This document shows, piece by piece, positions 1 to 64,000 of a DNA stretch of 64,000 nt (its first letter is position 1; the number at the start of each line of letters is the position of its first letter). Source of the DNA: Hydrogenophilales bacterium 28-61-23 (GTDB taxonomy: Bacteria > Pseudomonadota > Gammaproteobacteria > Burkholderiales > Thiobacillaceae). The stretch covers positions 310,001 through 374,000 of the forward strand of contig NCGJ01000002.1 in the NCBI GenBank assembly GCA_002281555.1. Direction: 5' to 3'. The notes below the pieces were generated by a model. That model made no database searches, had not been told where the DNA came from, and worked only from the letters and a program-made list of their open reading frames with translations. Position numbers and translations under genes: made by a program.

Positions 1-195
1 GATTTCAGGATGCAGCAGGCGGTCGTCCAGGCTCAGCGTTTCTCCGAGCGCCGCACCTTTCGAACACAAGCGGCCCAGGTTTGCCGGGTGCTCGGGATCG
101 CCGCGCACTTTGTAGTCATCATCCTCGCGGCTGACCAGAACGCCGCAGCCGACACCGCAGTAGGGGCAGGTGGTGCGGATGGGGGAGAGGGTCAT
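1..195 (-). CDS. nasA: Assimilatory nitrate reductase catalytic subunit, N-terminal fragment
   Basis: Only the first 65 codons are in the window; the gene runs off the left edge. The start ATG is at 195, 54 bases after the nirD stop. The N-terminus carries CPYCGVGCGV followed about 27 residues later by LCSKG, the four-cysteine [4Fe-4S] site that opens NasA/NarB/FdhF-type molybdopterin bis-MGD oxidoreductases. No Tat signal precedes it, which fits a cytoplasmic assimilatory enzyme rather than periplasmic NapA. Position after nirBD makes nitrate reductase the best call. A formate dehydrogenase alpha subunit shares this N-terminus and cannot be excluded from the fragment alone. Confidence 0.8.
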   Translation of the reverse strand, partial: MTLSPIRTTCPYCGVGCGVLVSREDDDYKVRGDPEHPANLGRLCSKGAALGETLSLDDRLLHPEI

Positions 196-248
196 GGTCT
201 TGGCGATTTGGGTTTCGACATCCCCGCGCGGGCGGGAATGACCGCGGG

Positions 249-587
249 TTAGCGATTCGGGCAGCCGTCTTCCGGCGTCAGCGACAAACTGACCCGGCCA
301 TCCTCCACCCGCACCGGGTAACGCGCCGCGCAGCCCACGTCGGGGGCGACGGCGAGGCCGGTATCGAGATTGATCTTCCAGTCGTGCAGCGGGCAAGCCA
401 CCTTTTTGCCATGCACGATGCCTTGCGACAGCGGGCCGCCCTTGTGCGGGCATTTGTCGCGCAGGGCGAAGATTTCGTCATCGACGGTGCGGAAAACGGC
501 GATTTCGCCGGCCGCCGTGGTGATGACGCGGGCGCCCTGGCGGGGAATGTCGTCGACGCGTCCGACCTGAATCCAGTTCTCGTTCAT
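249..587 (-). CDS. nirD: Nitrite reductase [NAD(P)H] small subunit
   Basis: Small Rieske-type subunit of the cytoplasmic siroheme nitrite reductase, partner of NirB in reducing nitrite to ammonium. The 112-residue protein has both Rieske motifs, CPHKGG near residue 46 and CPLHDW near residue 65, giving the Cys-X-His / Cys-X2-His ligands of a [2Fe-2S] cluster. An alternative ATG lies six bases upstream (593), but AAGGA is 7 bases from the ATG at 587 and abuts the upstream one, so 587 is preferred. It follows nirB by about 16 bases and is surely co-transcribed with it. Confidence 0.93.
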   Translation of the reverse strand: MNENWIQVGRVDDIPRQGARVITTAAGEIAVFRTVDDEIFALRDKCPHKGGPLSQGIVHGKKVACPLHDWKINLDTGLAVAPDVGCAARYPVRVEDGRVSLSLTPEDGCPNR

Positions 588-603
588 GTTCATTTCCTTG
601 TCA

Positions 604-3075
604 TCAAGCCAGCGCCGCCATCGGCGTGAACTCGTGTTTTTGTCCGCCGTCGGCCCGCTCTTTCCACGGATCCACCTGAGCCGGCTTCTGCGAGATCAAA
701 AAACGCTCGGCCAAAATTTTGCGGTTCGTCTCGTCTTCCACCACCCTGGCCTTGATGTGGCTTAAACCGACGCGCTCCACCCAGGGCGCGGTGCGCTCCA
801 GATAGTGCGCCTCCTCGCGGTAGAGCTGGGTGAAGGCGGCGCAGTATTCCATCACCTGCGCCTCGGTCTCGACTTTGCACAGCAGGTCGGTGACGCGCAC
901 CTTGATGCCGCCATTGCCGCCGACGTGCAGTTCGTAGCCGGAATCGACGCAGACCACGCCGAAGTCCTTGATCGTCGCCTCGGCGCAGTTGCGCGGGCAG
1001 CCGGACACCGCCATCTTGTATTTGTGCGGCGTCCACGAACCCCAGGTCATCTGCTCCAGCTTGACGCCCAGGCCGGTGGAATCCTGCGTGCCGAAACGGC
1101 ACCAGTCGGAACCGACGCAGGTTTTCACCGTGCGCAGCGCCTTGCCGTAGGCGTGGCCGGAGACAAAGCCGGCGTCGGACAAATCCTTCCACATCGCCGG
1201 CAGGTCTTCCTTCTTGACGCCGAACAGATCGATGCGCTGGCCGCCGGTGACTTTCACTTCGGGCACGTTGAATTTCTCGGCCACGTCGGCGATGGCGCGC
1301 AGTTCCTTCGGGTTGGTCAGGCCGCCCCACATGCGCGGCACCACCGAGAAGGTGCCGTCTTTCTGGATGTTGCCGTGCGCGCGCTCGTTGATGTAGCGCG
1401 ACTGGGCGTCGTCCAGATATTCGGTCGGCCAGGCGCAGAGCAGGTAGTAGTTCAGCGCCGGGCGGCATTTGGTGCAGCCGTCCGGGGTTTTCCAGCCCAG
1501 CGCCCGCATGGTTTCCGGCATCGTCTTGAGCGTGTCCTTGAGGATGGCGGCGCGGATTTCGTCATGGCTGTGCTCGGTGCAGCCGCACAGCGGTTTTTTC
1601 GACGGCGCGGTGGAGTAGTCGCCGCCCGCGGTGGCCGCCAGGATGGTTTCGACCAGACCGGTGCAGGAGCCGCAGGAACCGGAGGCCTTGGTATGCGCGC
1701 GCACTTCGTCCAGCGTGAACAGTTTCTTCTCGCGCACCGCCTTGATGATGTCGCCCTTGCAGACGCCGTTGCAGCCGCAGATTTCGGTTGTATCCGGCAA
1801 GGCCATGACGCGTGAAATCTCGTCGCCCAGGCCGCCGCCCGCGCCGGAATCGCCGACGTGGTGGCGACCGAACAGCAGCTTGTCGCGGAAGTCGGTCACA
1901 TCGGTGGCGTCGCGCATCAGCTCGAAATACCAGGCGCCGTCGAGCGTGTCGCCATAGAGCACGGCGCCGGCCAGCTTGTTGTCCTTCAGCACCAGTTTCT
2001 TGTAGGAACCGCGGCCCACATCCTGGAACACGATTTCCTCCATCCCCTCGCCGCCCATGAAGTTGCCGGCGGAGAACAGGTCGATGCCGGTGACTTTCAA
2101 TTTTGTCGAGGTCATCGAACCCTGATAGCGCGCGACGCCATGTTCGGCCAGATGGTTGGCGCACACCTTGGCCTGCTCGAACAAGGGCGCGACCAGACCG
2201 TAGGCGATGCCGCGATGGTTGACGCATTCGCCGACGGCGTAGATGCGCGGGTCGAAGGTCTGCATGGTGTCGTTGACCACCAGACCGCGATTGCATTGCA
2301 GCCCGGCCGATTCGGCCAGCGCCGTGTTGGGGCGGATGCCGACCGCCATGACCACCAGATCGGCGGGCACGCTGTCGCCGTCCTTGAATTTAAGCGCGCA
2401 GACCCGGCCCGACTCGCCACGCACCAATTCCGCCGTCTGTTTCTGCAACAGGAAATTGAGCCCTTTCGCTTCCAGGTTTTTCTGCAGCAGACGCGCCGAA
2501 GGCTCATCCATCTGGCGTTCCAGCAGCCAGGGCGCGATATGCACTACGGAAACATCCATGCCTCGCAGCTTTAAGCCATTCGCCGCTTCCAGGCCGAGCA
2601 GGCCGCCGCCGATGACCACGGCATGCTTGAACTGGCCGGAGGCGGAAATCATCGCATCCACATCGGCGATGTCGCGGAAACCGATGACGCCGGGCAGGTC
2701 CGCGCCGGGAATCGGCAGGATGAAGGATTTCGATCCGGTCGCCAGCAACAGACGGTCATAGTCGGCGTGTGTTTTGCCGCCCTGGCCGTCGTCGGCTTCA
2801 ACGCAGCGATTCTTGCGGTCGATCTTGGTGACTCGCATGCCGGTGTGCAGCGTGATGCCGTGCTCGGCATACCAGTCGCGGCTGTTCAGCACGATCTGTT
2901 CAACCGTTTGCTCGCCGGCCAGAACCGGCGACAGCATGATGCGGTTGTAATTGGGATGCGGCTCGTCGCCGAATACCGTGATGTCGTAAAGATCGGGCGC
3001 CGCCTTGAGCAGCTCTTCCAGGGTGCGCATGCCGGCCATGCCGTTGCCCACCAAAACCAGTTTCATGCGTGCCAT
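604..3075 (-). CDS. nirB: Nitrite reductase [NAD(P)H] large subunit
   Basis: Catalytic subunit of assimilatory nitrite reductase (nitrite to ammonium, six electrons from NAD(P)H). It is 823 residues long, usual for NirB. An N-terminal FAD/NAD-binding half begins VLVGNGMAGMRT. A BFD-type [2Fe-2S] region (CGCNGVCKGD, then CGSC) lies near residues 410-470. The C-terminal sulfite/nitrite reductase domain has the siroheme-[4Fe-4S] ligands as C-x5-C (CVGSDWC) and C-x3-C (CPRNC). A GTG at 3093 would extend it, but AGGA sits six bases before the ATG at 3075. First gene of nirB-nirD-nasA, expressed from the sigma-54 promoter and attenuator-like leader just upstream. Confidence 0.95.
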   Translation of the reverse strand: MARMKLVLVGNGMAGMRTLEELLKAAPDLYDITVFGDEPHPNYNRIMLSPVLAGEQTVEQIVLNSRDWYAEHGITLHTGMRVTKIDRKNRCVEADDGQGGKTHADYDRLLLATGSKSFILPIPGADLPGVIGFRDIADVDAMISASGQFKHAVVIGGGLLGLEAANGLKLRGMDVSVVHIAPWLLERQMDEPSARLLQKNLEAKGLNFLLQKQTAELVRGESGRVCALKFKDGDSVPADLVVMAVGIRPNTALAESAGLQCNRGLVVNDTMQTFDPRIYAVGECVNHRGIAYGLVAPLFEQAKVCANHLAEHGVARYQGSMTSTKLKVTGIDLFSAGNFMGGEGMEEIVFQDVGRGSYKKLVLKDNKLAGAVLYGDTLDGAWYFELMRDATDVTDFRDKLLFGRHHVGDSGAGGGLGDEISRVMALPDTTEICGCNGVCKGDIIKAVREKKLFTLDEVRAHTKASGSCGSCTGLVETILAATAGGDYSTAPSKKPLCGCTEHSHDEIRAAILKDTLKTMPETMRALGWKTPDGCTKCRPALNYYLLCAWPTEYLDDAQSRYINERAHGNIQKDGTFSVVPRMWGGLTNPKELRAIADVAEKFNVPEVKVTGGQRIDLFGVKKEDLPAMWKDLSDAGFVSGHAYGKALRTVKTCVGSDWCRFGTQDSTGLGVKLEQMTWGSWTPHKYKMAVSGCPRNCAEATIKDFGVVCVDSGYELHVGGNGGIKVRVTDLLCKVETEAQVMEYCAAFTQLYREEAHYLERTAPWVERVGLSHIKARVVEDETNRKILAERFLISQKPAQVDPWKERADGGQKHEFTPMAALA

Positions 3076-3105
3076 TTGAATTCCTATGCACAAATCTACA
3101 GGCGA

Positions 3106-3148
3106 AAAAAAACGGCATCCGCCCTGATAGGGAGCGGACGCCGTTGTC
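3106..3148 (-). terminator. Leader terminator / attenuator before nirB
   Basis: Read on the minus strand, AACGGCGTCCGC pairs with GCGGATGCCGTT (one mismatch), extended by CCC/GGG around the loop, and is followed directly by eight T residues. It lies between the sigma-54 promoter and nirB, about 30 bases before the start codon, so the message must read through it. In Klebsiella nasF and Azotobacter nasA, ANTAR proteins (NasR, NasT) antiterminate such leaders in response to nitrate. Whether an ANTAR hexaloop hairpin precedes this one could not be settled by eye. Confidence 0.8.
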
Positions 3149-3184
3149 CAAGATCGCTTAGGCGAGGAAGCCTGTCAGGACTTC

Positions 3185-3200
3185 AGCAATCTCCGTGCCA
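3185..3200 (-). promoter_or_regulatory. Sigma-54 (-24/-12) promoter of nirB-nirD-nasA
   Basis: The minus strand reads TGGCACGGAGATTGCT, a full match to the sigma-54 consensus TGGCACG-N4-TTGCW with GG-N10-GC spacing. It is about 110 bases upstream of the nirB start and places the transcription start near 3173, ahead of the terminator hairpin. It implies activation by an NtrC-type enhancer-binding protein, as expected for nitrogen-regulated nitrate assimilation. Confidence 0.93.
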
Positions 3201-3251
3201 TGTTCCTAATTGCATTGAATCAAGGGCTTGGGGTCTTTAGGTGCCGGGTTG

Positions 3252-3277
3252 TGCACCGGTTGGGGGCGTAATGCACC
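3252..3277. promoter_or_regulatory. Candidate NtrC enhancer half-sites
   Basis: Two copies of TGCACCGGT begin exactly 20 bp apart (3252 and 3272), about two helical turns, some 50-90 bp upstream of the sigma-54 promoter. TGCACC is the conserved half of the NtrC site TGCACC-N5-GGTGCA. The other half-sites are poorly matched, so this is a weak or non-canonical enhancer. Confidence 0.5.
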
Positions 3278-3349
3278 GGTATGGGCTGGTTTATTCCGCT
3301 TCCCATGCCGCCGCACCACAAAGTTCACTCGGCTGGCCGGGCCTGCTGC

Positions 3350-3625
3350 TCAGCGGACGCGCGCAGCGGCAAATTTCTGCTTGTTGCACGCATCGCAATA
3401 ACGCGCCAGCAGGGCATCCGCTTCGGCTGGGGACAGCACCGAGGCCATGGTGGTGACCATTTCCGTGAAGGTGCCATCGCCACTGGCCTTGCAGGGGGCG
3501 ACGCTGAGTACATTCAGCGAGTCGAGAGAGGTGGCGTTGGCGTTCGGTTTCATCGCGTCATTCGCGCCAGCACCGAGGCTGATCGCCAGAAGAGTAGTGC
3601 TCAGTATTACTTGTAGGGTTTTCAT
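3350..3625 (-). CDS. Small secreted protein with CxxC motif
   Basis: Hypothetical protein of 91 residues. Residues 1-23 form a typical Sec signal peptide (MKTLQ, hydrophobic LSTTLLAISLGAG, then AND). The mature part is short and ends with CDACNKQ, one more cysteine lying upstream in APCKASG. The start at 3625 is preferred over an ATG six bases upstream because AAGGAG is 7 bases before it. The CxxC could hold a metal or disulfide, but no heme motif (CxxCH) is present. No family was recognised. A 13-bp perfect inverted repeat lies just upstream. Confidence 0.6.
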   Translation of the reverse strand: MKTLQVILSTTLLAISLGAGANDAMKPNANATSLDSLNVLSVAPCKASGDGTFTEMVTTMASVLSPAEADALLARYCDACNKQKFAAARVR

Positions 3626-3645
3626 GACCATGCTCCTTATGCATT

Positions 3646-3677
3646 AATCATGTATTAGCGTTTTCTAATACATGATT
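3646..3677. promoter_or_regulatory. 13-bp perfect inverted repeat (operator or hairpin)
   Basis: AATCATGTATTAG (3646-3658) and CTAATACATGATT (3665-3677) are perfect inverted repeats separated by CGTTTT. The element is AT-rich within a GC-rich genome and ends 21 bases before the start of the small secreted protein gene, overlapping its likely promoter. A dimeric regulator operator is the simplest reading. Confidence 0.6.
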
Positions 3678-3698
3678 TCATTATGTGTGATTACCCTT

Positions 3699-3710
3699 AG
3701 GTTGCAACCT
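3699..3710. promoter_or_regulatory. 12-bp palindrome AGGTTGCAACCT
   Basis: Perfect palindrome about 20 bp beyond the 13-bp inverted repeat, in the same AT-rich intergenic stretch between the small secreted protein gene and the 3' end of the GGDEF/EAL gene. Possible second operator; no regulator is identified. Confidence 0.3.
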
Positions 3711-3803
3711 TATTAAATCGAATCGATGGTATTGGAATAACGGCTGTTGCAATGTCAAGACAACCCCGGGCGACCCACCGCGCCGCGCCGGCGGCGAACA
3801 GAA

Positions 3804-6056
3804 TCAGGCCGCGCCGGCGCTCCGATAGTTTTTGGCCCAATCGAGATAGGCGTCTGGGGACAGTGCGGGGCTGTAAAAGTAACCCTGGGCGCTGTCGCAT
3901 CCCCAGGCGCGCACGGTGTCGAGCTGGAGCTGGGTTTCCACGCCTTCGGCCAGAATCCTGATCTTCAGCAGTTTGCCCAGCGCCACGATCATTTCGCCGA
4001 TGCGCACGCTTTGGCTGTCGGCCTGGCCGATTTCGCGCAGGAAGGCGCGGTCCACCTTGAGCAGGTTGATGGGCAGCCGGTGCAGATAGGACAGGGAAGA
4101 AAAACCGGTACCGAAGTCGTCCAGCGCGAGGGTGACGCCGGTTTGCTTGAAACAATTGAGGCAGGCGATCGCGGCGTCGATGTCCTCCAGCACCATGCTT
4201 TCGGTGATCTCCACCTCGATCTGTTCGGGGCGGATGTTGTGCGCCTGCATGGCCTGTTTGAGCTGAGTGGCGCAGATGCCGTGCTTGATCTGCTGGGGGG
4301 AAACGTTGATGGCCACCCGGATGTCGTCCAGCCCCTTGCCGCGCCAGTCCGCGAGCTGGCGGCAGGACTCATGCATGATCCATTGCCCCAATTGGAGGAT
4401 CAGGCCGCTTTGCTCGGCCAGGGGAATGAACAGCATGGGCGATACGAATTGGCCATCCAACGATTGCCAGCGCAACAGCGCCTCGGCGCCGATCAGGCGA
4501 CCGCTGTGCAGGTCGACCTGGGGCTGGTAATGCAGTTGCAACTGGTTGTCCTGGATGGCGCGCCGCAATGCCTGGGTGAGGTGCAGGCGCTGGCGCGAGG
4601 ATTCGGCCAGATCGTTGGTGAAAGTGATGCAGCGGCCGCGCGAGGCGCGTTTGGCCTGGCTCAGCGCCAGGCTGGCGTTGCTGATGGCCTCCTGGCCGTT
4701 CAGGCCGGCATCGCAAAGACTCAGTCCCGCCGAGGTGGAGATCGGCAAGCTGAAGCCGGCGACCTCGAACGGTTCGTGGAACAGTTCCAGCAGGATTTCT
4801 CCGGATATCTGGTTCGGCGCGCCGACAATGGCGAGCACATCGTAGGCGAAGCGGGCGAGGGTCGTGCCCGCCGGCAGGCCGTCACGCAAGCGTTGCGCGA
4901 TGGCTTCCATGGCGCCGGCGGCGATCGCGCCGCCCATGACATCCTGAATATCCGAGAAATGATCCATGTCCAGGATGGCCAGGACATAGGGCGCGCCGCG
5001 CTTGCGCCAGTCGGATTCGAGGATCTGTTCCAGTCTCTGGCGATTGGGCAGGCCGGTCAGGCTGTCGAAGTAGGCCAGGTAGTTGAGCTTCTGAAACAGG
5101 TAGACGTTGGAGAAACCGGCCGAAATGTTGGTGGCGAAAACTTCCAGGAGCTGGCGGTCGACGCCGCGCAACGGCGCGCTGGAGTCGAGGAAGATGGCTT
5201 CCTCGCTGCCGCCGGTGGAGCGCAGATAAAGCACCGTGTAGTTGTCCTGGTAGAGATTGGCCCGATTACGCATGCACTCCATGATGGCGTTTTCGATGCG
5301 CGCATCGCCCAGGTTGTCGAGCGCATGGTTGATGGCGCTGGCGTAACGGCCCATCGCGCCGCACACATACAGGCGTTCGGGATGCGAGCCGTCGAGGGGA
5401 TAGCCTTTTTGCGCGCAGATCAGGCCGCTGGCGGAGATGCCGAGCAAGCCGGATATCTGCGTCAGCACGCCTTCCGACAGGCTCTCCAGACCGTGTTGCT
5501 CGAACAATTCGCTCGCCGCGTGGACGATCTTCTCCAGGCCGCGCCGGCTGTAAACGATGGTGCGGATCTGTTCGTAGGAACGCAGGGCGGAGGTCAGCGA
5601 GGTGACCAGGCGGGTGCGGGTCAGCTCGGCCTTGGTGCGGTAGTCGTTGATGTCGTAGCCGCTGATCACGTCCAGCTCGGGCGCATAGCCGGGCTGGCCG
5701 GTACGCAGGATGATGCGTATGTCTTCCAGCTTGAGTTCGTCGCGGATCACGCGCACCAGTTGCAGGCCGGCGTCTTCCGTGTCCATGACCACGTCCAGGA
5801 ACACCACGGCGATATCCGGCTCGTCGCGCAACAGACGCCGGGCCTGCTCGGAGTCGTAGGCATGCAGGAATGCCAGCGGGCGATTCAGGATGCGCAGGTT
5901 GGCCAGGGCGTACAGGGTGGTGGTGTGGACCTGCTCGTCGTCGTCGACGATCAGGATGCGCCAGGCGTGTTCCGTGGCCGGTGTCGTGCCGGGCGGAGCC
6001 TCATCTTCAATCAGGAAAAGGGTGTCGTCGGCCTGTTCTAGCGGGGCTGTGTTCAT
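3804..6056 (-). CDS. Response regulator with DUF3369, degenerate GGDEF and EAL domains
   Basis: Cytoplasmic c-di-GMP phosphodiesterase candidate of 750 residues. A receiver domain (residues 30-155, acidic pocket VDDDEQ, phosphoacceptor in FLDVVM) is followed by a DUF3369-type sensor region (about 170-315), a GGDEF domain whose signature has decayed to RFAYD, and a C-terminal EAL domain. The EAL domain keeps EALLRW, INVSP, EITES, DDFGTGFSS, KVDRAF and EGVE, so hydrolysis of c-di-GMP is likely while synthesis is not. The ATG at 6056 overlaps the stop of the upstream kinase gene (ATGA) and has AAAGG seven bases before it. The kinase is the probable phosphodonor. Confidence 0.9.
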   Translation of the reverse strand: MNTAPLEQADDTLFLIEDEAPPGTTPATEHAWRILIVDDDEQVHTTTLYALANLRILNRPLAFLHAYDSEQARRLLRDEPDIAVVFLDVVMDTEDAGLQLVRVIRDELKLEDIRIILRTGQPGYAPELDVISGYDINDYRTKAELTRTRLVTSLTSALRSYEQIRTIVYSRRGLEKIVHAASELFEQHGLESLSEGVLTQISGLLGISASGLICAQKGYPLDGSHPERLYVCGAMGRYASAINHALDNLGDARIENAIMECMRNRANLYQDNYTVLYLRSTGGSEEAIFLDSSAPLRGVDRQLLEVFATNISAGFSNVYLFQKLNYLAYFDSLTGLPNRQRLEQILESDWRKRGAPYVLAILDMDHFSDIQDVMGGAIAAGAMEAIAQRLRDGLPAGTTLARFAYDVLAIVGAPNQISGEILLELFHEPFEVAGFSLPISTSAGLSLCDAGLNGQEAISNASLALSQAKRASRGRCITFTNDLAESSRQRLHLTQALRRAIQDNQLQLHYQPQVDLHSGRLIGAEALLRWQSLDGQFVSPMLFIPLAEQSGLILQLGQWIMHESCRQLADWRGKGLDDIRVAINVSPQQIKHGICATQLKQAMQAHNIRPEQIEVEITESMVLEDIDAAIACLNCFKQTGVTLALDDFGTGFSSLSYLHRLPINLLKVDRAFLREIGQADSQSVRIGEMIVALGKLLKIRILAEGVETQLQLDTVRAWGCDSAQGYFYSPALSPDAYLDWAKNYRSAGAA

Positions 6057-8425
6057 GGCGATACCTTTGACGAAGATGGGGCGACCGCGCTCCATGGGCT
6101 GTCCTGGCTCCGCTCGGGCGCGATCAGCGGGAGTTCTAGATGGAAGCTTGTCCCCGCGCCGGATTGGCTGGACAGCATGATGCGCCCGCCGAGGATGCGG
6201 GTGACGATGCTGTACACGATATGCAGGCCGAGGCCGCTGCCGCCCTGGCCCAGGCGGGTGGTGAAAAAGGGATCGAAGACGCGGGACTGGTGTTCGGCGG
6301 GGATGCCGCGGCCGTTGTCCGCGACCAGGATGCGGGCCAGGTCGCCGGATTGGCTTGCGGAGATATGCACGACCCCGGCTGTGGCGCCGTCAAAACCATG
6401 AAACAAGGCATTGTTGACCAGATTGGTGAGGATCTGTCCCAGTGGGCCGGGAAAGCTGTCCATGCGGATATCCGGCGGGATATCGACCTCGATAATGTGC
6501 GGCGTGGCCTTGAACTGGGGTCGCAGGGTCGTCACCACTTCGCCCACCACCTCGGCCAGATCGAACGGCCGGCGCTGGTCGCTGGTCTGGTCCACGGCGA
6601 CCTGTTTGAAGTGGGTGATCAGCTCGCTGGCCTTGAGCAGGTTGCCGGTGAGCAGCTCGCTGGCCTGACGGGTGGCGGCGACGAAATCGTTGAGGGACGA
6701 GCGGCGCAGGGTGCCGGATTCGAATTCCAGATTGAATCCGCGCAGCCGGTCGGCCAGCGTGGTGGCGACGGTGAGGCTGTTGCCGAGCGGCGTGTTGAGT
6801 TCATGGGCGACGCCGGCGACGAGAGAGCCGAGAGAAGCCAGCTTCTCGCTACGCAGGAGTTCCTCCTGGGCGAAGCGCAGCGTGGCCAGTGTGTCGCGCA
6901 ACTGGGTGTTGGCGTCCGATATCTCCTGGGTGCGCTGGCGCACCCGGTCTTCCAGTTCGCTATTCAATTTCAGCAGCGCGGCCTCGGCCGCCTTGCGATC
7001 GGAAATGTCGGCGGCGATGCTCATGTAACCGATGATCTGGTCCAGGGCGTCGCGCAGGGGGCTGACCGAGAGATAGACCGGGAAGCGTTCGCCGTTCTTG
7101 CGGATGTAAGTCCATTCACCTTCGTCCTTGTCGCCTTGCCGGGCTTTGGCGCTGAGCGCCCCGAATCCGGGCTCGACGGCATAGCCGAGCTCGGCCGATA
7201 GCGTCTCGGCGCGCGCGGCAAGCTCCTCGATATCTTGAATGCACACCGGGCTGGCCTTGCCGACCATCTCGTCGGCCCGGTAGCCCAGCATGCGCTCCGC
7301 GCCGGCGCTGAAGCGGGTGATGTTGCCGTCGAGGTCGGTGGCGATGATCGAGTAGTTGGCGCTGTCCAGGATGGTTTCGTTCAGGGCGCTGACTTCGCGC
7401 AGGCGGGACTCGGCCTGTTTGCGTTGGGTGATGTCGATGAAGGTGGCGACCGTGCCGACGATCTGCCCGCCCTGGCGTATCGGGTGGGACCAGTACTCGA
7501 CCGGAAAGCCGCCGCCATCCCGACGCCAATGCAGTTCGTCGACGCGGTGAGCGCTGTCGCCGCGCAGTGTGGCTTGTTGGATCGCGCATTCCGATTGTGG
7601 GTAGTGGCGCCCGTCCGGTCGGGTGTGATGCATCAGGCTGTGCATGTCGCGGCCGATCAGGTCGGCATCGCTGTCATAGCCGAGCATGCGCAGGCAGGAG
7701 GGGTTGGCGAAGATGCAACGGCCGGCCAGGTCCATGCCGAAGATGCCTTCGGAGGCCGAATCCAGAACCAGCCGGACGCGGGCCTCGCTGTCCTGCAGCG
7801 CGGTTTGTTGGGCAAGCACCCGCTTGTTGGCGTGTATCAGATCCATGGCCGTCTTGACCATGCGTTCACGGCTGCCGGCAACGAGACTGGAAATGCCGGC
7901 GCTGCCCAGCGTGAGACCCAATAGCGCCAGCAAATGCGCGATGAGTTCGCTTTCGAAATGCGCGTTGCGCGGCCCGGCAAGTCCATAGAGGATCAGCATG
8001 GCGGCCATGCTGGTCGCTCCTGCCAGCAGGGACAGGCGATGGTTGAACCAGATCGCCGAGTACAACACCATGGGAAAGAAGAAGTACTGGAAGTGGCTGT
8101 CGATACCGCCGGTCAGGCCGGTCAATAGCGTGTAAGCGCTGGCATCGATCAGAAAAAGCCAGATTGGGCGCTGGGTGCAATCGCTGCCGATGTATCCGTA
8201 ATAAAACTGCAGCAGGTTGAAACCCATGAGCACGGCGAAGGTCGCCCAGAACAGCAGCGGCCAGAGCGCCGTGCCGTGGTAATACCAGGCTGCCAGGGGC
8301 AGGGCCAGAAGACACAGGATGCGATAGAAGACCAGCCCCTTGAGGCGAGCGGCCGTCCGGAATAACAGTTCTTCCTGCGCCTCAAAGGTGGCGTCGCTGA
8401 CCCCCATTAACGGGTGCAAAGCCAT
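6053..8425 (-). CDS. Membrane PAS-sensor histidine kinase
   Basis: Hybrid-free sensor kinase of 790 residues. About six hydrophobic segments occupy residues 35-180, followed by two PAS/PAC domains (about 215-335 and 345-470), a coiled coil, a HisKA domain with SLVAGVAHELNTPLGN, and an ATPase domain with N box NLVNNALFHG, DNGRGIP and GSGLGLHI. The start at 8425 is chosen because it follows the methyltransferase stop by five bases; a longer ORF would overlap that gene. The final four bases overlap the REC-GGDEF-EAL gene, so the two form a translationally coupled kinase-regulator pair. The signal sensed is unknown. Confidence 0.9.
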   Translation of the reverse strand: MALHPLMGVSDATFEAQEELLFRTAARLKGLVFYRILCLLALPLAAWYYHGTALWPLLFWATFAVLMGFNLLQFYYGYIGSDCTQRPIWLFLIDASAYTLLTGLTGGIDSHFQYFFFPMVLYSAIWFNHRLSLLAGATSMAAMLILYGLAGPRNAHFESELIAHLLALLGLTLGSAGISSLVAGSRERMVKTAMDLIHANKRVLAQQTALQDSEARVRLVLDSASEGIFGMDLAGRCIFANPSCLRMLGYDSDADLIGRDMHSLMHHTRPDGRHYPQSECAIQQATLRGDSAHRVDELHWRRDGGGFPVEYWSHPIRQGGQIVGTVATFIDITQRKQAESRLREVSALNETILDSANYSIIATDLDGNITRFSAGAERMLGYRADEMVGKASPVCIQDIEELAARAETLSAELGYAVEPGFGALSAKARQGDKDEGEWTYIRKNGERFPVYLSVSPLRDALDQIIGYMSIAADISDRKAAEAALLKLNSELEDRVRQRTQEISDANTQLRDTLATLRFAQEELLRSEKLASLGSLVAGVAHELNTPLGNSLTVATTLADRLRGFNLEFESGTLRRSSLNDFVAATRQASELLTGNLLKASELITHFKQVAVDQTSDQRRPFDLAEVVGEVVTTLRPQFKATPHIIEVDIPPDIRMDSFPGPLGQILTNLVNNALFHGFDGATAGVVHISASQSGDLARILVADNGRGIPAEHQSRVFDPFFTTRLGQGGSGLGLHIVYSIVTRILGGRIMLSSQSGAGTSFHLELPLIAPERSQDSPWSAVAPSSSKVSP

Positions 8426-8430
8426 CTCGC

Positions 8431-9264
8431 TTAGTCGAGTCCAGGCTGGCGCGCGGTATACAGGCCATAGCTGAAATACTCCGGACATCTATTGAAGAAT
8501 TCGCTCATGGCGCCCAGGCGCATGTTGATTTCCGGGTTGGTCAGCACACGCCACATGATCTTCGCGGTGTTGAGCACGCCTTCCTCGCGCAGTATCTGGT
8601 AGGGCGTGGCGGCGTTGAACGGATGCTTCTCGCAGGTCGGGTCGACCAGGCCGGCGGCGCTCATGGCTCGTATCCAGTCTTCGGCGAGCAGCGCGCCGTG
8701 GAAGGTTTCGCAGATGGTGGCGCACATGACCCGCTCGATCTTCTCGGTCGGCGGTTGCAGCCAGGTGACCTCGTTCAAACCCATCAAGCCGCCCGGCTTG
8801 AGCAGACGCGCCACCTCCCCGAACAGGGTGGCTTTGTCATTGAAGCAAGCCACGGACTGCACGATGACACGGTCGAAAGACCGGTCCGGAAAACGGGTAT
8901 CGGTGACATCCATGGATTCGTACTGGATGTTTTTCACCTCCGACCTGCGCGAGGAGAGCCGGGCGCGCTGGATCATGTCCGGATCCAGGTCGACGCCGAC
9001 CACCGACGCCTTCGAGTTTCGGGCCACGTATCGGGTCGCGGAACCGACGCCGCAGCCGAGATCCAGCACCTTCATGCCGGGTTTGATGTCGAGAAGCTCG
9101 ACCAGTCGCTTGGTACTCGGCATGCCACCCGCGTGCAGCCAGGTGGTGCCCAGGTCGTCGCGCAGAAATTTGGCCAGGTTGAAATCCTCGCGCGGCAGCA
9201 GATAGCCGCCGATACGGATGGATTCTTGACCATCGCGGTCGGTCAGAAATGCGTCAGGGCTCAT
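8431..9264 (-). CDS. Class I SAM-dependent methyltransferase
   Basis: Cytoplasmic methyltransferase of 277 residues. The Rossmann core shows motif I VLDLGCGVGSATR near residue 66, an acidic residue ending strand 2 (VGVDLDP), motif II region SFDRVIVQSV and post-motif LLKPGGLMGLNE. The overall pattern resembles small-molecule methyltransferases (tocopherol, sarcosine or sterol type) more than protein methyltransferases. It is the first gene of a three-gene operon with the PAS kinase and the REC-GGDEF-EAL regulator. Its substrate is not predictable from sequence. Confidence 0.85.
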   Translation of the reverse strand: MSPDAFLTDRDGQESIRIGGYLLPREDFNLAKFLRDDLGTTWLHAGGMPSTKRLVELLDIKPGMKVLDLGCGVGSATRYVARNSKASVVGVDLDPDMIQRARLSSRRSEVKNIQYESMDVTDTRFPDRSFDRVIVQSVACFNDKATLFGEVARLLKPGGLMGLNEVTWLQPPTEKIERVMCATICETFHGALLAEDWIRAMSAAGLVDPTCEKHPFNAATPYQILREEGVLNTAKIMWRVLTNPEINMRLGAMSEFFNRCPEYFSYGLYTARQPGLD

Positions 9265-9501
9265 CGAAGTTTCCTCTGCTTCCAGGCTCGGCTAACGAAT
9301 TTAGCCCTAGCGAGTCCGGCCGTGAATCGGCCGTCGCCCTCAACATCGGCTTGCGTTGCCTGTTGCCAGGGCGGGCGAGCCAATTGCGGGGTTGCTAGAT
9401 TTCGGCCTGGGCGGGGAAAACTTTAGGCGAGTCGGCTGAGCGCGCGGAATCGCCGCGACCGGGGCGCGCGATCGGTGCCAGCGGCGAGCGCCCCGCTTCA
9501 A

Positions 9502-11307
9502 TCACGCAGGGGCGAACTCGGCCTGAATCGCTCGTGCCGCCGCCGTCGCCGCCGCGCCGCACTCACGGAAGATGTGCGCCTTGCAGGTTCGGCAAACGTC
9601 GTGGTCGAGGCGTCGATAGATGGCGCCGATGGCTTCGGTCTTCGAGTCGAACAGGTTGATGCCGCCGATGATCTTGAGCGCGCCGCTGTCCGCCATCTGT
9701 TCCTGCACGGTGTCCTTGATGCGGATGAAATACAGCCCGCCGCCGGCCGCGCGGCGTCTTTGTGCTTCCTCGGCCAGGTAGTGGGCGCCGGCCAGGTCGA
9801 TGAAGTTGATGCCGTGGGCGACGACGGCGACATGCTTCTGCGTCGGATGGGCCTGATCCTGCGCCGCCAGCGATTCGCGGATGTGGGAAGTGGCGCCGAA
9901 GAACAGCGAGCCGTCGATGCGGATGAAGCGCAGTTGCGGGCATTCCGGCGCATTGGCGGCATCGGTGAATTTGCTTTTGCTGCTGTTCGGGTCGGGCGCG
10001 CGCACCCGCACATGCGGCTTCGAGGTGCGCGACAAGTACAGCGAGAGCGACATCAGCACGCCGATGATGATGGCTTCCTCCAGGGCCAGGAACAGCGTCG
10101 CGGCGAAGGTGGAAAACAGAATGGCCGACTCGGCGCGGCTGGTTTTCAGGACGTGGATGATTTCCTTGAAGTCGATCAGTCCCCAGGCCACCAGGAACAG
10201 GATGCCGGCCATCGCCGCGTTGGGCAGATAGCGCGCCCATGGCGCGACCAGCAACACCAGGACCAGCAGAAAGATGCCGGCCAGCATGGCCGCGATCGGC
10301 GTTTTAGCGCCCGCCGCATAGTTGACGCCGCTGCGATTGAACGAGCCGGTGGCGACGTAACCCGAGAAGAAGCTGCCGAACAGGTTGGACAGGCCCTGGC
10401 CGATGAATTCCTGGTTGCCGTCCACATGCTGGCCTGATCGGGCGGCCAGGGCGCGGGCGATGGATACCGCTTCAGTCAGCGCCAGCAACGTTACCGCCAC
10501 CACACCGGAAGCCACCGCGCGGATGTCTTCACCGCTCAGGCTGGGCGTCGATAACGGCGGCAGCACGGCGGGCAGCGCGCCCACGGTCGCCAGATGCATG
10601 CCTTTCCAGGCGGTGAGCGCCGCGGCGAGGGCGGAACCGCCCAGCATCGCGACGATCATGTACGGCCAGTTCGGCAGCCAGCGTTTCACCGCGATGCCAA
10701 GGAATAATGTCGCCAGTCCCACCGCGAACACGCCGATCTGTACATCCGCGCCATGCGTCAACGCCAGGCTCCATGTGTCGGTGAAGGAACTGCCGCGTGG
10801 AATCTCCAGCCCGGTGAAATGCTTGACCTGGTTGGTCGCGATCAGGATCGCCGCGCCGGCGGTAAAGCCGGTCACCACCGAATGCGAGATGAAATTGACC
10901 AGGGTGCCCAGCTTGGCGAAACCCATGACGATCTGGATCAAACCGACCAGAAAGGTCAGCGTCAGCGCCAAGCTGACGTAGTGCGCGCCGCCCGGTTCGG
11001 CGTGCGGCGACAACACCGAGAACAATACGATGGACGCCGCTGTGGTGGGGCCGGAAACCAGGTGCCAGCTTGAACCGAACAAGGCGGCGATCACGGCCGG
11101 AATCATGCCGGCGTAAAGACCGTATTCCGGCGGCATGCCTGCGATGGTGGCGAAAGCGACGCCTTGCGGCAGCGCGACCAGCGCGCCGGTCAGGCCGGCC
11201 ATGGCGTCGGCTTTGACCGTGCCGCGATTGACGCGCGGCAACCAGGCCAGGAAGGGCGCCAGTGGGCGCGCCCAGAGGGGAAGCTGTTCTATGCGTGGTA
11301 GGTTCAT
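9502..11307 (-). CDS. SulP (SLC26-type) anion permease with STAS domain (SulP-1)
   Basis: Inner-membrane anion transporter of 601 residues. The N-terminal transport domain has the SulP signatures VALPQGVAFATIAGMPPEYGLY near residue 50, FGSSWHLVSGPTTA, and QEFIGQGLSNLFGSFFSGY with SFNRSGVN. A cytoplasmic STAS domain spans roughly residues 440-560. Family members carry sulfate, bicarbonate (BicA, DauA-like) or dicarboxylates; the substrate cannot be read directly. After the STAS domain comes CRTCKAHIFREC (C572, C575, C583), a cysteine cluster shared with the SulP-USP fusion. It lies downstream of a UspA-like gene behind a sigma-54 promoter, divergent from a sigma-54 two-component system. Confidence 0.92.
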   Translation of the reverse strand: MNLPRIEQLPLWARPLAPFLAWLPRVNRGTVKADAMAGLTGALVALPQGVAFATIAGMPPEYGLYAGMIPAVIAALFGSSWHLVSGPTTAASIVLFSVLSPHAEPGGAHYVSLALTLTFLVGLIQIVMGFAKLGTLVNFISHSVVTGFTAGAAILIATNQVKHFTGLEIPRGSSFTDTWSLALTHGADVQIGVFAVGLATLFLGIAVKRWLPNWPYMIVAMLGGSALAAALTAWKGMHLATVGALPAVLPPLSTPSLSGEDIRAVASGVVAVTLLALTEAVSIARALAARSGQHVDGNQEFIGQGLSNLFGSFFSGYVATGSFNRSGVNYAAGAKTPIAAMLAGIFLLVLVLLVAPWARYLPNAAMAGILFLVAWGLIDFKEIIHVLKTSRAESAILFSTFAATLFLALEEAIIIGVLMSLSLYLSRTSKPHVRVRAPDPNSSKSKFTDAANAPECPQLRFIRIDGSLFFGATSHIRESLAAQDQAHPTQKHVAVVAHGINFIDLAGAHYLAEEAQRRRAAGGGLYFIRIKDTVQEQMADSGALKIIGGINLFDSKTEAIGAIYRRLDHDVCRTCKAHIFRECGAAATAAARAIQAEFAPA

Positions 11308-11366
11308 TTAGGTGGATTCGCGTGCGAGGTGGATGGATTGGAGACCGCTAACCGGCTTGCGGGTAT

Positions 11367-11903
11367 TCATTCGGCGAATGCGAAATGGGCCGTGGGCAGG
11401 TGCGGCGAGCCGGGTGTTTTTTCGCTGACCAGCACGATAGGCACCGGCGTGCGCGGAGCCCGCCGGGCGCGCAGAAACGGGCGCAAGGGGTCGTCCTCGC
11501 CGCCGGACACGGCGAAGAGCAGGCCGCGATACAAATTCATGGCGCGCAGAACGGAGGCGGTGGAGGCGTTTGCCACTTCCTCGGTCTTGCAGTCGATGCC
11601 GCGCAGGTTCGGCAGGTGCTCGGCCAGCAGCGCGCGCACGCGCATGGCATCGTCGCCGATCAACAGCAGATTGGCCTGCATGCGCTCGCAGGCGCCGATG
11701 ACGTAAGCCATGACCGGCGCCGGCAGGCTGTCACCTACGCCCAGGGCGATCCAGTTGCTCGAGGGGGAGTCGGGCGGCGTGGCGGGTTGCGCAACGGCGG
11801 GATGGAGGGCGGCATGTTTTTCCCGGCGTCCGACCCGTTCGCCGATGTCTGCGTAAGCGAGGGCGTTGAGGGCTTGTTTGAGTTGTTTGGCCAGGGTTTT
11901 CAT
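11367..11903 (-). CDS. UspA-like protein upstream of SulP-1
   Basis: Hypothetical cytoplasmic protein of 178 residues. Segments such as ACERMQANLLLIGDD and TPVPIVLVSE resemble the ends of a universal stress protein fold, but the ATP-binding GxxG(x9)G(S/T) motif is not clear. A GGAG lies nine bases before the ATG, and a sigma-54 promoter about 36 bases upstream reads into it. Co-transcription with SulP-1, and the USP domains fused to or preceding other SulP genes in this window, suggest an accessory or regulatory role in SulP transport. Confidence 0.6.
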   Translation of the reverse strand: MKTLAKQLKQALNALAYADIGERVGRREKHAALHPAVAQPATPPDSPSSNWIALGVGDSLPAPVMAYVIGACERMQANLLLIGDDAMRVRALLAEHLPNLRGIDCKTEEVANASTASVLRAMNLYRGLLFAVSGGEDDPLRPFLRARRAPRTPVPIVLVSEKTPGSPHLPTAHFAFAE

Positions 11904-11938
11904 GCGCGGGTTCTCCAGTGATAGGTGGCTGGGTTATC

Positions 11939-11953
11939 GCAAGCGCCGTGCCA
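11939..11953 (-). promoter_or_regulatory. Sigma-54 promoter of the usp-SulP-1 operon
   Basis: The minus strand reads TGGCACGGCGCTTGC, matching TGGCACG-N4-TTGC exactly with GG-N10-GC spacing. It ends 36 bases before the ATG of the UspA-like gene. The divergent neighbour encodes an NtrC-family activator, its likely enhancer-binding protein. Confidence 0.92.
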
Positions 11954-12018
11954 ACACCGGGTTATTCGTAACCTATTGTTTTTATTGGAATTAATCGTTT
12001 GTTTGTCAATGGCCAAAT

Positions 12019-12121
12019 GTTTCTGTTTTGAAACGCCATGCCAAGCGCGTAATATAAGTGACTGATTTCGTTAGCCTCTCTGAAAATGTTTAGTATTTGA
12101 AACATGTTTCCAGACTGAAAC
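12019..12121. promoter_or_regulatory. Cluster of GAAAC/GTTTC boxes, candidate enhancer
   Basis: The divergent intergenic region holds GTTTC-N6-GAAAC (12019-12034), GAAAATGTTT (12082-12091), the perfect palindrome GAAACATGTTTC (12099-12110) and a further GAAAC (12117-12121). They lie 70-180 bp upstream of the sigma-54 promoter at 11939 and directly before the kinase start at 12127. This fits a UAS for the adjacent NtrC-type regulator that could also mediate autoregulation. Binding is inferred, not shown. Confidence 0.55.
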
Positions 12122-12126
12122 ACGGC

Positions 12127-13602
12127 ATGTCCAGCATCCGCAGCAAGATCACTTATATCTACCTGGCCCTGGCGCTCGGCGTCGGCGCCTTCGTGTTGTT
12201 TGCCTCGGCCAGCCTGCGCTTCCTGGAGCAGCGCATGACCGAAGGGGTGGCGATCGCCGCGTTCCAGGAAACCGCCCAGGAGATGCGCCGGCACGAGAAG
12301 AACTTCTTCCTCTACCGCGCCCAGGCTGAACTCGGCGCCGCGCGTGATCTGGCGGTCGAGCTGGAGTGGCGCCTGAAACAGGATGGCGCCGCTCTGGCCG
12401 AACTGGCCGCGCCCGACGAGCTGCTCGCGCTTGCCCGGTCGCTGGCGCGTTATCGTCGCCTGCTCGACGATGGCGGACGGGTGGAAGCCGAATTGCGCGG
12501 CGCCGGCCACGAGATTCTGAATCGCAGCGAGAGTCTGGCGCAGCGCGAGCGCGCCAATTTGAGCGGCAGCGTGCGGCAGTCGCGCCACGCGCTGCTTTGG
12601 TCGGTCGGGGTGCTGGTACTGATGGCGCTGGCCGGCGGCCAGGTGCTCTATCGCGTGGTGGTGCGCCCCTTGCGGCAACTGGAGAAACAAGTCGAACCGC
12701 TGGCCCACGGGGAATTCCGCGCCTTCTCGATGGTGTCCAAGGATCGCGAGATCGTCTCCTTCACCCAAGCGCTCAATCACATGCTGGAAGAACTCGAATT
12801 GCACCGCCGCCTGGTGCAGCAATCGGAAAAACTCGCCTCGCTGGGCACGCTGGCCTCTGGCGTGGCGCACGAACTGAATAATCCGCTCGGCAATATTTCC
12901 GGCGCCGCCCAGATCGCGTTGGAGGAAATCGAATCGTTGCCGCTGTCTTTGCCAGAAACGGCGCGCGCGGAGTTGCGTTCCTGGCTCCAGCAGATCGACG
13001 ACGAAACCGAACGCGCGCGCCAGATCGTGCGCATCCTGCTCGATTACAGCCGCCGCTCCGACCATGAAGATCGGCCCACTCCGCTGTTGGGTGTGCTCGA
13101 GAAGAGCCTGTTGCTGCTGCGCCCGCGCCTGCCCGAGGACGATACCGTCAGCTGCGACGTGCCGGCCGAACTCATGCTCTGCATCGACCCGCAACGGATG
13201 AAACAGGTGTTCATCAACCTGATCCAGAACGCGCTCGATGCCGGCGGGAATAGCGTGCATATCCATATCGAGGCCGCCGCCGCCGGGCCGCACGACTGGC
13301 CGCCGGCCGAGCTGGCGCATGACATGGCGATGGGGCGGGCGCAAGTGCTGGGCGCGCCGGTCAGCGCGGCGCGCGCGGTGCTCATCCGCATTCGCGATGA
13401 CGGCCCCGGCATCCACTCGGATCGGATCGGTCAGGTTTTCGACCCCTTCTTCACCACCCGCGCGCCCGGAGAAGGCACCGGCCTGGGCCTCTACATCGTG
13501 GCCGAGATCGTGCTGGAACATGGCGGCGCCATCGCCGTGACCAGCCCGCCCGCCGGCGGCGCCTGTTTCACGCTGTGGCTGCCATGCGGAGGCCAGCCAT
13601 GA
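12127..13602 (+). CDS. Sensor histidine kinase of SulP-linked two-component system 1
   Basis: Inner-membrane kinase of 491 residues. A TM helix at about residues 9-30, a helical periplasmic region containing EMRRHEKNFFLYR, a second TM near 158-176 and a HAMP-like linker lead to a HisKA domain with phospho-accepting H248 (GVAHELNNPLGN) and an ATPase domain (NLIQNALDAGG, DDGPGI, GTGLGLYI). The EMRR-EKN-FLYR helix motif recurs in the second kinase at 22.5-23.9 kb, so the two are paralogues with a similar ligand-binding bundle. The ATG at 12127 is used; the only longer start is a TTG. It overlaps the regulator gene by ATGA. Confidence 0.9.
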   Translation: MSSIRSKITYIYLALALGVGAFVLFASASLRFLEQRMTEGVAIAAFQETAQEMRRHEKNFFLYRAQAELGAARDLAVELEWRLKQDGAALAELAAPDELLALARSLARYRRLLDDGGRVEAELRGAGHEILNRSESLAQRERANLSGSVRQSRHALLWSVGVLVLMALAGGQVLYRVVVRPLRQLEKQVEPLAHGEFRAFSMVSKDREIVSFTQALNHMLEELELHRRLVQQSEKLASLGTLASGVAHELNNPLGNISGAAQIALEEIESLPLSLPETARAELRSWLQQIDDETERARQIVRILLDYSRRSDHEDRPTPLLGVLEKSLLLLRPRLPEDDTVSCDVPAELMLCIDPQRMKQVFINLIQNALDAGGNSVHIHIEAAAAGPHDWPPAELAHDMAMGRAQVLGAPVSAARAVLIRIRDDGPGIHSDRIGQVFDPFFTTRAPGEGTGLGLYIVAEIVLEHGGAIAVTSPPAGGACFTLWLPCGGQP

Positions 13603-14963
13603 ACCCCGCCCGCCTCCTGGTCGTCGACGACGAAGCCGCCGCCCTGAAGAATCTCTGCCACCTGCTGCGCAAGGAAGGCTACGAAATTACCGCCTGCCAG
13701 AGTGGCGCGGCCGGGCTGAAAGAACTGCAACAGCGCGAATTCGACCTGCTCCTCACCGATCTGCGCATGAAAGGCGTCGATGGCATGGCGCTGCTGCGCC
13801 GCGCGGGCGAGTTGCAGCCGGACTGCGAGGTGATCGTCATCACCGGCCACGCCACGCTGGATTCCGCCGTCGAGGCGATGAAGGAAGGCGCCTTCCACTA
13901 CATCGCCAAACCTTACCGCCTCGACGAAGTGCGCCAAGTGGTGAAGGGCGCGCTCGATGTGGCGCTGCTGAAAAGGGAGAACCGCGATCTGAAGCGGCGC
14001 ATCGAGGGCTACGAGGGTGGCCTCAACATCGTCACCCAGGACGCGGCGATGCTGCGGCTGCTCGATATCGCGCGCCAGATCGGGCCGACCGACTGCAATG
14101 TGCTGGTCACCGGCGAATCCGGCACCGGCAAGGAATTGCTGGCGCGTTATGTCCATACCCATAGCGGTCGCGCCGGCAGCCGCGGATTTGCCACATTCGT
14201 CGCGGTGAACTGTGGCGCGCTGCAGGAGGAATTGCTCGCCAACGAGCTGTTCGGCCATGAGAAGGGCGCTTTCACCGGCGCCGACCGGGTCAAACGCGGT
14301 CTGATCGAAATCGCCGAGGGCGGCACCCTGTTCCTCGACGAAGTCACCGAAATGTCGCCCGCCATGCAGGTCAAGCTGCTGCGCGTCCTGCAGGAGCGCG
14401 AGCTGCTGCGCGTCGGCGGCACCGAGCCGGTGGCGATCGATGTGCGCTTCATCGCCGCCAGCAACCGCGATCTTCAGGAAAGCGTCGCGAGCGGCCGTTT
14501 CCGCGCCGACCTGTTTTTCCGCCTCAACGTCGTCAATCTTGCGCTGCCGCCATTGCGCGAACGGCGCGACGACGCGCCCTTGCTGGCGTTCTATTTCCTG
14601 AAGAAATTCGCCCTGGCGATGGGCAAGCCGGTCGCCGACATCGCCCCGGACGCGCTACGCCTGCTCAGCCGCTACGACTATCCCGGCAACGTGCGCGAAC
14701 TCGCCAACCTGATCGAACGCGGCGTCGCCCTGGCGCGCGGCGAATTGCTCGAACTGGCGCACCTGCCGGAAAGCCTGAAAAACCTGTCCGTGCGTATCGC
14801 CGCGCCCGCAAACAGCGAGCTGCACAGCCTGGAAAAGAACGAAGCCGCCTACATCGCCCGGGTACTGGAATACACCGGCGGCAACCGCAACCAGGCCGCC
14901 GACATCCTCGGCATCGACCGGGTCTCGCTGTGGCGGCGGATCAAACGTTACGGGCTGGAGTAA
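13599..14963 (+). CDS. Sigma-54-dependent NtrC-family response regulator 1
   Basis: Transcription activator of 454 residues. The receiver domain (residues 5-120) has VDDEAA and phosphoacceptor TDLRM. The AAA+ domain (about 145-370) has Walker A GESGTGKE, the sigma-54 contact loop GAFTGA and Walker B LFLDEV. The C-terminal Fis-type HTH reads NRNQAADILGIDRVSLWRR. GGAGG precedes the ATG, which overlaps the kinase stop. It is intact for all steps of activator function. The nearest target is the divergent sigma-54 promoter of usp-SulP-1. Confidence 0.93.
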   Translation: MNPARLLVVDDEAAALKNLCHLLRKEGYEITACQSGAAGLKELQQREFDLLLTDLRMKGVDGMALLRRAGELQPDCEVIVITGHATLDSAVEAMKEGAFHYIAKPYRLDEVRQVVKGALDVALLKRENRDLKRRIEGYEGGLNIVTQDAAMLRLLDIARQIGPTDCNVLVTGESGTGKELLARYVHTHSGRAGSRGFATFVAVNCGALQEELLANELFGHEKGAFTGADRVKRGLIEIAEGGTLFLDEVTEMSPAMQVKLLRVLQERELLRVGGTEPVAIDVRFIAASNRDLQESVASGRFRADLFFRLNVVNLALPPLRERRDDAPLLAFYFLKKFALAMGKPVADIAPDALRLLSRYDYPGNVRELANLIERGVALARGELLELAHLPESLKNLSVRIAAPANSELHSLEKNEAAYIARVLEYTGGNRNQAADILGIDRVSLWRRIKRYGLE

Positions 14964-15012
14964 AGCACCGCCCCATTACAATGCGTCACCCAAAATCTGA
15001 TCGGATGCCAAC

Positions 15013-15573
15013 ATGATTCGTCGCAACCCCAACGGAGATATTCCCGTCGTCCATGAGACCGCCTTCGTCGATCCCACCGCCATCCTCTGCGGCAAGGTCA
15101 TCGTCGAGGAAAATGTCTTTATCGGCCCCTACGCCGTGATTCGCGCCGATGAACTGAATGAGGACGGCGGCATGGAGCCCATCATCATCGGAGCGGGTTC
15201 GAATATCCAGGATGGCGTCGTCATCCATTGCAAGGCCGGCGGTGGCGTGGTGATCGGTAAAACCAGTTCCATCGCGCATCGATCCATTGTGCATGGCCCC
15301 TGCCGGGTGGGCGACAACGTGTTCATCGGCTTCAACTCCGTGCTCTACAACTGCAGCGTCGGCGATGGCTCCGTGGTGCGCCACAACGCCGTGGTGGAAG
15401 GCTGCACCGTGCCGGCAGGGTTTTATATTCCGTCCACCACCAACATCCATTCGGATGCCGAACTGGCGACGATACAACCGGTTACGCTGGATCAGACCGG
15501 TTTTTCCGAAAGCGTCGCCCAGGCCAACCACGAGCTGGTGAAGGGCTACAAGCGGATCAGAAACGAGTTCTGA
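15013..15573 (+). CDS. Gamma-class carbonic anhydrase-like protein
   Basis: Left-handed beta-helix hexapeptide-repeat protein of 186 residues. It keeps the residues that define gamma-carbonic anhydrases: three zinc histidines H72 (VVIHCK), H89 and H94 (AHRSIVHG, H-x4-H), plus R44, Q66 and D67. An active CO2/bicarbonate interconverting enzyme is therefore plausible, though some family members are inactive or act on other substrates. It lacks a signal peptide, so it is cytoplasmic. It is 49 bases downstream of the NtrC-type regulator and convergent with the SulP-USP fusion. A truncated copy occurs at 20.9-21.1 kb. Confidence 0.85.
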   Translation: MIRRNPNGDIPVVHETAFVDPTAILCGKVIVEENVFIGPYAVIRADELNEDGGMEPIIIGAGSNIQDGVVIHCKAGGGVVIGKTSSIAHRSIVHGPCRVGDNVFIGFNSVLYNCSVGDGSVVRHNAVVEGCTVPAGFYIPSTTNIHSDAELATIQPVTLDQTGFSESVAQANHELVKGYKRIRNEF

Positions 15574-15643
15574 TCGGCGGGCGTTACTTCGGCAACACCG
15601 CGACGCCGCCCGGCGCCGCGCGTGAGATGGCCACCGCGGCCGC

Positions 15644-18238
15644 CTAAGCCCGCACCTGTTTGCCGATCGGGCTATTGGTACGGCCCATCTTGGCGATCAG
15701 CACCGGCCAGCGGTTGGCGCCGATCAACTGGTCGGTGGGGCTGTTGGGCAGCAACCGGTAGAGGCCGCCGTGGCGTTTGCCCAGCACGATGAAGTCGGCG
15801 TCGATCTCTTCGGCCACGCGCCGAAGCGCCTCCGCGGGTGTGCCCATCACGATGCGCGCCTCGGCATCCACGCCCTCAAGCCGCAGGGTGGCGACGGCGT
15901 CTTCAACCAATTCGGCCATGACCTTGGTGGCCGGGGCGCCTTCCTTGAGCACCATGCAGACGGTGACCGGGACGCCTGTGGCTTTGGCCAGGCTGGCGGT
16001 CAGTTCCAGCGCGATGTCGGTCGAAGGGTTGGCGTCGAAGCCGACCAGGATGCGGCGTTGCAGGCTGCCGGCTTCCTTGGGCACGACCAGGATGTTGCAG
16101 GGCGCTTCGTCGATGATGCGGGCGGCATGGGTGCCCACCATGCGCTCCGCCTTGCCCTTGGGCGGGGTGCGGCCTATCACCAGCAACTGGGTATTCGCCT
16201 GTTCGGCCGCGTCGGCAACCGCTTTGGCCGCATCGCCGCCCTGCAGCACGATGTTCTCGCACAGCACGCCCAGTTTCAGGGCTTCCCGATGCACGTCTTC
16301 CAGGCGCTGTTCGGCTTGTGCCGGCGCGGCGTCGGGCCGGGTCATGGTCATCACGTCCAGCGTGACGCCCATGCTGCGCGCCACCTGCAAGGCGAGGTCG
16401 CGCGGGGCGCGGCTATAGTCGCCGCCATCCGTCGCCAGCATCAGGCGCAGGCGACGCACGCCGCCGGGCAGAACATCGCTGTGGCACTCGGCGAAAATCC
16501 GGGTCTTGCAGGTGCGGCAGATGTCTGGGTCGAGGGTGTTGTAGATGGCGGCCGTAATGTTGGACTTGACCGGAAAAAATCCGCCTTCGCCGATATCTTT
16601 CAGGTACTCGCCATGGCGCAGGAATCCATGCACGGAATCGCGCAAGCGCCAGAAGTAGAGCCCGCCGCCGAGTCGCCGCCGGCGCCGCGCTTCCTGCGCC
16701 AGCATCTCCGCGCCGGCCACGTCGATGAAGTTCATCGCCGGCGCGGCGACCACCACGGTTTTCTGTTGCGGATTGTCTTCGTCGATCTGCTGTAGCGCGC
16801 GCTGGACATGATCGACCGCGCCGAAATAGAGCGAGCCGTGCAGGCGCATGAAGCGCACCTGGGGACATTCCGGCTGGCCCTTGGCTTCCTCGAAATAGAG
16901 CCGGCCCGCTTCGCCGACCGGAACGACCGGCACGAACTCCGGCCGCGAGGTGCGGTACAGATACATGATCAGCGACAGCAACACGCCAAGGAAGATGCCG
17001 TCTTCCAGGTTGATCAGCGTGCCCAGCAAGGTGACCCAGAGAATCGCCGCCTCCGGCTTGCTGGTCTGCCAGATCGATTTGATATGGTGGAAATCGATCA
17101 GGCCCCAGGCGACCAGGAACAGGATGCCGGCCATGGCGGCGTTGGGCAGATAGGCGGCCAGCGGCGCGACCAGCAGCAGAATCAAGACCAGGAACGCCGA
17201 GGCGAATACCGTCGCCAGCGGGGTACGCGCGCCCGCCTCGTAGTTGACGCCGCTGCGATTGAACGAGCCGCTCGAGGCATAGGCGGAGAAAAAGCTGCCG
17301 ACCAGGTTGGACAAGCCCTGGCCGACGAATTCCTGGTTGCCGTCGATGCGTTGCTCGGAACGGGTCGCGATGGCGCGCGAGATGGAAACGGCCTCGGTCA
17401 ACGCCAGCATGGTGATGACCAGGGCCGGCATAGCGACCTGAGCCAGCGCGGCGGGCGAGAAATCGGGCAGTGAAAACGGCGGAAAACCGGCCGGCAACGC
17501 GCCCACGGTTTTGATGCCGGTGGCGTCGGCGCCCAACAGGGTGTTCAACAGCAGCGCCAGCAGGCTGCCGACGACCATCGCGACGATCATGTAGGGCACC
17601 TTGGGAATGAATTTCTTCGCCAGCATGCCGGTTGCCAAGGTGATCGCGCCAACCGCCGCCACAAGGGGATTGATTCGGTCTATTTGCAGGCCGAACTGGT
17701 GCAGGATTTCGTAGAACGGCAGACCGCGCGCGATATCCAGGCCGAAGAAGTTTTTGATCTGGCTGGCCGCGATCAGTATCGCCGCGCCGGCGGTGAAGCC
17801 GATCACCACGGTATGCGAGATGAAGTTGACCAGGGTGCCCATGCGCGCCAGGCCGAGGATCAGTTGATACAGGCCGACCAGAAAAGTCAGGGTCAGCGCC
17901 AGACGAATGAACTCCGCGCTGCCGGGCTCGGCCAGAGGTTGCAGCGCGGCGAACAGGGCGATGGAAATCGCCGTGGTGGGGCCGGAGACCAGATGCCAAC
18001 TGGAACCGAAAATGGCCGCGATGACCGCCGGCATCATCGCGGCATACAGACCGTATTGCGGCGGCAGCCCGGCGATGGTGGCGAAGGCGACGCCCTGCGG
18101 CAGCACGATCATGGCCCCGGTGAGTCCGGCCATGGCATCGACTTTCAATGTGCCGCGGTTGACCAGTGGCCACCAGAGAAGGAACGGGGTCAGTATCTTG
18201 AGCCAGCCGGACTGGCTGAGTTTGCGGGCGGTTTGCAA
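15644..18238 (-). CDS. SulP anion permease fused to STAS and two universal stress domains
   Basis: 864-residue inner-membrane protein. Residues 1-430 are a SulP transport domain (LPQGVAFATIAGLPPQYGLY, FGSSWHLVSGPTTA, SFNRSGVN); 445-565 a STAS domain; then CRTCKTRIFAEC, the same cysteine cluster as in SulP-1; then two UspA-like domains (about 595-720 and 725-850; LLVIGRTPPKG and FIVLGKRHGG). The ORF has no in-frame ATG at its 5' end; TTG at 18238 with AAGG eight bases upstream is the likely start. It is closer to SulP-1 than to the two insertion-bearing SulPs. Fused USP domains could sense nucleotides and gate transport. Confidence 0.9.
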   Translation of the reverse strand: MQTARKLSQSGWLKILTPFLLWWPLVNRGTLKVDAMAGLTGAMIVLPQGVAFATIAGLPPQYGLYAAMMPAVIAAIFGSSWHLVSGPTTAISIALFAALQPLAEPGSAEFIRLALTLTFLVGLYQLILGLARMGTLVNFISHTVVIGFTAGAAILIAASQIKNFFGLDIARGLPFYEILHQFGLQIDRINPLVAAVGAITLATGMLAKKFIPKVPYMIVAMVVGSLLALLLNTLLGADATGIKTVGALPAGFPPFSLPDFSPAALAQVAMPALVITMLALTEAVSISRAIATRSEQRIDGNQEFVGQGLSNLVGSFFSAYASSGSFNRSGVNYEAGARTPLATVFASAFLVLILLLVAPLAAYLPNAAMAGILFLVAWGLIDFHHIKSIWQTSKPEAAILWVTLLGTLINLEDGIFLGVLLSLIMYLYRTSRPEFVPVVPVGEAGRLYFEEAKGQPECPQVRFMRLHGSLYFGAVDHVQRALQQIDEDNPQQKTVVVAAPAMNFIDVAGAEMLAQEARRRRRLGGGLYFWRLRDSVHGFLRHGEYLKDIGEGGFFPVKSNITAAIYNTLDPDICRTCKTRIFAECHSDVLPGGVRRLRLMLATDGGDYSRAPRDLALQVARSMGVTLDVMTMTRPDAAPAQAEQRLEDVHREALKLGVLCENIVLQGGDAAKAVADAAEQANTQLLVIGRTPPKGKAERMVGTHAARIIDEAPCNILVVPKEAGSLQRRILVGFDANPSTDIALELTASLAKATGVPVTVCMVLKEGAPATKVMAELVEDAVATLRLEGVDAEARIVMGTPAEALRRVAEEIDADFIVLGKRHGGLYRLLPNSPTDQLIGANRWPVLIAKMGRTNSPIGKQVRA

Positions 18239-18388
18239 GGTGGCGGCCTTATCGAAAAACGGGTTTGCGAGTGGAATTCCGAACCGAAACTGGCATGGTC
18301 AATGCCGCCTTCGACAGGGTCCGGCGCGGAAAACCAGATCTGTCAAAGGCGTCGTCCGGCTCGACTCAACGCCAGGCGAGTAGGCCGA

Positions 18389-18572
18389 TTATCCCTTCTC
18401 CGCCCCACACTTCTTCAACTTTCGCCACCGCGATACCCGGTCGAAGCCCGGCATCCGGGCGGCCAGTGTCCGGTTGCCGCCGGCTTCTCCCGGCACCGGA
18501 GGATGTCGTCGCGTTCATTTTCGTCCAGCCTGCCGTCCTGGCCGATGGCGACGCCGTGTTCGTGGCGGCCTG
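18389..18572 (-). pseudogene. Decayed C-terminus of an NtrC-family response regulator
   Basis: Minus-strand DNA closely follows the last 180 bases of the intact regulator at 21144. In pieces of different frames it encodes DGRLDENERDDILR, then KVEEVWGGEG-like DNA corresponding to the end KLKKYGEEKG. Frame shifts and a deletion break the Fis-type HTH. No receiver or AAA+ domain remains. It is the only content seen in the 400-base gap between two SulP genes and marks a past duplication or rearrangement of the regulator-SulP module. Confidence 0.85.
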
Positions 18573-18606
18573 ACCGGCATGGAGGCTGGGGAGCCAAGCT
18601 GGCTTG

Positions 18607-18633
18607 GGAAGAAACAAGCCGCTTGTTTCTTCC
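18607..18633. repeat. 12-bp perfect inverted repeat after SulP-2
   Basis: GGAAGAAACAAG (18607-18618) and CTTGTTTCTTCC (18622-18633) are separated by three bases. A second small hairpin, CCAAGC/GCTTGG, abuts it. It lies just past the SulP-2 stop, so a transcript hairpin or terminator is possible although no T run follows. It also contains GAAAC and GTTTC, like the boxes at 12.0-12.1 kb, so it could be a regulator site for the gene further downstream. Confidence 0.5.
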
Positions 18634-18645
18634 GGATATCGCCAA

Positions 18646-20769
18646 TCAGGCCCGCGCCGGCACCATGCAGAACAGGTCATCTGCTGCATCCTCGCCCAAA
18701 CGTGCATGGATCGCGGCAATGGCCTGATCTTCAGTGGCGAAAATGTTGTCCTGGCTGATCAGGTCGAACAGGCCAGTGGCGCGCATCACGTCGAGGATCT
18801 GCTTCTTCAGGCCGGAAAATATGATTTCCATGCCGTTTTCGCGCAGGCGCTCGACCAGGTGGTGCACCACTTCCTCGCCGGAGGCGTCGAGCTGGTTGAT
18901 CGCATCGCCCACCACCAGCAGATATTTGGCGTTGGGTTTGGCGGCGATCAGTTCCAGCACGGTGTCTTCAAAGTGCGACACATTGGCGAAGTACAGCGAG
19001 CCGTCGAAGCGCATGGCGATGATGTGCGGGCTGGTCGGCAGGTCCGGGTTGACCTTGATGTCGCGCAGGGTGCCGTCCGGGAAGCGGCCCAACTGCGCCA
19101 CGCGCGGCTTCATCGTGCGATACAGGAACAACACGATTGCCAAGGCGGCGCCGATCAGGATGCCCTTGTCCAGGTGCGGCGCGGCAACCAGAGTAATCAC
19201 GAAGGTGGTCAGCGCGACGATGCCGTCGAATTTGCTGGCTTGCCAGGTGTGCTTGAGCGCCTTTGGCGTGATCAGGCTGGTGACCGCCAGCAGGATGATG
19301 ATGCCCAGCGTGGCTTTCGGCAGGTGATACAGATAGTCGGTCAGGAACAGCAGGGTGACCGCCACGAACAGGCCGTTGAACACCATGGCGAAGCCGGTTT
19401 TTGCGCCGGCCTGCAGATTGATGGCCGAGCCGGTGAATGAGCCGCATGCTGGATAAGCCTGGAAGAAGCCGCCGCCAATGTTGGCCAGGCCTTGGCCGAT
19501 CAGTTCCTGGTTCGGGTCAAGGCGCTGCTTGGTTTGCGCCGCCAGCGCTTTGGCCATGGAGATGGATTCCATGAAGGCGACTAGAGCGATGATGACTGCG
19601 GCCGACAACAGCGACAGGATGGCGTCGAGCGACAGCGGCGGCAGGCGGAAGCTGGGCAGACCGGAGGGAATCGTGCCGACGACATCGCCGCCACCAACCA
19701 GTTTGATTTCGCCTTTCTCGATTTTCTTGATGTGCCAGTGGCGGCCGTCGGTTTCCACGCCGGCCGGAACCTGGCCTGCGACATACAAGGTGGCCGTGGC
19801 TTTTTCATCCGCCTTGGCGCGCTCGAGCTGGAGCATGCGGATGTCATGCATGCGCACTTTGTTCTCTTTGGTCAACCCGGCGATATCCAGCTTGATCAAC
19901 TCGATCTTGTAATCGAGATCCGCAACAGCGCGGGCGTCATGCGCTTTTTTCGCCTGCCGCTGCTGAGTCGAAAGGAGCGTGGCTTCGGCGCTCTTGTCCA
20001 GAATCTGCTTGTCGGCGGCGGCGTAGGTGGCGACCAGTTCGCGCGCGGTGGGGTCGGCGATGTGTTCGACCGCGCCCTTGGTCTTGTGCTCGAAATCAAG
20101 CGCCGCGCTGACGATGATGGTGACCACCACGGCGATCAATACGCTGAGCTTGGACAAGGCCGGAATCTTCTTCAGGCCCAGCATCAGCGCCAGCGCGAAG
20201 ACCGACATGGCCAGGGTGGGTAGATGCGCCTGCGGCAGGTAGCCGAACATTTCCCAGATGTCATACAGGAATGAGTCGCTGCGGCCTTTCGGGATACCCA
20301 GCAGCATGTCGAGCTGCGACAGGAAGATGATCACCGCCGCCGCGTTCATGAAACCCAGGATCACCGGGTGCGAGACGAAGTTGACGATGGTGCCCAGCTT
20401 CACCGCGCCCAGCGTGAACTGGATCACACCCACCATCAGCGACAGCAACAACGCCAGGCCGATGAATTCCTCGGAGAACGGCATCGCCAGCGGCGTGATC
20501 GCGGCCGCCGTCATCAACGAAACAATCGCGACCGGGCCGGTGGAGAGCTGCCGCGAAGAGCCCCACAGCGCACCCAGAATCGCCGGAATGAAGGCCACAT
20601 AAAGGCCGAAATACACCGGCAAACCCGACAACTGCGCATACGCCATTGCTTTCGGCACCAGCACCAGCGCGCCGGTGATGCCGGCGATCAGGTCGCCGCG
20701 CAGCAGAATCGCGTTGACCGGAAACCAGGCCAGAAAGGGAAAGATGCGGAGAAGCAGGGGGTTGGTCAT
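18646..20769 (-). CDS. SulP anion permease with helical insertion (SulP-2)
   Basis: 707-residue SulP transporter with signature VPKAMAYAQLSGLPVYFGLY, GSSRQLSTGPVA, QELIGQGLANIGGGFFQAY and a C-terminal STAS domain (about 590-700). Between the transmembrane helix ending near residue 223 and the VGTIPSGLP loop near 365 there is an extra segment of about 135 residues, rich in Lys, Glu and Ala with heptad character, likely a coiled coil. By helix count this loop should face the periplasm. SulP-3 at 24.6 kb has the same insertion. It lies downstream of the kinase-regulator pair on the same strand, separated by a pseudogene. Confidence 0.9.
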   Translation of the reverse strand: MTNPLLLRIFPFLAWFPVNAILLRGDLIAGITGALVLVPKAMAYAQLSGLPVYFGLYVAFIPAILGALWGSSRQLSTGPVAIVSLMTAAAITPLAMPFSEEFIGLALLLSLMVGVIQFTLGAVKLGTIVNFVSHPVILGFMNAAAVIIFLSQLDMLLGIPKGRSDSFLYDIWEMFGYLPQAHLPTLAMSVFALALMLGLKKIPALSKLSVLIAVVVTIIVSAALDFEHKTKGAVEHIADPTARELVATYAAADKQILDKSAEATLLSTQQRQAKKAHDARAVADLDYKIELIKLDIAGLTKENKVRMHDIRMLQLERAKADEKATATLYVAGQVPAGVETDGRHWHIKKIEKGEIKLVGGGDVVGTIPSGLPSFRLPPLSLDAILSLLSAAVIIALVAFMESISMAKALAAQTKQRLDPNQELIGQGLANIGGGFFQAYPACGSFTGSAINLQAGAKTGFAMVFNGLFVAVTLLFLTDYLYHLPKATLGIIILLAVTSLITPKALKHTWQASKFDGIVALTTFVITLVAAPHLDKGILIGAALAIVLFLYRTMKPRVAQLGRFPDGTLRDIKVNPDLPTSPHIIAMRFDGSLYFANVSHFEDTVLELIAAKPNAKYLLVVGDAINQLDASGEEVVHHLVERLRENGMEIIFSGLKKQILDVMRATGLFDLISQDNIFATEDQAIAAIHARLGEDAADDLFCMVPARA

Positions 20770-20789
20770 AATTCGAGCGCCTGTTTAAA

Positions 20790-20811
20790 GTGTTGCGAAG
20801 TGCAATGCATG
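20790..20811. promoter_or_regulatory. 22-bp element shared with 23958-23979
   Basis: GTGTTGCGAAGTGCAATGCATG, 21 bp upstream of the SulP-2 start, matches 18 of 22 bases of the element beside the second kinase gene, in the same orientation. It contains TTGC and TGCATG parts and may be a binding site of the second NtrC-type regulator. No clear -24/-12 promoter was found next to this copy. Confidence 0.5.
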
Positions 20812-20886
20812 TGTGCTTAATCGCAGCAGTTTAGCAAAAGCGGATAAACCCGCCTAACCCGTAGGCCTTCTTTGTCTGGAGTCAGC

Positions 20887-21127
20887 AAGATCCGCCGCAA
20901 CCCCAATGGCGGCATCCCCGTCATGCACGAATCCGCTTTCGTCGATCCGCCGCCATCCTGCGCGGCAAGGTATCGGTCGAGGAAAACACCACCGACATCG
21001 ATTCCTATACCGAACTCGCTACCATCACGCCGGTGACACCGGGCCAGGCCGGCTGTTCGGAAAGCGTGGAGCAGGCGCCAATCGCGAGCTGGTGAAAGGC
21101 TACAAACGCATTCGTAACGAGTTCTGA
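20887..21127 (+). pseudogene. Truncated gamma-carbonic anhydrase copy
   Basis: The first ~100 bases match codons 2-36 of the intact gene at 15013 and the last ~120 bases match its final ~40 codons, ending in the identical KGYKRIRNEF. The middle, about 340 bases with all three zinc histidines, is deleted. The start ATG has become AAG and frames are shifted. It cannot make an active enzyme. It is convergent with the response regulator at 21144 and fills the gap between that gene and SulP-2. Confidence 0.9.
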
Positions 21128-21143
21128 ATGCCCGGAAAAAGGT

Positions 21144-22496
21144 TCATCCCTTCTCCTCCCCATACTTCTTCAACTTCCGCCACAGCGAAACCCGGTCGAT
21201 ACCGAGCATCGACGCGGCCAGGGTCTGGTTGCCGTTGGCTTCCTCCAGCACCCAGAGGATGTAGTCGCGTTCCTGTTCTTCCAGCGGAATGACGCGGCCG
21301 TCGCGGCGGCGGAAGGCGCGGATGCTGAGGTCTCTCAAATCGTCGGGCAGGTGGGCGGCTTCCAGGGTGTCGCCCTGACACAGCGCGACGCCGCGTTCGA
21401 TGATGTTTTCCAGTTCGCGTACGTTGCCGGGGAAGTCGTAGGCCTTGAGCAGGGCGAGGGCTTCTTCCGAGATCGAATGTACGGGTTTGCCCATGACCGG
21501 GGCGGCACGGTCGAGGAAATGCTGCGCCAATAAGGGAATGTCTTCGCGCCGGAGCGACAGGGGTGGGATGTGCAGGTTGACGACGTTGAGGCGGAAGTAG
21601 AGGTCTTGCCGGAAGCGGCCGTCGGCGACCCATTCCTTCATGTTGCGGTTGCTGGCGGCGATGAAGCGGACATCGACCTTCATCGGTTTGGTGCCGCCAA
21701 CCGGCAGGACTTCTTTTTCCTGGATCACGCGCAGCAGTTTGACCTGCATGGCGAGTGACATTTCGGTGACTTCATCAAGAAACAAGGTGCCGCCGTCTGC
21801 GGCGACCAGCAGGCCGGTCTTGCCGATGGCGCCGGTAAATGCACCCTTTTCGTGGCCGAACAGTTCGTTGGCGAGCAGTTCTTCGTTGAAGGCGCCGCAG
21901 TTCACCGCCAGGAAAGGCCCGTCGGCACGGCCGCCGTTGTCGTGCAGGCAGCGGGCGAACAACTCCTTGCCGGTGCCGGATTCGCCGGTGATCAGCACGT
22001 TGCAGCCGGTGGGGGCGACTTGCCGGGCCATGTCGAGCAGCTTTTGCATGCCGCCGTCGCGGGTGATGACGCGGGTGCGGCCTTCAAAGGCGTCGAGTTG
22101 GGCGCGCAGGGCGCGGTTTTCGCGTTTCAGGCGGATTTTTTCCAGCGCCTCGGCCACGGTTTTACGCACTTCGTCGAGGCGGAACGGCTTGGCGATGTAG
22201 TGGAAAGCGCCTTCTTTCATCGCTTCAACCGCTGTTTCCAGCGTGGCGTAGCCGGTGATCATGATGACTTCGGTGTCTGGGTGTTGCGCCTTGCAGCGGC
22301 GCAGTAATTGCATGCCGTCCACCTTGTCCATTTTCATGTCGGTCAACACCAGATCGAACGGCTGGCTGTCGAGCAGTTCCAGCGCGTGCGGGCCGCTTTG
22401 CGTGGCGGTGATGGCGTAGCCCTCCTTGCCGAGGACGTGTTCCAAGTTGCGTAGCGCGATGCGTTCGTCGTCGACGAGGAGGAGGCGGTTGGTCAT
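21144..22496 (-). CDS. Sigma-54-dependent NtrC-family response regulator 2
   Basis: 450-residue activator, paralogue of the regulator at 13599. Receiver domain with VDDERI and phosphoacceptor TDMKMD; AAA+ domain with GESGTGKE, GAFTGA and LFLDEV; C-terminal Fis-type HTH NQTLAASMLGIDRVSLWRK. All functional motifs are intact. The ATG at 22496 overlaps the kinase stop (ATGA). Likely targets are the sigma-54 promoter at 24039 and perhaps SulP-2, given the shared 22-bp element in both upstream regions. Confidence 0.93.
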   Translation of the reverse strand: MTNRLLLVDDERIALRNLEHVLGKEGYAITATQSGPHALELLDSQPFDLVLTDMKMDKVDGMQLLRRCKAQHPDTEVIMITGYATLETAVEAMKEGAFHYIAKPFRLDEVRKTVAEALEKIRLKRENRALRAQLDAFEGRTRVITRDGGMQKLLDMARQVAPTGCNVLITGESGTGKELFARCLHDNGGRADGPFLAVNCGAFNEELLANELFGHEKGAFTGAIGKTGLLVAADGGTLFLDEVTEMSLAMQVKLLRVIQEKEVLPVGGTKPMKVDVRFIAASNRNMKEWVADGRFRQDLYFRLNVVNLHIPPLSLRREDIPLLAQHFLDRAAPVMGKPVHSISEEALALLKAYDFPGNVRELENIIERGVALCQGDTLEAAHLPDDLRDLSIRAFRRRDGRVIPLEEQERDYILWVLEEANGNQTLAASMLGIDRVSLWRKLKKYGEEKG

Positions 22497-23938
22497 GGCG
22501 ATTCTCTTTCTGCCGCGGGCAGGCGCAGGCGGAATTCCGCACCGCCTTCCGGACGGTTGGCGACGCTGATGCAGCCGCCGTGTTCTTCGATGATTTCATG
22601 GGTGATGAATAGCCCCAGGCCACTGCCGTGGCCGATGGCCTTGGTGGTGAAGAAGGGGTCGAACACTTTCGGCAAAAGGTCGATCGGAATGCCGGGGCCG
22701 CTGTCAGCCAGGGTCAGGTCGATGACAGCGCTGCCAGGGCGACATTGGCCGGTGTGAGCGGGAAAGCCATCACCCTTGCCGACAATGCTTGCGCGCGCTG
22801 CGATGACCAGTTCCCCGTAGCTGCCCATTGCGTCATAGGCGTTGACGATGAGGTTGATTAGTACTTGTTGCAGGCGCGGGCGGTCGCCGCTGACGATCAG
22901 GTTGGGTGCCAAGTTGACGCGGACTTCGACGCCGGGCGGGCGTTTCGCTTTGAGGAAGCGCAGGGTTTCTTCCACCAGTTCGGCCAATGCCACCGGCGCG
23001 GGTTTGAATTCGCGGTCGCCGGCGAAATCCAGCAGGGTGCGCACGATGCGACGGGCGCGCAGGGTTTCGCTGTCGATGTCTTCGATGAGTTGGCTGCGGA
23101 AGCTCGGCGCGGCATCCGGGTCTTCCTTCAAAATCTGCGCCGACGATGAGATGTTGGACAGTGGGTTGTTCAGTTCATGCGCCACGCCAGAAAGCAAGGT
23201 GCCGAGCGAAGCCAGTTTTTCCGCGCGCACCAAGGTGTGCTGGCGGCGTTCCAGTTCGTCCAGGACATGGTTGAAGGCCTCTGCCAGTGAGACGAACTCA
23301 CGCTCCGGGCTGTCCAGCGCAAGACGCGTAAGCTGGCCGTTGGCCACGGCTTCCATGCGTAGTTCCATGGCTTGCAGGGGGCGGGTGACCTGGCGGGCCA
23401 ATAGCGCGCCGGTAAGCGTGAGCAGCGCCGCCACCACCGCGAGCGAGACCAGCAGATTGCGCTGGTGCGCTGCTAAAGCCGCATTGAGCGACTGGCGTTC
23501 AAGCGCGGCAAGACGTTCGCCGACGGTGACGATACGGTTGCCCAGGGCGCGCACTGTATTGGCCAGATCTTCGTTGAGCGGGGTGCGTGCGTGCGTTGCC
23601 ATGGCTGCGGTGTAACGGCCGAGGTCGTTGATAAGATTGCTTGCCGTGTTGCGGCCGGCCAGCGCATCGAGTGCTTCCGCATCGCGTTTGAGCAGGTCAC
23701 GGGCTCGTTCAGCGAAGCGCGCGTGGTCTTCCAGGTCGCTGGCCTGGCGATAGAGGAAATGATTTTTCTCGAAGCGGCGCATTTCCAGGGTTGCATCGGC
23801 CAGTTCGGCCACCTTGCTGCCTTCACGCGCTTTGTCCGCGATGCGGTCGAGTTCGATCAAAGCCACCGCCGAGAGGCCGACGATGAGCGCGGCGAGGGCG
23901 AGATAGACGAGGACGATCTTGGCTTGCAGGGAATGCAT
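22493..23938 (-). CDS. Sensor histidine kinase of SulP-linked two-component system 2
   Basis: 481-residue membrane kinase with a TM near residues 5-28, a helical periplasmic domain carrying EMRRFEKNHFLYR, a second TM near 150-172, HAMP, HisKA (GVAHELNNPLSN) and ATPase motifs (NLIVNAYDAMG, DSGPGIP, GSGLGLFI). ATG 23938 is preferred: a longer ORF begins at 23998 but would run through the conserved 22-bp element and TGCAAT repeats. The periplasmic motif shared with the first kinase suggests both sense related signals. Divergent from the SulP-3 / Ehr operon. Confidence 0.9.
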   Translation of the reverse strand: MHSLQAKIVLVYLALAALIVGLSAVALIELDRIADKAREGSKVAELADATLEMRRFEKNHFLYRQASDLEDHARFAERARDLLKRDAEALDALAGRNTASNLINDLGRYTAAMATHARTPLNEDLANTVRALGNRIVTVGERLAALERQSLNAALAAHQRNLLVSLAVVAALLTLTGALLARQVTRPLQAMELRMEAVANGQLTRLALDSPEREFVSLAEAFNHVLDELERRQHTLVRAEKLASLGTLLSGVAHELNNPLSNISSSAQILKEDPDAAPSFRSQLIEDIDSETLRARRIVRTLLDFAGDREFKPAPVALAELVEETLRFLKAKRPPGVEVRVNLAPNLIVSGDRPRLQQVLINLIVNAYDAMGSYGELVIAARASIVGKGDGFPAHTGQCRPGSAVIDLTLADSGPGIPIDLLPKVFDPFFTTKAIGHGSGLGLFITHEIIEEHGGCISVANRPEGGAEFRLRLPAAERESP

Positions 23939-23957
23939 GGGGCGAAGTGTAGCAGTG

Positions 23958-23999
23958 GTGTTGCAATATGAAATGCATGAACGCGTGATATTTTGCAAT
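23958..23999. promoter_or_regulatory. Candidate enhancer of the SulP-3 / Ehr operon
   Basis: GTGTTGCAATATGAAATGCATG (23958-23979) is the copy of the 22-bp element seen before SulP-2. It is followed by ATATTTTGCAAT ending at 23999, an imperfect inverted match of its TTGCAATAT core. The block sits 40-80 bp upstream of the sigma-54 promoter at 24039, the usual distance for an enhancer-binding protein site. Confidence 0.6.
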
Positions 24000-24038
24000 A
24001 ACCATGTAACTTCAGTGGGTTAGAGGAATTGTTCCGGT

Positions 24039-24054
24039 TGGCACGGTTGCTGCT
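24039..24054 (+). promoter_or_regulatory. Sigma-54 promoter of the SulP-3 / Ehr region
   Basis: TGGCACGGTTGCTGCT has an exact -24 box, correct GG-N10-GC spacing and a -12 box with one mismatch (CTGCT for TTGCW). It points toward the UspA-like gene, SulP-3 and the hydrogenase-4-like genes. The NtrC-type activator is encoded divergently. Confidence 0.88.
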
Positions 24055-24088
24055 TTAGGCAATGGGTCTAGATCAACCAGCTGCTGCC

Positions 24089-24226
24089 ATGCGCCCGACG
24101 CCTCATCAAACCTATCTCGCTGAACGCCTGCAATCTGCCAAGGGCTTCGGTTGGGATTGCGAAAAAACCGGATCGGCCTGGGTTGGTCTGCCCAGTTTGC
24201 TTCGCTGGCTGCGCGTAATTCGCTGA
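24089..24226 (+). CDS. Possible 45-residue leader ORF
   Basis: An ATG ORF starting MRPTPHQTYLAERLQ and ending WLRVIR lies between the sigma-54 promoter and the UspA-like gene. Its TGA is directly followed, in the same frame, by the GTG start of the next gene. No good ribosome site and no recognised family. It could be a small protein, a leader, or a 5' extension of the next gene cut off by a stop. Confidence 0.25.
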   Translation: MRPTPHQTYLAERLQSAKGFGWDCEKTGSAWVGLPSLLRWLRVIR

Positions 24227-24601
24227 GTGAAACGCCGCATCGTCGTCGCCCTGCGCCCGGTTTCACCGGTGGAGCGCCTGCTGAAAGTGGGCGCATCGCT
24301 GTGTCGGCGCATGGAGGCGGAGCTGGAAGTGCTGGCCGATCCGATCCGTTCGGACTGGGCCGAGATCGAAGCGCGTCTGTCCGCGCTGGAAAAAGACGGC
24401 GTCGCTTGCCGTTTGACGCCAGCTCCCGGGCTGGATGCCAAGCATGTCGTCGAGCATGCTCGACGACATGAATGTGTCAGTTCCGTCGTCGTCGGAAGAC
24501 CCGCCGCCTGGGCTGGCGAGGGGCACGTCGATCCCTGGAGCAAGCTCGAATGTCCGCTGGTGGCGGCCTCCGATCACCCCGATTTACCTGAAGAAAAGTA
24601 A
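24227..24601 (+). CDS. Small UspA-like protein before SulP-3
   Basis: 124-residue cytoplasmic protein with a GTG start. The opening RRIVVALRPVSPVERLLKVG and the later HECVSSVVVGRPAA follow the beta1 and beta4 ends of the universal stress fold; the nucleotide-binding glycine motif is incomplete. It ends three bases before the SulP-3 start, so they are co-translated. Usp-like partners accompany three of the four SulP genes here, as neighbours or as fused domains. Confidence 0.6.
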   Translation: MKRRIVVALRPVSPVERLLKVGASLCRRMEAELEVLADPIRSDWAEIEARLSALEKDGVACRLTPAPGLDAKHVVEHARRHECVSSVVVGRPAAWAGEGHVDPWSKLECPLVAASDHPDLPEEK

Positions 24602-24604
24602 GCC

Positions 24605-26725
24605 ATGAACAAAATTGCTCGTTTCCTTCCTTTCCTGCGCTGGTTCCCGATGGGCGGCGATACCGTGAAGGCCGACTTCATGGCCGGTATTACGGTCGCT
24701 CTGGTGCTGATTCCGCAGTCGATGGCCTACGCGCAACTGGCCGGTCTGCCGGCCTATTTCGGCTTGTATGCGGCGTTTTTGCCGGTGGCCGTGGCGGCGT
24801 TGTGGGGTTCGTCGAACCAGCTCGGCACCGGCCCGGTGGCGGTGGTGTCGCTGTTGACCGCTTCCAGTCTGGCGACTTTGGCCGCGCCCGGTTCCGAGAG
24901 CTTCGTCGCGTTGGCCATCATGCTGGCGCTGCTGGTCGGCATCATTCAGTTGCTGCTTGGCGTGTTCAAGCTGGGCGTCATCGTCAACTTCCTGTCGCAT
25001 CCGGTCATTGTCGGTTTCACCAACGCGGCGGCGATCATCATCGCGCTGTCGCAGGTGTCCAAGCTGTTCGGCGTGCCGATGGGGCGCAGCGAGCACTTCA
25101 TCAATGACATCGTCGGCGTGGTCAAGCTGATCGGCGAGACGCATATCCCGACGCTGTTGATGGGCATCCTGGCGATTGCCATGATGTGGGGCATCAAGAA
25201 ATACAAGCCGAAATGGCCTGGCGTGCTGATTGCCGTCGCGGTGACCACAACCTTGTCCTGGGGCATCGGTTTCGAGAAGAGCGGCAGCGCCAAGGTCGAT
25301 CAGGTCGCCAGCGCCGATGTGCAAGCCCTGGTCCGGGAGATGGTTCAGACCGAACAGCGCGTGGCCGAGGTCAACGCGGAAATCACCGCCAAATCCAGCC
25401 AGCTGGCCGTGGCCGGCAAGGCCCACGGCGAGCAAAGCCAGGCGGCATTGAGCTTGAAATACGAGATCGATGTGCTGCGGCTCAAGCTGGAAGATCGCGA
25501 AATGGAAAACGCCAAGCGCATGCGCGCCTTGCGCAAGATGGCCTTCCAGCGTGGCAGCGATGCTCAGGGCGAGGGGAAGCTCTTCCTGGAAGGCGAGGTG
25601 CCCCAGGGTGTGGCGACCGATGGCGTGCGCTGGCATATCAGGAAGGCGAAAGGGAATGAATTGAAGTTGGCCGGGGGCGGAGAAGTGGTCGGCAATATTC
25701 CGGAGGGCTTGCCCAGCATCGCGATGCCGACTCTGGACATGAGCAAGCTGGGCGCGCTGCTGTCGGCCGCGCTGGTGATCTCGCTGGTCGGTTTCATGGA
25801 GGCGATTTCGATCGCCAAGGCGATCGCCGCCAAGACCAAGCAGCGTCTCGACCCGAACCAGGAGTTGATCGGCCAGGGCTTGTCCAACATCGTCGGCTCG
25901 ATGACCCAGGCTTTCCCGGTGTCCGGCTCGTTCTCGCGTTCGGCGGTCAACCAGAACTCCGGCGCGAAAACCGGCATGAGTTCGGTCTATACCGCCATCT
26001 TCGTGCTGATCACGCTGCTGTTCCTGACGCCGCTGCTGTATCACCTGCCGCAGGCCGTTCTGGCCGCGATCATCATCATGGCGGTGATCGGCCTGGTGAA
26101 TTTCTCGGCGGTGAAACACGCCTGGCAGGCGCACAAGCACGATGGCGCCGCTTCGGTTGTGACCTTTGTCGCCACGTTGGCGGCGGCGCCCCACCTGGAT
26201 CACGGCATCATGGTCGGCGCCGGCCTGGCGCTGATCCTGTTCCTGATGCGCACCATGAATCCGCGCGTGGCGCAATTGGGACGTTTCAAGGACGGCACGC
26301 TGCGCGACATCAAGGTCAACCCGGGCATTCCGACCAGCGAACATGTCGTGGCGATGCGCTTCGACGGGCAACTCTATTTCGGCAACGTGTCGTACTTCGA
26401 AGACACCGTGCTGGAAGCGCTGGCCGACCATCCCAAGGTCAAATACTTTCTGGTGGTGGGAGACGGCATCAATCAGCTCGACGCTTCTGGCGAGGAAGTG
26501 ATACACCACCTGGTCGAACGCCTGCGCAGCACCGGCGTGGAACTGGTCTTCTCCGGCCTGAAAAAGCAGGTGCTCGACGTGATGCGCGCCACCGGCCTGT
26601 TCGATCTGGTTACCCAGGCCAATATTTTCGCCACCGAGGATCAAGCCATCGCCGCGATCTACGAACGCTTGGGCGACGAAGCGGGTGAAGACCTGTTTTG
26701 CGCGGTGAAACCCGCAACGGCGTGA
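24605..26725 (+). CDS. SulP anion permease with helical insertion (SulP-3)
   Basis: 706-residue SulP transporter, close paralogue of SulP-2. Signatures IPQSMAYAQLAGLPAYFGLY, GSSNQLGTGPVA, QELIGQGLSNIVGSMTQAF; C-terminal STAS domain (about 590-700) with IKVNPGIPTSEHVVAMRFDG. The same extra segment of about 135 residues (about 226-362, many Glu, Lys, Gln) splits the transport domain before VGNIPEGLP. It is followed at 80 bases by the first Ehr-complex gene on the same strand with no obvious terminator between, so one transcript is likely. Bicarbonate, sulfate or another anion is possible. Confidence 0.9.
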   Translation: MNKIARFLPFLRWFPMGGDTVKADFMAGITVALVLIPQSMAYAQLAGLPAYFGLYAAFLPVAVAALWGSSNQLGTGPVAVVSLLTASSLATLAAPGSESFVALAIMLALLVGIIQLLLGVFKLGVIVNFLSHPVIVGFTNAAAIIIALSQVSKLFGVPMGRSEHFINDIVGVVKLIGETHIPTLLMGILAIAMMWGIKKYKPKWPGVLIAVAVTTTLSWGIGFEKSGSAKVDQVASADVQALVREMVQTEQRVAEVNAEITAKSSQLAVAGKAHGEQSQAALSLKYEIDVLRLKLEDREMENAKRMRALRKMAFQRGSDAQGEGKLFLEGEVPQGVATDGVRWHIRKAKGNELKLAGGGEVVGNIPEGLPSIAMPTLDMSKLGALLSAALVISLVGFMEAISIAKAIAAKTKQRLDPNQELIGQGLSNIVGSMTQAFPVSGSFSRSAVNQNSGAKTGMSSVYTAIFVLITLLFLTPLLYHLPQAVLAAIIIMAVIGLVNFSAVKHAWQAHKHDGAASVVTFVATLAAAPHLDHGIMVGAGLALILFLMRTMNPRVAQLGRFKDGTLRDIKVNPGIPTSEHVVAMRFDGQLYFGNVSYFEDTVLEALADHPKVKYFLVVGDGINQLDASGEEVIHHLVERLRSTGVELVFSGLKKQVLDVMRATGLFDLVTQANIFATEDQAIAAIYERLGDEAGEDLFCAVKPATA

Positions 26726-26806
26726 GGGGCGATGATAATGGCGAGCACATCATGGTCGGCCGTGTCGCCCGCCAGGCCAACAACACTGAACACATGAGCG
26801 AATTCC

Positions 26807-28819
26807 ATGCTTGAGCTGCTTCCCCTCGACTGGGCCTGGGCCATCGTCCTGTACTGGCTGATCCTGGCCGGGACCGGCCTGTTGATGCAGTCCCGTCCGC
26901 GTCTGATCACCGGCCTGGTGTTCCCCCTGGGGGCCGTGGGGGCGCTGGCCATCTCGGCGGTCGGGCTGATGGGGCTGATCCAGCCCGCGTCGCATTTCAT
27001 CCTGCCCATCGGTCTGCCCGATTTGCCCTTCCATCTGCGCCTGGATGCCCTGTCCGCCTTCTTTCTGGTGCTGCTGGGCGGCGCGGCGTTCGGCGTGACG
27101 ATCTACGCGGTGGGTTACCTGCGCGGCATGGAGCGCGGCTCACTGGCCCTGCTGGCGATGTGGTACCACCTGTTTCTGGCCGGCATGACCATGGTGTTGC
27201 TGGCGGACGACGCCTACGCCTTCATGGTGGCCTGGGAGGTGATGGCCCTGTCCTCCTATTTCCTGGTGACCACGGACCACGATGTGCCGGAGATTCGGCG
27301 CGCCGGCTTCCTCTACCTGCTCATCGCCCACGTCGGCGCCGTGTCCCTGCTGCTGTGCTTCGGCGTGTTGCAGGGTGGCGCGGTCGCCAACGCCAGCGCC
27401 TACACCTTCGACTACATGCGCAACGCGGAGATGACGCCGTTCTGGGCCTCGGCGGCCTTCCTGCTGGCCCTGTTCGGTTTCGGCGCCAAGGCCGGCCTGG
27501 TGCCCCTGCACGTATGGCTGCCCGAAGCCCATCCGGCGGCGCCGTCGCCGGTTTCCGCCCTCATGTCGGGGGTCATGCTGAAGACCGCCATCTACGGCCT
27601 GTTGCGCGTCACCTTCGACCTGCTCAACGCGCAGCAGGGCTGGTGGGGCACCCTGGCCCTGGCTCTGGGCCTGATCACCGCCTTGTACGGCGTCATCTTC
27701 GCCGCCGTGCAGTCGGACATGAAGCGGCTGCTGGCCTGGTCGTCCATCGAGAACATCGGCATCATCATCGCCGGCTTCGGCCTCGCCCTGATTTTCTACG
27801 CCGACGGCAAGGGCGCCCTGGCGGCCCTGGCCATGACCGCCCTGCTCTACCACTCGCTCAATCACGCCTTCTTCAAGGGGCTGCTGTTCGTCGGCACCGG
27901 TACCGTGCTGCACGCCACCGGGGCGCGCAACCTGGGTCGCCTGGGCGGGTTGATCCGCTATCTGCCCTGGACCGCCTGGCTGACCCTGATCGGCGCCTTG
28001 TCCATCGCCGGTCTGCCGCCGTTGAACGGTTTCGTCTCCGACTGGCTGCTGTTGCAGGCCTTCCTGCTCACCCCGGGACTGAGCCAGCCCTACCTGAACA
28101 TGGTGATTCCGGTGGCCGCGGCCACGGTGGCCCTGGCGTCGGCCCTGGCGGCCTATGTCATGGTGAAGTTCTACGGCGTGATCTTCCTCGGCCAGCCCCG
28201 GGAACCGGGCCTAGTCCATGCGCGGGCGACCAAGTGGCCGGAGCGTTTCGGCATGATCTGGCTGGCGTCCGGCTGTGTGCTGCTGGGCGTGTTTCCGACC
28301 CAGGTCATCGGCTGGATCTCGCCGGCCGTGCTCTTGCTCACCGGCCAGTCCATGGTCAACGACGGCAACTGGCTGACCCTGGCGCCGGTGGATGCGGACC
28401 GGGCCAGCTATGCGCCTCTGGTGTTCCTCGCCGTGGTGCTGGTCGTGCTGCTGCTCACCTTCATCATCGTGCGCAAGATCTACCATGGCCGCGTGCGCCG
28501 CGCCGATCCCTGGGATTGCGGCTATCCCGAGCAGACCGCGCGTATGCAGGACAGCGCCGAGGGCTTCGGCCAGCCCGTCCGCCAGATCTTCGAGTCCTTC
28601 ATGCGGGTGGAGCGGGAGACCCCGGACCCGTTCGACCGCAAGCCCCAATACCGGGGCGACAGCCGGGACAGGCTCTGGCTCCTGCTCTACGCGCCCATCG
28701 CCCGCCTCACGGACTGGATATCGGATCAAGCGGGACGGGTGCAACACGGCCGCATCCAGTGGTACCTGATCTACAGCTTCGCCACCCTGATCTTCCTGCT
28801 CGTCTTCGTGACACGGTGA
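26807..28819 (+). CDS. hyfB: Hydrogenase-4 component B-like proton-pumping subunit
   Basis: 670-residue polytopic membrane protein of the NuoL/HyfB/Mrp antiporter family, with 14-16 hydrophobic segments. The conserved core includes WEVMALSSYFLV (about residue 140), HVWLPEAHPAAPSPVSALMSG with its lysine-proline helix region, DMKRLLAWSSIENIG and YHSLNHAFFKGLLF. These provide the glutamate, lysine and histidine residues of the proton channel. First gene of a six-gene hyfBCEFGI-like operon. It is longer than DabB, and no DabA follows, so it is not the known DAB system. Confidence 0.9.
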   Translation: MLELLPLDWAWAIVLYWLILAGTGLLMQSRPRLITGLVFPLGAVGALAISAVGLMGLIQPASHFILPIGLPDLPFHLRLDALSAFFLVLLGGAAFGVTIYAVGYLRGMERGSLALLAMWYHLFLAGMTMVLLADDAYAFMVAWEVMALSSYFLVTTDHDVPEIRRAGFLYLLIAHVGAVSLLLCFGVLQGGAVANASAYTFDYMRNAEMTPFWASAAFLLALFGFGAKAGLVPLHVWLPEAHPAAPSPVSALMSGVMLKTAIYGLLRVTFDLLNAQQGWWGTLALALGLITALYGVIFAAVQSDMKRLLAWSSIENIGIIIAGFGLALIFYADGKGALAALAMTALLYHSLNHAFFKGLLFVGTGTVLHATGARNLGRLGGLIRYLPWTAWLTLIGALSIAGLPPLNGFVSDWLLLQAFLLTPGLSQPYLNMVIPVAAATVALASALAAYVMVKFYGVIFLGQPREPGLVHARATKWPERFGMIWLASGCVLLGVFPTQVIGWISPAVLLLTGQSMVNDGNWLTLAPVDADRASYAPLVFLAVVLVVLLLTFIIVRKIYHGRVRRADPWDCGYPEQTARMQDSAEGFGQPVRQIFESFMRVERETPDPFDRKPQYRGDSRDRLWLLLYAPIARLTDWISDQAGRVQHGRIQWYLIYSFATLIFLLVFVTR

Positions 28820-28823
28820 TTCC

Positions 28824-29768
28824 ATGAACGCTGGCACCCTCCTGCAAATCGCCCAAACCCTGCTGGCCATCGCGCTGGCCCCCCTGCTGCTGGGCTGGAC
28901 CAACCAGTGCCGCGCCTGGATGCAGGGCCGCGGCGCGCCCCCGATCACCCAGCCCTATCGCACCCTCAGGAAGCTGTTCCACAAGGATGCGGTGATTGCC
29001 CACACGGCCTCGCCCCTGTTCCGCTTCGCGCCCTACATGATCTTCGCCTGCATGGCCCTGGCGGCGGGCATCGTGCCGATGATTGCCAACGACCTGCCGT
29101 TCTCGCCGGCGGCGGACGCCATCGCGCTGGTCGGGGTGTTCGCCCTGGCGCGGGTGTTCCAGGCCCTGGCCGCGATGGACATCGGCACTTCGTTCGGTTC
29201 TCTCGGCGCGCGCCGCGAGATGCTGGTGTCGTTCCTGGCCGAACCGGCCCTGCTCATGGTGTTCTTCACCGCCAGCCTGATCTCCCAGTCGACCGAACTG
29301 CCCCATATCGTCGAGACCCTGGCCCACAAGGAGTTCGCCATCTATCCCAGCCTGGCGTTCGCGGCAGTGGCGTTCTGGATGATCTCGGTGGCGGAGAACG
29401 CCCGCATCCCGGTGGACAACCCGACCACCCACCTGGAACTGACCATGATCCACGAGGCCATGATTCTGGAATATTCCGCCCGCCATCTGGCCCTGATCGA
29501 GTGGGCGGTGGCCTTGAAGCTGTTCACCTATTCGGCCCTGGGCATCGCCCTGTTCCTGCCCTGGGGCATCGCCCCGGCGGGCGACTACGCCGCCCTGCCC
29601 CTGGCCCTGCTGGCCCTGTTCGTCAAGCTGGCCGGCGGCGGCGCGGTGCTGGCCTTCATGGAGACCATCAGCGCCAAGATGCGTTTGTTCCGAGTGCCGG
29701 AATTCCTCGGCACCGCCTTCCTGCTGGCGGTGCTGGGCATGCTGATCCATTTCCTGCTGGAGGTGTGA
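28824..29768 (+). CDS. hyfC: Hydrogenase-4 component C-like membrane subunit (NuoH family)
   Basis: 314-residue membrane subunit with about eight hydrophobic segments. It contains the NuoH-family signatures GRGAPPITQPYRTLRKLF near residue 35 and ENARIPVDNPTTHLELTMIHEAMILEYSGR-like sequence around residue 190 (here EYSARH), the loop that contacts the NuoB/D-like subunits. It anchors the peripheral arm in the membrane and forms the entry of the proposed proton path. It starts five bases after the HyfB-like gene. Confidence 0.92.
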   Translation: MNAGTLLQIAQTLLAIALAPLLLGWTNQCRAWMQGRGAPPITQPYRTLRKLFHKDAVIAHTASPLFRFAPYMIFACMALAAGIVPMIANDLPFSPAADAIALVGVFALARVFQALAAMDIGTSFGSLGARREMLVSFLAEPALLMVFFTASLISQSTELPHIVETLAHKEFAIYPSLAFAAVAFWMISVAENARIPVDNPTTHLELTMIHEAMILEYSARHLALIEWAVALKLFTYSALGIALFLPWGIAPAGDYAALPLALLALFVKLAGGGAVLAFMETISAKMRLFRVPEFLGTAFLLAVLGMLIHFLLEV

Positions 29769-29790
29769 TGCAAACCGGAACGCATAGACA

Positions 29791-29874
29791 CGTAGGATGG
29801 GTTGAGCGCAGCGAAACCCATCGATTCGCACAGGCCATCACGATGGGTTTCGCTGGCGCTCAACCCATCCTACG
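29791..29874. repeat. Long palindromic repeat (REP/MITE-like) between hyfC and hyfE
   Basis: A 33-base arm (29791-29823) beginning CGTAGGATGGGTTGAGCG pairs with a 34-base arm (29841-29874) ending CTCAACCCATCCTACG, with one bulged base and a 17-base loop. This GTAGGATGGGTT repeat type is widespread as dispersed elements in beta- and gammaproteobacteria (from memory). It is the only break in an otherwise tight operon and would fold strongly in the mRNA, possibly changing the ratio of upstream to downstream subunits. Confidence 0.9.
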
Positions 29875-29883
29875 GGAGCCGAC

Positions 29884-30546
29884 ATGTCCCTGACCTACCA
29901 CCTCCAGATCGTCAACCTGCTGGCCGCGTTGTTGCTGCTGATCTCGTTCGCCATGCTGTCCCAGCGCCGCATCGTCGGCCTGGTGACCCTGTTCGCCTGG
30001 CAGGGCGCGGCGCTGGCGACCTCCACCGCCATCGTCGCCTGGTCGACCGGCCAGCATCACCTGTACTACTCGGCGGCGCTGACCCTGGTGCTCAAGGTCA
30101 TCGCCATGCCCTGGTTCTTCTACCGGCTGATCAAGAAGCTGGATGTCGATCGCGATGTCGAGACGATGATCAACATCCCGACCACCATGCTGATCGGCAT
30201 CGCCCTGGTGATCTTCGCCTTCAACCTGGCCCTGCCCATCTCCCAGATGGCCGGCACGGTGATGCGCTCCACGCTGGGCATCGCCATGGCCACCGTGTTG
30301 CTCGCCTTCCTGATGATGATCACGCGCAGCAAGGCCATCCCGCAGGTGATCGGCTTCTTGGCCATGGAAAACGGCCTGTTCTTCGCCGCCACCAGCGCCA
30401 CCTACGGCATGCCGCTGGTGGTGGAAATGGGCGTCGCCCTGGACGTGCTGGTGGGCGTGTTCGTACTGAGTATCTTCTTCTTCCAGATCCGGGAAACTTT
30501 CGATTCCCTGGACCTGAAGCACATGGAAAAGCTGAAAGAACGCTGA
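29884..30546 (+). CDS. hyfE: Hydrogenase-4 component E-like membrane subunit
   Basis: 220-residue membrane protein with about seven hydrophobic segments, of the HyfE family whose C-terminal half is related to NuoK. The region IPQVIGFLAMENGLFFAA near residue 155 carries the conserved glutamate of the NuoK-type channel. It begins 9 bases after the palindromic repeat and ends 3 bases before the HyfF-like gene. It belongs to the proton-translocating membrane arm. Confidence 0.9.
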   Translation: MSLTYHLQIVNLLAALLLLISFAMLSQRRIVGLVTLFAWQGAALATSTAIVAWSTGQHHLYYSAALTLVLKVIAMPWFFYRLIKKLDVDRDVETMINIPTTMLIGIALVIFAFNLALPISQMAGTVMRSTLGIAMATVLLAFLMMITRSKAIPQVIGFLAMENGLFFAATSATYGMPLVVEMGVALDVLVGVFVLSIFFFQIRETFDSLDLKHMEKLKER

Positions 30547-30549
30547 CAA

Positions 30550-32001
30550 ATGGAAATCTACTGGGTACTCGGCATCCCGCTGGTCGGCGGGGTTTTTCTC
30601 GCGCTCTGGGGCAATCGACGCAATGCGCCGGAAATCAACGCCCTGTTCAGCCTGCTCACCTTGATCGCGGCGGCCTGGCTCACAGCGCGCGTGATCGATT
30701 ACGGGCCGATGCTGATCGGCGACGGCTGGTTCTTCATCGACTCGTTCAACGTGTTCTTGGTGGCACTGACCGCTTTCGTGGCGTTCACGACCGCGTTGTT
30801 CTCGCGCCCCTACATGCGCATCGAGAAGGAGCACGGCCGCCTCAACGACAAGCGCCTGCGTCTGTACCACAGCAGCTACCAGATCTTCATTGGCGCCATG
30901 TTGCTGGCGCTGACCACCAACAACATGGGCATCCTCTGGGTGTCGATGGAAGCGGCGACGCTGACCACCGTGCTGCTGGTTTCGCTGTACCGCACCCCGG
31001 CTTCGCTGGAAGCGGCGTGGAAGTATTTCATTCTGTGCGGCGTCGGCATCGCGCTGGCGCTGTTCGGCACCATCCTGCTCTATTTCGCGGCGGAGAAGAT
31101 CCTCGGATCGGGCGGCACGGCGCTGCTGTGGACGCATCTGAACGGGGTCAAGACGCAACTGGAGCCGACCGTGCTGCAACTGGCCTTCGTCTTTCTGCTG
31201 GTGGGTTACGGCACCAAGGTCGGCCTGGCGCCGCTGCACAGCTGGTTGCCCGACGCCCACGCCGAGGGCCCGACGCCGGTGTCCGCCGTGCTGTCCGGCC
31301 TGCTGCTCAACGTCGCGCTGTACGCGGTGATGCGCTGTAAGGTGTTGGTGGACGGCGCCATGGGCACCGACCTGGCGGGCAACCTGATGATGGGCTTCGG
31401 CCTGTTCTCGGTGGTGCTGGCAGCCTTCCTGATCAAGCGCCAGAGCGACGTGAAGCGCATGTTCGCCTATTCCTCGATCGAGCACATGGGCCTGATCACC
31501 TTCGCCTTCGGCATGGGCGGCGCGGTGGCCAACTTCGCCGGCCTGCTGCACATGACCATGCACTCGCTGACCAAGTCCGCCATCTTCTTCGCCGTGGGCC
31601 ACGCCACCCAGAGCGCCGGCACCCAGATGATGGACGGCATCCGCGGCCTGATCCGCACCAACCCCACCATCGGCTGGGGCCTGATGCTGGGCACCATCGC
31701 CATCCTCGGCGTGCCGCCGTTCGGCGTGTTCGCCAGCGAGTTCCTGATCATCACCACCGCCATGCACGAACATCCCTGGGCCACGCCCTTCCTGCTGCTG
31801 GCCCTGGGCGTGGCGTTCGCCTCCATCTTCGGCAAGGTGCAGCCCATGGTGTTCGGCGAGACGGAATTGCCCAAGTTGCCACACCAGCCCGCCCTGACCC
31901 CGGTGTTCATCCACCTTGGTCTGGTCTTGATGATGGGCCTGTTCATCCCGCCCTATCTGGCCGATTGGTATCGCCAGGCGGCGGCGTTGTTGGGAGGTTG
32001 A
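30550..32001 (+). CDS. hyfF: Hydrogenase-4 component F-like proton-pumping subunit
   Basis: 483-residue polytopic subunit of the NuoM/N/HyfF antiporter-like family. Core motifs are WVSMEAATLTTVLLV (about residue 130), GLAPLHSWLPDAHAEGPTPVSAVLSG, DVKRMFAYSSIEHMG and HSLTKSAIFFAVGH, giving the channel Glu, Lys and His residues. A second antiporter-like subunit besides HyfB means that the complex could move at least two ions per cycle. It ends one base before the large-subunit gene. Confidence 0.92.
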   Translation: MEIYWVLGIPLVGGVFLALWGNRRNAPEINALFSLLTLIAAAWLTARVIDYGPMLIGDGWFFIDSFNVFLVALTAFVAFTTALFSRPYMRIEKEHGRLNDKRLRLYHSSYQIFIGAMLLALTTNNMGILWVSMEAATLTTVLLVSLYRTPASLEAAWKYFILCGVGIALALFGTILLYFAAEKILGSGGTALLWTHLNGVKTQLEPTVLQLAFVFLLVGYGTKVGLAPLHSWLPDAHAEGPTPVSAVLSGLLLNVALYAVMRCKVLVDGAMGTDLAGNLMMGFGLFSVVLAAFLIKRQSDVKRMFAYSSIEHMGLITFAFGMGGAVANFAGLLHMTMHSLTKSAIFFAVGHATQSAGTQMMDGIRGLIRTNPTIGWGLMLGTIAILGVPPFGVFASEFLIITTAMHEHPWATPFLLLALGVAFASIFGKVQPMVFGETELPKLPHQPALTPVFIHLGLVLMMGLFIPPYLADWYRQAAALLGG

Positions 32002-32002
32002 G

Positions 32003-33550
32003 ATGAAGATCGGCGATCACGATTGGGCCTTCGCGCCCCAGGCCGGCAGCAACGCCATCTGGCGCGGGCGGGTGGAAGTGGCGCAGCTGGCGGCCCTGGC
32101 CCGGGCGGTGAAGGAGGAGGGCGGGCAACTGGTGGCGCTGTGGGGTTCGGATGACCGCCATCTGGGCGGCGCCTACAGCGTCCACATCGCCTTCCTCACC
32201 GGCGCCGGCCTGGTCTGGGTGAGCAGCGCGTTGGGTGGCGTGTTGGCCGGCGAGGCGCCGGCCTACCCGGATCTGGCCCACATCTTCCCCCAGGCCGACC
32301 GCATGCAGCGCGCCACCTTCGATCTCCTGGGCCTCCAGGCCGAGGCCGCGGTGGACCAGCGCAAGTGGCTGCGCCACGGCGCCTGGGCGGAAGGCAGCTT
32401 CCCCCTGCGCAAGGACTTCCAGGCCGAGCCGGTGCGGGAGCTGGACGCCTATCCCTTCATCCAGGTGGAAGGCGACGGCGTGCACGAAATCCCGGTCGGG
32501 CCGATCCACGCCGGCACCATCGAGCCGGGCCACTTCCGCTTCTCCATCATCGGCGACCGGGTGCTGCGCCTGGAACAGCGCCTGGGCTACACCCACAAGG
32601 GCACGGAAAAACGCTTCGAGGGCATGGATCTCGCCACCGGCGCCCAATTGGCCGGGCGCATCTCGGGCGATTCTCACAGCGCCTACGCCTGGGCCTATTG
32701 CATGGCCGTGGAGAGCGCCACCGGCAGCGTCGTGCCGGAGCGCGCCCTGTGGCTGCGCGCCCTGTTCCTGGAGGTGGAACGCATCGCCAACCACCTGGGC
32801 GACCTGGGCTATCTGGGCAATGACGTGGCCCTGGCCTTCGGCTTCATGCAGTTCTGGCGCCTGAAGGAGGACTGGCTGCGCCTGTCCGCCCGGTTGTTCG
32901 GCCACCGCTACCTGTTCGACCGCATCGTGCCGGGCGGCGTCGCCGCCGATCTGACCGACGCCGCCGCCCTGCTGGCCGGCGCGGACCGGCTGGAGGCGGA
33001 GGTGCGCGACCTGAAGGCCATCTACGACGAGCACTCGGTGTTGCAGGACCGCTTCGCCAACACCGGCACCTGCAAGCCGGCCCTGGCCGCGCGCCTGGGC
33101 CTGGCCGGCCTGGCCGGCCGCGCCAGCGCCCAGGCCTGGGATGCCCGGGTCCAGTTTCCCCAGACGCCTTACCAGCACCTGGACGTGAACATGGCGACCC
33201 AGCGCCGCGGCGACGTGTGGGCTCGGGCCGAGGTGCGCTTCGCCGAGGTGTATGAATCCCTGCGCCTGCTGCGGGAGATCGCCCGGCGCCTGCCGGCCGG
33301 ACCCTTGAGCGTCGCCCTGGCTCCCGCCGGCCAGAGCGTGGAGGGCCTGGGCTGGGTGGAAGGCTGGCGCGGCGACGTGCTGGTGGCCGCGCGTATCGGC
33401 GCCGACGGCCGCCTGGACCGGGTGCACGCCCACGACCCGTCGTGGCAGAACTGGCCCCTGCTGGAGGTGGGCATCCTGGGCAACATCGTGCCGGACTTCC
33501 CCCTCATCAATAAATCCTTCAACCTGAGCTATTCCGGCCAGGACTTGTGA
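32003..33550 (+). CDS. hyfG: HyfG-like large subunit lacking NiFe ligands (Ehr type)
   Basis: 515-residue fusion of a NuoC-like N-terminus (about 1-140) and a NuoD/hydrogenase-like large-subunit domain (about 155-515). Conserved framework is present: GPIHAGTIEPGHFRF, LEQRLGYTHKGTEKRFEG and ERIANHLGDLG. Where group 4 hydrogenases have RxCGxC, this protein has RISGDS (S221, S224). The C-terminal Cys-x2-Cys is also absent; it ends NLSYSGQDL without a cleavable tail. It therefore cannot bind a NiFe centre and should not be a hydrogenase. This places it with energy-converting-hydrogenase-related (Ehr) complexes. Confidence 0.9.
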   Translation: MKIGDHDWAFAPQAGSNAIWRGRVEVAQLAALARAVKEEGGQLVALWGSDDRHLGGAYSVHIAFLTGAGLVWVSSALGGVLAGEAPAYPDLAHIFPQADRMQRATFDLLGLQAEAAVDQRKWLRHGAWAEGSFPLRKDFQAEPVRELDAYPFIQVEGDGVHEIPVGPIHAGTIEPGHFRFSIIGDRVLRLEQRLGYTHKGTEKRFEGMDLATGAQLAGRISGDSHSAYAWAYCMAVESATGSVVPERALWLRALFLEVERIANHLGDLGYLGNDVALAFGFMQFWRLKEDWLRLSARLFGHRYLFDRIVPGGVAADLTDAAALLAGADRLEAEVRDLKAIYDEHSVLQDRFANTGTCKPALAARLGLAGLAGRASAQAWDARVQFPQTPYQHLDVNMATQRRGDVWARAEVRFAEVYESLRLLREIARRLPAGPLSVALAPAGQSVEGLGWVEGWRGDVLVAARIGADGRLDRVHAHDPSWQNWPLLEVGILGNIVPDFPLINKSFNLSYSGQDL

Positions 33551-33560
33551 GAACGGCTGC

Positions 33561-34094
33561 ATGGCAACCCATCTGATCCTGAAAAAGATATTCCAGACCG
33601 GCATGGTCTCGGAAGCGCCCCCCGAGGCCGATCCCGCCCTGCGCACCCGGGAACAAGAGCTGCACGCCGAGATACTCAAGGTGTTCGGCCAGGCCATCGC
33701 CATCCGCCACGTGGATGCCGGCTCCTGCAACGGCTGCGAGCTGGAGATCCACGCCATCAACGGCCCCCACTACAACATCGAGGGCATGGGCATCAAGTTC
33801 GCCGCCAGCCCGCGCCATGTCGACGTGCTGCTGGTGACCGGCCCGGTCTCGCGCAATCTGGAGACGGCCCTCAAGCGCACCTACGACGCTACCCCCGAGC
33901 CCAAATGGGTGGTGGCCATGGGCGACTGCGCCAGCGGCTGCGGCGTGGGCGGCGCCCTGTACGGGGAGAACTACGCCACCTGCGGCAAGATCTCCAGCGT
34001 CATCCCGGTGGATGTGGAAATCCCGGGCTGTCCGCCCGATCCCGTCACCCTGCTCAAGGGCATCCTGGCGGCGGTGAGCGGCGACCGGAAGTGA
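33561..34094 (+). CDS. hyfI: HyfI/NuoB-like [4Fe-4S] small subunit
   Basis: 177-residue peripheral subunit. Ligands of the proximal [4Fe-4S] cluster are intact: CNGCE near residue 56, GDCASGCG near residue 115 and GCPPDP near residue 151. So electron transfer through this subunit is still possible although the partner large subunit lacks a NiFe site. Ten bases separate it from the large subunit. No 8Fe ferredoxin-like subunit (HyfA/HyfH type) is encoded in this operon, so the electron donor or acceptor is unknown. Confidence 0.92.
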   Translation: MATHLILKKIFQTGMVSEAPPEADPALRTREQELHAEILKVFGQAIAIRHVDAGSCNGCELEIHAINGPHYNIEGMGIKFAASPRHVDVLLVTGPVSRNLETALKRTYDATPEPKWVVAMGDCASGCGVGGALYGENYATCGKISSVIPVDVEIPGCPPDPVTLLKGILAAVSGDRK

Positions 34095-34279
34095 GCTTTA
34101 GACGTTCAGGCCAAGGCTTCTTCGTCTAGGTGGAACGCAGGACTGGGTCAACCTGACTGGTCGAAAAGGCCAAGGTATGGATGCCAATGTCGGCCCGCTT
34201 GAATTTCCGCGGCGGACTGCTCACCGCCATTCACTGACGGCATTCTGCCGACCGCACCCGATACCAAGCCGAATGTCTG

Positions 34280-34540
34280 TCAGACCCCTTCCCGCTGGGC
34301 AATGACCGCCGGCAGTCGTTTGGGGGATTTGATGCGCAGTTGTTTATTCACATTCATGCGGCCAAACACGACCTCGATGTCGCTGGCGGCCACGCCGAAC
34401 TCCGCCGCCAGAAAACGCACCATGTGGTCGGTCGCCCTGCCCGCGCGCGGGGCGGCGGTAACGCTGACCTTGAGTTGATGGCCATAGGGTTTGCCGATGG
34501 CATCCTGTTTTGCGCTGGGTTTGCCGAGAATATTGAGCAC
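34280..34540 (-). CDS. DUF167 (YggU) family protein, start uncertain
   Basis: 86-residue conserved protein of the YggU/DUF167 family; function unknown. The family core is visible in LKVSVTAAPRAGRATDHMVRFLAAEFGV and the basic end VNKQLRIKSP. A GTG start gives VLNILGKP. The same frame continues upstream for about 16 codons (reading IVFYWDGET before the GTG) to a TAG without an ATG, TTG or GTG, so the usual first beta strand is either untranslated, started from an unusual codon, or lost by mutation. Confidence 0.6.
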   Translation of the reverse strand: MLNILGKPSAKQDAIGKPYGHQLKVSVTAAPRAGRATDHMVRFLAAEFGVAASDIEVVFGRMNVNKQLRIKSPKRLPAVIAQREGV

Positions 34541-34619
34541 CAGCGTCTCGCCATCCCAATAAAAAACGATTTCTCCGTCGCCGCTGCGCTATCGCCAGTT
34601 TTTTTCATGGTTTTTTCCA

Positions 34620-34973
34620 TCAAACCAGAACCTGCCGCGTTGTCGCGAAATAGCGGTAAATCCGCTGCTCGATGCGCGGGTCGATCATCGCCTCGGGATG
34701 TTTGCCATTCGGGCAGGCGAGTCGCGGCGTGGTGCCGAACAGGCGGCAAATCAACGGGCGCTCGGCATAGACCCGGCAGCCTTTTTCACCCAAGTGCGGA
34801 CAGCTCAACGCGGCCAGCGCCGCCGCATGCTCCGTGTCGCTTTTGGCTGGCAGCCTGGCCATCTCTTCGCTCGAGGCGGTCACCGGCCCGCAGCAGTCAT
34901 GGCAGCCGGGAACGCATTCGAACGCCGGAATATGCCGCCGCAAAAACCGGATTTTCAGGCTGTTGGAGCTCAT
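34620..34973 (-). CDS. YkgJ-family cysteine cluster protein
   Basis: 117-residue protein with CVPGCHDCCG near the N-terminus, then CPHLGEKGCRVY, RPLICRLF and LACPNG. This spacing is the metal-chelating cysteine cluster of the YkgJ / UPF0153 family, proposed to bind Zn or Fe-S; its role is unknown. The ATG at 34973 is chosen because the cluster begins about 20 residues later, as in relatives; a longer ORF begins at 35063. Confidence 0.75.
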   Translation of the reverse strand: MSSNSLKIRFLRRHIPAFECVPGCHDCCGPVTASSEEMARLPAKSDTEHAAALAALSCPHLGEKGCRVYAERPLICRLFGTTPRLACPNGKHPEAMIDPRIEQRIYRYFATTRQVLV

Positions 34974-35043
34974 GGCGGCCAGACGTGGCGGGGCCGGCCG
35001 CTGACAAGCGTGATTCCCGCGCCCGCTAGTCCGATACGGCCGT

Positions 35044-35250
35044 TCACGGCGATTTTTTTTCAACCTTGGAGGTGGAACCCGCCAGCCATTCGGGCAGTTC
35101 GCGCGAACCTGCGTGTTCGATGATGTATTGGCGCATCAGCTTGCGGATGACTTGCGAGGAGGTGAGATCTTGCTGAGCGCAGATGTCCTCGAAGATCTGT
35201 TTTTTTATCGGATCGATCAGGATCGTCATTCTGGCGGTGCGGTTTTCCAT
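35044..35250 (-). CDS. Ribbon-helix-helix (CopG-type) small regulator
   Basis: 68-residue protein. Residues 5-45 (RMTILIDPIKKQIFEDI then TSSQVIRKLMRQYI) form a beta strand and two helices like CopG/Arc ribbon-helix-helix DNA-binding domains, followed by a basic tail ending VEKKSP. AAAGG is eight bases before the ATG. A perfect inverted repeat 36 bp upstream in AT-rich DNA is a likely autoregulatory operator. No toxin gene is adjacent on the same strand. Confidence 0.7.
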   Translation of the reverse strand: MENRTARMTILIDPIKKQIFEDICAQQDLTSSQVIRKLMRQYIIEHAGSRELPEWLAGSTSKVEKKSP

Positions 35251-35285
35251 GGAATGGCCTTTATGTGCGCACGATATGTAAATTA

Positions 35286-35302
35286 TGATAATTGTATTAT
35301 CA
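35286..35302. promoter_or_regulatory. Inverted repeat operator of the RHH regulator
   Basis: TGATAAT (35286-35292), spacer TGT, ATTATCA (35296-35302): a perfect 7-bp inverted repeat. It sits between the RHH gene and a plus-strand -10-like TATAAT (35319-35324), in the most AT-rich stretch nearby. Short inverted repeats of this size are typical RHH sites. Confidence 0.55.
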
Positions 35303-35385
35303 CTATATTGCCTTGAAATATAATATCCTGATTGGGGAAACCAACGCCATATCCTTATTGCCGCGCGTCGCCGAAGCGCGATTCG

Positions 35386-35407
35386 CCGCCCTTTCCGGGC
35401 GGTTTTT
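35386..35407 (+). terminator. Rho-independent terminator, possible sRNA end or leader attenuator
   Basis: CCGCCC / GGGCGG stem with a TTTCC loop followed by TTTTT on the plus strand. No plus-strand coding gene lies just upstream; the nearest plus-strand promoter-like sequence (TATAAT at 35319) would give a transcript of roughly 75-80 bases ending here. It could be a small RNA or an attenuated leader of the genes at 35539 and 35708. Confidence 0.6.
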
Positions 35408-35538
35408 ACGGGAGCACAAACTTTGCCTCGGTCGCTCTGCCTCAAGCCGACATGGGCAACGTACGGACAGGATGATTGGTTGGCATCTTTGCCGATCGGG
35501 CAGGCAAACGCGCGCGCGATGCACAACAGGTGGGTTCC

Positions 35539-35718
35539 ATGAGCGACACCCCTCGACAGGCCTGCCATGCCGATTGGCTGCGCCATTTTCTCGATCTGTC
35601 TCGCCAATATTTCGGCCTGGTCGCGCCCTCTTTTTCTGGCGCTGAAAAACCGGCCGACCACACGCCGCGGCCAGATGACAGCGCGGATTCAAGCGAAAAG
35701 GATACCGATGAAGGATAA
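35539..35718 (+). CDS. Possible 59-residue protein overlapping the spermidine synthase-like gene
   Basis: ORF starting MSDTPRQACHADWLRHF and ending in an acidic tail (SSEKDTDEG). AGGTGGG lies near the ATG. Its last 11 bases overlap the start of the next gene, suggesting translational coupling. No family is recognised; the N-terminal half is helical and amphipathic. Confidence 0.4.
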   Translation: MSDTPRQACHADWLRHFLDLSRQYFGLVAPSFSGAEKPADHTPRPDDSADSSEKDTDEG

Positions 35719-36589
35719 GGCCACGCTGCAGACCATCCCGCTTCTGGGACTGCCCGGAAAAATCTTGGGCGAACGCGGCCAGCTTCGCTTGCTCGAATCG
35801 GTGCAGTGCAACCCGTGGTGGCTCTGTACCCACATTCTGACCGGCCGCTATGGCAAGCCTTTCATCATTGAAGATGGACGGACACGGCGGCTGCATTTCA
35901 GCTTGGGCGCTATCCAGAGTTCCATGCGCATCGACGATCCATTCGCACTCGATTTTGCTTACACCCGCAAGATGATGGCTTTTCTGCTGTTCGTGCCGGA
36001 GCCCAGTCATGTGCTGATGGTCGGGTTGGGGGGCGGCTCCCTGGCCAAGTTCTGTCATCGCCATCTGCGGCGCACGCGTCTGACCGTGGTCGAGGTGAAT
36101 CCTGATGTCATCGCCCTGCGCGACGAGTTCAGCATCCCCAACGATGAACGCCTGGCGATCATCCAGGCTGACGCCGCCGATTTCCTTCCCGCCGCTGAAG
36201 GAGACTCCGATGTCTTGCTGCTGGATGGTTTCGACATCGAAGGCATCGCGCCCACTTTTCTTAATCGCGCCTTCTACCAGGCGGCGCGCCGTCGCCTCCG
36301 ACCGGCGGGCATTCTCGTCGCCAACTTCGCCGGCCCGTTAGGAAGCTGGGATGAGCACTTTGAGTTGCTCAACGATGTCTTTGATGGACGCGTCCACTTG
36401 GGGACTGTTTCCGGTGGCGACAACCATATTGCCTTTGCTTTCGCCGATGCCGGCTACCCCCTCGATTGGGCGCGCCTGGAAGATCGGGCAAAAAGCCTCG
36501 CTTGCCAGTTCCCGCTTGATTTCCCCGCTCTCGTGAAGAGACTGCGCGATGGGGCTGGACTGCGCGGGAAACTATCTGCCCGGCCATGA
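35708..36589 (+). CDS. Spermidine synthase-like methyltransferase-fold protein
   Basis: 293-residue cytoplasmic protein with a Rossmann core: VLMVGLGGGSLAKF near residue 98, acidic strand end VVEVNPD, then ADAADFL and DVLLLDGFD. These are the SAM/dcSAM-binding features of the SpeE superfamily. The polyamine-site Asp and Tyr are not clearly conserved, so true spermidine synthase activity is doubtful. AAAGG precedes the ATG by six bases. Confidence 0.75.
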   Translation: MKDKATLQTIPLLGLPGKILGERGQLRLLESVQCNPWWLCTHILTGRYGKPFIIEDGRTRRLHFSLGAIQSSMRIDDPFALDFAYTRKMMAFLLFVPEPSHVLMVGLGGGSLAKFCHRHLRRTRLTVVEVNPDVIALRDEFSIPNDERLAIIQADAADFLPAAEGDSDVLLLDGFDIEGIAPTFLNRAFYQAARRRLRPAGILVANFAGPLGSWDEHFELLNDVFDGRVHLGTVSGGDNHIAFAFADAGYPLDWARLEDRAKSLACQFPLDFPALVKRLRDGAGLRGKLSARP

Positions 36590-36717
36590 AAGCCGCCCCC
36601 TGAATCGAATGCGTTCTAAAGGCCAGGCATAGGTCGGTGTTGCGATGTGCCCCCCGCTGCCTCCGGAATGGCCGCGTCCCTTCGGCATCCGTCCGCGATG
36701 ACATCGCTTTGCCGGCG

Positions 36718-37782
36718 CTACAACTCTTCCAGCCGACGGGAGCCCCAATCCAGCACGGCGGTGCGCACGTGCATCTTTTTGGCCAGTTCGGGGCGCAGGC
36801 GTTCGATCTCCTCGGCGGCGAATTTCGACAGGAAGCGCGCCTTGAGTTGCGCCCGCGCCCGGTCGACGCCGATTTCCTCGTAAGGCGCCGAGGCGAGCAG
36901 CAGGAAGCCGTCGTCCGGGATGCGCCCGGCCTGCATGTTCGATTCGATGATACCGGCCGCCTTGCGGATCGGGTCGGCCAGGTCCGGGCTGTAGGGGCCG
37001 ATGATCAGGGCCAGATTGGGCATGTGCAGGAAGTCGAAGCCGCGTCCGACGCAGATGATCCATTCCCGATGTTCGATATTGAGTTCGCGCGAGGTCTGGC
37101 GCACTTCGGCGATGTGTTCCAGGTTGCCCAGCAGCAGCGGCAGCAGGTCGGTGCGCACCTGGGTCGGCATGTCCGGGAACAGCGTGGCCAGGCGTTGCGC
37201 CAGGTGAGGCACTTCGGCCGGGTCGAGTTCGGCCAGGTTGAGGCTGCCGCCGTGCTTGCCAACCCCGGCGCCATGCAGAATGAGGGCGTCCTCGTCGGTT
37301 TCGAAACCGCACACCAGTGGATAGACGGTGTCATGGCCGAGGCCGAAGGTGTATTCCACCTGGGCGCTTATTTCCCGGGTGTGGGCGTGCGCGGCCTCGG
37401 TGTCGTAGTTGAAGCCGGCGCAGCCGCGATGCGGGTCGCCCTTGGAATAGTGATAGGTGATCAGCACCAGCACGCGCCGCCCGGCATGCACCACCTGCTG
37501 CACGTTGTGCGCCAGCACCTCGCCCAGATGCGGCCAGCCCAGGTTGAACATGCCGCCCAGGTTGCGGAACGGCTGGATGATGCCCTTGGGCGTCCGGGTG
37601 GCGATGGGGATGTTGATGCGCCCGTCCATGCACTTGAGCACCAGGATGGCGGTGGGGTGTCGGGCCAGATAACGCTCGCGGGCGAGCCAGGTCTCCGGGC
37701 TGCTGTAGGTTTCCGCATGTTGCGCGGCGATTTCGAACAGCCAGTCGATGCGGCTTTCGATGGGGCGGCTGTGGATGTCCAT
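36718..37782 (-). CDS. Carbonic anhydrase-like protein (CsoSCA / beta-class ligands)
   Basis: 354-residue protein without a signal peptide. It shows a beta-class carbonic anhydrase metal site: C51 in KCMDGRIN with the D53-R55 dyad, then HYSKGDPHRGCAGF with H111, H118 and C121. Cys-x-Asp-x-Arg followed by His and Cys about 60-70 residues later is the pattern of beta-enzymes and of the carboxysome shell enzyme CsoSCA, where His-x10-Cys spacing is used (H111 to C121 is close to this). No carboxysome gene is nearby. A Zn hydrolase of other function is possible. Confidence 0.7.
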   Translation of the reverse strand: MDIHSRPIESRIDWLFEIAAQHAETYSSPETWLARERYLARHPTAILVLKCMDGRINIPIATRTPKGIIQPFRNLGGMFNLGWPHLGEVLAHNVQQVVHAGRRVLVLITYHYSKGDPHRGCAGFNYDTEAAHAHTREISAQVEYTFGLGHDTVYPLVCGFETDEDALILHGAGVGKHGGSLNLAELDPAEVPHLAQRLATLFPDMPTQVRTDLLPLLLGNLEHIAEVRQTSRELNIEHREWIICVGRGFDFLHMPNLALIIGPYSPDLADPIRKAAGIIESNMQAGRIPDDGFLLLASAPYEEIGVDRARAQLKARFLSKFAAEEIERLRPELAKKMHVRTAVLDWGSRRLEEL

Positions 37783-37954
37783 ATGCTACGGCCCTTGCGG
37801 TTGTCGATAGTGGTGACCATGCCGAAGGTGCGGAGTGCGGTCAAGCATCGGGTTTTTCGCGGCGCGGCGTAGTCCATCTTGAAGGGACAAGCATGGTTGA
37901 CAAGTTCACTCGGTCAATCCGAAACTGCCCGCTCTGTTTGGATCAAGTCTAAAC

Positions 37955-37979
37955 AAACCCGCATCTCCGGCGCGGGTTT
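37955..37979 (+). promoter_or_regulatory. Hairpin in the rubrerythrin leader
   Basis: AAACCCGC (37955-37962) pairs with GCGGGTTT (37972-37979), upstream of the rubrerythrin ATG at 38016. With only three T residues it is a weak terminator. Just before it lies GTTT-N11-AAAC, which may be a regulator site. No other content is seen in the 230-base gap. Confidence 0.35.
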
Positions 37980-38015
37980 CCTGCCGGGGAAAACTTCAAC
38001 GACAAGGAGTACCCC

Positions 38016-38435
38016 ATGCAACTCAAAGGCTCAAAAACCGAAGACAACCTGAAGGCCGCTTTCGCCGGCGAATCGCAAGCCAATCGCCGTTATCTCTACT
38101 TCGCGGCCAAGGCCGACGTGGAAGGCTACAACGACGTCGCCGCCGTGTTCCGCTCCACCGCGGAAGGCGAAACTGGCCACGCGCACGGCCACCTGGAGTA
38201 TCTGGAAGTCAGCGGCGACCCGGCTACCGGCCTGCCCATCGGCCCGACCGACGCCAACCTGAAAGCCGCCATAGCTGGCGAAACCCACGAGTACACCGAC
38301 ATGTACCCGGGCATGGCCAAATCGGCGCGCGAAGAAGGTTTCGAGGAAATCGCCGACTGGTTCGAGACCCTGGCCAAGGCCGAACGCTCGCACGCCAACC
38401 GTTTCCAGAAGGCGCTGGATACGCTGGGCCAGTAG
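38016..38435 (+). CDS. Rubrerythrin-like diiron protein
   Basis: 139-residue ferritin-like four-helix protein. Diiron ligands appear as [30 protein letters not shown] and [10 protein letters not shown], giving the ExxH-type pairs of rubrerythrins. The C-terminal rubredoxin domain of classical rubrerythrin is missing, so it needs an external electron donor. Known relatives reduce hydrogen peroxide. AAGGAG is near the ATG. Next to the Fe-S oxidoreductase and DUF3501 genes it forms a trio common in betaproteobacteria and methylotrophs. Confidence 0.92.
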
Positions 38436-38441
38436 GAGGCT

Positions 38442-38479
38442 CCGCTCGCGGGCCGAATAAGCACTCGGCCCGCGAGCGG
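38442..38479 (+). terminator. Terminator hairpin after the rubrerythrin gene
   Basis: A perfect 15-bp stem (CCGCTCGCGGGCCGA at 38442-38456 with its complement at 38465-38479), 8-base loop, followed by CTTGTTTC. It probably limits read-through from the rubrerythrin gene into the Fe-S oxidoreductase gene. Confidence 0.65.
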
Positions 38480-38508
38480 CTTGTTTCACGTCGATACCGG
38501 AGTCACCC

Positions 38509-39834
38509 ATGGCCACTCGCGAAGGCAGTCTCGAAGCCCCCACCCGCCACCCGCTGGATTGGTGCAATCCGGATTTTCTCGACGAGGCATCGCTGTTCAA
38601 GGAAATGGAGCGGGTGTTCGACATTTGCCATGGCTGCCGCCGCTGCGTCAGTCTATGCCAGTCGTTTCCGACCCTGTTCGATCTGGTCGATGAGTCTTCC
38701 ACGCAGGAAGTCGATGGCGTCGCCAAACTCGATTACTGGAAGGTGGTCGATCACTGTTATCTGTGCGACCTGTGCTACATGACCAAATGCCCCTATGTGC
38801 CGCCGCACGCGTGGAACCTGGATTTCCCGCACTTGATGCTGCGCGCCAAGGTGTTCAAGTTCAAACAGGGTGACACTAAGTTGCGTGACCGCATCCTGAC
38901 CAGTACCGATACCGTCGGCAGACTGGCCGGCATTCCGGTGGTGGCGCAGGTGGTCAACGCCGTCAACAAGATCAAGCCGGTGCGCAAGATGATGGAATCG
39001 GTCGCCGAAATCCATGCCGACGCCTGGCTGCCGGAATTCCACAGCAAACCGCTACGCAGCAGGCTGGAACGCGAATCCGGCGCCGAAGCCGTCCCGGCCG
39101 GCCGCACCAGCGGCAAGGTCGCGCTGTTCGCCACCTGCTACATGAACCGCAACGAACCCGGCATCGGCGAGGATTTCGCCGCCGTCTTTGAGCACAACGG
39201 CATTCCGGTCACGCTGGCGGAAAAGGAGCGCTGCTGCGGCATGCCCAAGCTGGAACTGGGCGATCTCGACGCGGTCATCGCCGCCAAGGAAGTCAACATC
39301 CCGCAACTGGCCAAGCTGGTCGACGCCGGCTGGGATCTCACCGCGTTGATTCCGTCCTGCGTATTGATGTTCAAGCAGGAATTGCCGCTGATGTTCCCGG
39401 ACGACCCCGATGTGCTGAAGGTGAAGGCCGCCTTCTTCGACCCGTTCGAATACCTGATGTTGCGGCACAAGGAAGGCCAACTGAAAACTGACTTCAAGAC
39501 CGGCCTCGGCAAGGTTTCCTACCACGCCGCCTGCCACCAGCGCGTGCAGAACATCGGCCAGAAAACGCGCGAGGTGTTGGCGCTGGTGCCCGGCACCGAG
39601 ATCGACGTCATCGAACGCTGTTCCGGCCACGATGGCACTTACGCGGTGAAGAAGGAGTCGCACGCGGCCGCGATGAAGATCGTCAAACCGGTGGTCGGAC
39701 GCGTTCAGCAGGCCAAGGCCGACCATTACGGCAGCGACTGCGCGATGGCCGGACATCACATCGAAAACGCCATGAAAGACGGCCGCGCGCCGGAACATCC
39801 GATGACCTTGCTGCGCAAAGCCTACGGAATCTGA
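38509..39834 (+). CDS. Heterodisulfide reductase-like (Fe-S) oxidoreductase
   Basis: 441-residue cytoplasmic or membrane-associated redox protein. Two [4Fe-4S] motifs (CHGCRRCVSLCQ near residue 42; CYLCDLCYMTKC near residue 83) are followed by two HdrB-type cysteine-rich regions: ERCCGMPKLELG near residue 243 and ERCSGHDGTY near residue 365. In the second, the usual CCG is CSG. The architecture resembles GlpC and HdrD. Its partner is unknown; co-location with a rubrerythrin suggests a role in electron supply for peroxide removal. Confidence 0.88.
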   Translation: MATREGSLEAPTRHPLDWCNPDFLDEASLFKEMERVFDICHGCRRCVSLCQSFPTLFDLVDESSTQEVDGVAKLDYWKVVDHCYLCDLCYMTKCPYVPPHAWNLDFPHLMLRAKVFKFKQGDTKLRDRILTSTDTVGRLAGIPVVAQVVNAVNKIKPVRKMMESVAEIHADAWLPEFHSKPLRSRLERESGAEAVPAGRTSGKVALFATCYMNRNEPGIGEDFAAVFEHNGIPVTLAEKERCCGMPKLELGDLDAVIAAKEVNIPQLAKLVDAGWDLTALIPSCVLMFKQELPLMFPDDPDVLKVKAAFFDPFEYLMLRHKEGQLKTDFKTGLGKVSYHAACHQRVQNIGQKTREVLALVPGTEIDVIERCSGHDGTYAVKKESHAAAMKIVKPVVGRVQQAKADHYGSDCAMAGHHIENAMKDGRAPEHPMTLLRKAYGI

Positions 39835-39880
39835 CGCCGCCCTGTCGGCAAGGGATTGCCGACCTACAAAAGGAATCGAA

Positions 39881-40462
39881 ATGGCCAAACTCACCCGCGA
39901 CGACCTCTACAGCCTGGAAAAATACGCCGAAGTACGCGCCGACTTCCGCGCCAAGGTCATCGAACACAAGAAAAACCGTCGTCTGGCGCTGGACGAACAC
40001 AACAGCCTCTACTTCGAGGATGCGCTGACCGTCCAGTACCAGATCCAGGAAATGCTGCGCATCGAACGCATCTTCGAGGCCGCCGGCATCGCGGAAGAGC
40101 TTGCGGTCTACAACCCGATGATTCCCGACGGCCACAACTGGAAGGCCACCTTCATGATCGAGTACGCCGACGAAACCGAACGCAAGGCCGCGCTGGCGCG
40201 CATGATCGGCGTCGAGGACAAGGTCTGGCTGCAAGTTGCCGGCTTTGCCCGCGTCTACGCCATCGCCGACGAAGACCTGGAGCGCGGCACGCCGGACAAA
40301 ACCGCCTCGGTGCATTTCATGCGCTTCGAACTGACGCCGGACATGATCGCCGCCGCCAAGGCCGGCGCGGCGCTGCATGCCGGCATAGAGCACCCGGCCT
40401 GCGCGACGACATGCGCGGTGCCGGACAACGTGCGCGCCGCGCTGGCGAACGACCTGACCTGA
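39881..40462 (+). CDS. DUF3501 family protein
   Basis: 193-residue conserved protein of unknown function. It begins KLTRDDLYSLEKYAEVRADFR and contains LYFEDALTVQYQIQEMLRIERIF, as in the DUF3501 family, which regularly follows a rubrerythrin / Fe-S oxidoreductase pair. AAAGGAAT precedes the ATG. No transmembrane segment or metal motif is evident. Confidence 0.85.
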   Translation: MAKLTRDDLYSLEKYAEVRADFRAKVIEHKKNRRLALDEHNSLYFEDALTVQYQIQEMLRIERIFEAAGIAEELAVYNPMIPDGHNWKATFMIEYADETERKAALARMIGVEDKVWLQVAGFARVYAIADEDLERGTPDKTASVHFMRFELTPDMIAAAKAGAALHAGIEHPACATTCAVPDNVRAALANDLT

Positions 40463-40562
40463 CCGCCGGCCTGGCGGTCTCGGTCGCGCCGGGTTTTCCA
40501 TTTGCGCCGAGTCGAGCCGTGCAACAGGGCGTTATCATGCCGCCCCGATCTGGAGACTTCTC

Positions 40563-41117
40563 ATGCGCTACCTAGTTTTATTTCTGCTGGCATCGATCAG
40601 CATCCAGGCCCAGGCCGATTCACAAGCCACGGTCTGGGGCGATAGTTACAAGCAGGGCAATTTCGAATCCGACTTCGAGGAAAACACCAAAACCTGGCAG
40701 GAAATCGAAGCGCAACTGCCGCCCGCGCCCAAAGCGGGCAATCTGATCGAGGTCAAACTCGACGCCTCCACCCGCAACACCTTGTTGATCGACGCGGCCT
40801 CGCTCTCCGCCGGCGATGACGGCGTGGTGCGCTATACCGCCATCATCCGCAGCCCTTCCGGCGCGGAAACCGTCAGCTTCGAAGGTCTGCGCTGCGTCAC
40901 CGGCGAACGCAAGCTGTACGCATTCGGCCGCGCCGGCGGCAAGGACGCGACCGCATGGTCGCGCAATCGCAACGCGAAGTGGGAACCGATCCAGGCCCGC
41001 TTGGCCGGCGGCTATCACCGCGAACTGTTCTTCCACTACCTGTGTACCGTCAACACGCGCCACGATGTGCCGACGCTGCTCCGCCTGCTCAAGTCGGGCG
41101 GAATCTACGCGCAGTGA
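40563..41117 (+). CDS. CNP1-like secreted protein
   Basis: 184-residue protein with a signal peptide (MRYLVLFLLASISIQAQA, cleavage before DSQ). The mature part matches the CNP1-like family (cryptic neisserial protein) of betaproteobacteria: SDFEENTKTWQEIEAQLP near residue 40 and the final CTVNTRHDVPTLLRLLKSGG. Periplasmic; function unknown. Confidence 0.8.
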   Translation: MRYLVLFLLASISIQAQADSQATVWGDSYKQGNFESDFEENTKTWQEIEAQLPPAPKAGNLIEVKLDASTRNTLLIDAASLSAGDDGVVRYTAIIRSPSGAETVSFEGLRCVTGERKLYAFGRAGGKDATAWSRNRNAKWEPIQARLAGGYHRELFFHYLCTVNTRHDVPTLLRLLKSGGIYAQ

Positions 41118-41148
41118 TCGCCGCGATGATCGGTTAAACTGCCGCCCG

Positions 41149-41325
41149 CTTCAGGTGCTTCCGCAAGGAAGTGAAACGGGAAACAGGTGCGGGCGCTTTT
41201 TTCATAAAGCCCCAATGCCTGTGCTGCCCCCGCAACGGTAAGCGCTTAACGGTTTTTCACCCAGCCACTGTCCGTCCGGATGGGAAGGCGGAAAACCTCA
41301 TGCGCGAGCCCGGAGACCGGCCCGG
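41149..41325 (+). ncRNA. Adenosylcobalamin riboswitch
   Basis: Upstream of btuB, the RNA starts with GGTGC plus the paired TTCCGCAAGGAA, has the AGCCCGGAGACCGGCC B12 box at 41306-41321, and in between the conserved GCC-CC-CGCAACGGTAA region near 41225. These are landmark segments of the cobalamin riboswitch. It should switch off btuB, and probably the genes after it, when cobalamin is abundant. About 155 bases separate the B12 box from the btuB start; that stretch may form the expression platform. Confidence 0.95.
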
Positions 41326-41480
41326 AGCATCGTTACGCGGGCCGCGGCGGGCGGTACTTTCCTCATCTCCTTCGGGAGAGCGGGGTGTGGGACACAGCTT
41401 CCTCCACTCCGCTGCCTTTTTCGGCCCGCGTTTTATGTTTTCCCCGCGGGGACGCCGGGAACGAAAAAGGAAGTTTCATC

Positions 41481-43394
41481 ATGCAACGCAATACCCTGGC
41501 CGCGCTCATCGCCGGCTTGTTCTCTTTGCCTGTTCAGGCGCAAGAAATTCCCCTGCTCGACGAAATCGTGGTCACCGCGACGCGGCTACCGACGCTAGTT
41601 CGGCATAGTCTGAGCGATGTTTCCGTGCTCGAACGCACCGCCATCGAGCGCATGGACCACGTCGCGCTGCCTGTCCTGTTGAGCACGCTGCCCGGCATCC
41701 AGGTCACCACCACGGGTGGGCGTGGCGATATTTCCACGCTCTCGCTGCGCGGCGGCAACGCGGGGCATGTGGCCGTGTTTATTGACGGCCTGCGAATTTC
41801 TTCCGCGACACAAGGCACGACCGCGATCCAGGCGATTCCGCTGGAACAGATCGAGCGCATCGAAGTCGTGCGTGGCCCGGTCAGCAGCCTGTATGGCTCG
41901 GATGCGCTGTCCGGCGTCATACAACTCTTTACCGCCCAGGGTTCCGGAAAACCCGCGCCGACGGCCTATCTTGGCGCGGGCAGCCACGGCACAACCATCG
42001 CTTCGGCCGGTTACGGCGGGCAAATCGGCGACACCCGCTTCAACCTGCGTGCCGGCATGGAACAAAGCGACGGCTTCAGTTCGATCAAGGCGGCCAAAGG
42101 CGGCTTGTACGACATGTACAACCCGGACAACGACGCCTACGCCAACCGCAATGCCAGCGCCAGCCTGTCGCATCGTGTCTCGCCTGATCTCGAGCTCGCG
42201 GCCCGGGTCTTTTATTCGAACAATGCCAAGCATTACGACGCGACCAATTGCGATGCCGCGGGCACGACCTGCACGGCTTATTTCGACAACCGTAACCAGC
42301 AGGAACTGGAATCCGCCCAGGCCAGCGTCCAGTACCGCTTCAATGACATCTGGGATACCAGCCTCAGGCTCGGGCAGAGCACGGATTTTTCAAGGAACTG
42401 GCTGGTGGATCCATCCACCGGCATCGTCACCATCGACGAATACCGAACCCGGCAGAACCAGATCACCTGGCAAAACAACTTCAAGGCGCTGGGTGGGCAG
42501 CTGACGCTGACCGGTGAACAACGCGCCATCGACGTGGGCTCGACCAAGACCTTCGTCGTGTCCGAACAAACCACCGATTCGCTCGCTCTGGGTTATCAGG
42601 CCAGGTATGGCAGGCACTCTTTCCAGGCCAGCGGCCGCCATGACCGCATCATGCGCCTGGACGAACATGACAGCGGCTTCATCGGCTACGGCTACCAGTT
42701 CGCCACGGCGTGGACGGCGCGCGCTTCCCTGGGCACGGCCTTTCATGCCCCTTCTTTCAACGACCTCTACTGGCCGCTGGACTCGGTAAATTTCTTCCAG
42801 GGCAACCCCAATCTGCAACCGGAACAAGCCCGCAACCGGGAAATCGGCCTGGTCTATACCGCGCCGGGAATCCATGCGGGCGTTACCGCCTATCACAACA
42901 AGGTCAGCAATCTGATCGACTACGTTCCCGGCGTCGCGCCGTCCTGGATCGGCACGATGGGCAATGTGGGCGCGGCAACCCTGAAGGGGGTTTCGCTGGA
43001 TTACGCGGCCAGAACGGGGCCGTGGTCATGGAAACTGGCCTATGACGTGCTCAGCGCAAAAGACGACGCGACCGGCAACACACTGCAACGTCGGGCGCCC
43101 CGCAACGGGTCAGTCGAAATCCGGCGCGAGTTTGGCGGTTTCGATCTGGGCGCCCACATCCAGGCCACCAGCCACCGATACAACAATAAGGCGAACACGC
43201 AGCGGCTGCCGGGCTACGCCGTTGTCGATCTCGACGCGAATTACCCTATCAACCGGTCCTGGAAGCTGGAAGCCAAGATCGGCAACCTGTTCGATCAGGA
43301 CTACACCCAGGTACGCAGCACGATGTCGCCATACAACGATTACGCTGTGCCGGGCCGCACAGGCTTTGTCGGCCTGCGTTATGCGCCGAAGTAA
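41481..43394 (+). CDS. btuB: TonB-dependent vitamin B12 receptor
   Basis: 637-residue outer-membrane receptor. A signal peptide (to about residue 20, PVQAQ) is followed by a TonB box region DEIVVTAT, a plug domain with LRGGNAGHVAVFIDGLR and EVVRGPVSSLYGSDALSG, and a 22-strand barrel ending in VGLRYAPK without the common terminal Phe. AAGGAAG lies 8-10 bases before the ATG at 41481. The riboswitch immediately upstream supports a cobalamin substrate. Confidence 0.92.
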   Translation: MQRNTLAALIAGLFSLPVQAQEIPLLDEIVVTATRLPTLVRHSLSDVSVLERTAIERMDHVALPVLLSTLPGIQVTTTGGRGDISTLSLRGGNAGHVAVFIDGLRISSATQGTTAIQAIPLEQIERIEVVRGPVSSLYGSDALSGVIQLFTAQGSGKPAPTAYLGAGSHGTTIASAGYGGQIGDTRFNLRAGMEQSDGFSSIKAAKGGLYDMYNPDNDAYANRNASASLSHRVSPDLELAARVFYSNNAKHYDATNCDAAGTTCTAYFDNRNQQELESAQASVQYRFNDIWDTSLRLGQSTDFSRNWLVDPSTGIVTIDEYRTRQNQITWQNNFKALGGQLTLTGEQRAIDVGSTKTFVVSEQTTDSLALGYQARYGRHSFQASGRHDRIMRLDEHDSGFIGYGYQFATAWTARASLGTAFHAPSFNDLYWPLDSVNFFQGNPNLQPEQARNREIGLVYTAPGIHAGVTAYHNKVSNLIDYVPGVAPSWIGTMGNVGAATLKGVSLDYAARTGPWSWKLAYDVLSAKDDATGNTLQRRAPRNGSVEIRREFGGFDLGAHIQATSHRYNNKANTQRLPGYAVVDLDANYPINRSWKLEAKIGNLFDQDYTQVRSTMSPYNDYAVPGRTGFVGLRYAPK

Positions 43395-43430
43395 GTGGTG
43401 TTTTTCGCCCGCCGGGCAAAAGGAGATCTT

Positions 43431-44030
43431 ATGACCGACAAAGCTGACCGCCACGCCGCGCGCATGGCGAAAAAGAAGGCGGTGATCGATGCCGCCATTG
43501 CCGGCGCGGACAAGGAAAAAGGCCTGCTGCTGGTGCTCACCGGCAACGGCAAGGGCAAATCCTCTTCCGCCTTCGGCATGGTCGCGCGCGCGTTGGGCCA
43601 TGGCATGAAGGTCGGCGTGGCGCAGTTCATCAAGGGGCGCTCCGACACCGGTGAGGAAGCCTTTCTCGGCCAACAGCCCGGGGTCGAATGGCATGTGCTG
43701 GGCGAGGGTTTCACCTGGGACACGCAGAATCTGGAACGCGACATCGCCACCGCGAAACAGGGCTGGGAGGTGGCGCGGCGGCTGCTCGCCGACCCCGCGA
43801 TTCAGCTCGTCGTGCTGGATGAGCTGACTTACCTGCTCAATTACGGCTGGCTCGATGTGGACACGGTGCTGGCCGATCTCGCCGCCCGTCCGCCGATGCA
43901 ACACGTCGTCGTCACCGGCCGCGCCGCGTCGCAGGCATTGCTGGATGCCGCCGACACGGTGAGCGAGATCGCCGACGTCAAACATGCCTACCGCGCCGGC
44001 GTGAAGGCGCAGGCGGGGGTGGATTTATGA
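43431..44030 (+). CDS. cobO: Cob(I)alamin adenosyltransferase, CobA/CobO type
   Basis: 199-residue cytoplasmic enzyme that transfers the adenosyl group of ATP to cobalt(I) corrinoids. It has the P-loop TGNGKGKSSSAFG near residue 38, QFIKG, and LDELTYLLNYGW near 130, all typical of the CobA/BtuR/CobO family. AAAAGGAGATCTT before the ATG is a near-ideal ribosome site. It lies 36 bases after btuB and shares its riboswitch control. Confidence 0.95.
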   Translation: MTDKADRHAARMAKKKAVIDAAIAGADKEKGLLLVLTGNGKGKSSSAFGMVARALGHGMKVGVAQFIKGRSDTGEEAFLGQQPGVEWHVLGEGFTWDTQNLERDIATAKQGWEVARRLLADPAIQLVVLDELTYLLNYGWLDVDTVLADLAARPPMQHVVVTGRAASQALLDAADTVSEIADVKHAYRAGVKAQAGVDL

Positions 44031-44033
44031 CTC

Positions 44034-44200
44034 CCCTCCCCCTCTGGGGGAGGGGTTGGGGGACAGCCAGAGACTTGGCTGACGTCTTTTGGCAGCCTAG
44101 TCGGTTGGCTGGTAGTTCCATCAGAGGGAGGTTCCTGGCCCGACAGGCTGCCAGGCCGGGGTTCCCTCTCCCCGGCCCTGCCCCGGAGGGGGAGGGGGCA
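44034..44200. repeat. GC-rich palindromic repeats between cobO and btuC
   Basis: Two copies of a CCCTCTCCCC...GGGGGAGGGG-type palindrome (about 44034-44062 and 44163-44200) flank ordinary sequence. The same element type occurs inside cobQ and cobT. The second copy supplies the purine-rich run just before the btuC ATG. Confidence 0.75.
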
Positions 44201-44205
44201 AACCC

Positions 44206-45216
44206 ATGAACCGCCGGCGCGCCTTCCTTGTCCTCGCCCTGCTCGCTGTTATTGCGGCGCTGAGCCTGCTGTTGTCGTTGGCCGTCGGCAGTATCGCGTT
44301 GACGCCGGGCGAGGTGTGGCTGGCATTGTTCAGCGCGGATGTAGACGCAGGCATGGCGAATGAAGTGGTGCGCAATCTCAGATTGCCGCGCGCGCTGGCG
44401 GCATTCGCCTGCGGCGGTCTGCTCGCGCTGGCCGGCGCGTTGATGCAGGTGCTGCTGCGCAACCCGCTCGCCGACCCCTATGTGCTGGGCATTTCCGGCG
44501 GCGCGGCGGTCGGGGCGCTGGCCGCCATGCTGCTCGGCGTGAGCGCCAGCTTCGGTCTGGAAGCCGCCGCTTTCGTCGGCGCGCTGACGGCCATGTGGCT
44601 GGTGTTCGGCCTGGCGCGCGGCGACGGTAGTTGGACGCAGACGCGCCTGCTGCTCACCGGCGTCATCGTCGCCGCCGGCTGCGGCGCGGCGGTGGCGTTG
44701 ATGCTGTCGCTGGCGCCGGAGCAGCAATTGCGCGGCATGCTGTTCTGGCTGATGGGCGACGCCGGCGAGGCCACGGCCCCGCTGCCTCCGCTGCTGATCC
44801 TGGCGGCGGGGCTGCTGGTTGCGATGTTCTTCGCGCGCGAACTCAATCTGCTCACGCACGGCCCGCTGCTCGCCGCCACGCTGGGCGCCAATGTCGCGCG
44901 TCTGCGTTTGATTCTGTATTTTCTTGCCTCGCTGCTGACCGCCACGGCGGTGACCAGCGTCGGCAGCGTCGGCTTCGTCGGCTTGATCGTGCCGCATCTG
45001 GTGCGTCTCGCGCTGGGCAACGATCAGCGTCTGCTGTTGCCGGCCGCCACGCTGGCCGGCGCGGCGTTGTTGACCCTGGCCGACACCCTGGCGCGCAGCG
45101 TCGTCGCGCCGCAGCAATTGCCGGTCGGCGTGCTCACGGCGCTGCTCGGCGTACCGGTGTTTCTGTTTCTGCTGGCCAGAACGCCCAAGCAGGCGTCGCG
45201 CGGGGACATGCCATGA
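44206..45216 (+). CDS. btuC: Cobalamin ABC transporter permease (FecCD family)
   Basis: 336-residue inner-membrane permease with about ten hydrophobic segments. Family motifs are RLPRALAAFACGGLLALAGALMQ near residue 65, NPLADPYVLGISGGAAVG near 88 and GFVGLIVPHLVRL near 255, where the last glycine-rich loop contacts the ATPase. Iron-siderophore permeases look alike, but the riboswitch, btuB and the cobalamin genes favour BtuC. It overlaps btuD by ATGA. Confidence 0.9.
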   Translation: MNRRRAFLVLALLAVIAALSLLLSLAVGSIALTPGEVWLALFSADVDAGMANEVVRNLRLPRALAAFACGGLLALAGALMQVLLRNPLADPYVLGISGGAAVGALAAMLLGVSASFGLEAAAFVGALTAMWLVFGLARGDGSWTQTRLLLTGVIVAAGCGAAVALMLSLAPEQQLRGMLFWLMGDAGEATAPLPPLLILAAGLLVAMFFARELNLLTHGPLLAATLGANVARLRLILYFLASLLTATAVTSVGSVGFVGLIVPHLVRLALGNDQRLLLPAATLAGAALLTLADTLARSVVAPQQLPVGVLTALLGVPVFLFLLARTPKQASRGDMP

Positions 45217-45995
45217 GCGCGCCGCTATTGGCTTGTCGGCATCTGGCGGTTTCCATCAGCGGCAAACAGGTCGTGCGCGAACTGAACCTGTCTCTGCTGC
45301 CCGACCAGCGTCTCGCCATCCTCGGCCGCAACGGCGTCGGTAAAACGACGCTGTTGCATACCCTGGCCGGGTTGCGCGCGCCGGATGCCGGCGAAATAAA
45401 ACTGGCCGGCGACAGCTATGCCACGCTCGGCGCGCGTTGCGCGGCGCGACTGCGCGGGCTGCTGCCGCAACATCAGGGCGACGCCTTTGCCGCCAGCGTG
45501 CTGGAAACCGTGCTGATCGGCCGGCACCCGCATGTTTCGCGCTGGGACTGGGAAAGCGAGACGGACGTGCAACTCGCGCGCGCGGCGCTGGCCGATGTCG
45601 GTCTGGCCAATCTGGCGCGGCGCTCGATCCAGACGCTGTCCGGCGGCGAGCGTCAGCGCGTCGCGCTGGCCACGCTGCTGGTGCAGCAACCCAGGCTCTA
45701 TCTGCTCGACGAACCGCTGGCGCATCTCGACCTCAACCATCAGATCGCGATGCTGGAATTGATCGGCCAGCGCACCCGCGCGGACCACGCCGCGCTGGCC
45801 ATGGTGCTGCACGACGTCAACCTGGCCGCGCGCTTCAGCGACCGGGTGCTGCTGCTGTATGGCGAGGGCGAGCATGAACTTGGCGACAGCGCCGACCTGC
45901 TCGACGCCGGCCGGCTGACCCGCCTCTACGGCCACCCGTTGCGGGTGCTTCTAGATGGCGAGCGGCGCTGGTTCGTGCCGGAGATTCAGGCATGA
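45213..45995 (+). CDS. btuD: Cobalamin ABC transporter ATP-binding protein
   Basis: 260-residue ABC ATPase with Walker A GRNGVGKTTL near residue 41, Q-loop LLPQHQG, signature LSGGERQR near 143, Walker B LYLLDEPLAHLD and H-loop VLHDVN. It energises BtuC. The end is only 8 bases from the stop of the convergent btuF gene. Confidence 0.92.
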   Translation: MSAPLLACRHLAVSISGKQVVRELNLSLLPDQRLAILGRNGVGKTTLLHTLAGLRAPDAGEIKLAGDSYATLGARCAARLRGLLPQHQGDAFAASVLETVLIGRHPHVSRWDWESETDVQLARAALADVGLANLARRSIQTLSGGERQRVALATLLVQQPRLYLLDEPLAHLDLNHQIAMLELIGQRTRADHAALAMVLHDVNLAARFSDRVLLLYGEGEHELGDSADLLDAGRLTRLYGHPLRVLLDGERRWFVPEIQA

Positions 45996-46003
45996 AGACC
46001 GGG

Positions 46004-46891
46004 TCAGGGCCGGCGTCCGCGCGCGGTCTCCAGATGCTGGCACAGTTGTTCGGCGCCATCGAGCAGGCGCGGGGTGGGGCGCTGCATCAGGTCGGCGGGA
46101 ACGTGGAACAGGTTGTCGCGCGTCACCGCCCGCATGCGCTTCCAGGCGCGCCAGTCGTCCAGGCCGATCGGCGTGTCGTAACCCATGCCGCTGGCGACGA
46201 TGGCTTCCGGGTTGGCCGCGATCACCGCTTCCACGCTGACGCCGGGCGCTTTCGCCGCGAGCCCGGCGAAGATGTTTTCGCCGCCGCACAGACGAATCGC
46301 CTCGTTGATGATCTGGCTGCCGCCCACGGTCAGCAGCGGCTGGTGCCAGGCCTGGTAAAAAACCCGCACCGGCGGGCGCGTCGAATAGTGCTGGCGCAAG
46401 CTGGCCAGGCGTTGCCGAAAATCAGCCGCCGCGCGCCTGGAAATCGTCTCGCTGCCGGCCAGACGGCCCAGTTTCTCGAGGTTCGCCGGGATGTCTTCCA
46501 GCCGGTCCGGCTGGGTCTGATAGACCGTCAAACCGAGGGCTTGCAGCCGTTTCACCAGCCCGCCGGCATTGCCGCTCTGCCAGGCGACGACCAGATCCGG
46601 CTTGAGCGCGACGATGGCCTCCAGGTCGGGACGCGAATAGTCGCCCACGCTGGCAAGCCGCTTCGCCGCCGCCGGGTAATCGCTGTATTCCACCGCGCCG
46701 ACCAGGCGATCGCCCGCCCCCGCCGCGAACAGGTTTTCGGTGGCGTGCGGCGCCAGGCTGACGATGCGGCGGGCCGGCGCGGACAAACGCACCGTCGCGC
46801 CGGTGTCGTCCTGCAGCACCACTTCCGCGTGGGCCGTGGCAAAGAAGGCGGCCAGCAGCGTGGCGGCAAACGGGGTGCGAAGGAGATGCAT
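46004..46891 (-). CDS. btuF: Periplasmic cobalamin-binding protein
   Basis: 295-residue substrate-binding protein with signal peptide (MHLLRTPFAATLLAAFFATAHA). The mature protein has the class III fold signatures RRIVSLAPHATENLFAAGAGDRLVG, YPAAAKRLASVGDY-like YSDYP, and LKPDLVVAWQSGN. It delivers corrinoids to BtuCD. Unlike its partners it is on the minus strand, divergent from cobQ and convergent with btuD, so it is outside the riboswitch-led transcript. Confidence 0.9.
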   Translation of the reverse strand: MHLLRTPFAATLLAAFFATAHAEVVLQDDTGATVRLSAPARRIVSLAPHATENLFAAGAGDRLVGAVEYSDYPAAAKRLASVGDYSRPDLEAIVALKPDLVVAWQSGNAGGLVKRLQALGLTVYQTQPDRLEDIPANLEKLGRLAGSETISRRAAADFRQRLASLRQHYSTRPPVRVFYQAWHQPLLTVGGSQIINEAIRLCGGENIFAGLAAKAPGVSVEAVIAANPEAIVASGMGYDTPIGLDDWRAWKRMRAVTRDNLFHVPADLMQRPTPRLLDGAEQLCQHLETARGRRP

Positions 46892-46968
46892 GCGATGGCC
46901 GAAGAGCAGGTTGGGAGCCGGATTCTATGTGAAGCGTGCCGCTTGTCCGTTTCCAGGCGTGCTTGGCC

Positions 46969-48519
46969 ATGACCGCGCGCGTGCTCATGGTTCAGGGCTG
47001 CACCTCCGACGCGGGCAAGAGCGCGCTGGTCACCGCGTTGTGCCGCTGGTTGCAACGTCGCGGCGTGCGCGTCGCGCCATTCAAGCCGCAGAACATGGCG
47101 TTGAACAGCGCGGTGACAGCGGATGTTGGCAAAGGCAGCGGCGAGATCGGCCGCGCCCAGGCGGTGCAGGCGCAGGCGTGCCGGCTGGCGCCGCATAGCG
47201 ACATGAATCCGGTGCTGTTGAAGCCCAACTCCGACACCGGCTGCCAGGTCATCATCCAGGGGCGGGCACTCGGCAACATGGAGGCGCAGGCCTATCACGA
47301 CTACAAGCAGGTGGCGCGCGCGGCGGTGCTGGACTCGTTCGCGCGCTTGTCGAGCCAGTACGACGCCATCGTGGTGGAAGGCGCCGGCAGTCCGGCCGAG
47401 ATCAATCTGCGCGCCGGTGACATCGCCAACATGGGCTTCGCCGAAACCGTCGATTGCCCGGTGATCCTGATCGCCGACATCGACCGGGGCGGCGTCTTCG
47501 CCCATATCGTCGGCACGCTGGCGCTGTTGTCCGAGACCGAGCGGGCGCGCGTGCGGGGCTTCGTCATCAACCGGTTTCGCGGCGACATGGCTTTGCTGCA
47601 ATCCGGGCTGGACTGGCTGGAACGGGAAACCGGCAAGCCGGTGCTGGGCGTGTTGCCGTATCTGCACGGGTTGCATCTGGAGGCGGAGGACTCTCTCCCT
47701 CCCCCCTCGGGGGAGGGTCGGGGAGAGGGGGCGGCGGTGGATAAATCGACGCGGGTTCCCTCTCCCCCGGCCCCTCCCCCGAGGGGGGAGGGGGGAATTC
47801 GCGTCATCGTGCCGGTGCTGCCGCGCATTGCCAACCACACCGATTTCGATGCGCTGCGCCTGCACCCGGACGTCGATTTCCGCTTCATCGGCATCGACGA
47901 GACGCCACCGCCGGCCGACCTGATCGTCCTGCCCGGTTCCAAATCGGTGCGCGCCGATCTGGCTTTTTTGCGCGAGCGAGGTTGGGAGGCGCATCTGCAA
48001 CGGCATCTCCGCTTTGGCGGCAAGCTGCTCGGCATTTGCGGCGGTTTTCAGATGCTGGGCCGGGCGTTGCACGATCCGCTCGGCCTCGAAGGCGCGCCCG
48101 GTTCCAGCGCCGGCCTGGGCTGGCTGGCCATGGAAACGACACTGGCGGCGGACAAGCAGTTGCGCAATGTGAGCGGTCAATTGGCCTGGGCCGATGCCGC
48201 CGTCGCCGGTTACGAAATCCATGCCGGCGTCAGCACGGGGCCGGCGCTGGCGCATCCCTTCGCGCGGCTGGGCGGGCGCGACGACGGCGCATTTTCGGAC
48301 GATGGCCAGATCGCCGGCACCTATCTGCATGGCCTGTTCGATAACCCCGCCGGCGCGGACGCGGTGCTGGCCTGGGCCGGGCTGCGTTCAAGCAAAGCGC
48401 CGGACATCCATGCCCTGCGCGACGCGGCCATCGACCGTCTGGCCGACGCGGTGGAAGCGCATCTCGACCTGCCGTGTCTGCTCGCGCTGTTGGCAAACCC
48501 GCTGGAGAACTCATGCTGA
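46969..48519 (+). CDS. cobQ: Cobyric acid synthase with in-frame repeat insertion
   Basis: 516-residue CobQ/CbiP glutamine amidotransferase that amidates adenosyl-cobyrinic diamide to cobyric acid. N-terminal dethiobiotin synthetase-like part: [32 protein letters not shown]-terminal class I glutaminase part: nucleophile C in GICGGFQM, H in the [10 protein letters not shown] end. About 35 extra residues near 242-278 ([10 protein letters not shown] to [11 protein letters not shown]) are encoded by palindromic repeats between the two halves. The ATG at 46969 gives the usual N-terminus. Confidence 0.92.
47692..47795. repeat. Palindromic GC-rich repeats inside cobQ
   Basis: Two palindromes, about 47692-47730 (CTCCCTCCCCCCTCGGGGGA...) and 47757-47795 (CCCTCTCCCCCGGCCCCTCC...), bracket a short spacer. 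They keep the reading frame and add a Pro/Gly/Ser/Glu-rich linker between the two enzyme halves. Confidence 0.85.
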
Positions 48520-49037
48520 CCCTGATCCTCGGCGGCGCCCGTTCCGGCAAAAGCCGCCTTGCCCAAACCCATGCGGAAGCGAGTGGCCTGCCGGTGACGC
48601 TGATCGCCACCGCGCAAGCACTCGATGCCGAGATGGCGGCGCGCATCGCCCGGCATCGGGCCGAACGCCCGCCCGGCTGGCAAACAATCGAGGAACCGCT
48701 GCATCTGGCGCACGCGCTAGAACGGGCCGCCGGCGCGGGCCGCTGCGTGCTGGTCGATTGCCTGACGCTATGGCTGATGAATCTGCTCGAAGCCGGCGAG
48801 GCCGTGTTCGCGCGCGAGCGCGCCGCGCTGCTGGCAACCCTGCCGACGCTGGCCGGTGAGATAGTATTTGTCTCGAATGAAGTCGGCCTGGGTGTGATTC
48901 CGCTCGGCGAACTCAGCCGCCGTTTCGTCGACGAGGCCGGTTGGCTGAATCAGGACATTGCCGGCCTGGCCGATAACGTGACCTTCATCGCCGCCGGCTT
49001 GCCGCTGGCGTTGAAGGCCGTGAAGGCTGAAGGGTGA
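48513..49037 (+). CDS. cobU: Adenosylcobinamide kinase / guanylyltransferase
   Basis: 174-residue enzyme that phosphorylates adenosylcobinamide and adds GMP in nucleotide-loop assembly. P-loop [14 protein letters not shown] starts at residue 4; the guanylylation region [16 protein letters not shown] with its active histidine near residue 46; then [12 protein letters not shown] and [12 protein letters not shown], all CobU/CobP signatures. It overlaps the cobQ end by seven bases. Confidence 0.95.
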
Positions 49038-49071
49038 TGCGGCCATGCCGCGGGTGAAAGGTGAGGGTGAT

Positions 49072-50148
49072 ATGACTTATTGGTGGCAACACGCGGTCAA
49101 ACCGCTCGATGAAGCGGCCCGCGCGATGGCCGGCCAGCGCCAGAACAGCCTGACCAAGCCGCCCGGTAGTCTTGGCCGGCTGGAGGAAATCGCGATCCAT
49201 CTTGCCGCCATGCAAGGCCGCGAGAAACCACAGATCGAGCGGCCGGCGATCACGATTTTCGCCGGCGATCACGGCGTCGTCGCGGAAGGCGTGGCGGCAT
49301 TTCCGCAGGCGGTCACCCAGCAGATGCTGGCCAATTTCGTCGCCGGCGGCGCGGCCATTTCGGTGCTGGCGAAAGCCTTGGGCGCGCGTCTGGAAGTGGT
49401 CGATGTCGGCACGCTGGCTGGCGAGGCCGTCGCTGGCGTGGTCCGGGACAAAACCGCCTTGGGCACCGCCAGTCTGGCCCAGGCGCCCGCCATGACGCCG
49501 GTTCAGCTCAATCACGCCCTGGCCGCCGGCCAGCGCGCGACGCAACGGGCTCTGGCCGCCAGCGCGGATATGTTCATCGGCGGCGACATGGGCATCGGCA
49601 ATACCACCGCGGCGGCGGCGCTGAGTTGCGCCTTGCTGGATCTGACCGGCGCGCAAATGGCCGGGCCCGGCACCGGGCTGGATGCGGCCGGCGTATCGCA
49701 CAAGGCGACGGTGATCGATCGGGCGCTGGCCTTGCACGGCTTTCTCCCCTCTCCCCCAGCCCCTCCCCCGCTTGCGGGGGAGGGGAGTATTGCAGTCCTG
49801 CGCTGTCTCGGCGGTTTCGAAATCGCCGCGCTGGCTGGCGCCTACATCGCCTGCGCCCAGGCGGGCCTGCCGGTGTTGGTGGATGGCTTCATCGCCACGG
49901 CGGCGGCGTTGGCGGCGTGCCGGATGAATCCCGCCGCGCGCGACTGGATGCTGTTCGCGCACGCTTCCGCCGAACCCGGCCATGCGCGCCTGCTGGCCGC
50001 GCTCGAAGCCCGGCCGCTGTTGCAACTCGATATGCGCCTGGGCGAAGGCAGCGGCGCGGCGACCGCCTTGCCGCTGCTGCGTCTGGCCTGCGAGCTGCAT
50101 GCCGGCATGGCGACGTTTGCCGAAGCGGGGGTGAGCCGTGAAGATTGA
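49072..50148 (+). CDS. cobT: Nicotinate-nucleotide-dimethylbenzimidazole phosphoribosyltransferase
   Basis: 358-residue enzyme that makes alpha-ribazole 5'-phosphate from DMB and nicotinate mononucleotide. Signatures: [12 protein letters not shown] near residue 25, [23 protein letters not shown] near 170, [12 protein letters not shown], and the catalytic glutamate region near RLGEGSGAA at 325. The ATG at 49072 follows AGGTGAGGG. In-frame residues [13 protein letters not shown] near 226 come from a palindromic repeat. It overlaps cobC by 11 bases. Confidence 0.94.
49745..49787. repeat. Palindromic GC-rich repeat inside cobT
   Basis: CCCCTCTCCCCCAGCCCCTC followed by CCCCGCTTGCGGGGGAGGGG forms a strong palindrome. 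It is in frame and inserts about 13 Pro/Gly-rich residues into CobT, in the same family as the copies in cobQ and before btuC. Confidence 0.85.
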
Positions 50149-50752
50149 GGGCGCGACGCTGGTCACGGTACTCCGCCACGGCCTGGTGGCGGGGCGCCCG
50201 CATGTCTATCGCGGGTCGCTCGACGACGCGATGACCCGGCAGGGCCTTGAGCAGGTGCGCGAGGCGGTGGCTCGTCTCGCCACGCCGGCGTTCGACCGCA
50301 TCGCCAGTTCGCCCTATCGCCGCTGCCTCGATTTCGCGCGAGCTTACGCCGATGAAACCGAGACGCCGCTGGACGTGATCGAGTCGTTCCGCGAGATGTC
50401 GTTTGGCGCCTGGGAAGGGCTGACGCCAGGAGAGGCTGCGCGCCTCGACCCGGAGCTGCATCGGCTGTTTCGCGGCAGCGCCGGCACGGTCGCGCCGCCG
50501 GGCGGCGAGACCGTGGGGCAGTTGTCGGCGCGGGTGAACGCGGGCTGGGATGCTTGGTTGCGCGACAGCGACGGCGGACACCGTTTGCTGGTCACCCATG
50601 CCGGTGTCATGCGCGTCCTGTTGATGGGCTTGTTGGGCATGCCGCATAGCCATGCCTATCGCGTCGCGTTGCCGGAAGCGGCTTATTTTCGGGTTTCGAT
50701 TCTGGCCGGCGCGGCGCCGGTCTTGCTCAGTCTGAATTCGTGCGCGGCCTGA
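50138..50752 (+). CDS. cobC: Alpha-ribazole phosphatase, histidine phosphatase family
   Basis: 204-residue enzyme of the phosphoglycerate mutase-like fold. [21 protein letters not shown] near residue 8 holds the RHG phospho-histidine; [11 protein letters not shown], a glutamate in [10 protein letters not shown], and [11 protein letters not shown] supply the remaining active-site residues. It would remove the 5'-phosphate of alpha-ribazole phosphate or adenosylcobalamin phosphate. GTG start within the end of cobT. Confidence 0.85.
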
Positions 50753-51474
50753 TTCTCGCCGTCCAGTTTCTGACCCGTTTGCCGACGCCGCGGGTGCGCG
50801 ACTTTCAGGCTGACGATCTGGCGCGGGCGGCGATCTGGTTTCCGCTCGTGGGCCTGCTGGTCGGCGCGCTGGTGGCATCGGCATTGTTCCTGGGCGCGCG
50901 CGTCGATCCCTGGCTGGGCGCCTTGTTGGGCCTGTTGGTCTGGGTCTGGGTCACCGGCGCGTTGCATCTGGATGGCCTGGCCGATCTAGCCGATGCGCTT
51001 GGCGCGGCGCATGGCGATAAAAAACGCCTGCTCGACGTATTGGCGGATCCGCATGTTGGCGCCTTCGGCGTGGTCGCGCTGGTGCTGCAACTGCTGGCAA
51101 AGTTGGTGTTGCTGATGTTGCTGGCAAGCGCGCCAAGCCGCGCGGAATTGTTCTGGGCCGTGCTCCTGATTCCGGCCTGGGCGCGACTGGGCACGCTGGT
51201 CTGGGCGCGGCTGCCGTCGATCAAACCCGGTCTCGGCGAGCGCTTCGCCTGGCGCTGCCCGACCGCGGGCATTGCCTTGTGGGGCACGGTGTTGTTGCCG
51301 GCGTGCGCGCTGTATCCCGCTTTGCTGGCCGCGCCACCGCTGATTCTGGCCTGGCGCGTCTATCTGCTGAGGCGTCTGGGCGGCATGAGCGGCGATGCGC
51401 TCGGTGCCGGCGTCGAATGGCTGGAAAGCGGGCTGCTGCTGGCGGTGGTTTTGGCGGCCGGATTCGCCGCTTAG
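50740..51474 (+). CDS. cobS: Adenosylcobinamide-GDP ribazoletransferase (cobalamin synthase)
   Basis: 244-residue inner-membrane enzyme joining adenosylcobinamide-GDP and alpha-ribazole. It starts with GTG ([17 protein letters not shown]), contains FPLVGLLVGALVA and the conserved acidic LHLDGLADLADALGAAHGDKKRLLDVLADPHVGAFG-type region near residues 75-115, and has five to six hydrophobic segments. Overlaps cobC by 13 bases. CobD/CbiB, needed before it, is not in the window. Confidence 0.93.
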   Translation: MRGLILAVQFLTRLPTPRVRDFQADDLARAAIWFPLVGLLVGALVASALFLGARVDPWLGALLGLLVWVWVTGALHLDGLADLADALGAAHGDKKRLLDVLADPHVGAFGVVALVLQLLAKLVLLMLLASAPSRAELFWAVLLIPAWARLGTLVWARLPSIKPGLGERFAWRCPTAGIALWGTVLLPACALYPALLAAPPLILAWRVYLLRRLGGMSGDALGAGVEWLESGLLLAVVLAAGFAA

Positions 51475-52694
51475 AACGACTCGCCGCGCGCCAGTTTGCG
51501 CGCGCGCTTCACCTCGTACATCTTCGCGTCGGCCGCGTTGAGCAGGTCGTCCAGTTTGCAGCCGTCGCGCGGGTAGATGGCGTGGCCGATGCTGCACGAG
51601 GGGGTCAGGGTAATGCCGGCGTGATAGACCGGCTGGGCGATCTCGCGCTCGACCTTGGCGCATAACTCGGCGCAGGCCTCGGTCGCTTCGATACCGACGA
51701 AGAGCAGGGCGAATTCGTCGCCGCCCAGTCGCGCCGAGGTGTCGGATTTGCGCACCAGATGGTGCAAGCGCCTGGACACCGCCAGCAACAGCGCGTCGCC
51801 CGCGGCATGGCCGTGCTGGTCGTTGACCTGTTTGAAATCGTCCAGATCGATGTACATGATCACCAGCGAAAACTGCTCTTCGCTGGCGTGCTGGATGGCT
51901 TCGTCCAGGCGCCGGTAGAACAGCGCCCGATTGGCCAGGCCGGTGAGCGGATCGTGCGTGGCCTGGTGTTCCAGTAGCGTGCCGGCCTGTTCCAGTTCGC
52001 TGACTTGCGCGTAGATGATCCGGGCGTCGCGCTTCAGCAGTCGCCGGGTGATGCCGGCAATGGCGACGGCGAGCAGGATCAGCACGGCGCCCAGCGACAG
52101 ATGCAGACTGATCGCCCGGTCGGTCGCCTGTTGCGCCTGTTCCAGTGCGGTGCGGATCAGGTCGCGTTCATGCCGGCGCAAAGACTCGAGAATTTCGGTG
52201 TATTGCAGATTCAACGGCCGCAAGTCGGCGGATAGCCTGGCGCGCGCGGCGTCCATTTCGTCGCGCGCGGACAGATCCGTGATGGCTTCCTGGACCAGAA
52301 GGATGCGCTCTACCAGCATGTCTTGCCGCATCAGATTGGCGCGTTCGAAGGCGTCGAGCGACAGCGACTTCAAGTCGGCGCGCGCGACGCCGACCCGGTA
52401 ACCCCATTTGATGTAGAGCTGAAAATACGCGTCGCGCTCGAACGGGTCTTGCGCCAGCACCTGGTAGACCAGCGTGTTGTGCCGGTTGTACGAGGCTTCC
52501 TGCAGGTCGGTGGCGAGCTGAATCTTGCGGTTGCGCACATCGACGATATCGCTCATGCGCGCCTTCAGCTCGACAATCTGCCAGATCGCATGTCCGGCCA
52601 ATCCGGCCATCAGCACGATGAGCAAGGCGTAACCCAGTCCCAGATAACTGGACATGGTGCGGGAGAGTTGTTCGCGTCGATGCGAAGCGGGCAT
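51471..52694 (-). CDS. Membrane diguanylate cyclase
   Basis: About 407 residues from the ATG at 52694 (start uncertain). A TM near residues 18-38, a helical periplasmic domain of about 150 residues, a second TM near 200-220 and a GGDEF domain (about 240-405) with [14 protein letters not shown] and intact active site RLGGDEF. c-di-GMP synthesis is likely. Its last four bases overlap the cobS end on the other strand. Confidence 0.88.
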
Positions 52695-52886
52695 TCTGGT
52701 CGGCGGCCTTGGGAGTGGACAGCCAGTAACGTCCCGGATGGAAAAAACTTGAGAGCCGGGCAGGGGCATGGCGAATCGCGCATCGTGGCCGGAGGTCGGC
52801 AAACCGCCCGAGGCATGTTTCCCGCTGAAATAGGCTCTTACAATGCCTCGCCGCCACCTCATCTCACTTTATTTCTTCTCGCCGCC

Positions 52887-53684
52887 ATGACCGACTCCGC
52901 CTCGCCCGCCTTTCGCGCTTCGCCCGACTTCTACGCCGTTGTTCCGGCGCGTTATGCATCCACCCGTCTGCCCGGCAAGCCGCTGGCCGACATTCACGGC
53001 AAACCGATGGTGGTGCGCGTCGCCGAGCGCGCGGCGGCCAGCGGCGCGGCCGGCGTGTATGTGGCGACCGATCATGCCGGCGTCGCGGCGGCGGTTGCCG
53101 AACAGGGTTTCCAAGCCGTGATGACCTCGCCCGACTGCGCCTCCGGCACCGACCGGCTGGCGGAAGTGGCGACCAAACTGGGCTGGGCCGACGAGGTGGT
53201 GGTGGTCAATGTGCAAGGCGACGAGCCGTTGATCGATCCGGATTTGATCCGCGCCACCGCGCAAGCCCTGTTCGAGCATCCCGCCGCCAGCATGGCCACG
53301 GTCTGCCATCGCATCCACGATCCGGCCGAAGCGTTCAACCCGAACGTGGTGAAGGTGGTCACCGACAAGGACGGCTACGCGCTGTATTTCTCGCGCGCGC
53401 CGATTCCCTGGGCGCGCGACGCCTGGGCCGAAGCAACCACGCACCCTTCACTGCCGGAAGGGCTGCCCATCCAGCGCCATGTCGGCCTGTACGCTTACCG
53501 GGTCGGCTTCCTCAAAGCCTATCCGGGCCTGAGCCGGCCGGAGATCGAAAGCCACGAATCGCTGGAACAGTTGCGCGCGCTCTGGCATGGCTATCGCATC
53601 ATCGTCATCGAGTCCGTCCAGCCGATCGCGCCGGGGGTGGATACGCGGGAAGATCTGGACAAGGTGCGCGCGCTGCTGGCCTGA
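52887..53684 (+). CDS. kdsB: 3-deoxy-manno-octulosonate cytidylyltransferase
   Basis: 265-residue enzyme that activates KDO as CMP-KDO for lipopolysaccharide assembly; confirms a Gram-negative host. Motifs: [19 protein letters not shown] near residue 17, [16 protein letters not shown] and [12 protein letters not shown] near 110. Slightly longer than typical (about 250) because of a short N-terminal extension before the first beta strand. Confidence 0.95.
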
Positions 53685-53741
53685 GCGCCTCGATAGCCAA
53701 TCGCGGCTAGGCTGCCGGCCGCATGTCCCCGCGTCCCGGTA

Positions 53742-56700
53742 TTACAAGAAGACGCCCCATTCCTCGATTGGCAACGGCTTGCCGAACAGGTAGCCTTGGA
53801 AGGCGGTGCAGCCGTTCTGGCGCAGGAAGTCGAGCTGTTCCCCGGTCTCCACGCCCTCGGCGATGACGTGCAGGCCCAGGGTTCGGCTCATCGCCAGAAT
53901 GGCGCTGACGATGGCGGCATCGTTGGCATCCACGGCGATGTCGCGCACGAAGGACTGGTCGATCTTGACCTGATCCAGCGGCAGGCGCTTCAGGTAGGAC
54001 AGCGACGAGAAGCCGGTGCCGAAGTCGTCCAGCGAGAACGACACGCCGAGCGCGCGCGTCTGTTCCATGCGCGCGATGGCGGATTCCATGTCCTCGAACA
54101 GGGTGCTTTCGGTCAGTTCGAACTTCAGGCGGGCGGGATTGGCGCCGGTGTGTTCGAGCAGGGCGGCGACCTGCTCGACGAAATCCCGCTGCAGGAACTG
54201 GCGCGGGCTGACATTCACGGCCAGGGTCAGATGTCGGGTGCGCGGGTCGCTCTCCCAGTCCTTGAGTTGCCTGCAGGCGGTTTCCATGACCCAGAAGCCG
54301 ATCGGCAGGATGAGGCCGGTCTGTTCGGCCAGCGGTATGAACTGGGCCGGCGCGATGGCGATCTGGTTCGGCGGCTGCCAGCGCAGCAGGGCTTCGGCGC
54401 CGAGCAGTTTGCCGTGCTGATCCCTCTGCGGTTGATAGAACAGCTTCAGTTCACCCTCGCGCAGGCCTCGGCGCAATGCCGTATCCATGGCCATGCGCGC
54501 GTCGATGGCGGCCTGCATGGCGGGGTTGAAGAAGCGGATGGTGTTGCGCCCGGCGTCCTTGGATTGATACAGCGCCACATCGGCTTGTTTGAGCAAGCCA
54601 TCGGACGACGTGTCCTGACGGTGGAACAAGGTCAGGCCGATGCTGGAGGTGGTGTGGTAGTCCCGCTCACGGCCGGTGAGGGCATAGGGTTCGTTGAGGG
54701 CGGCGCGGACTTTTTCGGCGATCAGCTCGGCCTGGCCGGCGGCCAGTTGTTCGTCGGCGCCGAGGTCTTCCAGCATGACCACGAATTCGTCGCCGCCCAG
54801 ACGCGACACCGTATCCTGCTCACGAACGGTGGCCAACAGCCGTTTCGCCACCTCGATCAGCAGGCGGTCGCCGACATCGTGGCCCTGGGTGTCGTTGAGG
54901 GTCTTGAAATGATCCAGATCCAGCATCAGCAGCGCGCCATATTCCTGGTTGCGGCTGCTGGCGATCAGCGCCAGGCGGAGGCGATCCATCAACATGCGCC
55001 GGTTGGGCAGGTCGGTCAGCGGGTCGAAGTAGGCCAGTTGGCGGATCTGCTCCTCGGCCTCCTTGCGGGCGGTGATGTCCTGTCCGAAGCCGCAGATATA
55101 TTCATTGCCGTCGATGTCGAGATAGGACGCGCGGATCTCCTTGGGAATGAGGCGGCCGTCCTTGGTCAGGTGCCGGACTTCGATCGGGGTCTGGGGCGCG
55201 GACTTCAGCGATTCGGCCCTTTGCGGGAAGCGCTCGCGGTCTTCCGGGTCGATGTCGCCCAGATGCAAATGCGCAATCTCCGCCTGCGTATAGCCCAGGC
55301 TCGCGGCGGCCGCCATATTGGCATAGGCCATGCGGCCATCCATGTGGACCAGCCAGACTTCCTGCGGCGTATGTTCGACCATGTAGCGGAAGCGGTTGAG
55401 GTCCCGCTCGGTCCGTTTGCGATCGGAGATGTCGGTAATCACGCCATCCAGCCAGGCGACCGCGCCCGCCGTATCGAATTCGGCCTGGCCCTTTTCGAAC
55501 ACCCAACGCACTTCGCCGCTGGCATGCAGGATGCGGTATTCGATGCCGTACGGACTTTGCTTGCGCACGCTGTCCATGACCGCTCGATCGACCTTCGCCA
55601 CATCGTCCGGATGAATGATGCTGGCATAGCTGCGCACCCGGTTGGTGAGGAAATCCTCAAGCGGATAGCCGGTCAGGGTCTCGATATGGTCGCTTATGAA
55701 ATGAATCGTCCAGTGTTCGTCCAGCGCGCAACGGTAGACCGCTCCGGGAATGCTCTGCACCAGGCTGCGGAATTGTGCCTCGCTCTCCCGCAAGGCGGCG
55801 GCCTGGGCCGTCGCTTTGCGTTGTTCCTGGCTCAGCCGGCGATTGATCCGCACCACCCATGCCGCCAGCGCCAGAATGAGCAGACCGGCCGCGCCCGCCG
55901 CGATCAGCCAGGGCCGATAGCGCGCCCAGATATCGGACAGGCTGATCGGGGGCGCGCTGTCGTAAGGCGGCAGGCGCAGTTCGCGCAGCAGCACGTTGAC
56001 CGGTTCGTAATTCGCCGGGATGGTGAAGCCATGGAAATGACCGGCCTTCGCCACAGCGCCTTGCGGGTCGAGTGACAGCAGAGCGGCGGCCACCTTGCGC
56101 GCCAGCGTTTCGTCGACATGGGGCAGGGCGACGAACGGCCATTCCGGGTAGAGCCGGGTGGACACGACAAACGGGAAGCCGGGCAGATCCTGCCGGTTGA
56201 TGATGCGCAAGCGCCGCGGGTCGAGCTTGCCGGCGTGGGCCATCTGCTCGATGACACCGGAACGCACGAAGCCGACCTCGGCCTTTCCGTTCAGAACCGC
56301 CTCGATCACCCTGTCCTGCGGCCAAACTGCGGGCAGGAGCTTCACGTCGGCGGGCAAATGCACGTCGGCCCGGACGAGCTCAAAGGCCTGGGCCTGGTAG
56401 CCGGCCAGCGAGCCGTTGCCCGGATGGGCTAAGGTTTTGCCGCGCAGGTCGTTCAGATTGGCGATGCCGCTCTGTTCGGCACGGGTGAAAATCACGCCGC
56501 CCAGGGCCGAAGTCGCCTGGCCGTTTTCCAGTTCCACCAGGGTCGCCAGCGCGCCGGACAAGCTGTTGCGCTGACGCAGTTGGAGAAAGTGGGCGGGGTT
56601 GGTGAAGACGAAGTCCAGTTCATGGCGGTGCAGCGCGACTTCCATCTCGTCCCTGCTCAGCACCAGCATGCGGACCTGTTTGTCGGGCAGGTTGGCGGTC

Positions 56701-56885
56701 AGGTAGTCCATGAGCGGCTGCCAGCGGGCCTCTATTTCCGCTTTCGGTCGGTAGTTGATCACGCCGATGGTGACGACCTGCCGCGCCAGCGCCGGCAGCG
56801 CCAGGAACAGCAGAGCGGCGATCAGTAGCGCGCGGCGAAGGCTGGGACGAGATACGGAAGGGCGAGATAGGGAAAGGCGATACAT
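53742..56885 (-). CDS. PhnD-like sensor with PAS, GGDEF and EAL domains
   Basis: 1047-residue inner-membrane signalling protein. Signal/TM (about 15-35), a periplasmic phosphonate-binding-like domain (about 38-300; IGVINYRPKAEIEARWQPL, HPGNGSLAGYQAQ), a TM near 335-355, two PAS/PAC domains (370-500, 500-620), a GGDEF domain with intact RLGGDEF (near 740) and an EAL domain with EALLRW, NVSPRQF, ELTES, DDFGTGFSS, KIDQSF and EGVE. Both c-di-GMP activities look possible. The gene starts 7 bases after the lipoprotein gene. The ATG at 56885 avoids overlap with it. Confidence 0.92.
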   Translation of the reverse strand: MYRLSLSRPSVSRPSLRRALLIAALLFLALPALARQVVTIGVINYRPKAEIEARWQPLMDYLTANLPDKQVRMLVLSRDEMEVALHRHELDFVFTNPAHFLQLRQRNSLSGALATLVELENGQATSALGGVIFTRAEQSGIANLNDLRGKTLAHPGNGSLAGYQAQAFELVRADVHLPADVKLLPAVWPQDRVIEAVLNGKAEVGFVRSGVIEQMAHAGKLDPRRLRIINRQDLPGFPFVVSTRLYPEWPFVALPHVDETLARKVAAALLSLDPQGAVAKAGHFHGFTIPANYEPVNVLLRELRLPPYDSAPPISLSDIWARYRPWLIAAGAAGLLILALAAWVVRINRRLSQEQRKATAQAAALRESEAQFRSLVQSIPGAVYRCALDEHWTIHFISDHIETLTGYPLEDFLTNRVRSYASIIHPDDVAKVDRAVMDSVRKQSPYGIEYRILHASGEVRWVFEKGQAEFDTAGAVAWLDGVITDISDRKRTERDLNRFRYMVEHTPQEVWLVHMDGRMAYANMAAAASLGYTQAEIAHLHLGDIDPEDRERFPQRAESLKSAPQTPIEVRHLTKDGRLIPKEIRASYLDIDGNEYICGFGQDITARKEAEEQIRQLAYFDPLTDLPNRRMLMDRLRLALIASSRNQEYGALLMLDLDHFKTLNDTQGHDVGDRLLIEVAKRLLATVREQDTVSRLGGDEFVVMLEDLGADEQLAAGQAELIAEKVRAALNEPYALTGRERDYHTTSSIGLTLFHRQDTSSDGLLKQADVALYQSKDAGRNTIRFFNPAMQAAIDARMAMDTALRRGLREGELKLFYQPQRDQHGKLLGAEALLRWQPPNQIAIAPAQFIPLAEQTGLILPIGFWVMETACRQLKDWESDPRTRHLTLAVNVSPRQFLQRDFVEQVAALLEHTGANPARLKFELTESTLFEDMESAIARMEQTRALGVSFSLDDFGTGFSSLSYLKRLPLDQVKIDQSFVRDIAVDANDAAIVSAILAMSRTLGLHVIAEGVETGEQLDFLRQNGCTAFQGYLFGKPLPIEEWGVFL

Positions 56886-56892
56886 GCCTGGG

Positions 56893-57885
56893 TCAGTCTT
56901 CACGCGGCAGGTACTCGGCGCTGCTGAGCCGCTCAAGCCGATCCGGCACGGGCAGCATGCCGGCGGTGAGCATGATGCCGGAAAGCTGCCTGGCCACCGC
57001 CGCCAGGGTTCCGTTCAGGTAGCGGCGATTGGCGTGCAGATCGGGCAGGTCGAGTCCGCGAAAAGCTTGCAAGACATCCTGGCCGGGCAGTTTCAGACGC
57101 CTGGCCATGCGGAAGGCGGCGTCCTGCGGGTTGGCGCGCAGGTGTTCGAGTCCGCGAAAATGCCCCGCCACCAGGCCGCGCAGTGCTTCGCCATGTTTTT
57201 CCAGCGTATCCGAGCGGACGGCGAGGACATCGAACACGGTGTCGGGCATCTGCCGGGAGTCGAACAGCCGGTGCGCGCCCTGCGCCTCCAGCAGGCTTGC
57301 GCCAGGTTCGAAGGTGACCAAGGCATCCACCCCGCCGGCCTTCCAGATGTCCAGATGTCGATCGTGGTTATGGTAGACGAGCGTGACATCGCCAGGAGTC
57401 AGGCCCGCCGCGGTCAGGACGTGGTGCAGTATGAATTTGCCGAGTGGCGTCTCTTCCACGCCGATGCGCTTGCCGGCGAGATCCGGCAGCCGGACGATGC
57501 CCGGTCGCACCAGCAGCGCATCGGCGCCGGCGGAAACATCGAACACCAGCACCGCGGTCAGAGGCAGGCCGCTGGCGCGCGCGCTCAGCAACTCGTCGAG
57601 CGTCAGCCCGGCGCCATCCGCGCGGCCTTCGGCCAGTGCTTGCAGCGATTCTTTCGATGAGGCGACATCCATCAACGCCAGCCCGGTCTTCGGCAGCCAG
57701 CCTTCGCGCTGCGCGAGGCGCATGAGCTCATAGCCCGGCCAGACCTGGTTGGCGATGGTCAGTGGACGTCCGGGTTCCGCGCAGCCCGCCAACCAGGGCG
57801 CCAGGGCGAGACCGGAAACCTGGCGCAGGAAGGCGCGGCGTCCAGTGGGCAATGTTCGAAGGGGCGGAGCGGACAGGGGGCTCAT
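56893..57885 (-). CDS. Solute-binding lipoprotein (NrtA/SsuA/THI5-like)
   Basis: 330-residue predicted lipoprotein. The N-terminus combines a twin-arginine-like GRRAFLRQ with lipobox LAGC near residue 37. The body is a type II periplasmic-binding fold (ANQVWPGYELMRLAQREGW, DVASSKESLQALAEGRADGAGLT, DLAGKRIGVEET). No ABC permease or ATPase gene is adjacent. With the PhnD-PAS-GGDEF-EAL gene 7 bases downstream, it may act as a ligand sensor partner rather than a transporter part. The ligand is unknown; nitrate, sulfonates and pyrimidines are used in the family. Confidence 0.8.
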   Translation of the reverse strand: MSPLSAPPLRTLPTGRRAFLRQVSGLALAPWLAGCAEPGRPLTIANQVWPGYELMRLAQREGWLPKTGLALMDVASSKESLQALAEGRADGAGLTLDELLSARASGLPLTAVLVFDVSAGADALLVRPGIVRLPDLAGKRIGVEETPLGKFILHHVLTAAGLTPGDVTLVYHNHDRHLDIWKAGGVDALVTFEPGASLLEAQGAHRLFDSRQMPDTVFDVLAVRSDTLEKHGEALRGLVAGHFRGLEHLRANPQDAAFRMARRLKLPGQDVLQAFRGLDLPDLHANRRYLNGTLAAVARQLSGIMLTAGMLPVPDRLERLSSAEYLPRED

Positions 57886-58105
57886 GTCAGTCTGGGATGG
57901 GGTGCCGTCGGCGATGCTATCACCACTGCTGGAGCGTGAAAGCCGTTCGTATTGCCGCCGATCCAGCGCCATATCGGCCTCTATGTTTGCTTGGGTGGCT
58001 CAAGGCTATCCGTCCGCTGTAGAAAATTCGACACCCCTGAACAGGGGATGCACAAGTCTTTGCCGCATCGCTAGTCTGGCCTCATTCTGAATCCAGGAGA
58101 CAACC

Positions 58106-60196
58106 ATGAATATTGCGACGAACTCCGCGCAATTCGCCCAATCCCGCCGACCGGCCCGTCTGCTGTCCGCATTGCTGGCGCTGGCGCTCGCCCCCGCCGC
58201 GCATGCCGTCGATTACACCTGGTTGGGGAATGCTAGCAATAACAACTGGTTTTCCAATTTCACCTATGGCGCCAACTACGCCACGTTTTTTAACTGGTCG
58301 CCCAGCGGCCCGCCTTCTTACGGCTCGCCGGCCAATATCTTCATCGACAACAACCCGGCCAAATCGAGCAAGGTACAGATCGCGCCGTTCAACTATGTGG
58401 CGCCGAGTCCGTATTGCACGGGCTTGTCCTGCGGCATCAGCGCGGGGGCCGCGAATCTGACGATCGACAGCGGCGATACGGTCGTGATCGGCGGTTCCAT
58501 CCCGTTTTCCGACGGCTACTACTACGCCAACGGCCAGAGCCGGCTGGAAATGATCGACACCGGCAGCGGCGCCACGCTGGTCAACAACGGTGTGCTGCGT
58601 CTGAGTTCCGAGGGCAACAATGCGGTGCTGGGCATCACCGGTATCGTCACGCTGTCCGGTTCCGGCGAGACCTGGCTGAACAACGGCTACGACGCCAGCA
58701 ACAGTCGCAGCAGTTACAACGACAAGCAGATCATCTACGGCGTCGGCTCGGCGTTCGGCAGCAGCGTCGGGCCCAAGCTGGTGATCGACGCCGGTCACAC
58801 CGTGCGCGGCAGTGGCAGGCTGGGCTACAACAACACGCTGTCCATCACCAACCACGGTACCGTTCGCGCCGATGGCCCCGGTGAATTGATTGTCGGCGGA
58901 GCCTACACCAACCAGGCGGCGTTCTCGCTGATCAATACGGGCCTGATGCAGGCCACCAATGGCAGCAGGCTGCGGATCAACAACCGGATCGACAACAGCG
59001 GCGGCGTCATCGAGGCGCTGGCTGGTTCGGACGTGATCATCAGCGAAGCGGTGACCGGCGGCACATTGCGCAGCAGCGGCAGCGGTGCACTCCGAACCTA
59101 CGGCAGTAACAGCTATGCCACCTATCTCACCGGGCTCACGCTGGAAGGCCATCTGCATCTCAGCGATGGCGTGCATGCCAACTTCGGCGCATTCGGGGCG
59201 ACCAACACCATCGTCAACAACGGACTGATCTCGGTGGGTGGCCAGATTTCCGGCAGCACGCCCTACATCACCGGTTCGACGCTGACTTTTTACGGCGACA
59301 CCACATTCGCCGGCACCGGTCGCATCGAAATGACCGACGATGCCAACAACAAGATTGCCTATTACGGCGGCTACATCAATCGCACACCGGTGGCCACGCT
59401 GGGCGCCGGCCAGGTGTTGACCGGCGCCGGCGAGATCAAGACGACCCTGATCAACCAAGGCCGCATCGAAGCCAACGGCGCGCTCAACGCGCTGAAAATC
59501 GGTAGCGGCGGCCTGCTCACCAACCAGGGTGAAATCGTGGTGTCGGGCGCGGCGCCCATCGGCCTGTGGGTCAACGGTGGCCAGTTGAAGAACGAAGCCA
59601 CGCTCACCGTCGAGGCTGGCAGCGTCCTGAGCGGTAGCGTCACCCAGACGGCCGGCGTCAGCAAGATTCAGGGCACGCTGCAGGATGGCACCTTCTTTTT
59701 GCAAGGCGGCCTGCTGAAAGGCACCGGCACCATCAACAGCACGGTGTACAACACCGGCGGCATCTTCGCGCCCGGCACCTCGCCCGGCACGCTGACGATT
59801 GCCAACTACACGCAGACCGCCGGCGATCTGGTGCTGGAAATCGACGGTGACGCCTATGCCCTGCAGGATCACCTGACCATTACCGGCAACGCCAACTTCT
59901 ACGGCGGCCGCGTCGTGCTCGATTTCAGCGACTACACCGGCGGCGGCAATCTCAGCTTCGCCGACATCCTGCGTGTCGAAGGCACGCTGCGCCTGGCGCA
60001 TCCCGTGACCGGCGCCGCCAGCGTGTTCGAAGTGGTCGGCCTGGGCGCCGGCATGCACGCCGATGTCGCCTGGAACGGCAACGCACTCAGCGTGGCGCTG
60101 GCCCCGGTGCCCGAACCGGAAACCTGGGCGATGTTGCTGGCTGGCCTGGGGTTGGTCGGCGCATTTGCCCGCAAACGCCCGGTTCAATCGATGTAA
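58106..60196 (+). CDS. Large PEP-CTERM protein with repeat-rich passenger
   Basis: 696-residue secreted protein. A signal peptide (to about residue 35, PAAHAVDYTW) leads into a long region rich in Asn, Gly, Ser and Thr with beta-helix-like repeats (NNGVLRLSSEG, NHGTVRADGPG, NQGRIEANG), similar to autotransporter passenger domains. The C-terminus VPEPETWAMLLAGLGLVG plus a basic FARKR end is a PEP-CTERM sorting signal for exosortase processing. AGGAG precedes the ATG. Likely surface or matrix protein; no exosortase gene is in the window. Confidence 0.85.
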   Translation: MNIATNSAQFAQSRRPARLLSALLALALAPAAHAVDYTWLGNASNNNWFSNFTYGANYATFFNWSPSGPPSYGSPANIFIDNNPAKSSKVQIAPFNYVAPSPYCTGLSCGISAGAANLTIDSGDTVVIGGSIPFSDGYYYANGQSRLEMIDTGSGATLVNNGVLRLSSEGNNAVLGITGIVTLSGSGETWLNNGYDASNSRSSYNDKQIIYGVGSAFGSSVGPKLVIDAGHTVRGSGRLGYNNTLSITNHGTVRADGPGELIVGGAYTNQAAFSLINTGLMQATNGSRLRINNRIDNSGGVIEALAGSDVIISEAVTGGTLRSSGSGALRTYGSNSYATYLTGLTLEGHLHLSDGVHANFGAFGATNTIVNNGLISVGGQISGSTPYITGSTLTFYGDTTFAGTGRIEMTDDANNKIAYYGGYINRTPVATLGAGQVLTGAGEIKTTLINQGRIEANGALNALKIGSGGLLTNQGEIVVSGAAPIGLWVNGGQLKNEATLTVEAGSVLSGSVTQTAGVSKIQGTLQDGTFFLQGGLLKGTGTINSTVYNTGGIFAPGTSPGTLTIANYTQTAGDLVLEIDGDAYALQDHLTITGNANFYGGRVVLDFSDYTGGGNLSFADILRVEGTLRLAHPVTGAASVFEVVGLGAGMHADVAWNGNALSVALAPVPEPETWAMLLAGLGLVGAFARKRPVQSM

Positions 60197-60232
60197 CCCG
60201 TTTACCCATCCACTTGATAGAAAGCTCGAAAG

Positions 60233-60868
60233 ATGAAACTCACCTCACTTCGCCCCCTGATTCTGTCCACCCTGATTGCTGGCACGGCAATTCCGGCCCA
60301 GGCCGTTGTGGTGGACTTCAATTCACTGGCCACGGTTACCAACAACCCGACGGTGACCGTTCCCAAACCCTATCTTGAGGACGGTTTTCGCTTAACCACC
60401 AGTTCCGGCTCGCCCTATACCGGTTACGCCGGCGGCACCATCTATGCCACGACGGACAAAAATGCCCTCTGGATGGGCTCGCCCGCGGTTTACTCAGGCG
60501 TCATCACCAACTACGGCAGCGCATTCGTCCTGGATCGGGCCGATGGCGGCACTTTCGATCTGGTCAGCATGGACGCGGCGGCGTTTTCAAGCGCAGGCGG
60601 ATATCGAGCCTTCAATGTCTACGGCTACAAGCCTTCGACCCCCGGTTATGTGCTCAAGTCAGTCACGCTGGATGCGTCATACCAAACCCTGGAGACCCTC
60701 AGCTTTGACAGCGCTTTCACCGGGCTCAACAAGATCGTATTCAGCTCGGTCTATGCCCAGGTCGACAACATCAACCTGAGCGTCGCCGCCGTTCCCGAAG
60801 CCGAAACCTATGCATTGATGCTGGCGGGCTTGGGTTTGGTCGGTTTCGCGACACGCCGTCGCCAATGA
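60233..60868 (+). CDS. PEP-CTERM protein
   Basis: 211-residue secreted protein. A signal peptide (cleavage near residue 24, PAQAVVVDF), a beta-rich middle beginning FNSLATVTNNPTVT (similar to carbohydrate- or adhesion-type jelly-roll proteins), and a C-terminal VPEAETYALMLAGLGLVGF followed by TRRR. The PEP box is PEAE here. It lies 36 bases after the large PEP-CTERM gene, probably in one transcript. Confidence 0.85.
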   Translation: MKLTSLRPLILSTLIAGTAIPAQAVVVDFNSLATVTNNPTVTVPKPYLEDGFRLTTSSGSPYTGYAGGTIYATTDKNALWMGSPAVYSGVITNYGSAFVLDRADGGTFDLVSMDAAAFSSAGGYRAFNVYGYKPSTPGYVLKSVTLDASYQTLETLSFDSAFTGLNKIVFSSVYAQVDNINLSVAAVPEAETYALMLAGLGLVGFATRRRQ

Positions 60869-60891
60869 TGTCGATGTTTTTAACAGGGACA

Positions 60892-60979
60892 GTCCGGCCC
60901 GGGCTTTGTGCGCTCGACGAACGGGGCATTGCCTATCGCCATAGGCCTGCAAAACAAAGGGTTATTAGGCGGGCCGGAC
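60892..60979. repeat. 10-bp inverted repeat flanking the sigma-54 region
   Basis: GTCCGGCCCG (60892-60901) and CGGGCCGGAC (60970-60979) are perfect inverted repeats 68 bp apart; the right arm ends 3 bp before the sigma-54 promoter. Possible activator site pair or transcript stem. No other content is seen in this 250-base gap. Confidence 0.4.
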
Positions 60980-60982
60980 AGG

Positions 60983-60998
60983 TGGCACATGAATTGCT
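60983..60998 (+). promoter_or_regulatory. Sigma-54 promoter of a PEP-CTERM gene
   Basis: TGGCACATGAATTGCT matches the -24/-12 consensus except A for the last G of the -24 box, with correct spacing. It is 120 bp upstream of the PEP-CTERM gene at 61118. PEP-CTERM/exosortase systems often carry the PrsK/PrsR two-component pair, an NtrC-type activator, which would fit. Confidence 0.85.
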
Positions 60999-61117
60999 TG
61001 TTCAAATTCTGTGAGAGTGAAACATTTACACCACCTGTATTCGCTGTGTGCATGAGCCAGGCGCATGCGTCGGACACCCCGTGCGACAAGCATCCCAAAC
61101 CTTGAAATGGAGTCAGC

Positions 61118-61744
61118 ATGAAATACGTTCCTTCCGCGCTATTTGCTCTGACACTGGCCGCCAGTCTGTCGGCCAACGCAGCCCCGGTGAGCATCACCAA
61201 CCATTCTTTCGAAAGCACGGTGCTGGCGGATGGTATCAACGGCGTTGGAATCGTCGGTTGGATCAACTCCACCGGGGGCGCTTTCAATCCACGCATCGGG
61301 CCCACCGGGCATTTCACGAACCCCATTCCCGATGGAAACAACACCGCATGGCTTAACGGCGGCGGCGCGACGCAAACCTTGATCTCAACGCTTCTCACCG
61401 CCAATACGGCCTATACGCTCATGGTGGAAGTGGGCGACCGGCGGGATAACGTCTTTCCGGGTTATCAGGTCGCCCTGCTGGCCGGTAACACCGTTCTCGC
61501 CTCGGAGTCATCGTTGCAACCGAACGACGGTTTTCTGACCTCGACGGTGAATTACACCGCCCTCGCCGGCAATCCCCTCCTTGGCACAGCACTGACCATC
61601 CGATTGACGGCCAATGGCACCCAGGTCAATTTCGATAACGTCAGGCTGGATGTATCGCCGGTGCCGGAACCTGAGACCTATGCCCTGATGCTGGCCGGCC
61701 TCGGCCTGGTGGGCTTCGCCGCGCGCCGTCGCAGCCAAGTTTGA
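61118..61744 (+). CDS. PEP-CTERM protein under sigma-54 control
   Basis: 208-residue secreted protein. Signal peptide to about residue 23 (LSANAAPVSI). The mature part contains NHSFESTVLADG and GWINSTGGAFNPR, a beta-sandwich found in several PEP-CTERM proteins. C-terminus VPEPETYALMLAGLGLVGF then AARRR. The upstream sigma-54 promoter is likely its own and may also serve the genes that follow at short spacing. Confidence 0.88.
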   Translation: MKYVPSALFALTLAASLSANAAPVSITNHSFESTVLADGINGVGIVGWINSTGGAFNPRIGPTGHFTNPIPDGNNTAWLNGGGATQTLISTLLTANTAYTLMVEVGDRRDNVFPGYQVALLAGNTVLASESSLQPNDGFLTSTVNYTALAGNPLLGTALTIRLTANGTQVNFDNVRLDVSPVPEPETYALMLAGLGLVGFAARRRSQV

Positions 61745-61781
61745 TCCCCCCTTCCTAACCGTAAACTCAGGATGCCAAGCC

Positions 61782-62513
61782 ATGAAAACCATGCCCTTTG
61801 CCCGCATTGCCGTTTTGCCGCTAGCCGCCATGCTTGCCACGCTTTCCTCGCCCGCCCAAGCTTCGCCCCCCGCCCCCACCATGACCAGCTTTGCTCCCGC
61901 GCTATGGGGCAGCTCGGACGCCACGTTGAGTCTGAACGCCGGCAGCATCATTGAGAACTTCGAAGATACCGCGCTGGCCGCCGGTCTGAAGATTCAGGCC
62001 AGCAATTCCAGTGTGGGCAGCTATGGCCCAACCACTACGTTGCCTCATGTGTTCGATCCGTTCGCGGACCCCTATGGCAATGCCTTCAGCACCTATCCCT
62101 GTGGAACTTCCGCATGTTCCAGCTTGTGGGACGGCACGCATGCGCTGCTGAACACCGGCAATAACCAGTCGGCCTACTATGGTAATTCCAGCGCCTGGGG
62201 CGACCTGGAATTCAGCTTTACGGGCGGCGTGACTCAAGTCGGCTTCAGCCTGCAGCAGAACGAGTACGCAGTGAATATTTATCTCAACGGCAGTCTTTTC
62301 ACCACAATCGCCAGCAACGGCGGCGCGCGTACTGGCTACTTCCGTATCGACAGCCTGACGCCGATTACTTCGATGAAGCTGGATGGTTACTACCCCGATG
62401 CCTGGGTGGTGGATCACATGGCCTTCACCCCCGCCGTCCCCGAGCCTGAAACCTACGCCCTGATGCTGGCCGGCCTCGGCCTGGTCGGTTTTGCAGCACG
62501 TCGCCGTACTTGA
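61782..62513 (+). CDS. PEP-CTERM protein
   Basis: 243-residue secreted protein. Signal peptide to about residue 27 (SSPAQASPP). Middle region is beta-rich (IIENFEDTALAAGLKIQ; QVGFSLQQNEYAVNIYLNG). C-terminus VPEPETYALMLAGLGLVGF then AARRR, nearly identical at the DNA level to the end of the preceding gene, suggesting duplication or gene conversion of the sorting signal. It begins 37 bases after that gene. Confidence 0.87.
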   Translation: MKTMPFARIAVLPLAAMLATLSSPAQASPPAPTMTSFAPALWGSSDATLSLNAGSIIENFEDTALAAGLKIQASNSSVGSYGPTTTLPHVFDPFADPYGNAFSTYPCGTSACSSLWDGTHALLNTGNNQSAYYGNSSAWGDLEFSFTGGVTQVGFSLQQNEYAVNIYLNGSLFTTIASNGGARTGYFRIDSLTPITSMKLDGYYPDAWVVDHMAFTPAVPEPETYALMLAGLGLVGFAARRRT

Positions 62514-62543
62514 TTCGCCTAACCCCACTCAAAGGAACCGACT

Positions 62544-63386
62544 GTGAACTCCATCCCCCGTGCTCTGCCCCTGCTGGCCGCGTTGCTGATGCTGACCCCT
62601 GGCGCCCACGCCGCCACCGCCAGCCATGGCGGCTACACCGCCACCGACGCCATTGCCTTCCAGTGGACCGAACTGGCCGCCGGCTACAACGCGCCGATCG
62701 CCGGGGCGACACGGATTCTGGGCAATAACGACGACAGCGCCAGCGCCGCGATCGACCTGGGCTTCAACTTCACGTTCTTCGGCCAGACCTACAGCCAGGC
62801 CTACATCAGTTCCAACGGCCTGCTGACCTTCGGCGGCGGCACGACCAACAACAACAACGCCAACAACTACGCGTTGGGCGACTACATGAATTTCTCCACC
62901 CAGCCAATGATCGCGGCGGCCTGGGATGACTGGACCACCACCTACTCCGGAACCGACGGGGTGTATTACGCGACCCAGGGCAACGCCGGCAGCAAGTCTT
63001 TTGTCGTGGAGTGGCGCAACACCAAGAAATACGACACCGCCAGCAACAGCAACTCCAGCCCGGTCACTTTCGAAGCGGTGCTGTACGAAGGCTCCAACGC
63101 CATCCTGTTCAGCTATCTGGATATGGAGACTGGCGGCAGTTCGGTTAACCCCGACGCATCGCGCGGCGCCACGGCCACGACCGGCATACGCGACGTCAAT
63201 GCCTACGCAAACGGCAACTATCTACAGTGGTCGCACGACCAGATGGTGTTGCTCGACCACACCTCGGTGTTGATTACGCCCGTTCCCGAGGCCGACACCT
63301 ACGCCCTGATGCTGCTCGGCATTGGGCTGGTGGGCCTGGCCACGCGCCGTCGCCATCCTCGCAATGCCAATCTCGGCCTGACCTGA
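62544..63386 (+). CDS. PEP-CTERM protein with nidogen-like domain
   Basis: 280-residue secreted protein with a GTG start after AAAGGAACC. Signal peptide to about residue 24 (GAHAATAS). The body has FNFTFFGQTYSQAYISSNGLLTFGG followed by AAAWDDWTT and FEAVLYEGSNAILFSYLDM, a pattern typical of NIDO-like extracellular beta domains. C-terminus VPEADTYALMLLGIGLVGL then TRRR; the PEP box is PEAD. Confidence 0.85.
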   Translation: MNSIPRALPLLAALLMLTPGAHAATASHGGYTATDAIAFQWTELAAGYNAPIAGATRILGNNDDSASAAIDLGFNFTFFGQTYSQAYISSNGLLTFGGGTTNNNNANNYALGDYMNFSTQPMIAAAWDDWTTTYSGTDGVYYATQGNAGSKSFVVEWRNTKKYDTASNSNSSPVTFEAVLYEGSNAILFSYLDMETGGSSVNPDASRGATATTGIRDVNAYANGNYLQWSHDQMVLLDHTSVLITPVPEADTYALMLLGIGLVGLATRRRHPRNANLGLT

Positions 63387-63399
63387 CCAGGAACCTCCC

Positions 63400-64000
63400 A
63401 TGCCCCTACCTTTCCGCCTCCTCGCCCCGCTGCTCGCGGCCGGGCTCGCCCTGTCACCCGCCGCCTGGGCGAGCGGGGAAGCGCACCTCTACCTGCTCGA
63501 CCACTCGCTGAACGATGTGATGGGCGGGCCCAGCCTGGTTGCGCTGGGCGGCAGCATCACCGCGACCGGCTACCAGTTCGCCACCAAGCAGGGGCTCAGC
63601 CTGTCCAACGTGCTGACCGACAGCGATTACAGCATCGACATGTCGTTCAGTTTCTCCGCACTTAGCGCCTACCGCAGGATTCTTGAATTCAAGGGTCTGA
63701 CCTCGGACAACGGCCTCTACACCCGGAGCGATGCGGGTGCGTCAACGGCCGCGCTCAACTTTTACCGTGGTACAAGCTATGCGCCGCCTTTTGTTGAAGG
63801 CGCCGCACAGGTGTTCGCGCTCGACACCCCGGCGCGGGTCACGCTCACCCGCGACAACGCGGGCGTGGTCGCGGGCTATGTGAACGGCGTCGCCCAGTTC
63901 GCCTTCAACGACAGCACGGGGCAGGCCCTGTTCAGCGGCCCGAATGCCATCGCCTATTTCTTCCAGGACGAGCATGCCTCCGGCGTTGAAGACCCCACCG
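63400..64000 (+). CDS. Secreted protein with LamG-like domain, partial
   Basis: Continues past the right edge; 200 codons are visible. AGGAAC precedes the ATG. Signal peptide (LLAPLLAAGLALSPAAWA) then LYLLDHSLNDVMGGPSLVALGG, and a concanavalin-like beta-sandwich pattern (SIDMSFSFSALSAYRRILEFKG, RVTLTRDNAGVVAGYVNG). As part of the PEP-CTERM array it probably ends in the same sorting signal, beyond this window. Confidence 0.75.
   Translation, partial: MPLPFRLLAPLLAAGLALSPAAWASGEAHLYLLDHSLNDVMGGPSLVALGGSITATGYQFATKQGLSLSNVLTDSDYSIDMSFSFSALSAYRRILEFKGLTSDNGLYTRSDAGASTAALNFYRGTSYAPPFVEGAAQVFALDTPARVTLTRDNAGVVAGYVNGVAQFAFNDSTGQALFSGPNAIAYFFQDEHASGVEDPT

Follow-up and report, generated by a model that had tools for sequence, protein, structure and literature searches.

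A SulP transporter gene and an Ehr-type complex in one putative sigma-54 operon, with a DAB operon in the same place in sister species

Energy-converting hydrogenase-related (Ehr) complexes are defined by a group 4 core in which the nickel-binding CxxC motifs have been lost, and we know of no established function for them. The archaeal membrane-bound sulfane reductase (MBS) has a ferredoxin-binding FeS subunit. The DAB (or DAC) pump, made of DabB and DabA (PF10070), is driven by the proton-motive force. For this pump, the available part of PMC13144422 reports a proposed CO2 hydration that is probably sodium-independent; the same part names the cyanobacterial CO2-uptake complex NDH-1MS. Among SulP-type transporters, the one encoded by can2-sulP of Acidithiobacillus ferrooxidans is predicted to carry HCO3- and has an adjoining carbonic anhydrase gene, and BicA is cited as verified (both in the available part of PMC6458275, where the main text holds neither the word ‘hyf’ nor ‘hydrogenase’). 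Among the papers listed in searches of the open-licence PMC literature, no paper on a link between SulP, Ehr and DAB appeared.

Gene layout and promoter

In the window (the whole 64-kb stretch of DNA that was analysed), a sigma-54 site, a small gene, a SulP gene (SulP-3) and the six genes hyfBCEFGI lie on one strand (Table 1). Coordinates and gene content given in the initial annotation for SulP-3 and the hyfBCEFGI-like genes proved correct by family matches, whereas its UspA-like label for the gene at 24227 found no Pfam Usp match at E values up to 1. That 124-aa gene belongs to a set of 22 distinct homologous ORFs, which includes those of three dab loci (L191, L192 and L194). SulP-3 matched PF00916 at 1.2e-104, STAS at 1.6e-17 and TIGR00815 with 425 bits (cut-off 380). 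Every PF00916 match of the whole genome falls inside the window.

Table 1. Features of the window (positions counted from its first letter).
Feature	Position	Strand	Evidence or remark
Fourth SulP	9502..11307	-	PF00916 search
Kinase-like ORF with NtrC2	12097-13602		38% identity to HK1
NtrC2, second NtrC-type activator	13575..14963	+	Sigma54_activat
gamma-Carbonic anhydrase (Cam/CcmM type), same island	15013..15573	+	aligned to Cam 3oup
SulP with C-terminal Usp domain	15644..18238	-	PF00916, PF00582
SulP paralogue of SulP-3, 57% identical	18646..20769	-	PF00916, STAS
NtrC1, NtrC-type sigma-54 activator, divergent	21144..22496	-	NCBIfam AtoC, ZraR, NtrC best, all under cut-off
HK1, histidine kinase, divergent	22493..23998	-	HisKA, HATPase_c, HAMP
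Predicted sigma-54 -24/-12 promoter site TTGGCACGGTTGCTGCT	24038..24054	+	GG-N10-GC
Small conserved protein, 124 aa	24227..24601	+	first gene behind sigma-54 site
SulP-3, SulP/SLC26-type anion transporter with STAS	24605..26725	+	PF00916, PF01740, TIGR00815 over cut-off
hyfB, antiporter-like (NuoL/HycC-type) subunit	26807..28819	+	PF00361; NF005086 over cut-off; HycC of 7z0s 5.7e-61
hyfC, NuoH-like subunit	28824..29768	+	PF00146 1.7e-32
Dispersed palindromic repeat between hyfC and hyfE	29792..29873		12 copies genome-wide
hyfE, small membrane subunit	29884..30546	+	NCBIfam NF008556 only, 90 bits, below cut-off 136
hyfF, second antiporter-like subunit	30550..32001	+	PF00361; NF005045 over cut-off; best PDB relative 6u8y_H
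hyfG, NuoCD/HycE-like large subunit without Ni ligands	32003..33550	+	PF00346, PF00329; HycE 7z0s alignment
hyfI, NuoB-like subunit	33561..34094	+	PF01058; MbhJ 6cfw_J alignment
CsoSCA-like carbonic anhydrase	36718..37782	-	PF20686 29.8 bits over cut-off 21.5

The sigma-54 promoter claimed earlier was recovered as a predicted site matching 13 of 14 consensus positions; when the 608-base stretch was shuffled 500 times, this score was reached once. Sigma-54-like sites with at least 11 matches were present in 28 of 42 regions upstream of SulP-hyf or SulP-dab, the window's included, several of them with a shuffle p of only 0.03-0.1. A terminator or separate promoter isolating the two units would have spoken against the initial proposal; among predicted sites, neither a terminator-like nor a sigma-70-like one was found in the gaps 26725-26807 and 29768-29884 (scan against shuffles). 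Elsewhere on the + strand, terminator-like matches occur at 24178 (before the first gene), 26605 (in SulP-3) and 30574 (in hyfF). Over the whole region, such sites numbered 6 versus 5.8 in shuffles, and sigma-70-like sites 1 versus 1.5. We read the sigma-54 site, the small gene, SulP-3 and hyfBCEFGI as one putative operon.

The palindrome between hyfC and hyfE was considered as a terminator and rejected. One of its arms recurs in the 12 copies with at most 2 mismatches, and because it is a dispersed element and absent from the terminator-like sites, it is read as a probable insertion.

A complex I relative without nickel ligands

The core shared by complex I and the group 4 enzymes is complete in hyfBCEFGI, with two antiporter-like subunits and NuoH-like, NuoCD-like and NuoB-like ones. 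HyfG lacks the four nickel-ligand cysteines of group 4 [NiFe] hydrogenases: aligned to HycE (7z0s), it has SGDS in place of CGIC, and a pattern search found RxCGxC or a C-terminal CxxC in 0 of 141 distinct HyfG sequences. In HyfI, alignment to MbhJ (6cfw_J) indicates that the four Cys ligands of one [4Fe-4S] cluster are kept. No ferredoxin-like FeS subunit is present in the cluster, which has just six hyf genes between SulP-3 and 34094. Because HyfG is without nickel-ligand cysteines, HyfBCEFGI is, as judged from sequence, an Ehr-type complex and not a hydrogenase; the earlier Ehr-type call thus holds, all group 4 core subunits being present. Ehr-type complexes are widespread, with 56 of the 397 phylum genomes carrying one. 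They cannot be hydrogenases, although the family models that score best give them that name.

Neighbours of the complex and exchange with DAB

Linkage was counted from 143 hyfG loci, leaving aside 37 whose fetched stretch contained no hyfB and a further 14 with less than 3 kb upstream. Among close loci, 26 of 31 had a SulP gene no more than 4 kb upstream of hyfB; the figures were 13 of 38 for intermediate loci (52-66% HyfG identity) and 1 of 23 for distant ones (below 52%). The linkage is conserved but clade-bound, and not general to Ehr complexes. An absence of conserved linkage in other genomes, which was to count against the initial proposal, was therefore not what we saw, although the distant loci limit how far the linkage extends. 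Across loci, the association of SulP with cbb, CsoSCA or DAB genes downstream gave p 0.062.

The substrate of SulP-3 was not fixed by its likeness to BicA or to sulfate transporters. It scored 139.6 bits on the BicA equivalog model, whose cut-off is 880, and its PDB relatives include both AtSULTR4;1 and BicA. In 3 of 92 loci (L051, L039 and L090) TauE/SafE occupies the SulP slot upstream of hyfB, and genes of the CitMHS/Na-sulfate-symporter type lie close to hyfB in L132 and in L043, which belongs to the genome that also has L085; at such loci, TauE/SafE or CitMHS-type genes could mean other anions. Locus L051 is in the same genome as L031.

Two carbonic anhydrase candidates accompany the operon. 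In the gamma-type protein, three His that we take to be the zinc ligands of Cam are aligned, as they are in L063. Of 92 loci, 14 have a homologue no further than 4 kb upstream of hyfB, and in 12 of these the distance is at most 0.9 kb; the gene is also found in DAB-type islands (L191, L192) and so is not Ehr-specific. In the CsoSCA-like protein, CxDxR and the His and Cys that are presumably the zinc ligands of CsoSCA align to 8thm and are invariant in 7 sequences, the window's included; its score on the equivalog TIGR02701 was 43.5 bits, below the 241 of the model. The CsoSCA-like gene is part of a right-hand flank in common with a DAB version of the locus, L194.

Of 23 close loci, 11 have cbb genes no more than 9 kb downstream. 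Phylum-wide, RuBisCO I/II was present in 33 of 56 Ehr genomes versus 50 of 341 others (Fisher p 9e-12, kinship ignored); it is missing from 23 of the 56, four of which have weaker, uncounted matches. In this count, and in that of Ehr-DabA avoidance among RuBisCO genomes below, 11 of 67 HyfG-positive genomes, which had 31-33% identity, formed a separate formate hydrogenlyase (FHL)-type group, and 24 of 107 RuBisCO-positive genomes, four of them Ehr genomes, did not count as RuBisCO I/II because their matches were weaker, form IV-like or fragmentary, three strong fragments being retained. The f58 control was made without 39 members of the f58 family among the matches listed. Two strong RuBisCO large-subunit genes are present in the genome from which the window comes, and profile searches of it found neither a BMC shell protein nor a match to DabA (PF10070).

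In sister species, a DAB operon replaces hyfBCEFGI behind the same SulP, a cassette swap that is the new result here. The left flank is shared in full by two loci, L191 and L192, which have NtrC1, HK1, the small gene and SulP-3 ahead of dabB-dabA, the DabA of L192 being a full-length PF10070 match (1.2e-227). In L194 (genome G012), blocks of 84-87% DNA similarity extend across the small gene and SulP-3 as far as window position 26700, and similarity resumes with 90% at 36718-39047, where the CsoSCA-like gene and FeS genes lie. The intervening 10.0 kb of the window, with hyfBCEFGI and about three more ORFs, correspond to 9.6 kb in L194 that hold dabB, dabA and three further PF00361 genes. The same slot thus receives PF00361 membrane subunits either way, hyfB and hyfF in the window and dabB in relatives. 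Control is not uniform among the versions, because L194 has no HK1 and retains no more of NtrC1 than its C-terminal 338 aa, and because the regulators at several DAB loci are different ones.

A SulP-3 orthologue stood directly upstream of dabB in seven of seven DabA genomes (25 family members first searched). Within the genus (23 genomes), Ehr was found in 13, DabA in 6 and both in none (Fisher p 0.002, kinship ignored). Within the family (117 genomes), the numbers were 49, 41 and 10, versus 17 expected for both (p 0.006, again Fisher with kinship ignored); five of the ten carry both on one contig within 15 kb. Among RuBisCO genomes of the phylum set, avoidance was not significant (1 shared, p 0.23, kinship ignored; 2 weak DabA matches of 73 left out). 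One DabA tally leaves out seven genomes with partial or unfetched DabA. On the SulP-3 tree, a quick one without bootstrap, hyf and dab labels require at least 4 changes, and L038 (hyf) clusters with L191, L192 and L194 (dab) with an SH-aLRT of 100; labels were assigned manually for four loci (hyf for L074 and L098, divergent dab for L229 and L231). In L227, one strand reads SulP-gammaCA-hyfBCEFGI-dabB-dabA.

Proposed function and comparison with known systems

We consider it fairly likely that the operon is an energised system for inorganic-carbon acquisition in a RuBisCO autotroph without carboxysome shell genes, in which the Ehr complex does the job of DabB-DabA. SulP-3 would bring in HCO3-, and HyfBCEFGI would be the energised partner, filling the role that DabB-DabA has in the sister species. 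Ion flow through HyfB, HyfF and HyfC would be coupled to net HCO3- accumulation. Because HyfG has no nickel site and the cluster no ferredoxin-like subunit, the likeliest form would be one in which the proton-motive force makes CO2 hydration one-way, with a carbonic anhydrase (the gamma-type or the CsoSCA-like protein) active at the complex or close to it. As the main alternative under the same reading, an H+ or Na+ gradient would power SulP. The energised anion/CO2 system with Ehr that was proposed initially finds good support at the system level, from the SulP linkage, the carbonic anhydrase genes, the RuBisCO neighbours and the DAB swap; substrate, direction, coupling and physical contact in the SulP-Ehr system are what we infer.

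Since it is encoded behind a bicarbonate-type transporter and a known CO2 pump replaces it, this orphan Ehr complex of sulfur-oxidising bacteria that grow on CO2 probably helps to gather CO2, and its branch probably serves energised inorganic-carbon uptake, interchangeably with DAB. A wider idea, which we put forward tentatively and with rather less than even confidence, is that the nickel-less Ehr of RuBisCO bacteria forms a second type of energised CO2/HCO3- pump, interchangeable with DAB, driven by the proton-motive force, with a docked gamma- or CsoSCA-like carbonic anhydrase and a SulP arm. Such a pump would have no DAB catalytic subunit, SulP being its HCO3- arm. If true, the orphan Ehr family would have a role throughout the phylum's autotrophs, autotrophs without carboxysomes would have an unrecognised carbon-acquisition device, and there would be a bearing on how ion flow is coupled to chemistry in complex I relatives and on carbon fixation engineering. 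Being naturally exchanged for a pump whose function is known, Ehr-type complexes acquire a concrete, testable role.

The complex could instead be an ion pump or Mrp-like exchanger that makes an H+ or Na+ gradient for HCO3- uptake by SulP-3, with no CO2 chemistry. HyfB and HyfF are antiporter-like, with HycC, 6cfw_H, 6u8y_H and Mrp-type antiporter subunits as PDB relatives, and at many loci SulP is upstream of hyfB on the same strand. However, many Ehr loci have no SulP, and because DAB, the replacement, is proposed to hydrate CO2 and probably does not need sodium (PMC13144422, available part), something that supplies a gradient and nothing more would not be its nearest functional equivalent. 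We regard this explanation as rather unlikely.

It could also be that Ehr has a general role in respiration or pH homeostasis and in this lineage just happens to share a sigma-54 operon with SulP, the DAB swap being a coincidence in a recombination-prone island. Many Gallionella-named and related loci, where the cluster has metG, apbC, dcd or dnaE as a neighbour and no SulP, are consistent with this, as are the 22 of 23 distant loci without SulP upstream and the ten family genomes with both systems. Repeated label changes behind the same SulP, the tandem arrangement of L227 and the lack of any co-occurrence in the genus argue against it, and make it unlikely.

Quite improbable, in our judgement, is a sulfur-anion system, with SulP and TauE/SafE of a sulfur oxidiser carrying sulfate, sulfite or thiosulfate and Ehr as an MBS-like sulfur-redox machine. 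The TauE/SafE and CitMHS/Na-sulfate-symporter-type genes mentioned above would fit, as would the best PDB relative of HyfF, 6u8y_H, which we take to be MBS. Yet DAB occupies the slot in sister species, carbonic anhydrases are in the operon or island, Ehr tracks RuBisCO phylum-wide, and the cluster has no ferredoxin-like subunit. A group 4 hydrogenase or formate hydrogenlyase, as the annotation and the best NCBIfam models (named hydrogenase 4 subunits B and F) have it, is practically excluded and was rejected on the missing nickel ligands; RuBisCO I/II in 0 of 11 FHL-type genomes points the same way, alone not significantly (p 0.13).

Compared with described systems, the carbon-acquisition system that we favour resembles the DAB/DAC pump in its PF00361 membrane subunits, in its position behind the same SulP-3, and in having the same divergent regulators (L191, L192) or CsoSCA-like neighbour (L194). 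It differs in lacking DabA in its genome and in being built of six subunits that resemble those of complex I and include an FeS cluster, and any carbonic anhydrase would be a separate protein. The can2-sulP pair of A. ferrooxidans is similar in joining a SulP-type transporter to a carbonic anhydrase gene; SulP-3 is set apart from BicA by its score. With E. coli formate hydrogenlyase-1 (7z0s) there is homology between HyfB and HycC, HyfG and HycE, and HyfI and HycG, but the window's cluster has no nickel site and no formate dehydrogenase or polyferredoxin genes. Unlike MBS, it has no gene for a ferredoxin-binding FeS subunit; NDH-1MS, from which it differs by the missing ferredoxin-like subunit, is by analogy also a complex I relative in carbon concentration. 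AFE2149-54 of A. ferrooxidans, annotated as a group 4 hydrogenase, is a similar complex I-like cluster of six genes, with locus tags that directly precede that of cbbM, AFE2155 (adjacency from locus tags only; PMC2621215 and PMC6458275, available parts), and for which its paper, in the part available, proposes a hydrogenase or formate role. With Ehr complexes, finally, the window's complex shares the group 4-type core, the lost nickel ligands and the kept proximal FeS ligands, and its links to SulP, carbonic anhydrases, RuBisCO and DAB set it apart from them.

Gene order and nature of the complex

On the forward strand of the window, a sigma-54 site is followed by a gene for a 124-aa protein, by SulP-3 and by hyfBCEFGI, and the genes for a histidine kinase (HK1) and an NtrC-type activator (NtrC1) lie divergent to them (see table). 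The initial annotation took the first gene to be UspA-like, a match that was not returned by a Pfam search of the 124-aa protein. It also stated that a terminator or separate promoter splitting SulP from hyf, with no conserved linkage in other genomes, would speak against a SulP-Ehr system, and no such site appeared in the SulP-hyfB and hyfC-hyfE gaps, both of which were scanned and contain neither a terminator-like nor a sigma-70-like site. The hyfC-hyfE palindrome is a repeat dispersed through the genome in 12 copies.

HyfG aligns over 476 residues with HycE of E. coli formate hydrogenlyase (FHL), with SGDS replacing CGIC and with the C-terminal cysteines absent. Neither Ni-ligand motif was found in any of the 141 distinct HyfG sequences collected. 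HyfI retains the four cysteines of one FeS cluster, alignments of HyfB and HyfF to antiporter-like subunits of structurally characterised complexes cover most of each protein, and a ferredoxin-like subunit is absent from the hyf gene cluster. Judged by the features of Ehr complexes, we take the product to be one of them.

The SulP matches of the 3.5 Mb genome amount to four genes, all in the window (9.5-26.7 kb). In SulP-3 and in the paralogue that lies at 18646, the two transporter halves are separated by an insertion of ~125 residues, which by eye looks like a coiled coil; several SulP orthologues in the same slot (L036, L033, L040, L064 and L201, 574-603 aa) lack all or most of it. Short fragments lying between intact genes may have been left by local duplication. 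The contig also has, at a distance of ~100 kb, two strong RuBisCO large-subunit genes; one belongs to a cbbLSQO cluster of form I that is accompanied by CbbR, and the other is taken to be form II. The genome gave no match for microcompartment shell proteins or for DabA.

Features of the island, in window coordinates
Feature	Position	Strand	Remark
Gamma-carbonic anhydrase	15013-15573		Behind second NtrC-type gene; Cam zinc-ligand histidines present
Short fragments	18392-18528, 20988-21124		Resemble NtrC1 and gamma-carbonic anhydrase C-termini
NtrC1	21144-22496	-	
HK1	22493-23998	-	
Sigma-54 site	24038	+	
124-aa gene	24227-24601	+	
SulP-3	24605-26725	+	
SulP-3 insertion	25295-25675	+	Residues about 231-357
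hyfBCEFGI	26807-34094	+	
CsoSCA-like carbonic anhydrase	36718-37782		Zinc and Asp-Arg residues retained
GlpC-like FeS/CCG protein	38509-39834		224 of 278 bits; adjoins CsoSCA-like gene

Linkage of SulP and hyf in other genomes

Duplicate removal left 143 hyfG loci; hyfB was in place in 106 of them, and in 92 the sequence extended 3 kb or more upstream of hyfB. A survey of HyfG neighbourhoods for SulP or carbonic anhydrase genes had been proposed. The SulP-Ehr linkage holds in close relatives and fades with HyfG distance: a same-strand SulP gene is found no more than 4 kb upstream of hyfB in 26/31 loci whose HyfG is more than 66% identical to that of the window, in 13/38 at 52-66% and in 1/23 below 52%. 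Counting SulP, TauE or gamma-carbonic anhydrase, these figures become 29/31, 14/38 and 1/23. Of the 92 loci, 14 have a gamma-carbonic anhydrase gene in the 4 kb preceding hyfB, 12 of them within 0.9 kb. In many Gallionella-named and related loci SulP is absent and the same six hyf genes neighbour metG, apbC, dcd or dnaE.

Downstream (76 loci with at least 6 kb), cbb genes within 9 kb were counted in 11/23, 1/31 and 0/22 loci of falling HyfG identity class, and a CsoSCA-like gene in 4/23, 2/31 and 0/22. With SulP upstream, 12/30 loci have cbb, CsoSCA or DAB genes downstream, versus 3/22 without, which is only a trend (p 0.062).

Some loci differ in arrangement. L155, from another part of the phylum in a genome (G204) without a RuBisCO match, shows apparently independent SulP-Ehr pairing: only 34 bases separate hyfB from the SulP gene before it, which is of a different kind, and the divergent two-component system is OmpR-type rather than NtrC-type. 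At L132 (G257, a RuBisCO genome of another family), gamma-carbonic anhydrase lies 11 bases upstream of hyfBCEFGI, and beyond it are a CitMHS-type gene, SulP-3-like sequence and a divergent TauE. L049 (G023) and L119 have two hyf clusters in tandem; the genes of the second L049 copy are 41-62% identical to those of the window (HyfG 49%), so that two neighbouring Ehr complexes can be encoded in one genome. In family f58, L166, L170 and L173 have a tandem hyfB pair behind an HTH-cupin regulator gene, whose protein cluster has members in 15 loci.

Exchange of Ehr and DAB cassettes

DabA takes the place of HyfG in 7 of the first 25 family genomes, each of which has an orthologue of SulP-3, 67-78% identical, directly upstream of dabB-dabA. 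L191 and L192 have the complete left flank of the window (NtrC1, HK1, small gene, SulP-3) before DAB; L194 keeps the small gene and SulP-3, lacks HK1 and has NtrC1 reduced to its C-terminal 338 aa. DNA similarity between L194 and the window extends to window position 26700, breaks, and restarts at 36718, with 90% identity across the 2.3 kb of the CsoSCA-like and FeS genes. The difference lies in the cassette, hyfBCEFGI in the window versus dabB, dabA and three further PF00361 genes in L194. The CsoSCA-like and GlpC-like pair is retained downstream of the L194 cassette, and at L196 a CsoSCA-like gene adjoins the DAB operon. Three additional antiporter-like genes follow dabA in L192 and L194 (PF00361 tested in L194), and this operon may encode a multi-antiporter membrane arm, beyond the DabB-DabA pair. 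Wherever a kinase or activator gene lies divergent to the cassette, a sigma-54 site matching the consensus at 10-14 of 14 positions occurs (shuffle p from 0 to 0.09), whether the cassette is hyf or dab.

Among 12 DabA loci of the close-dabB type, nine have SulP-3 immediately upstream in the same orientation, two have it divergent beside dabB, and in L227 it is at the head of the row, which runs on one strand as SulP-3, gamma-carbonic anhydrase, hyfBCEFGI, dabB, dabA. Only 1/12, namely L227 (its contig equals that of L059 in length), has hyf in the same genome, against 5.2 expected (p 0.011). The remaining DabA loci retrieved are mostly beside CbbR, often with cbb genes and without SulP, except L209 and L216, with a SulP-3-like gene upstream. 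A tree of 51 SulP-3-type proteins requires at least four changes between hyf and dab labels; thus the exchange occurred several times.

Co-occurrence was counted at three levels, with kinship ignored in each test of this paragraph. In the window's genus (23 genomes), Ehr was found in 13, DabA in 6, both in none and neither in 4 (Fisher p 0.002); in the family (117 genomes), the counts were 49, 41, 10 and 37 (p 0.006). In the phylum, 56 of 397 genomes have an Ehr-type HyfG, and four share it with DabA where ten are expected (p 0.023), an avoidance. RuBisCO I/II is present in 33/56 Ehr genomes versus 50/341 others (odds ratio 8.4, p 9e-12), and the odds ratio is 8.9 (p 3e-8) once listed members of one RuBisCO-rich family are removed. 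FHL-type genomes, set apart, have it in 0/11, which alone is not significant (p 0.13). RuBisCO and DabA likewise avoid each other in the phylum set (p 0.010). Counted among RuBisCO genomes alone, the Ehr-DabA avoidance is not significant (p 0.23).

Possible function and published relatives

DAB is described in PMC13144422 as a one-way carbonic anhydrase driven by the proton-motive force (PMF), made of a NuoL-like subunit and DabA. Most simply, hyfBCEFGI does the same job, since it takes DAB's place behind the same SulP and, in some genomes, with the same regulators or the same carbonic anhydrase neighbour. No carbonic anhydrase subunit is encoded within hyfBCEFGI itself; in the window the gamma-carbonic anhydrase gene sits elsewhere in the island. 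As the complex lacks a Ni site and any evident entry point for electrons, a PMF-using device would in our view be more plausible than a redox pump. Gene order fits almost as well a complex that only powers SulP. A sulfur-anion role is kept alive by TauE/SafE upstream of hyfB in 3/92 loci and by CitMHS-type genes near hyfB in two genomes.

Among the results listed from the open-licence literature, no paper linking SulP, Ehr and DAB was found. A similarly named cluster is read as formate hydrogenlyase in PMC5178258. There are related published hints: carbonic anhydrase genes adjoining those for formate hydrogenlyase are noted, in a different physiological setting, in section 7 of PMC10880623, and in A. 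ferrooxidans the locus tags of a six-gene cluster termed "group 4 hydrogenase" run up to cbbM (PMC2621215, PMC6458275).
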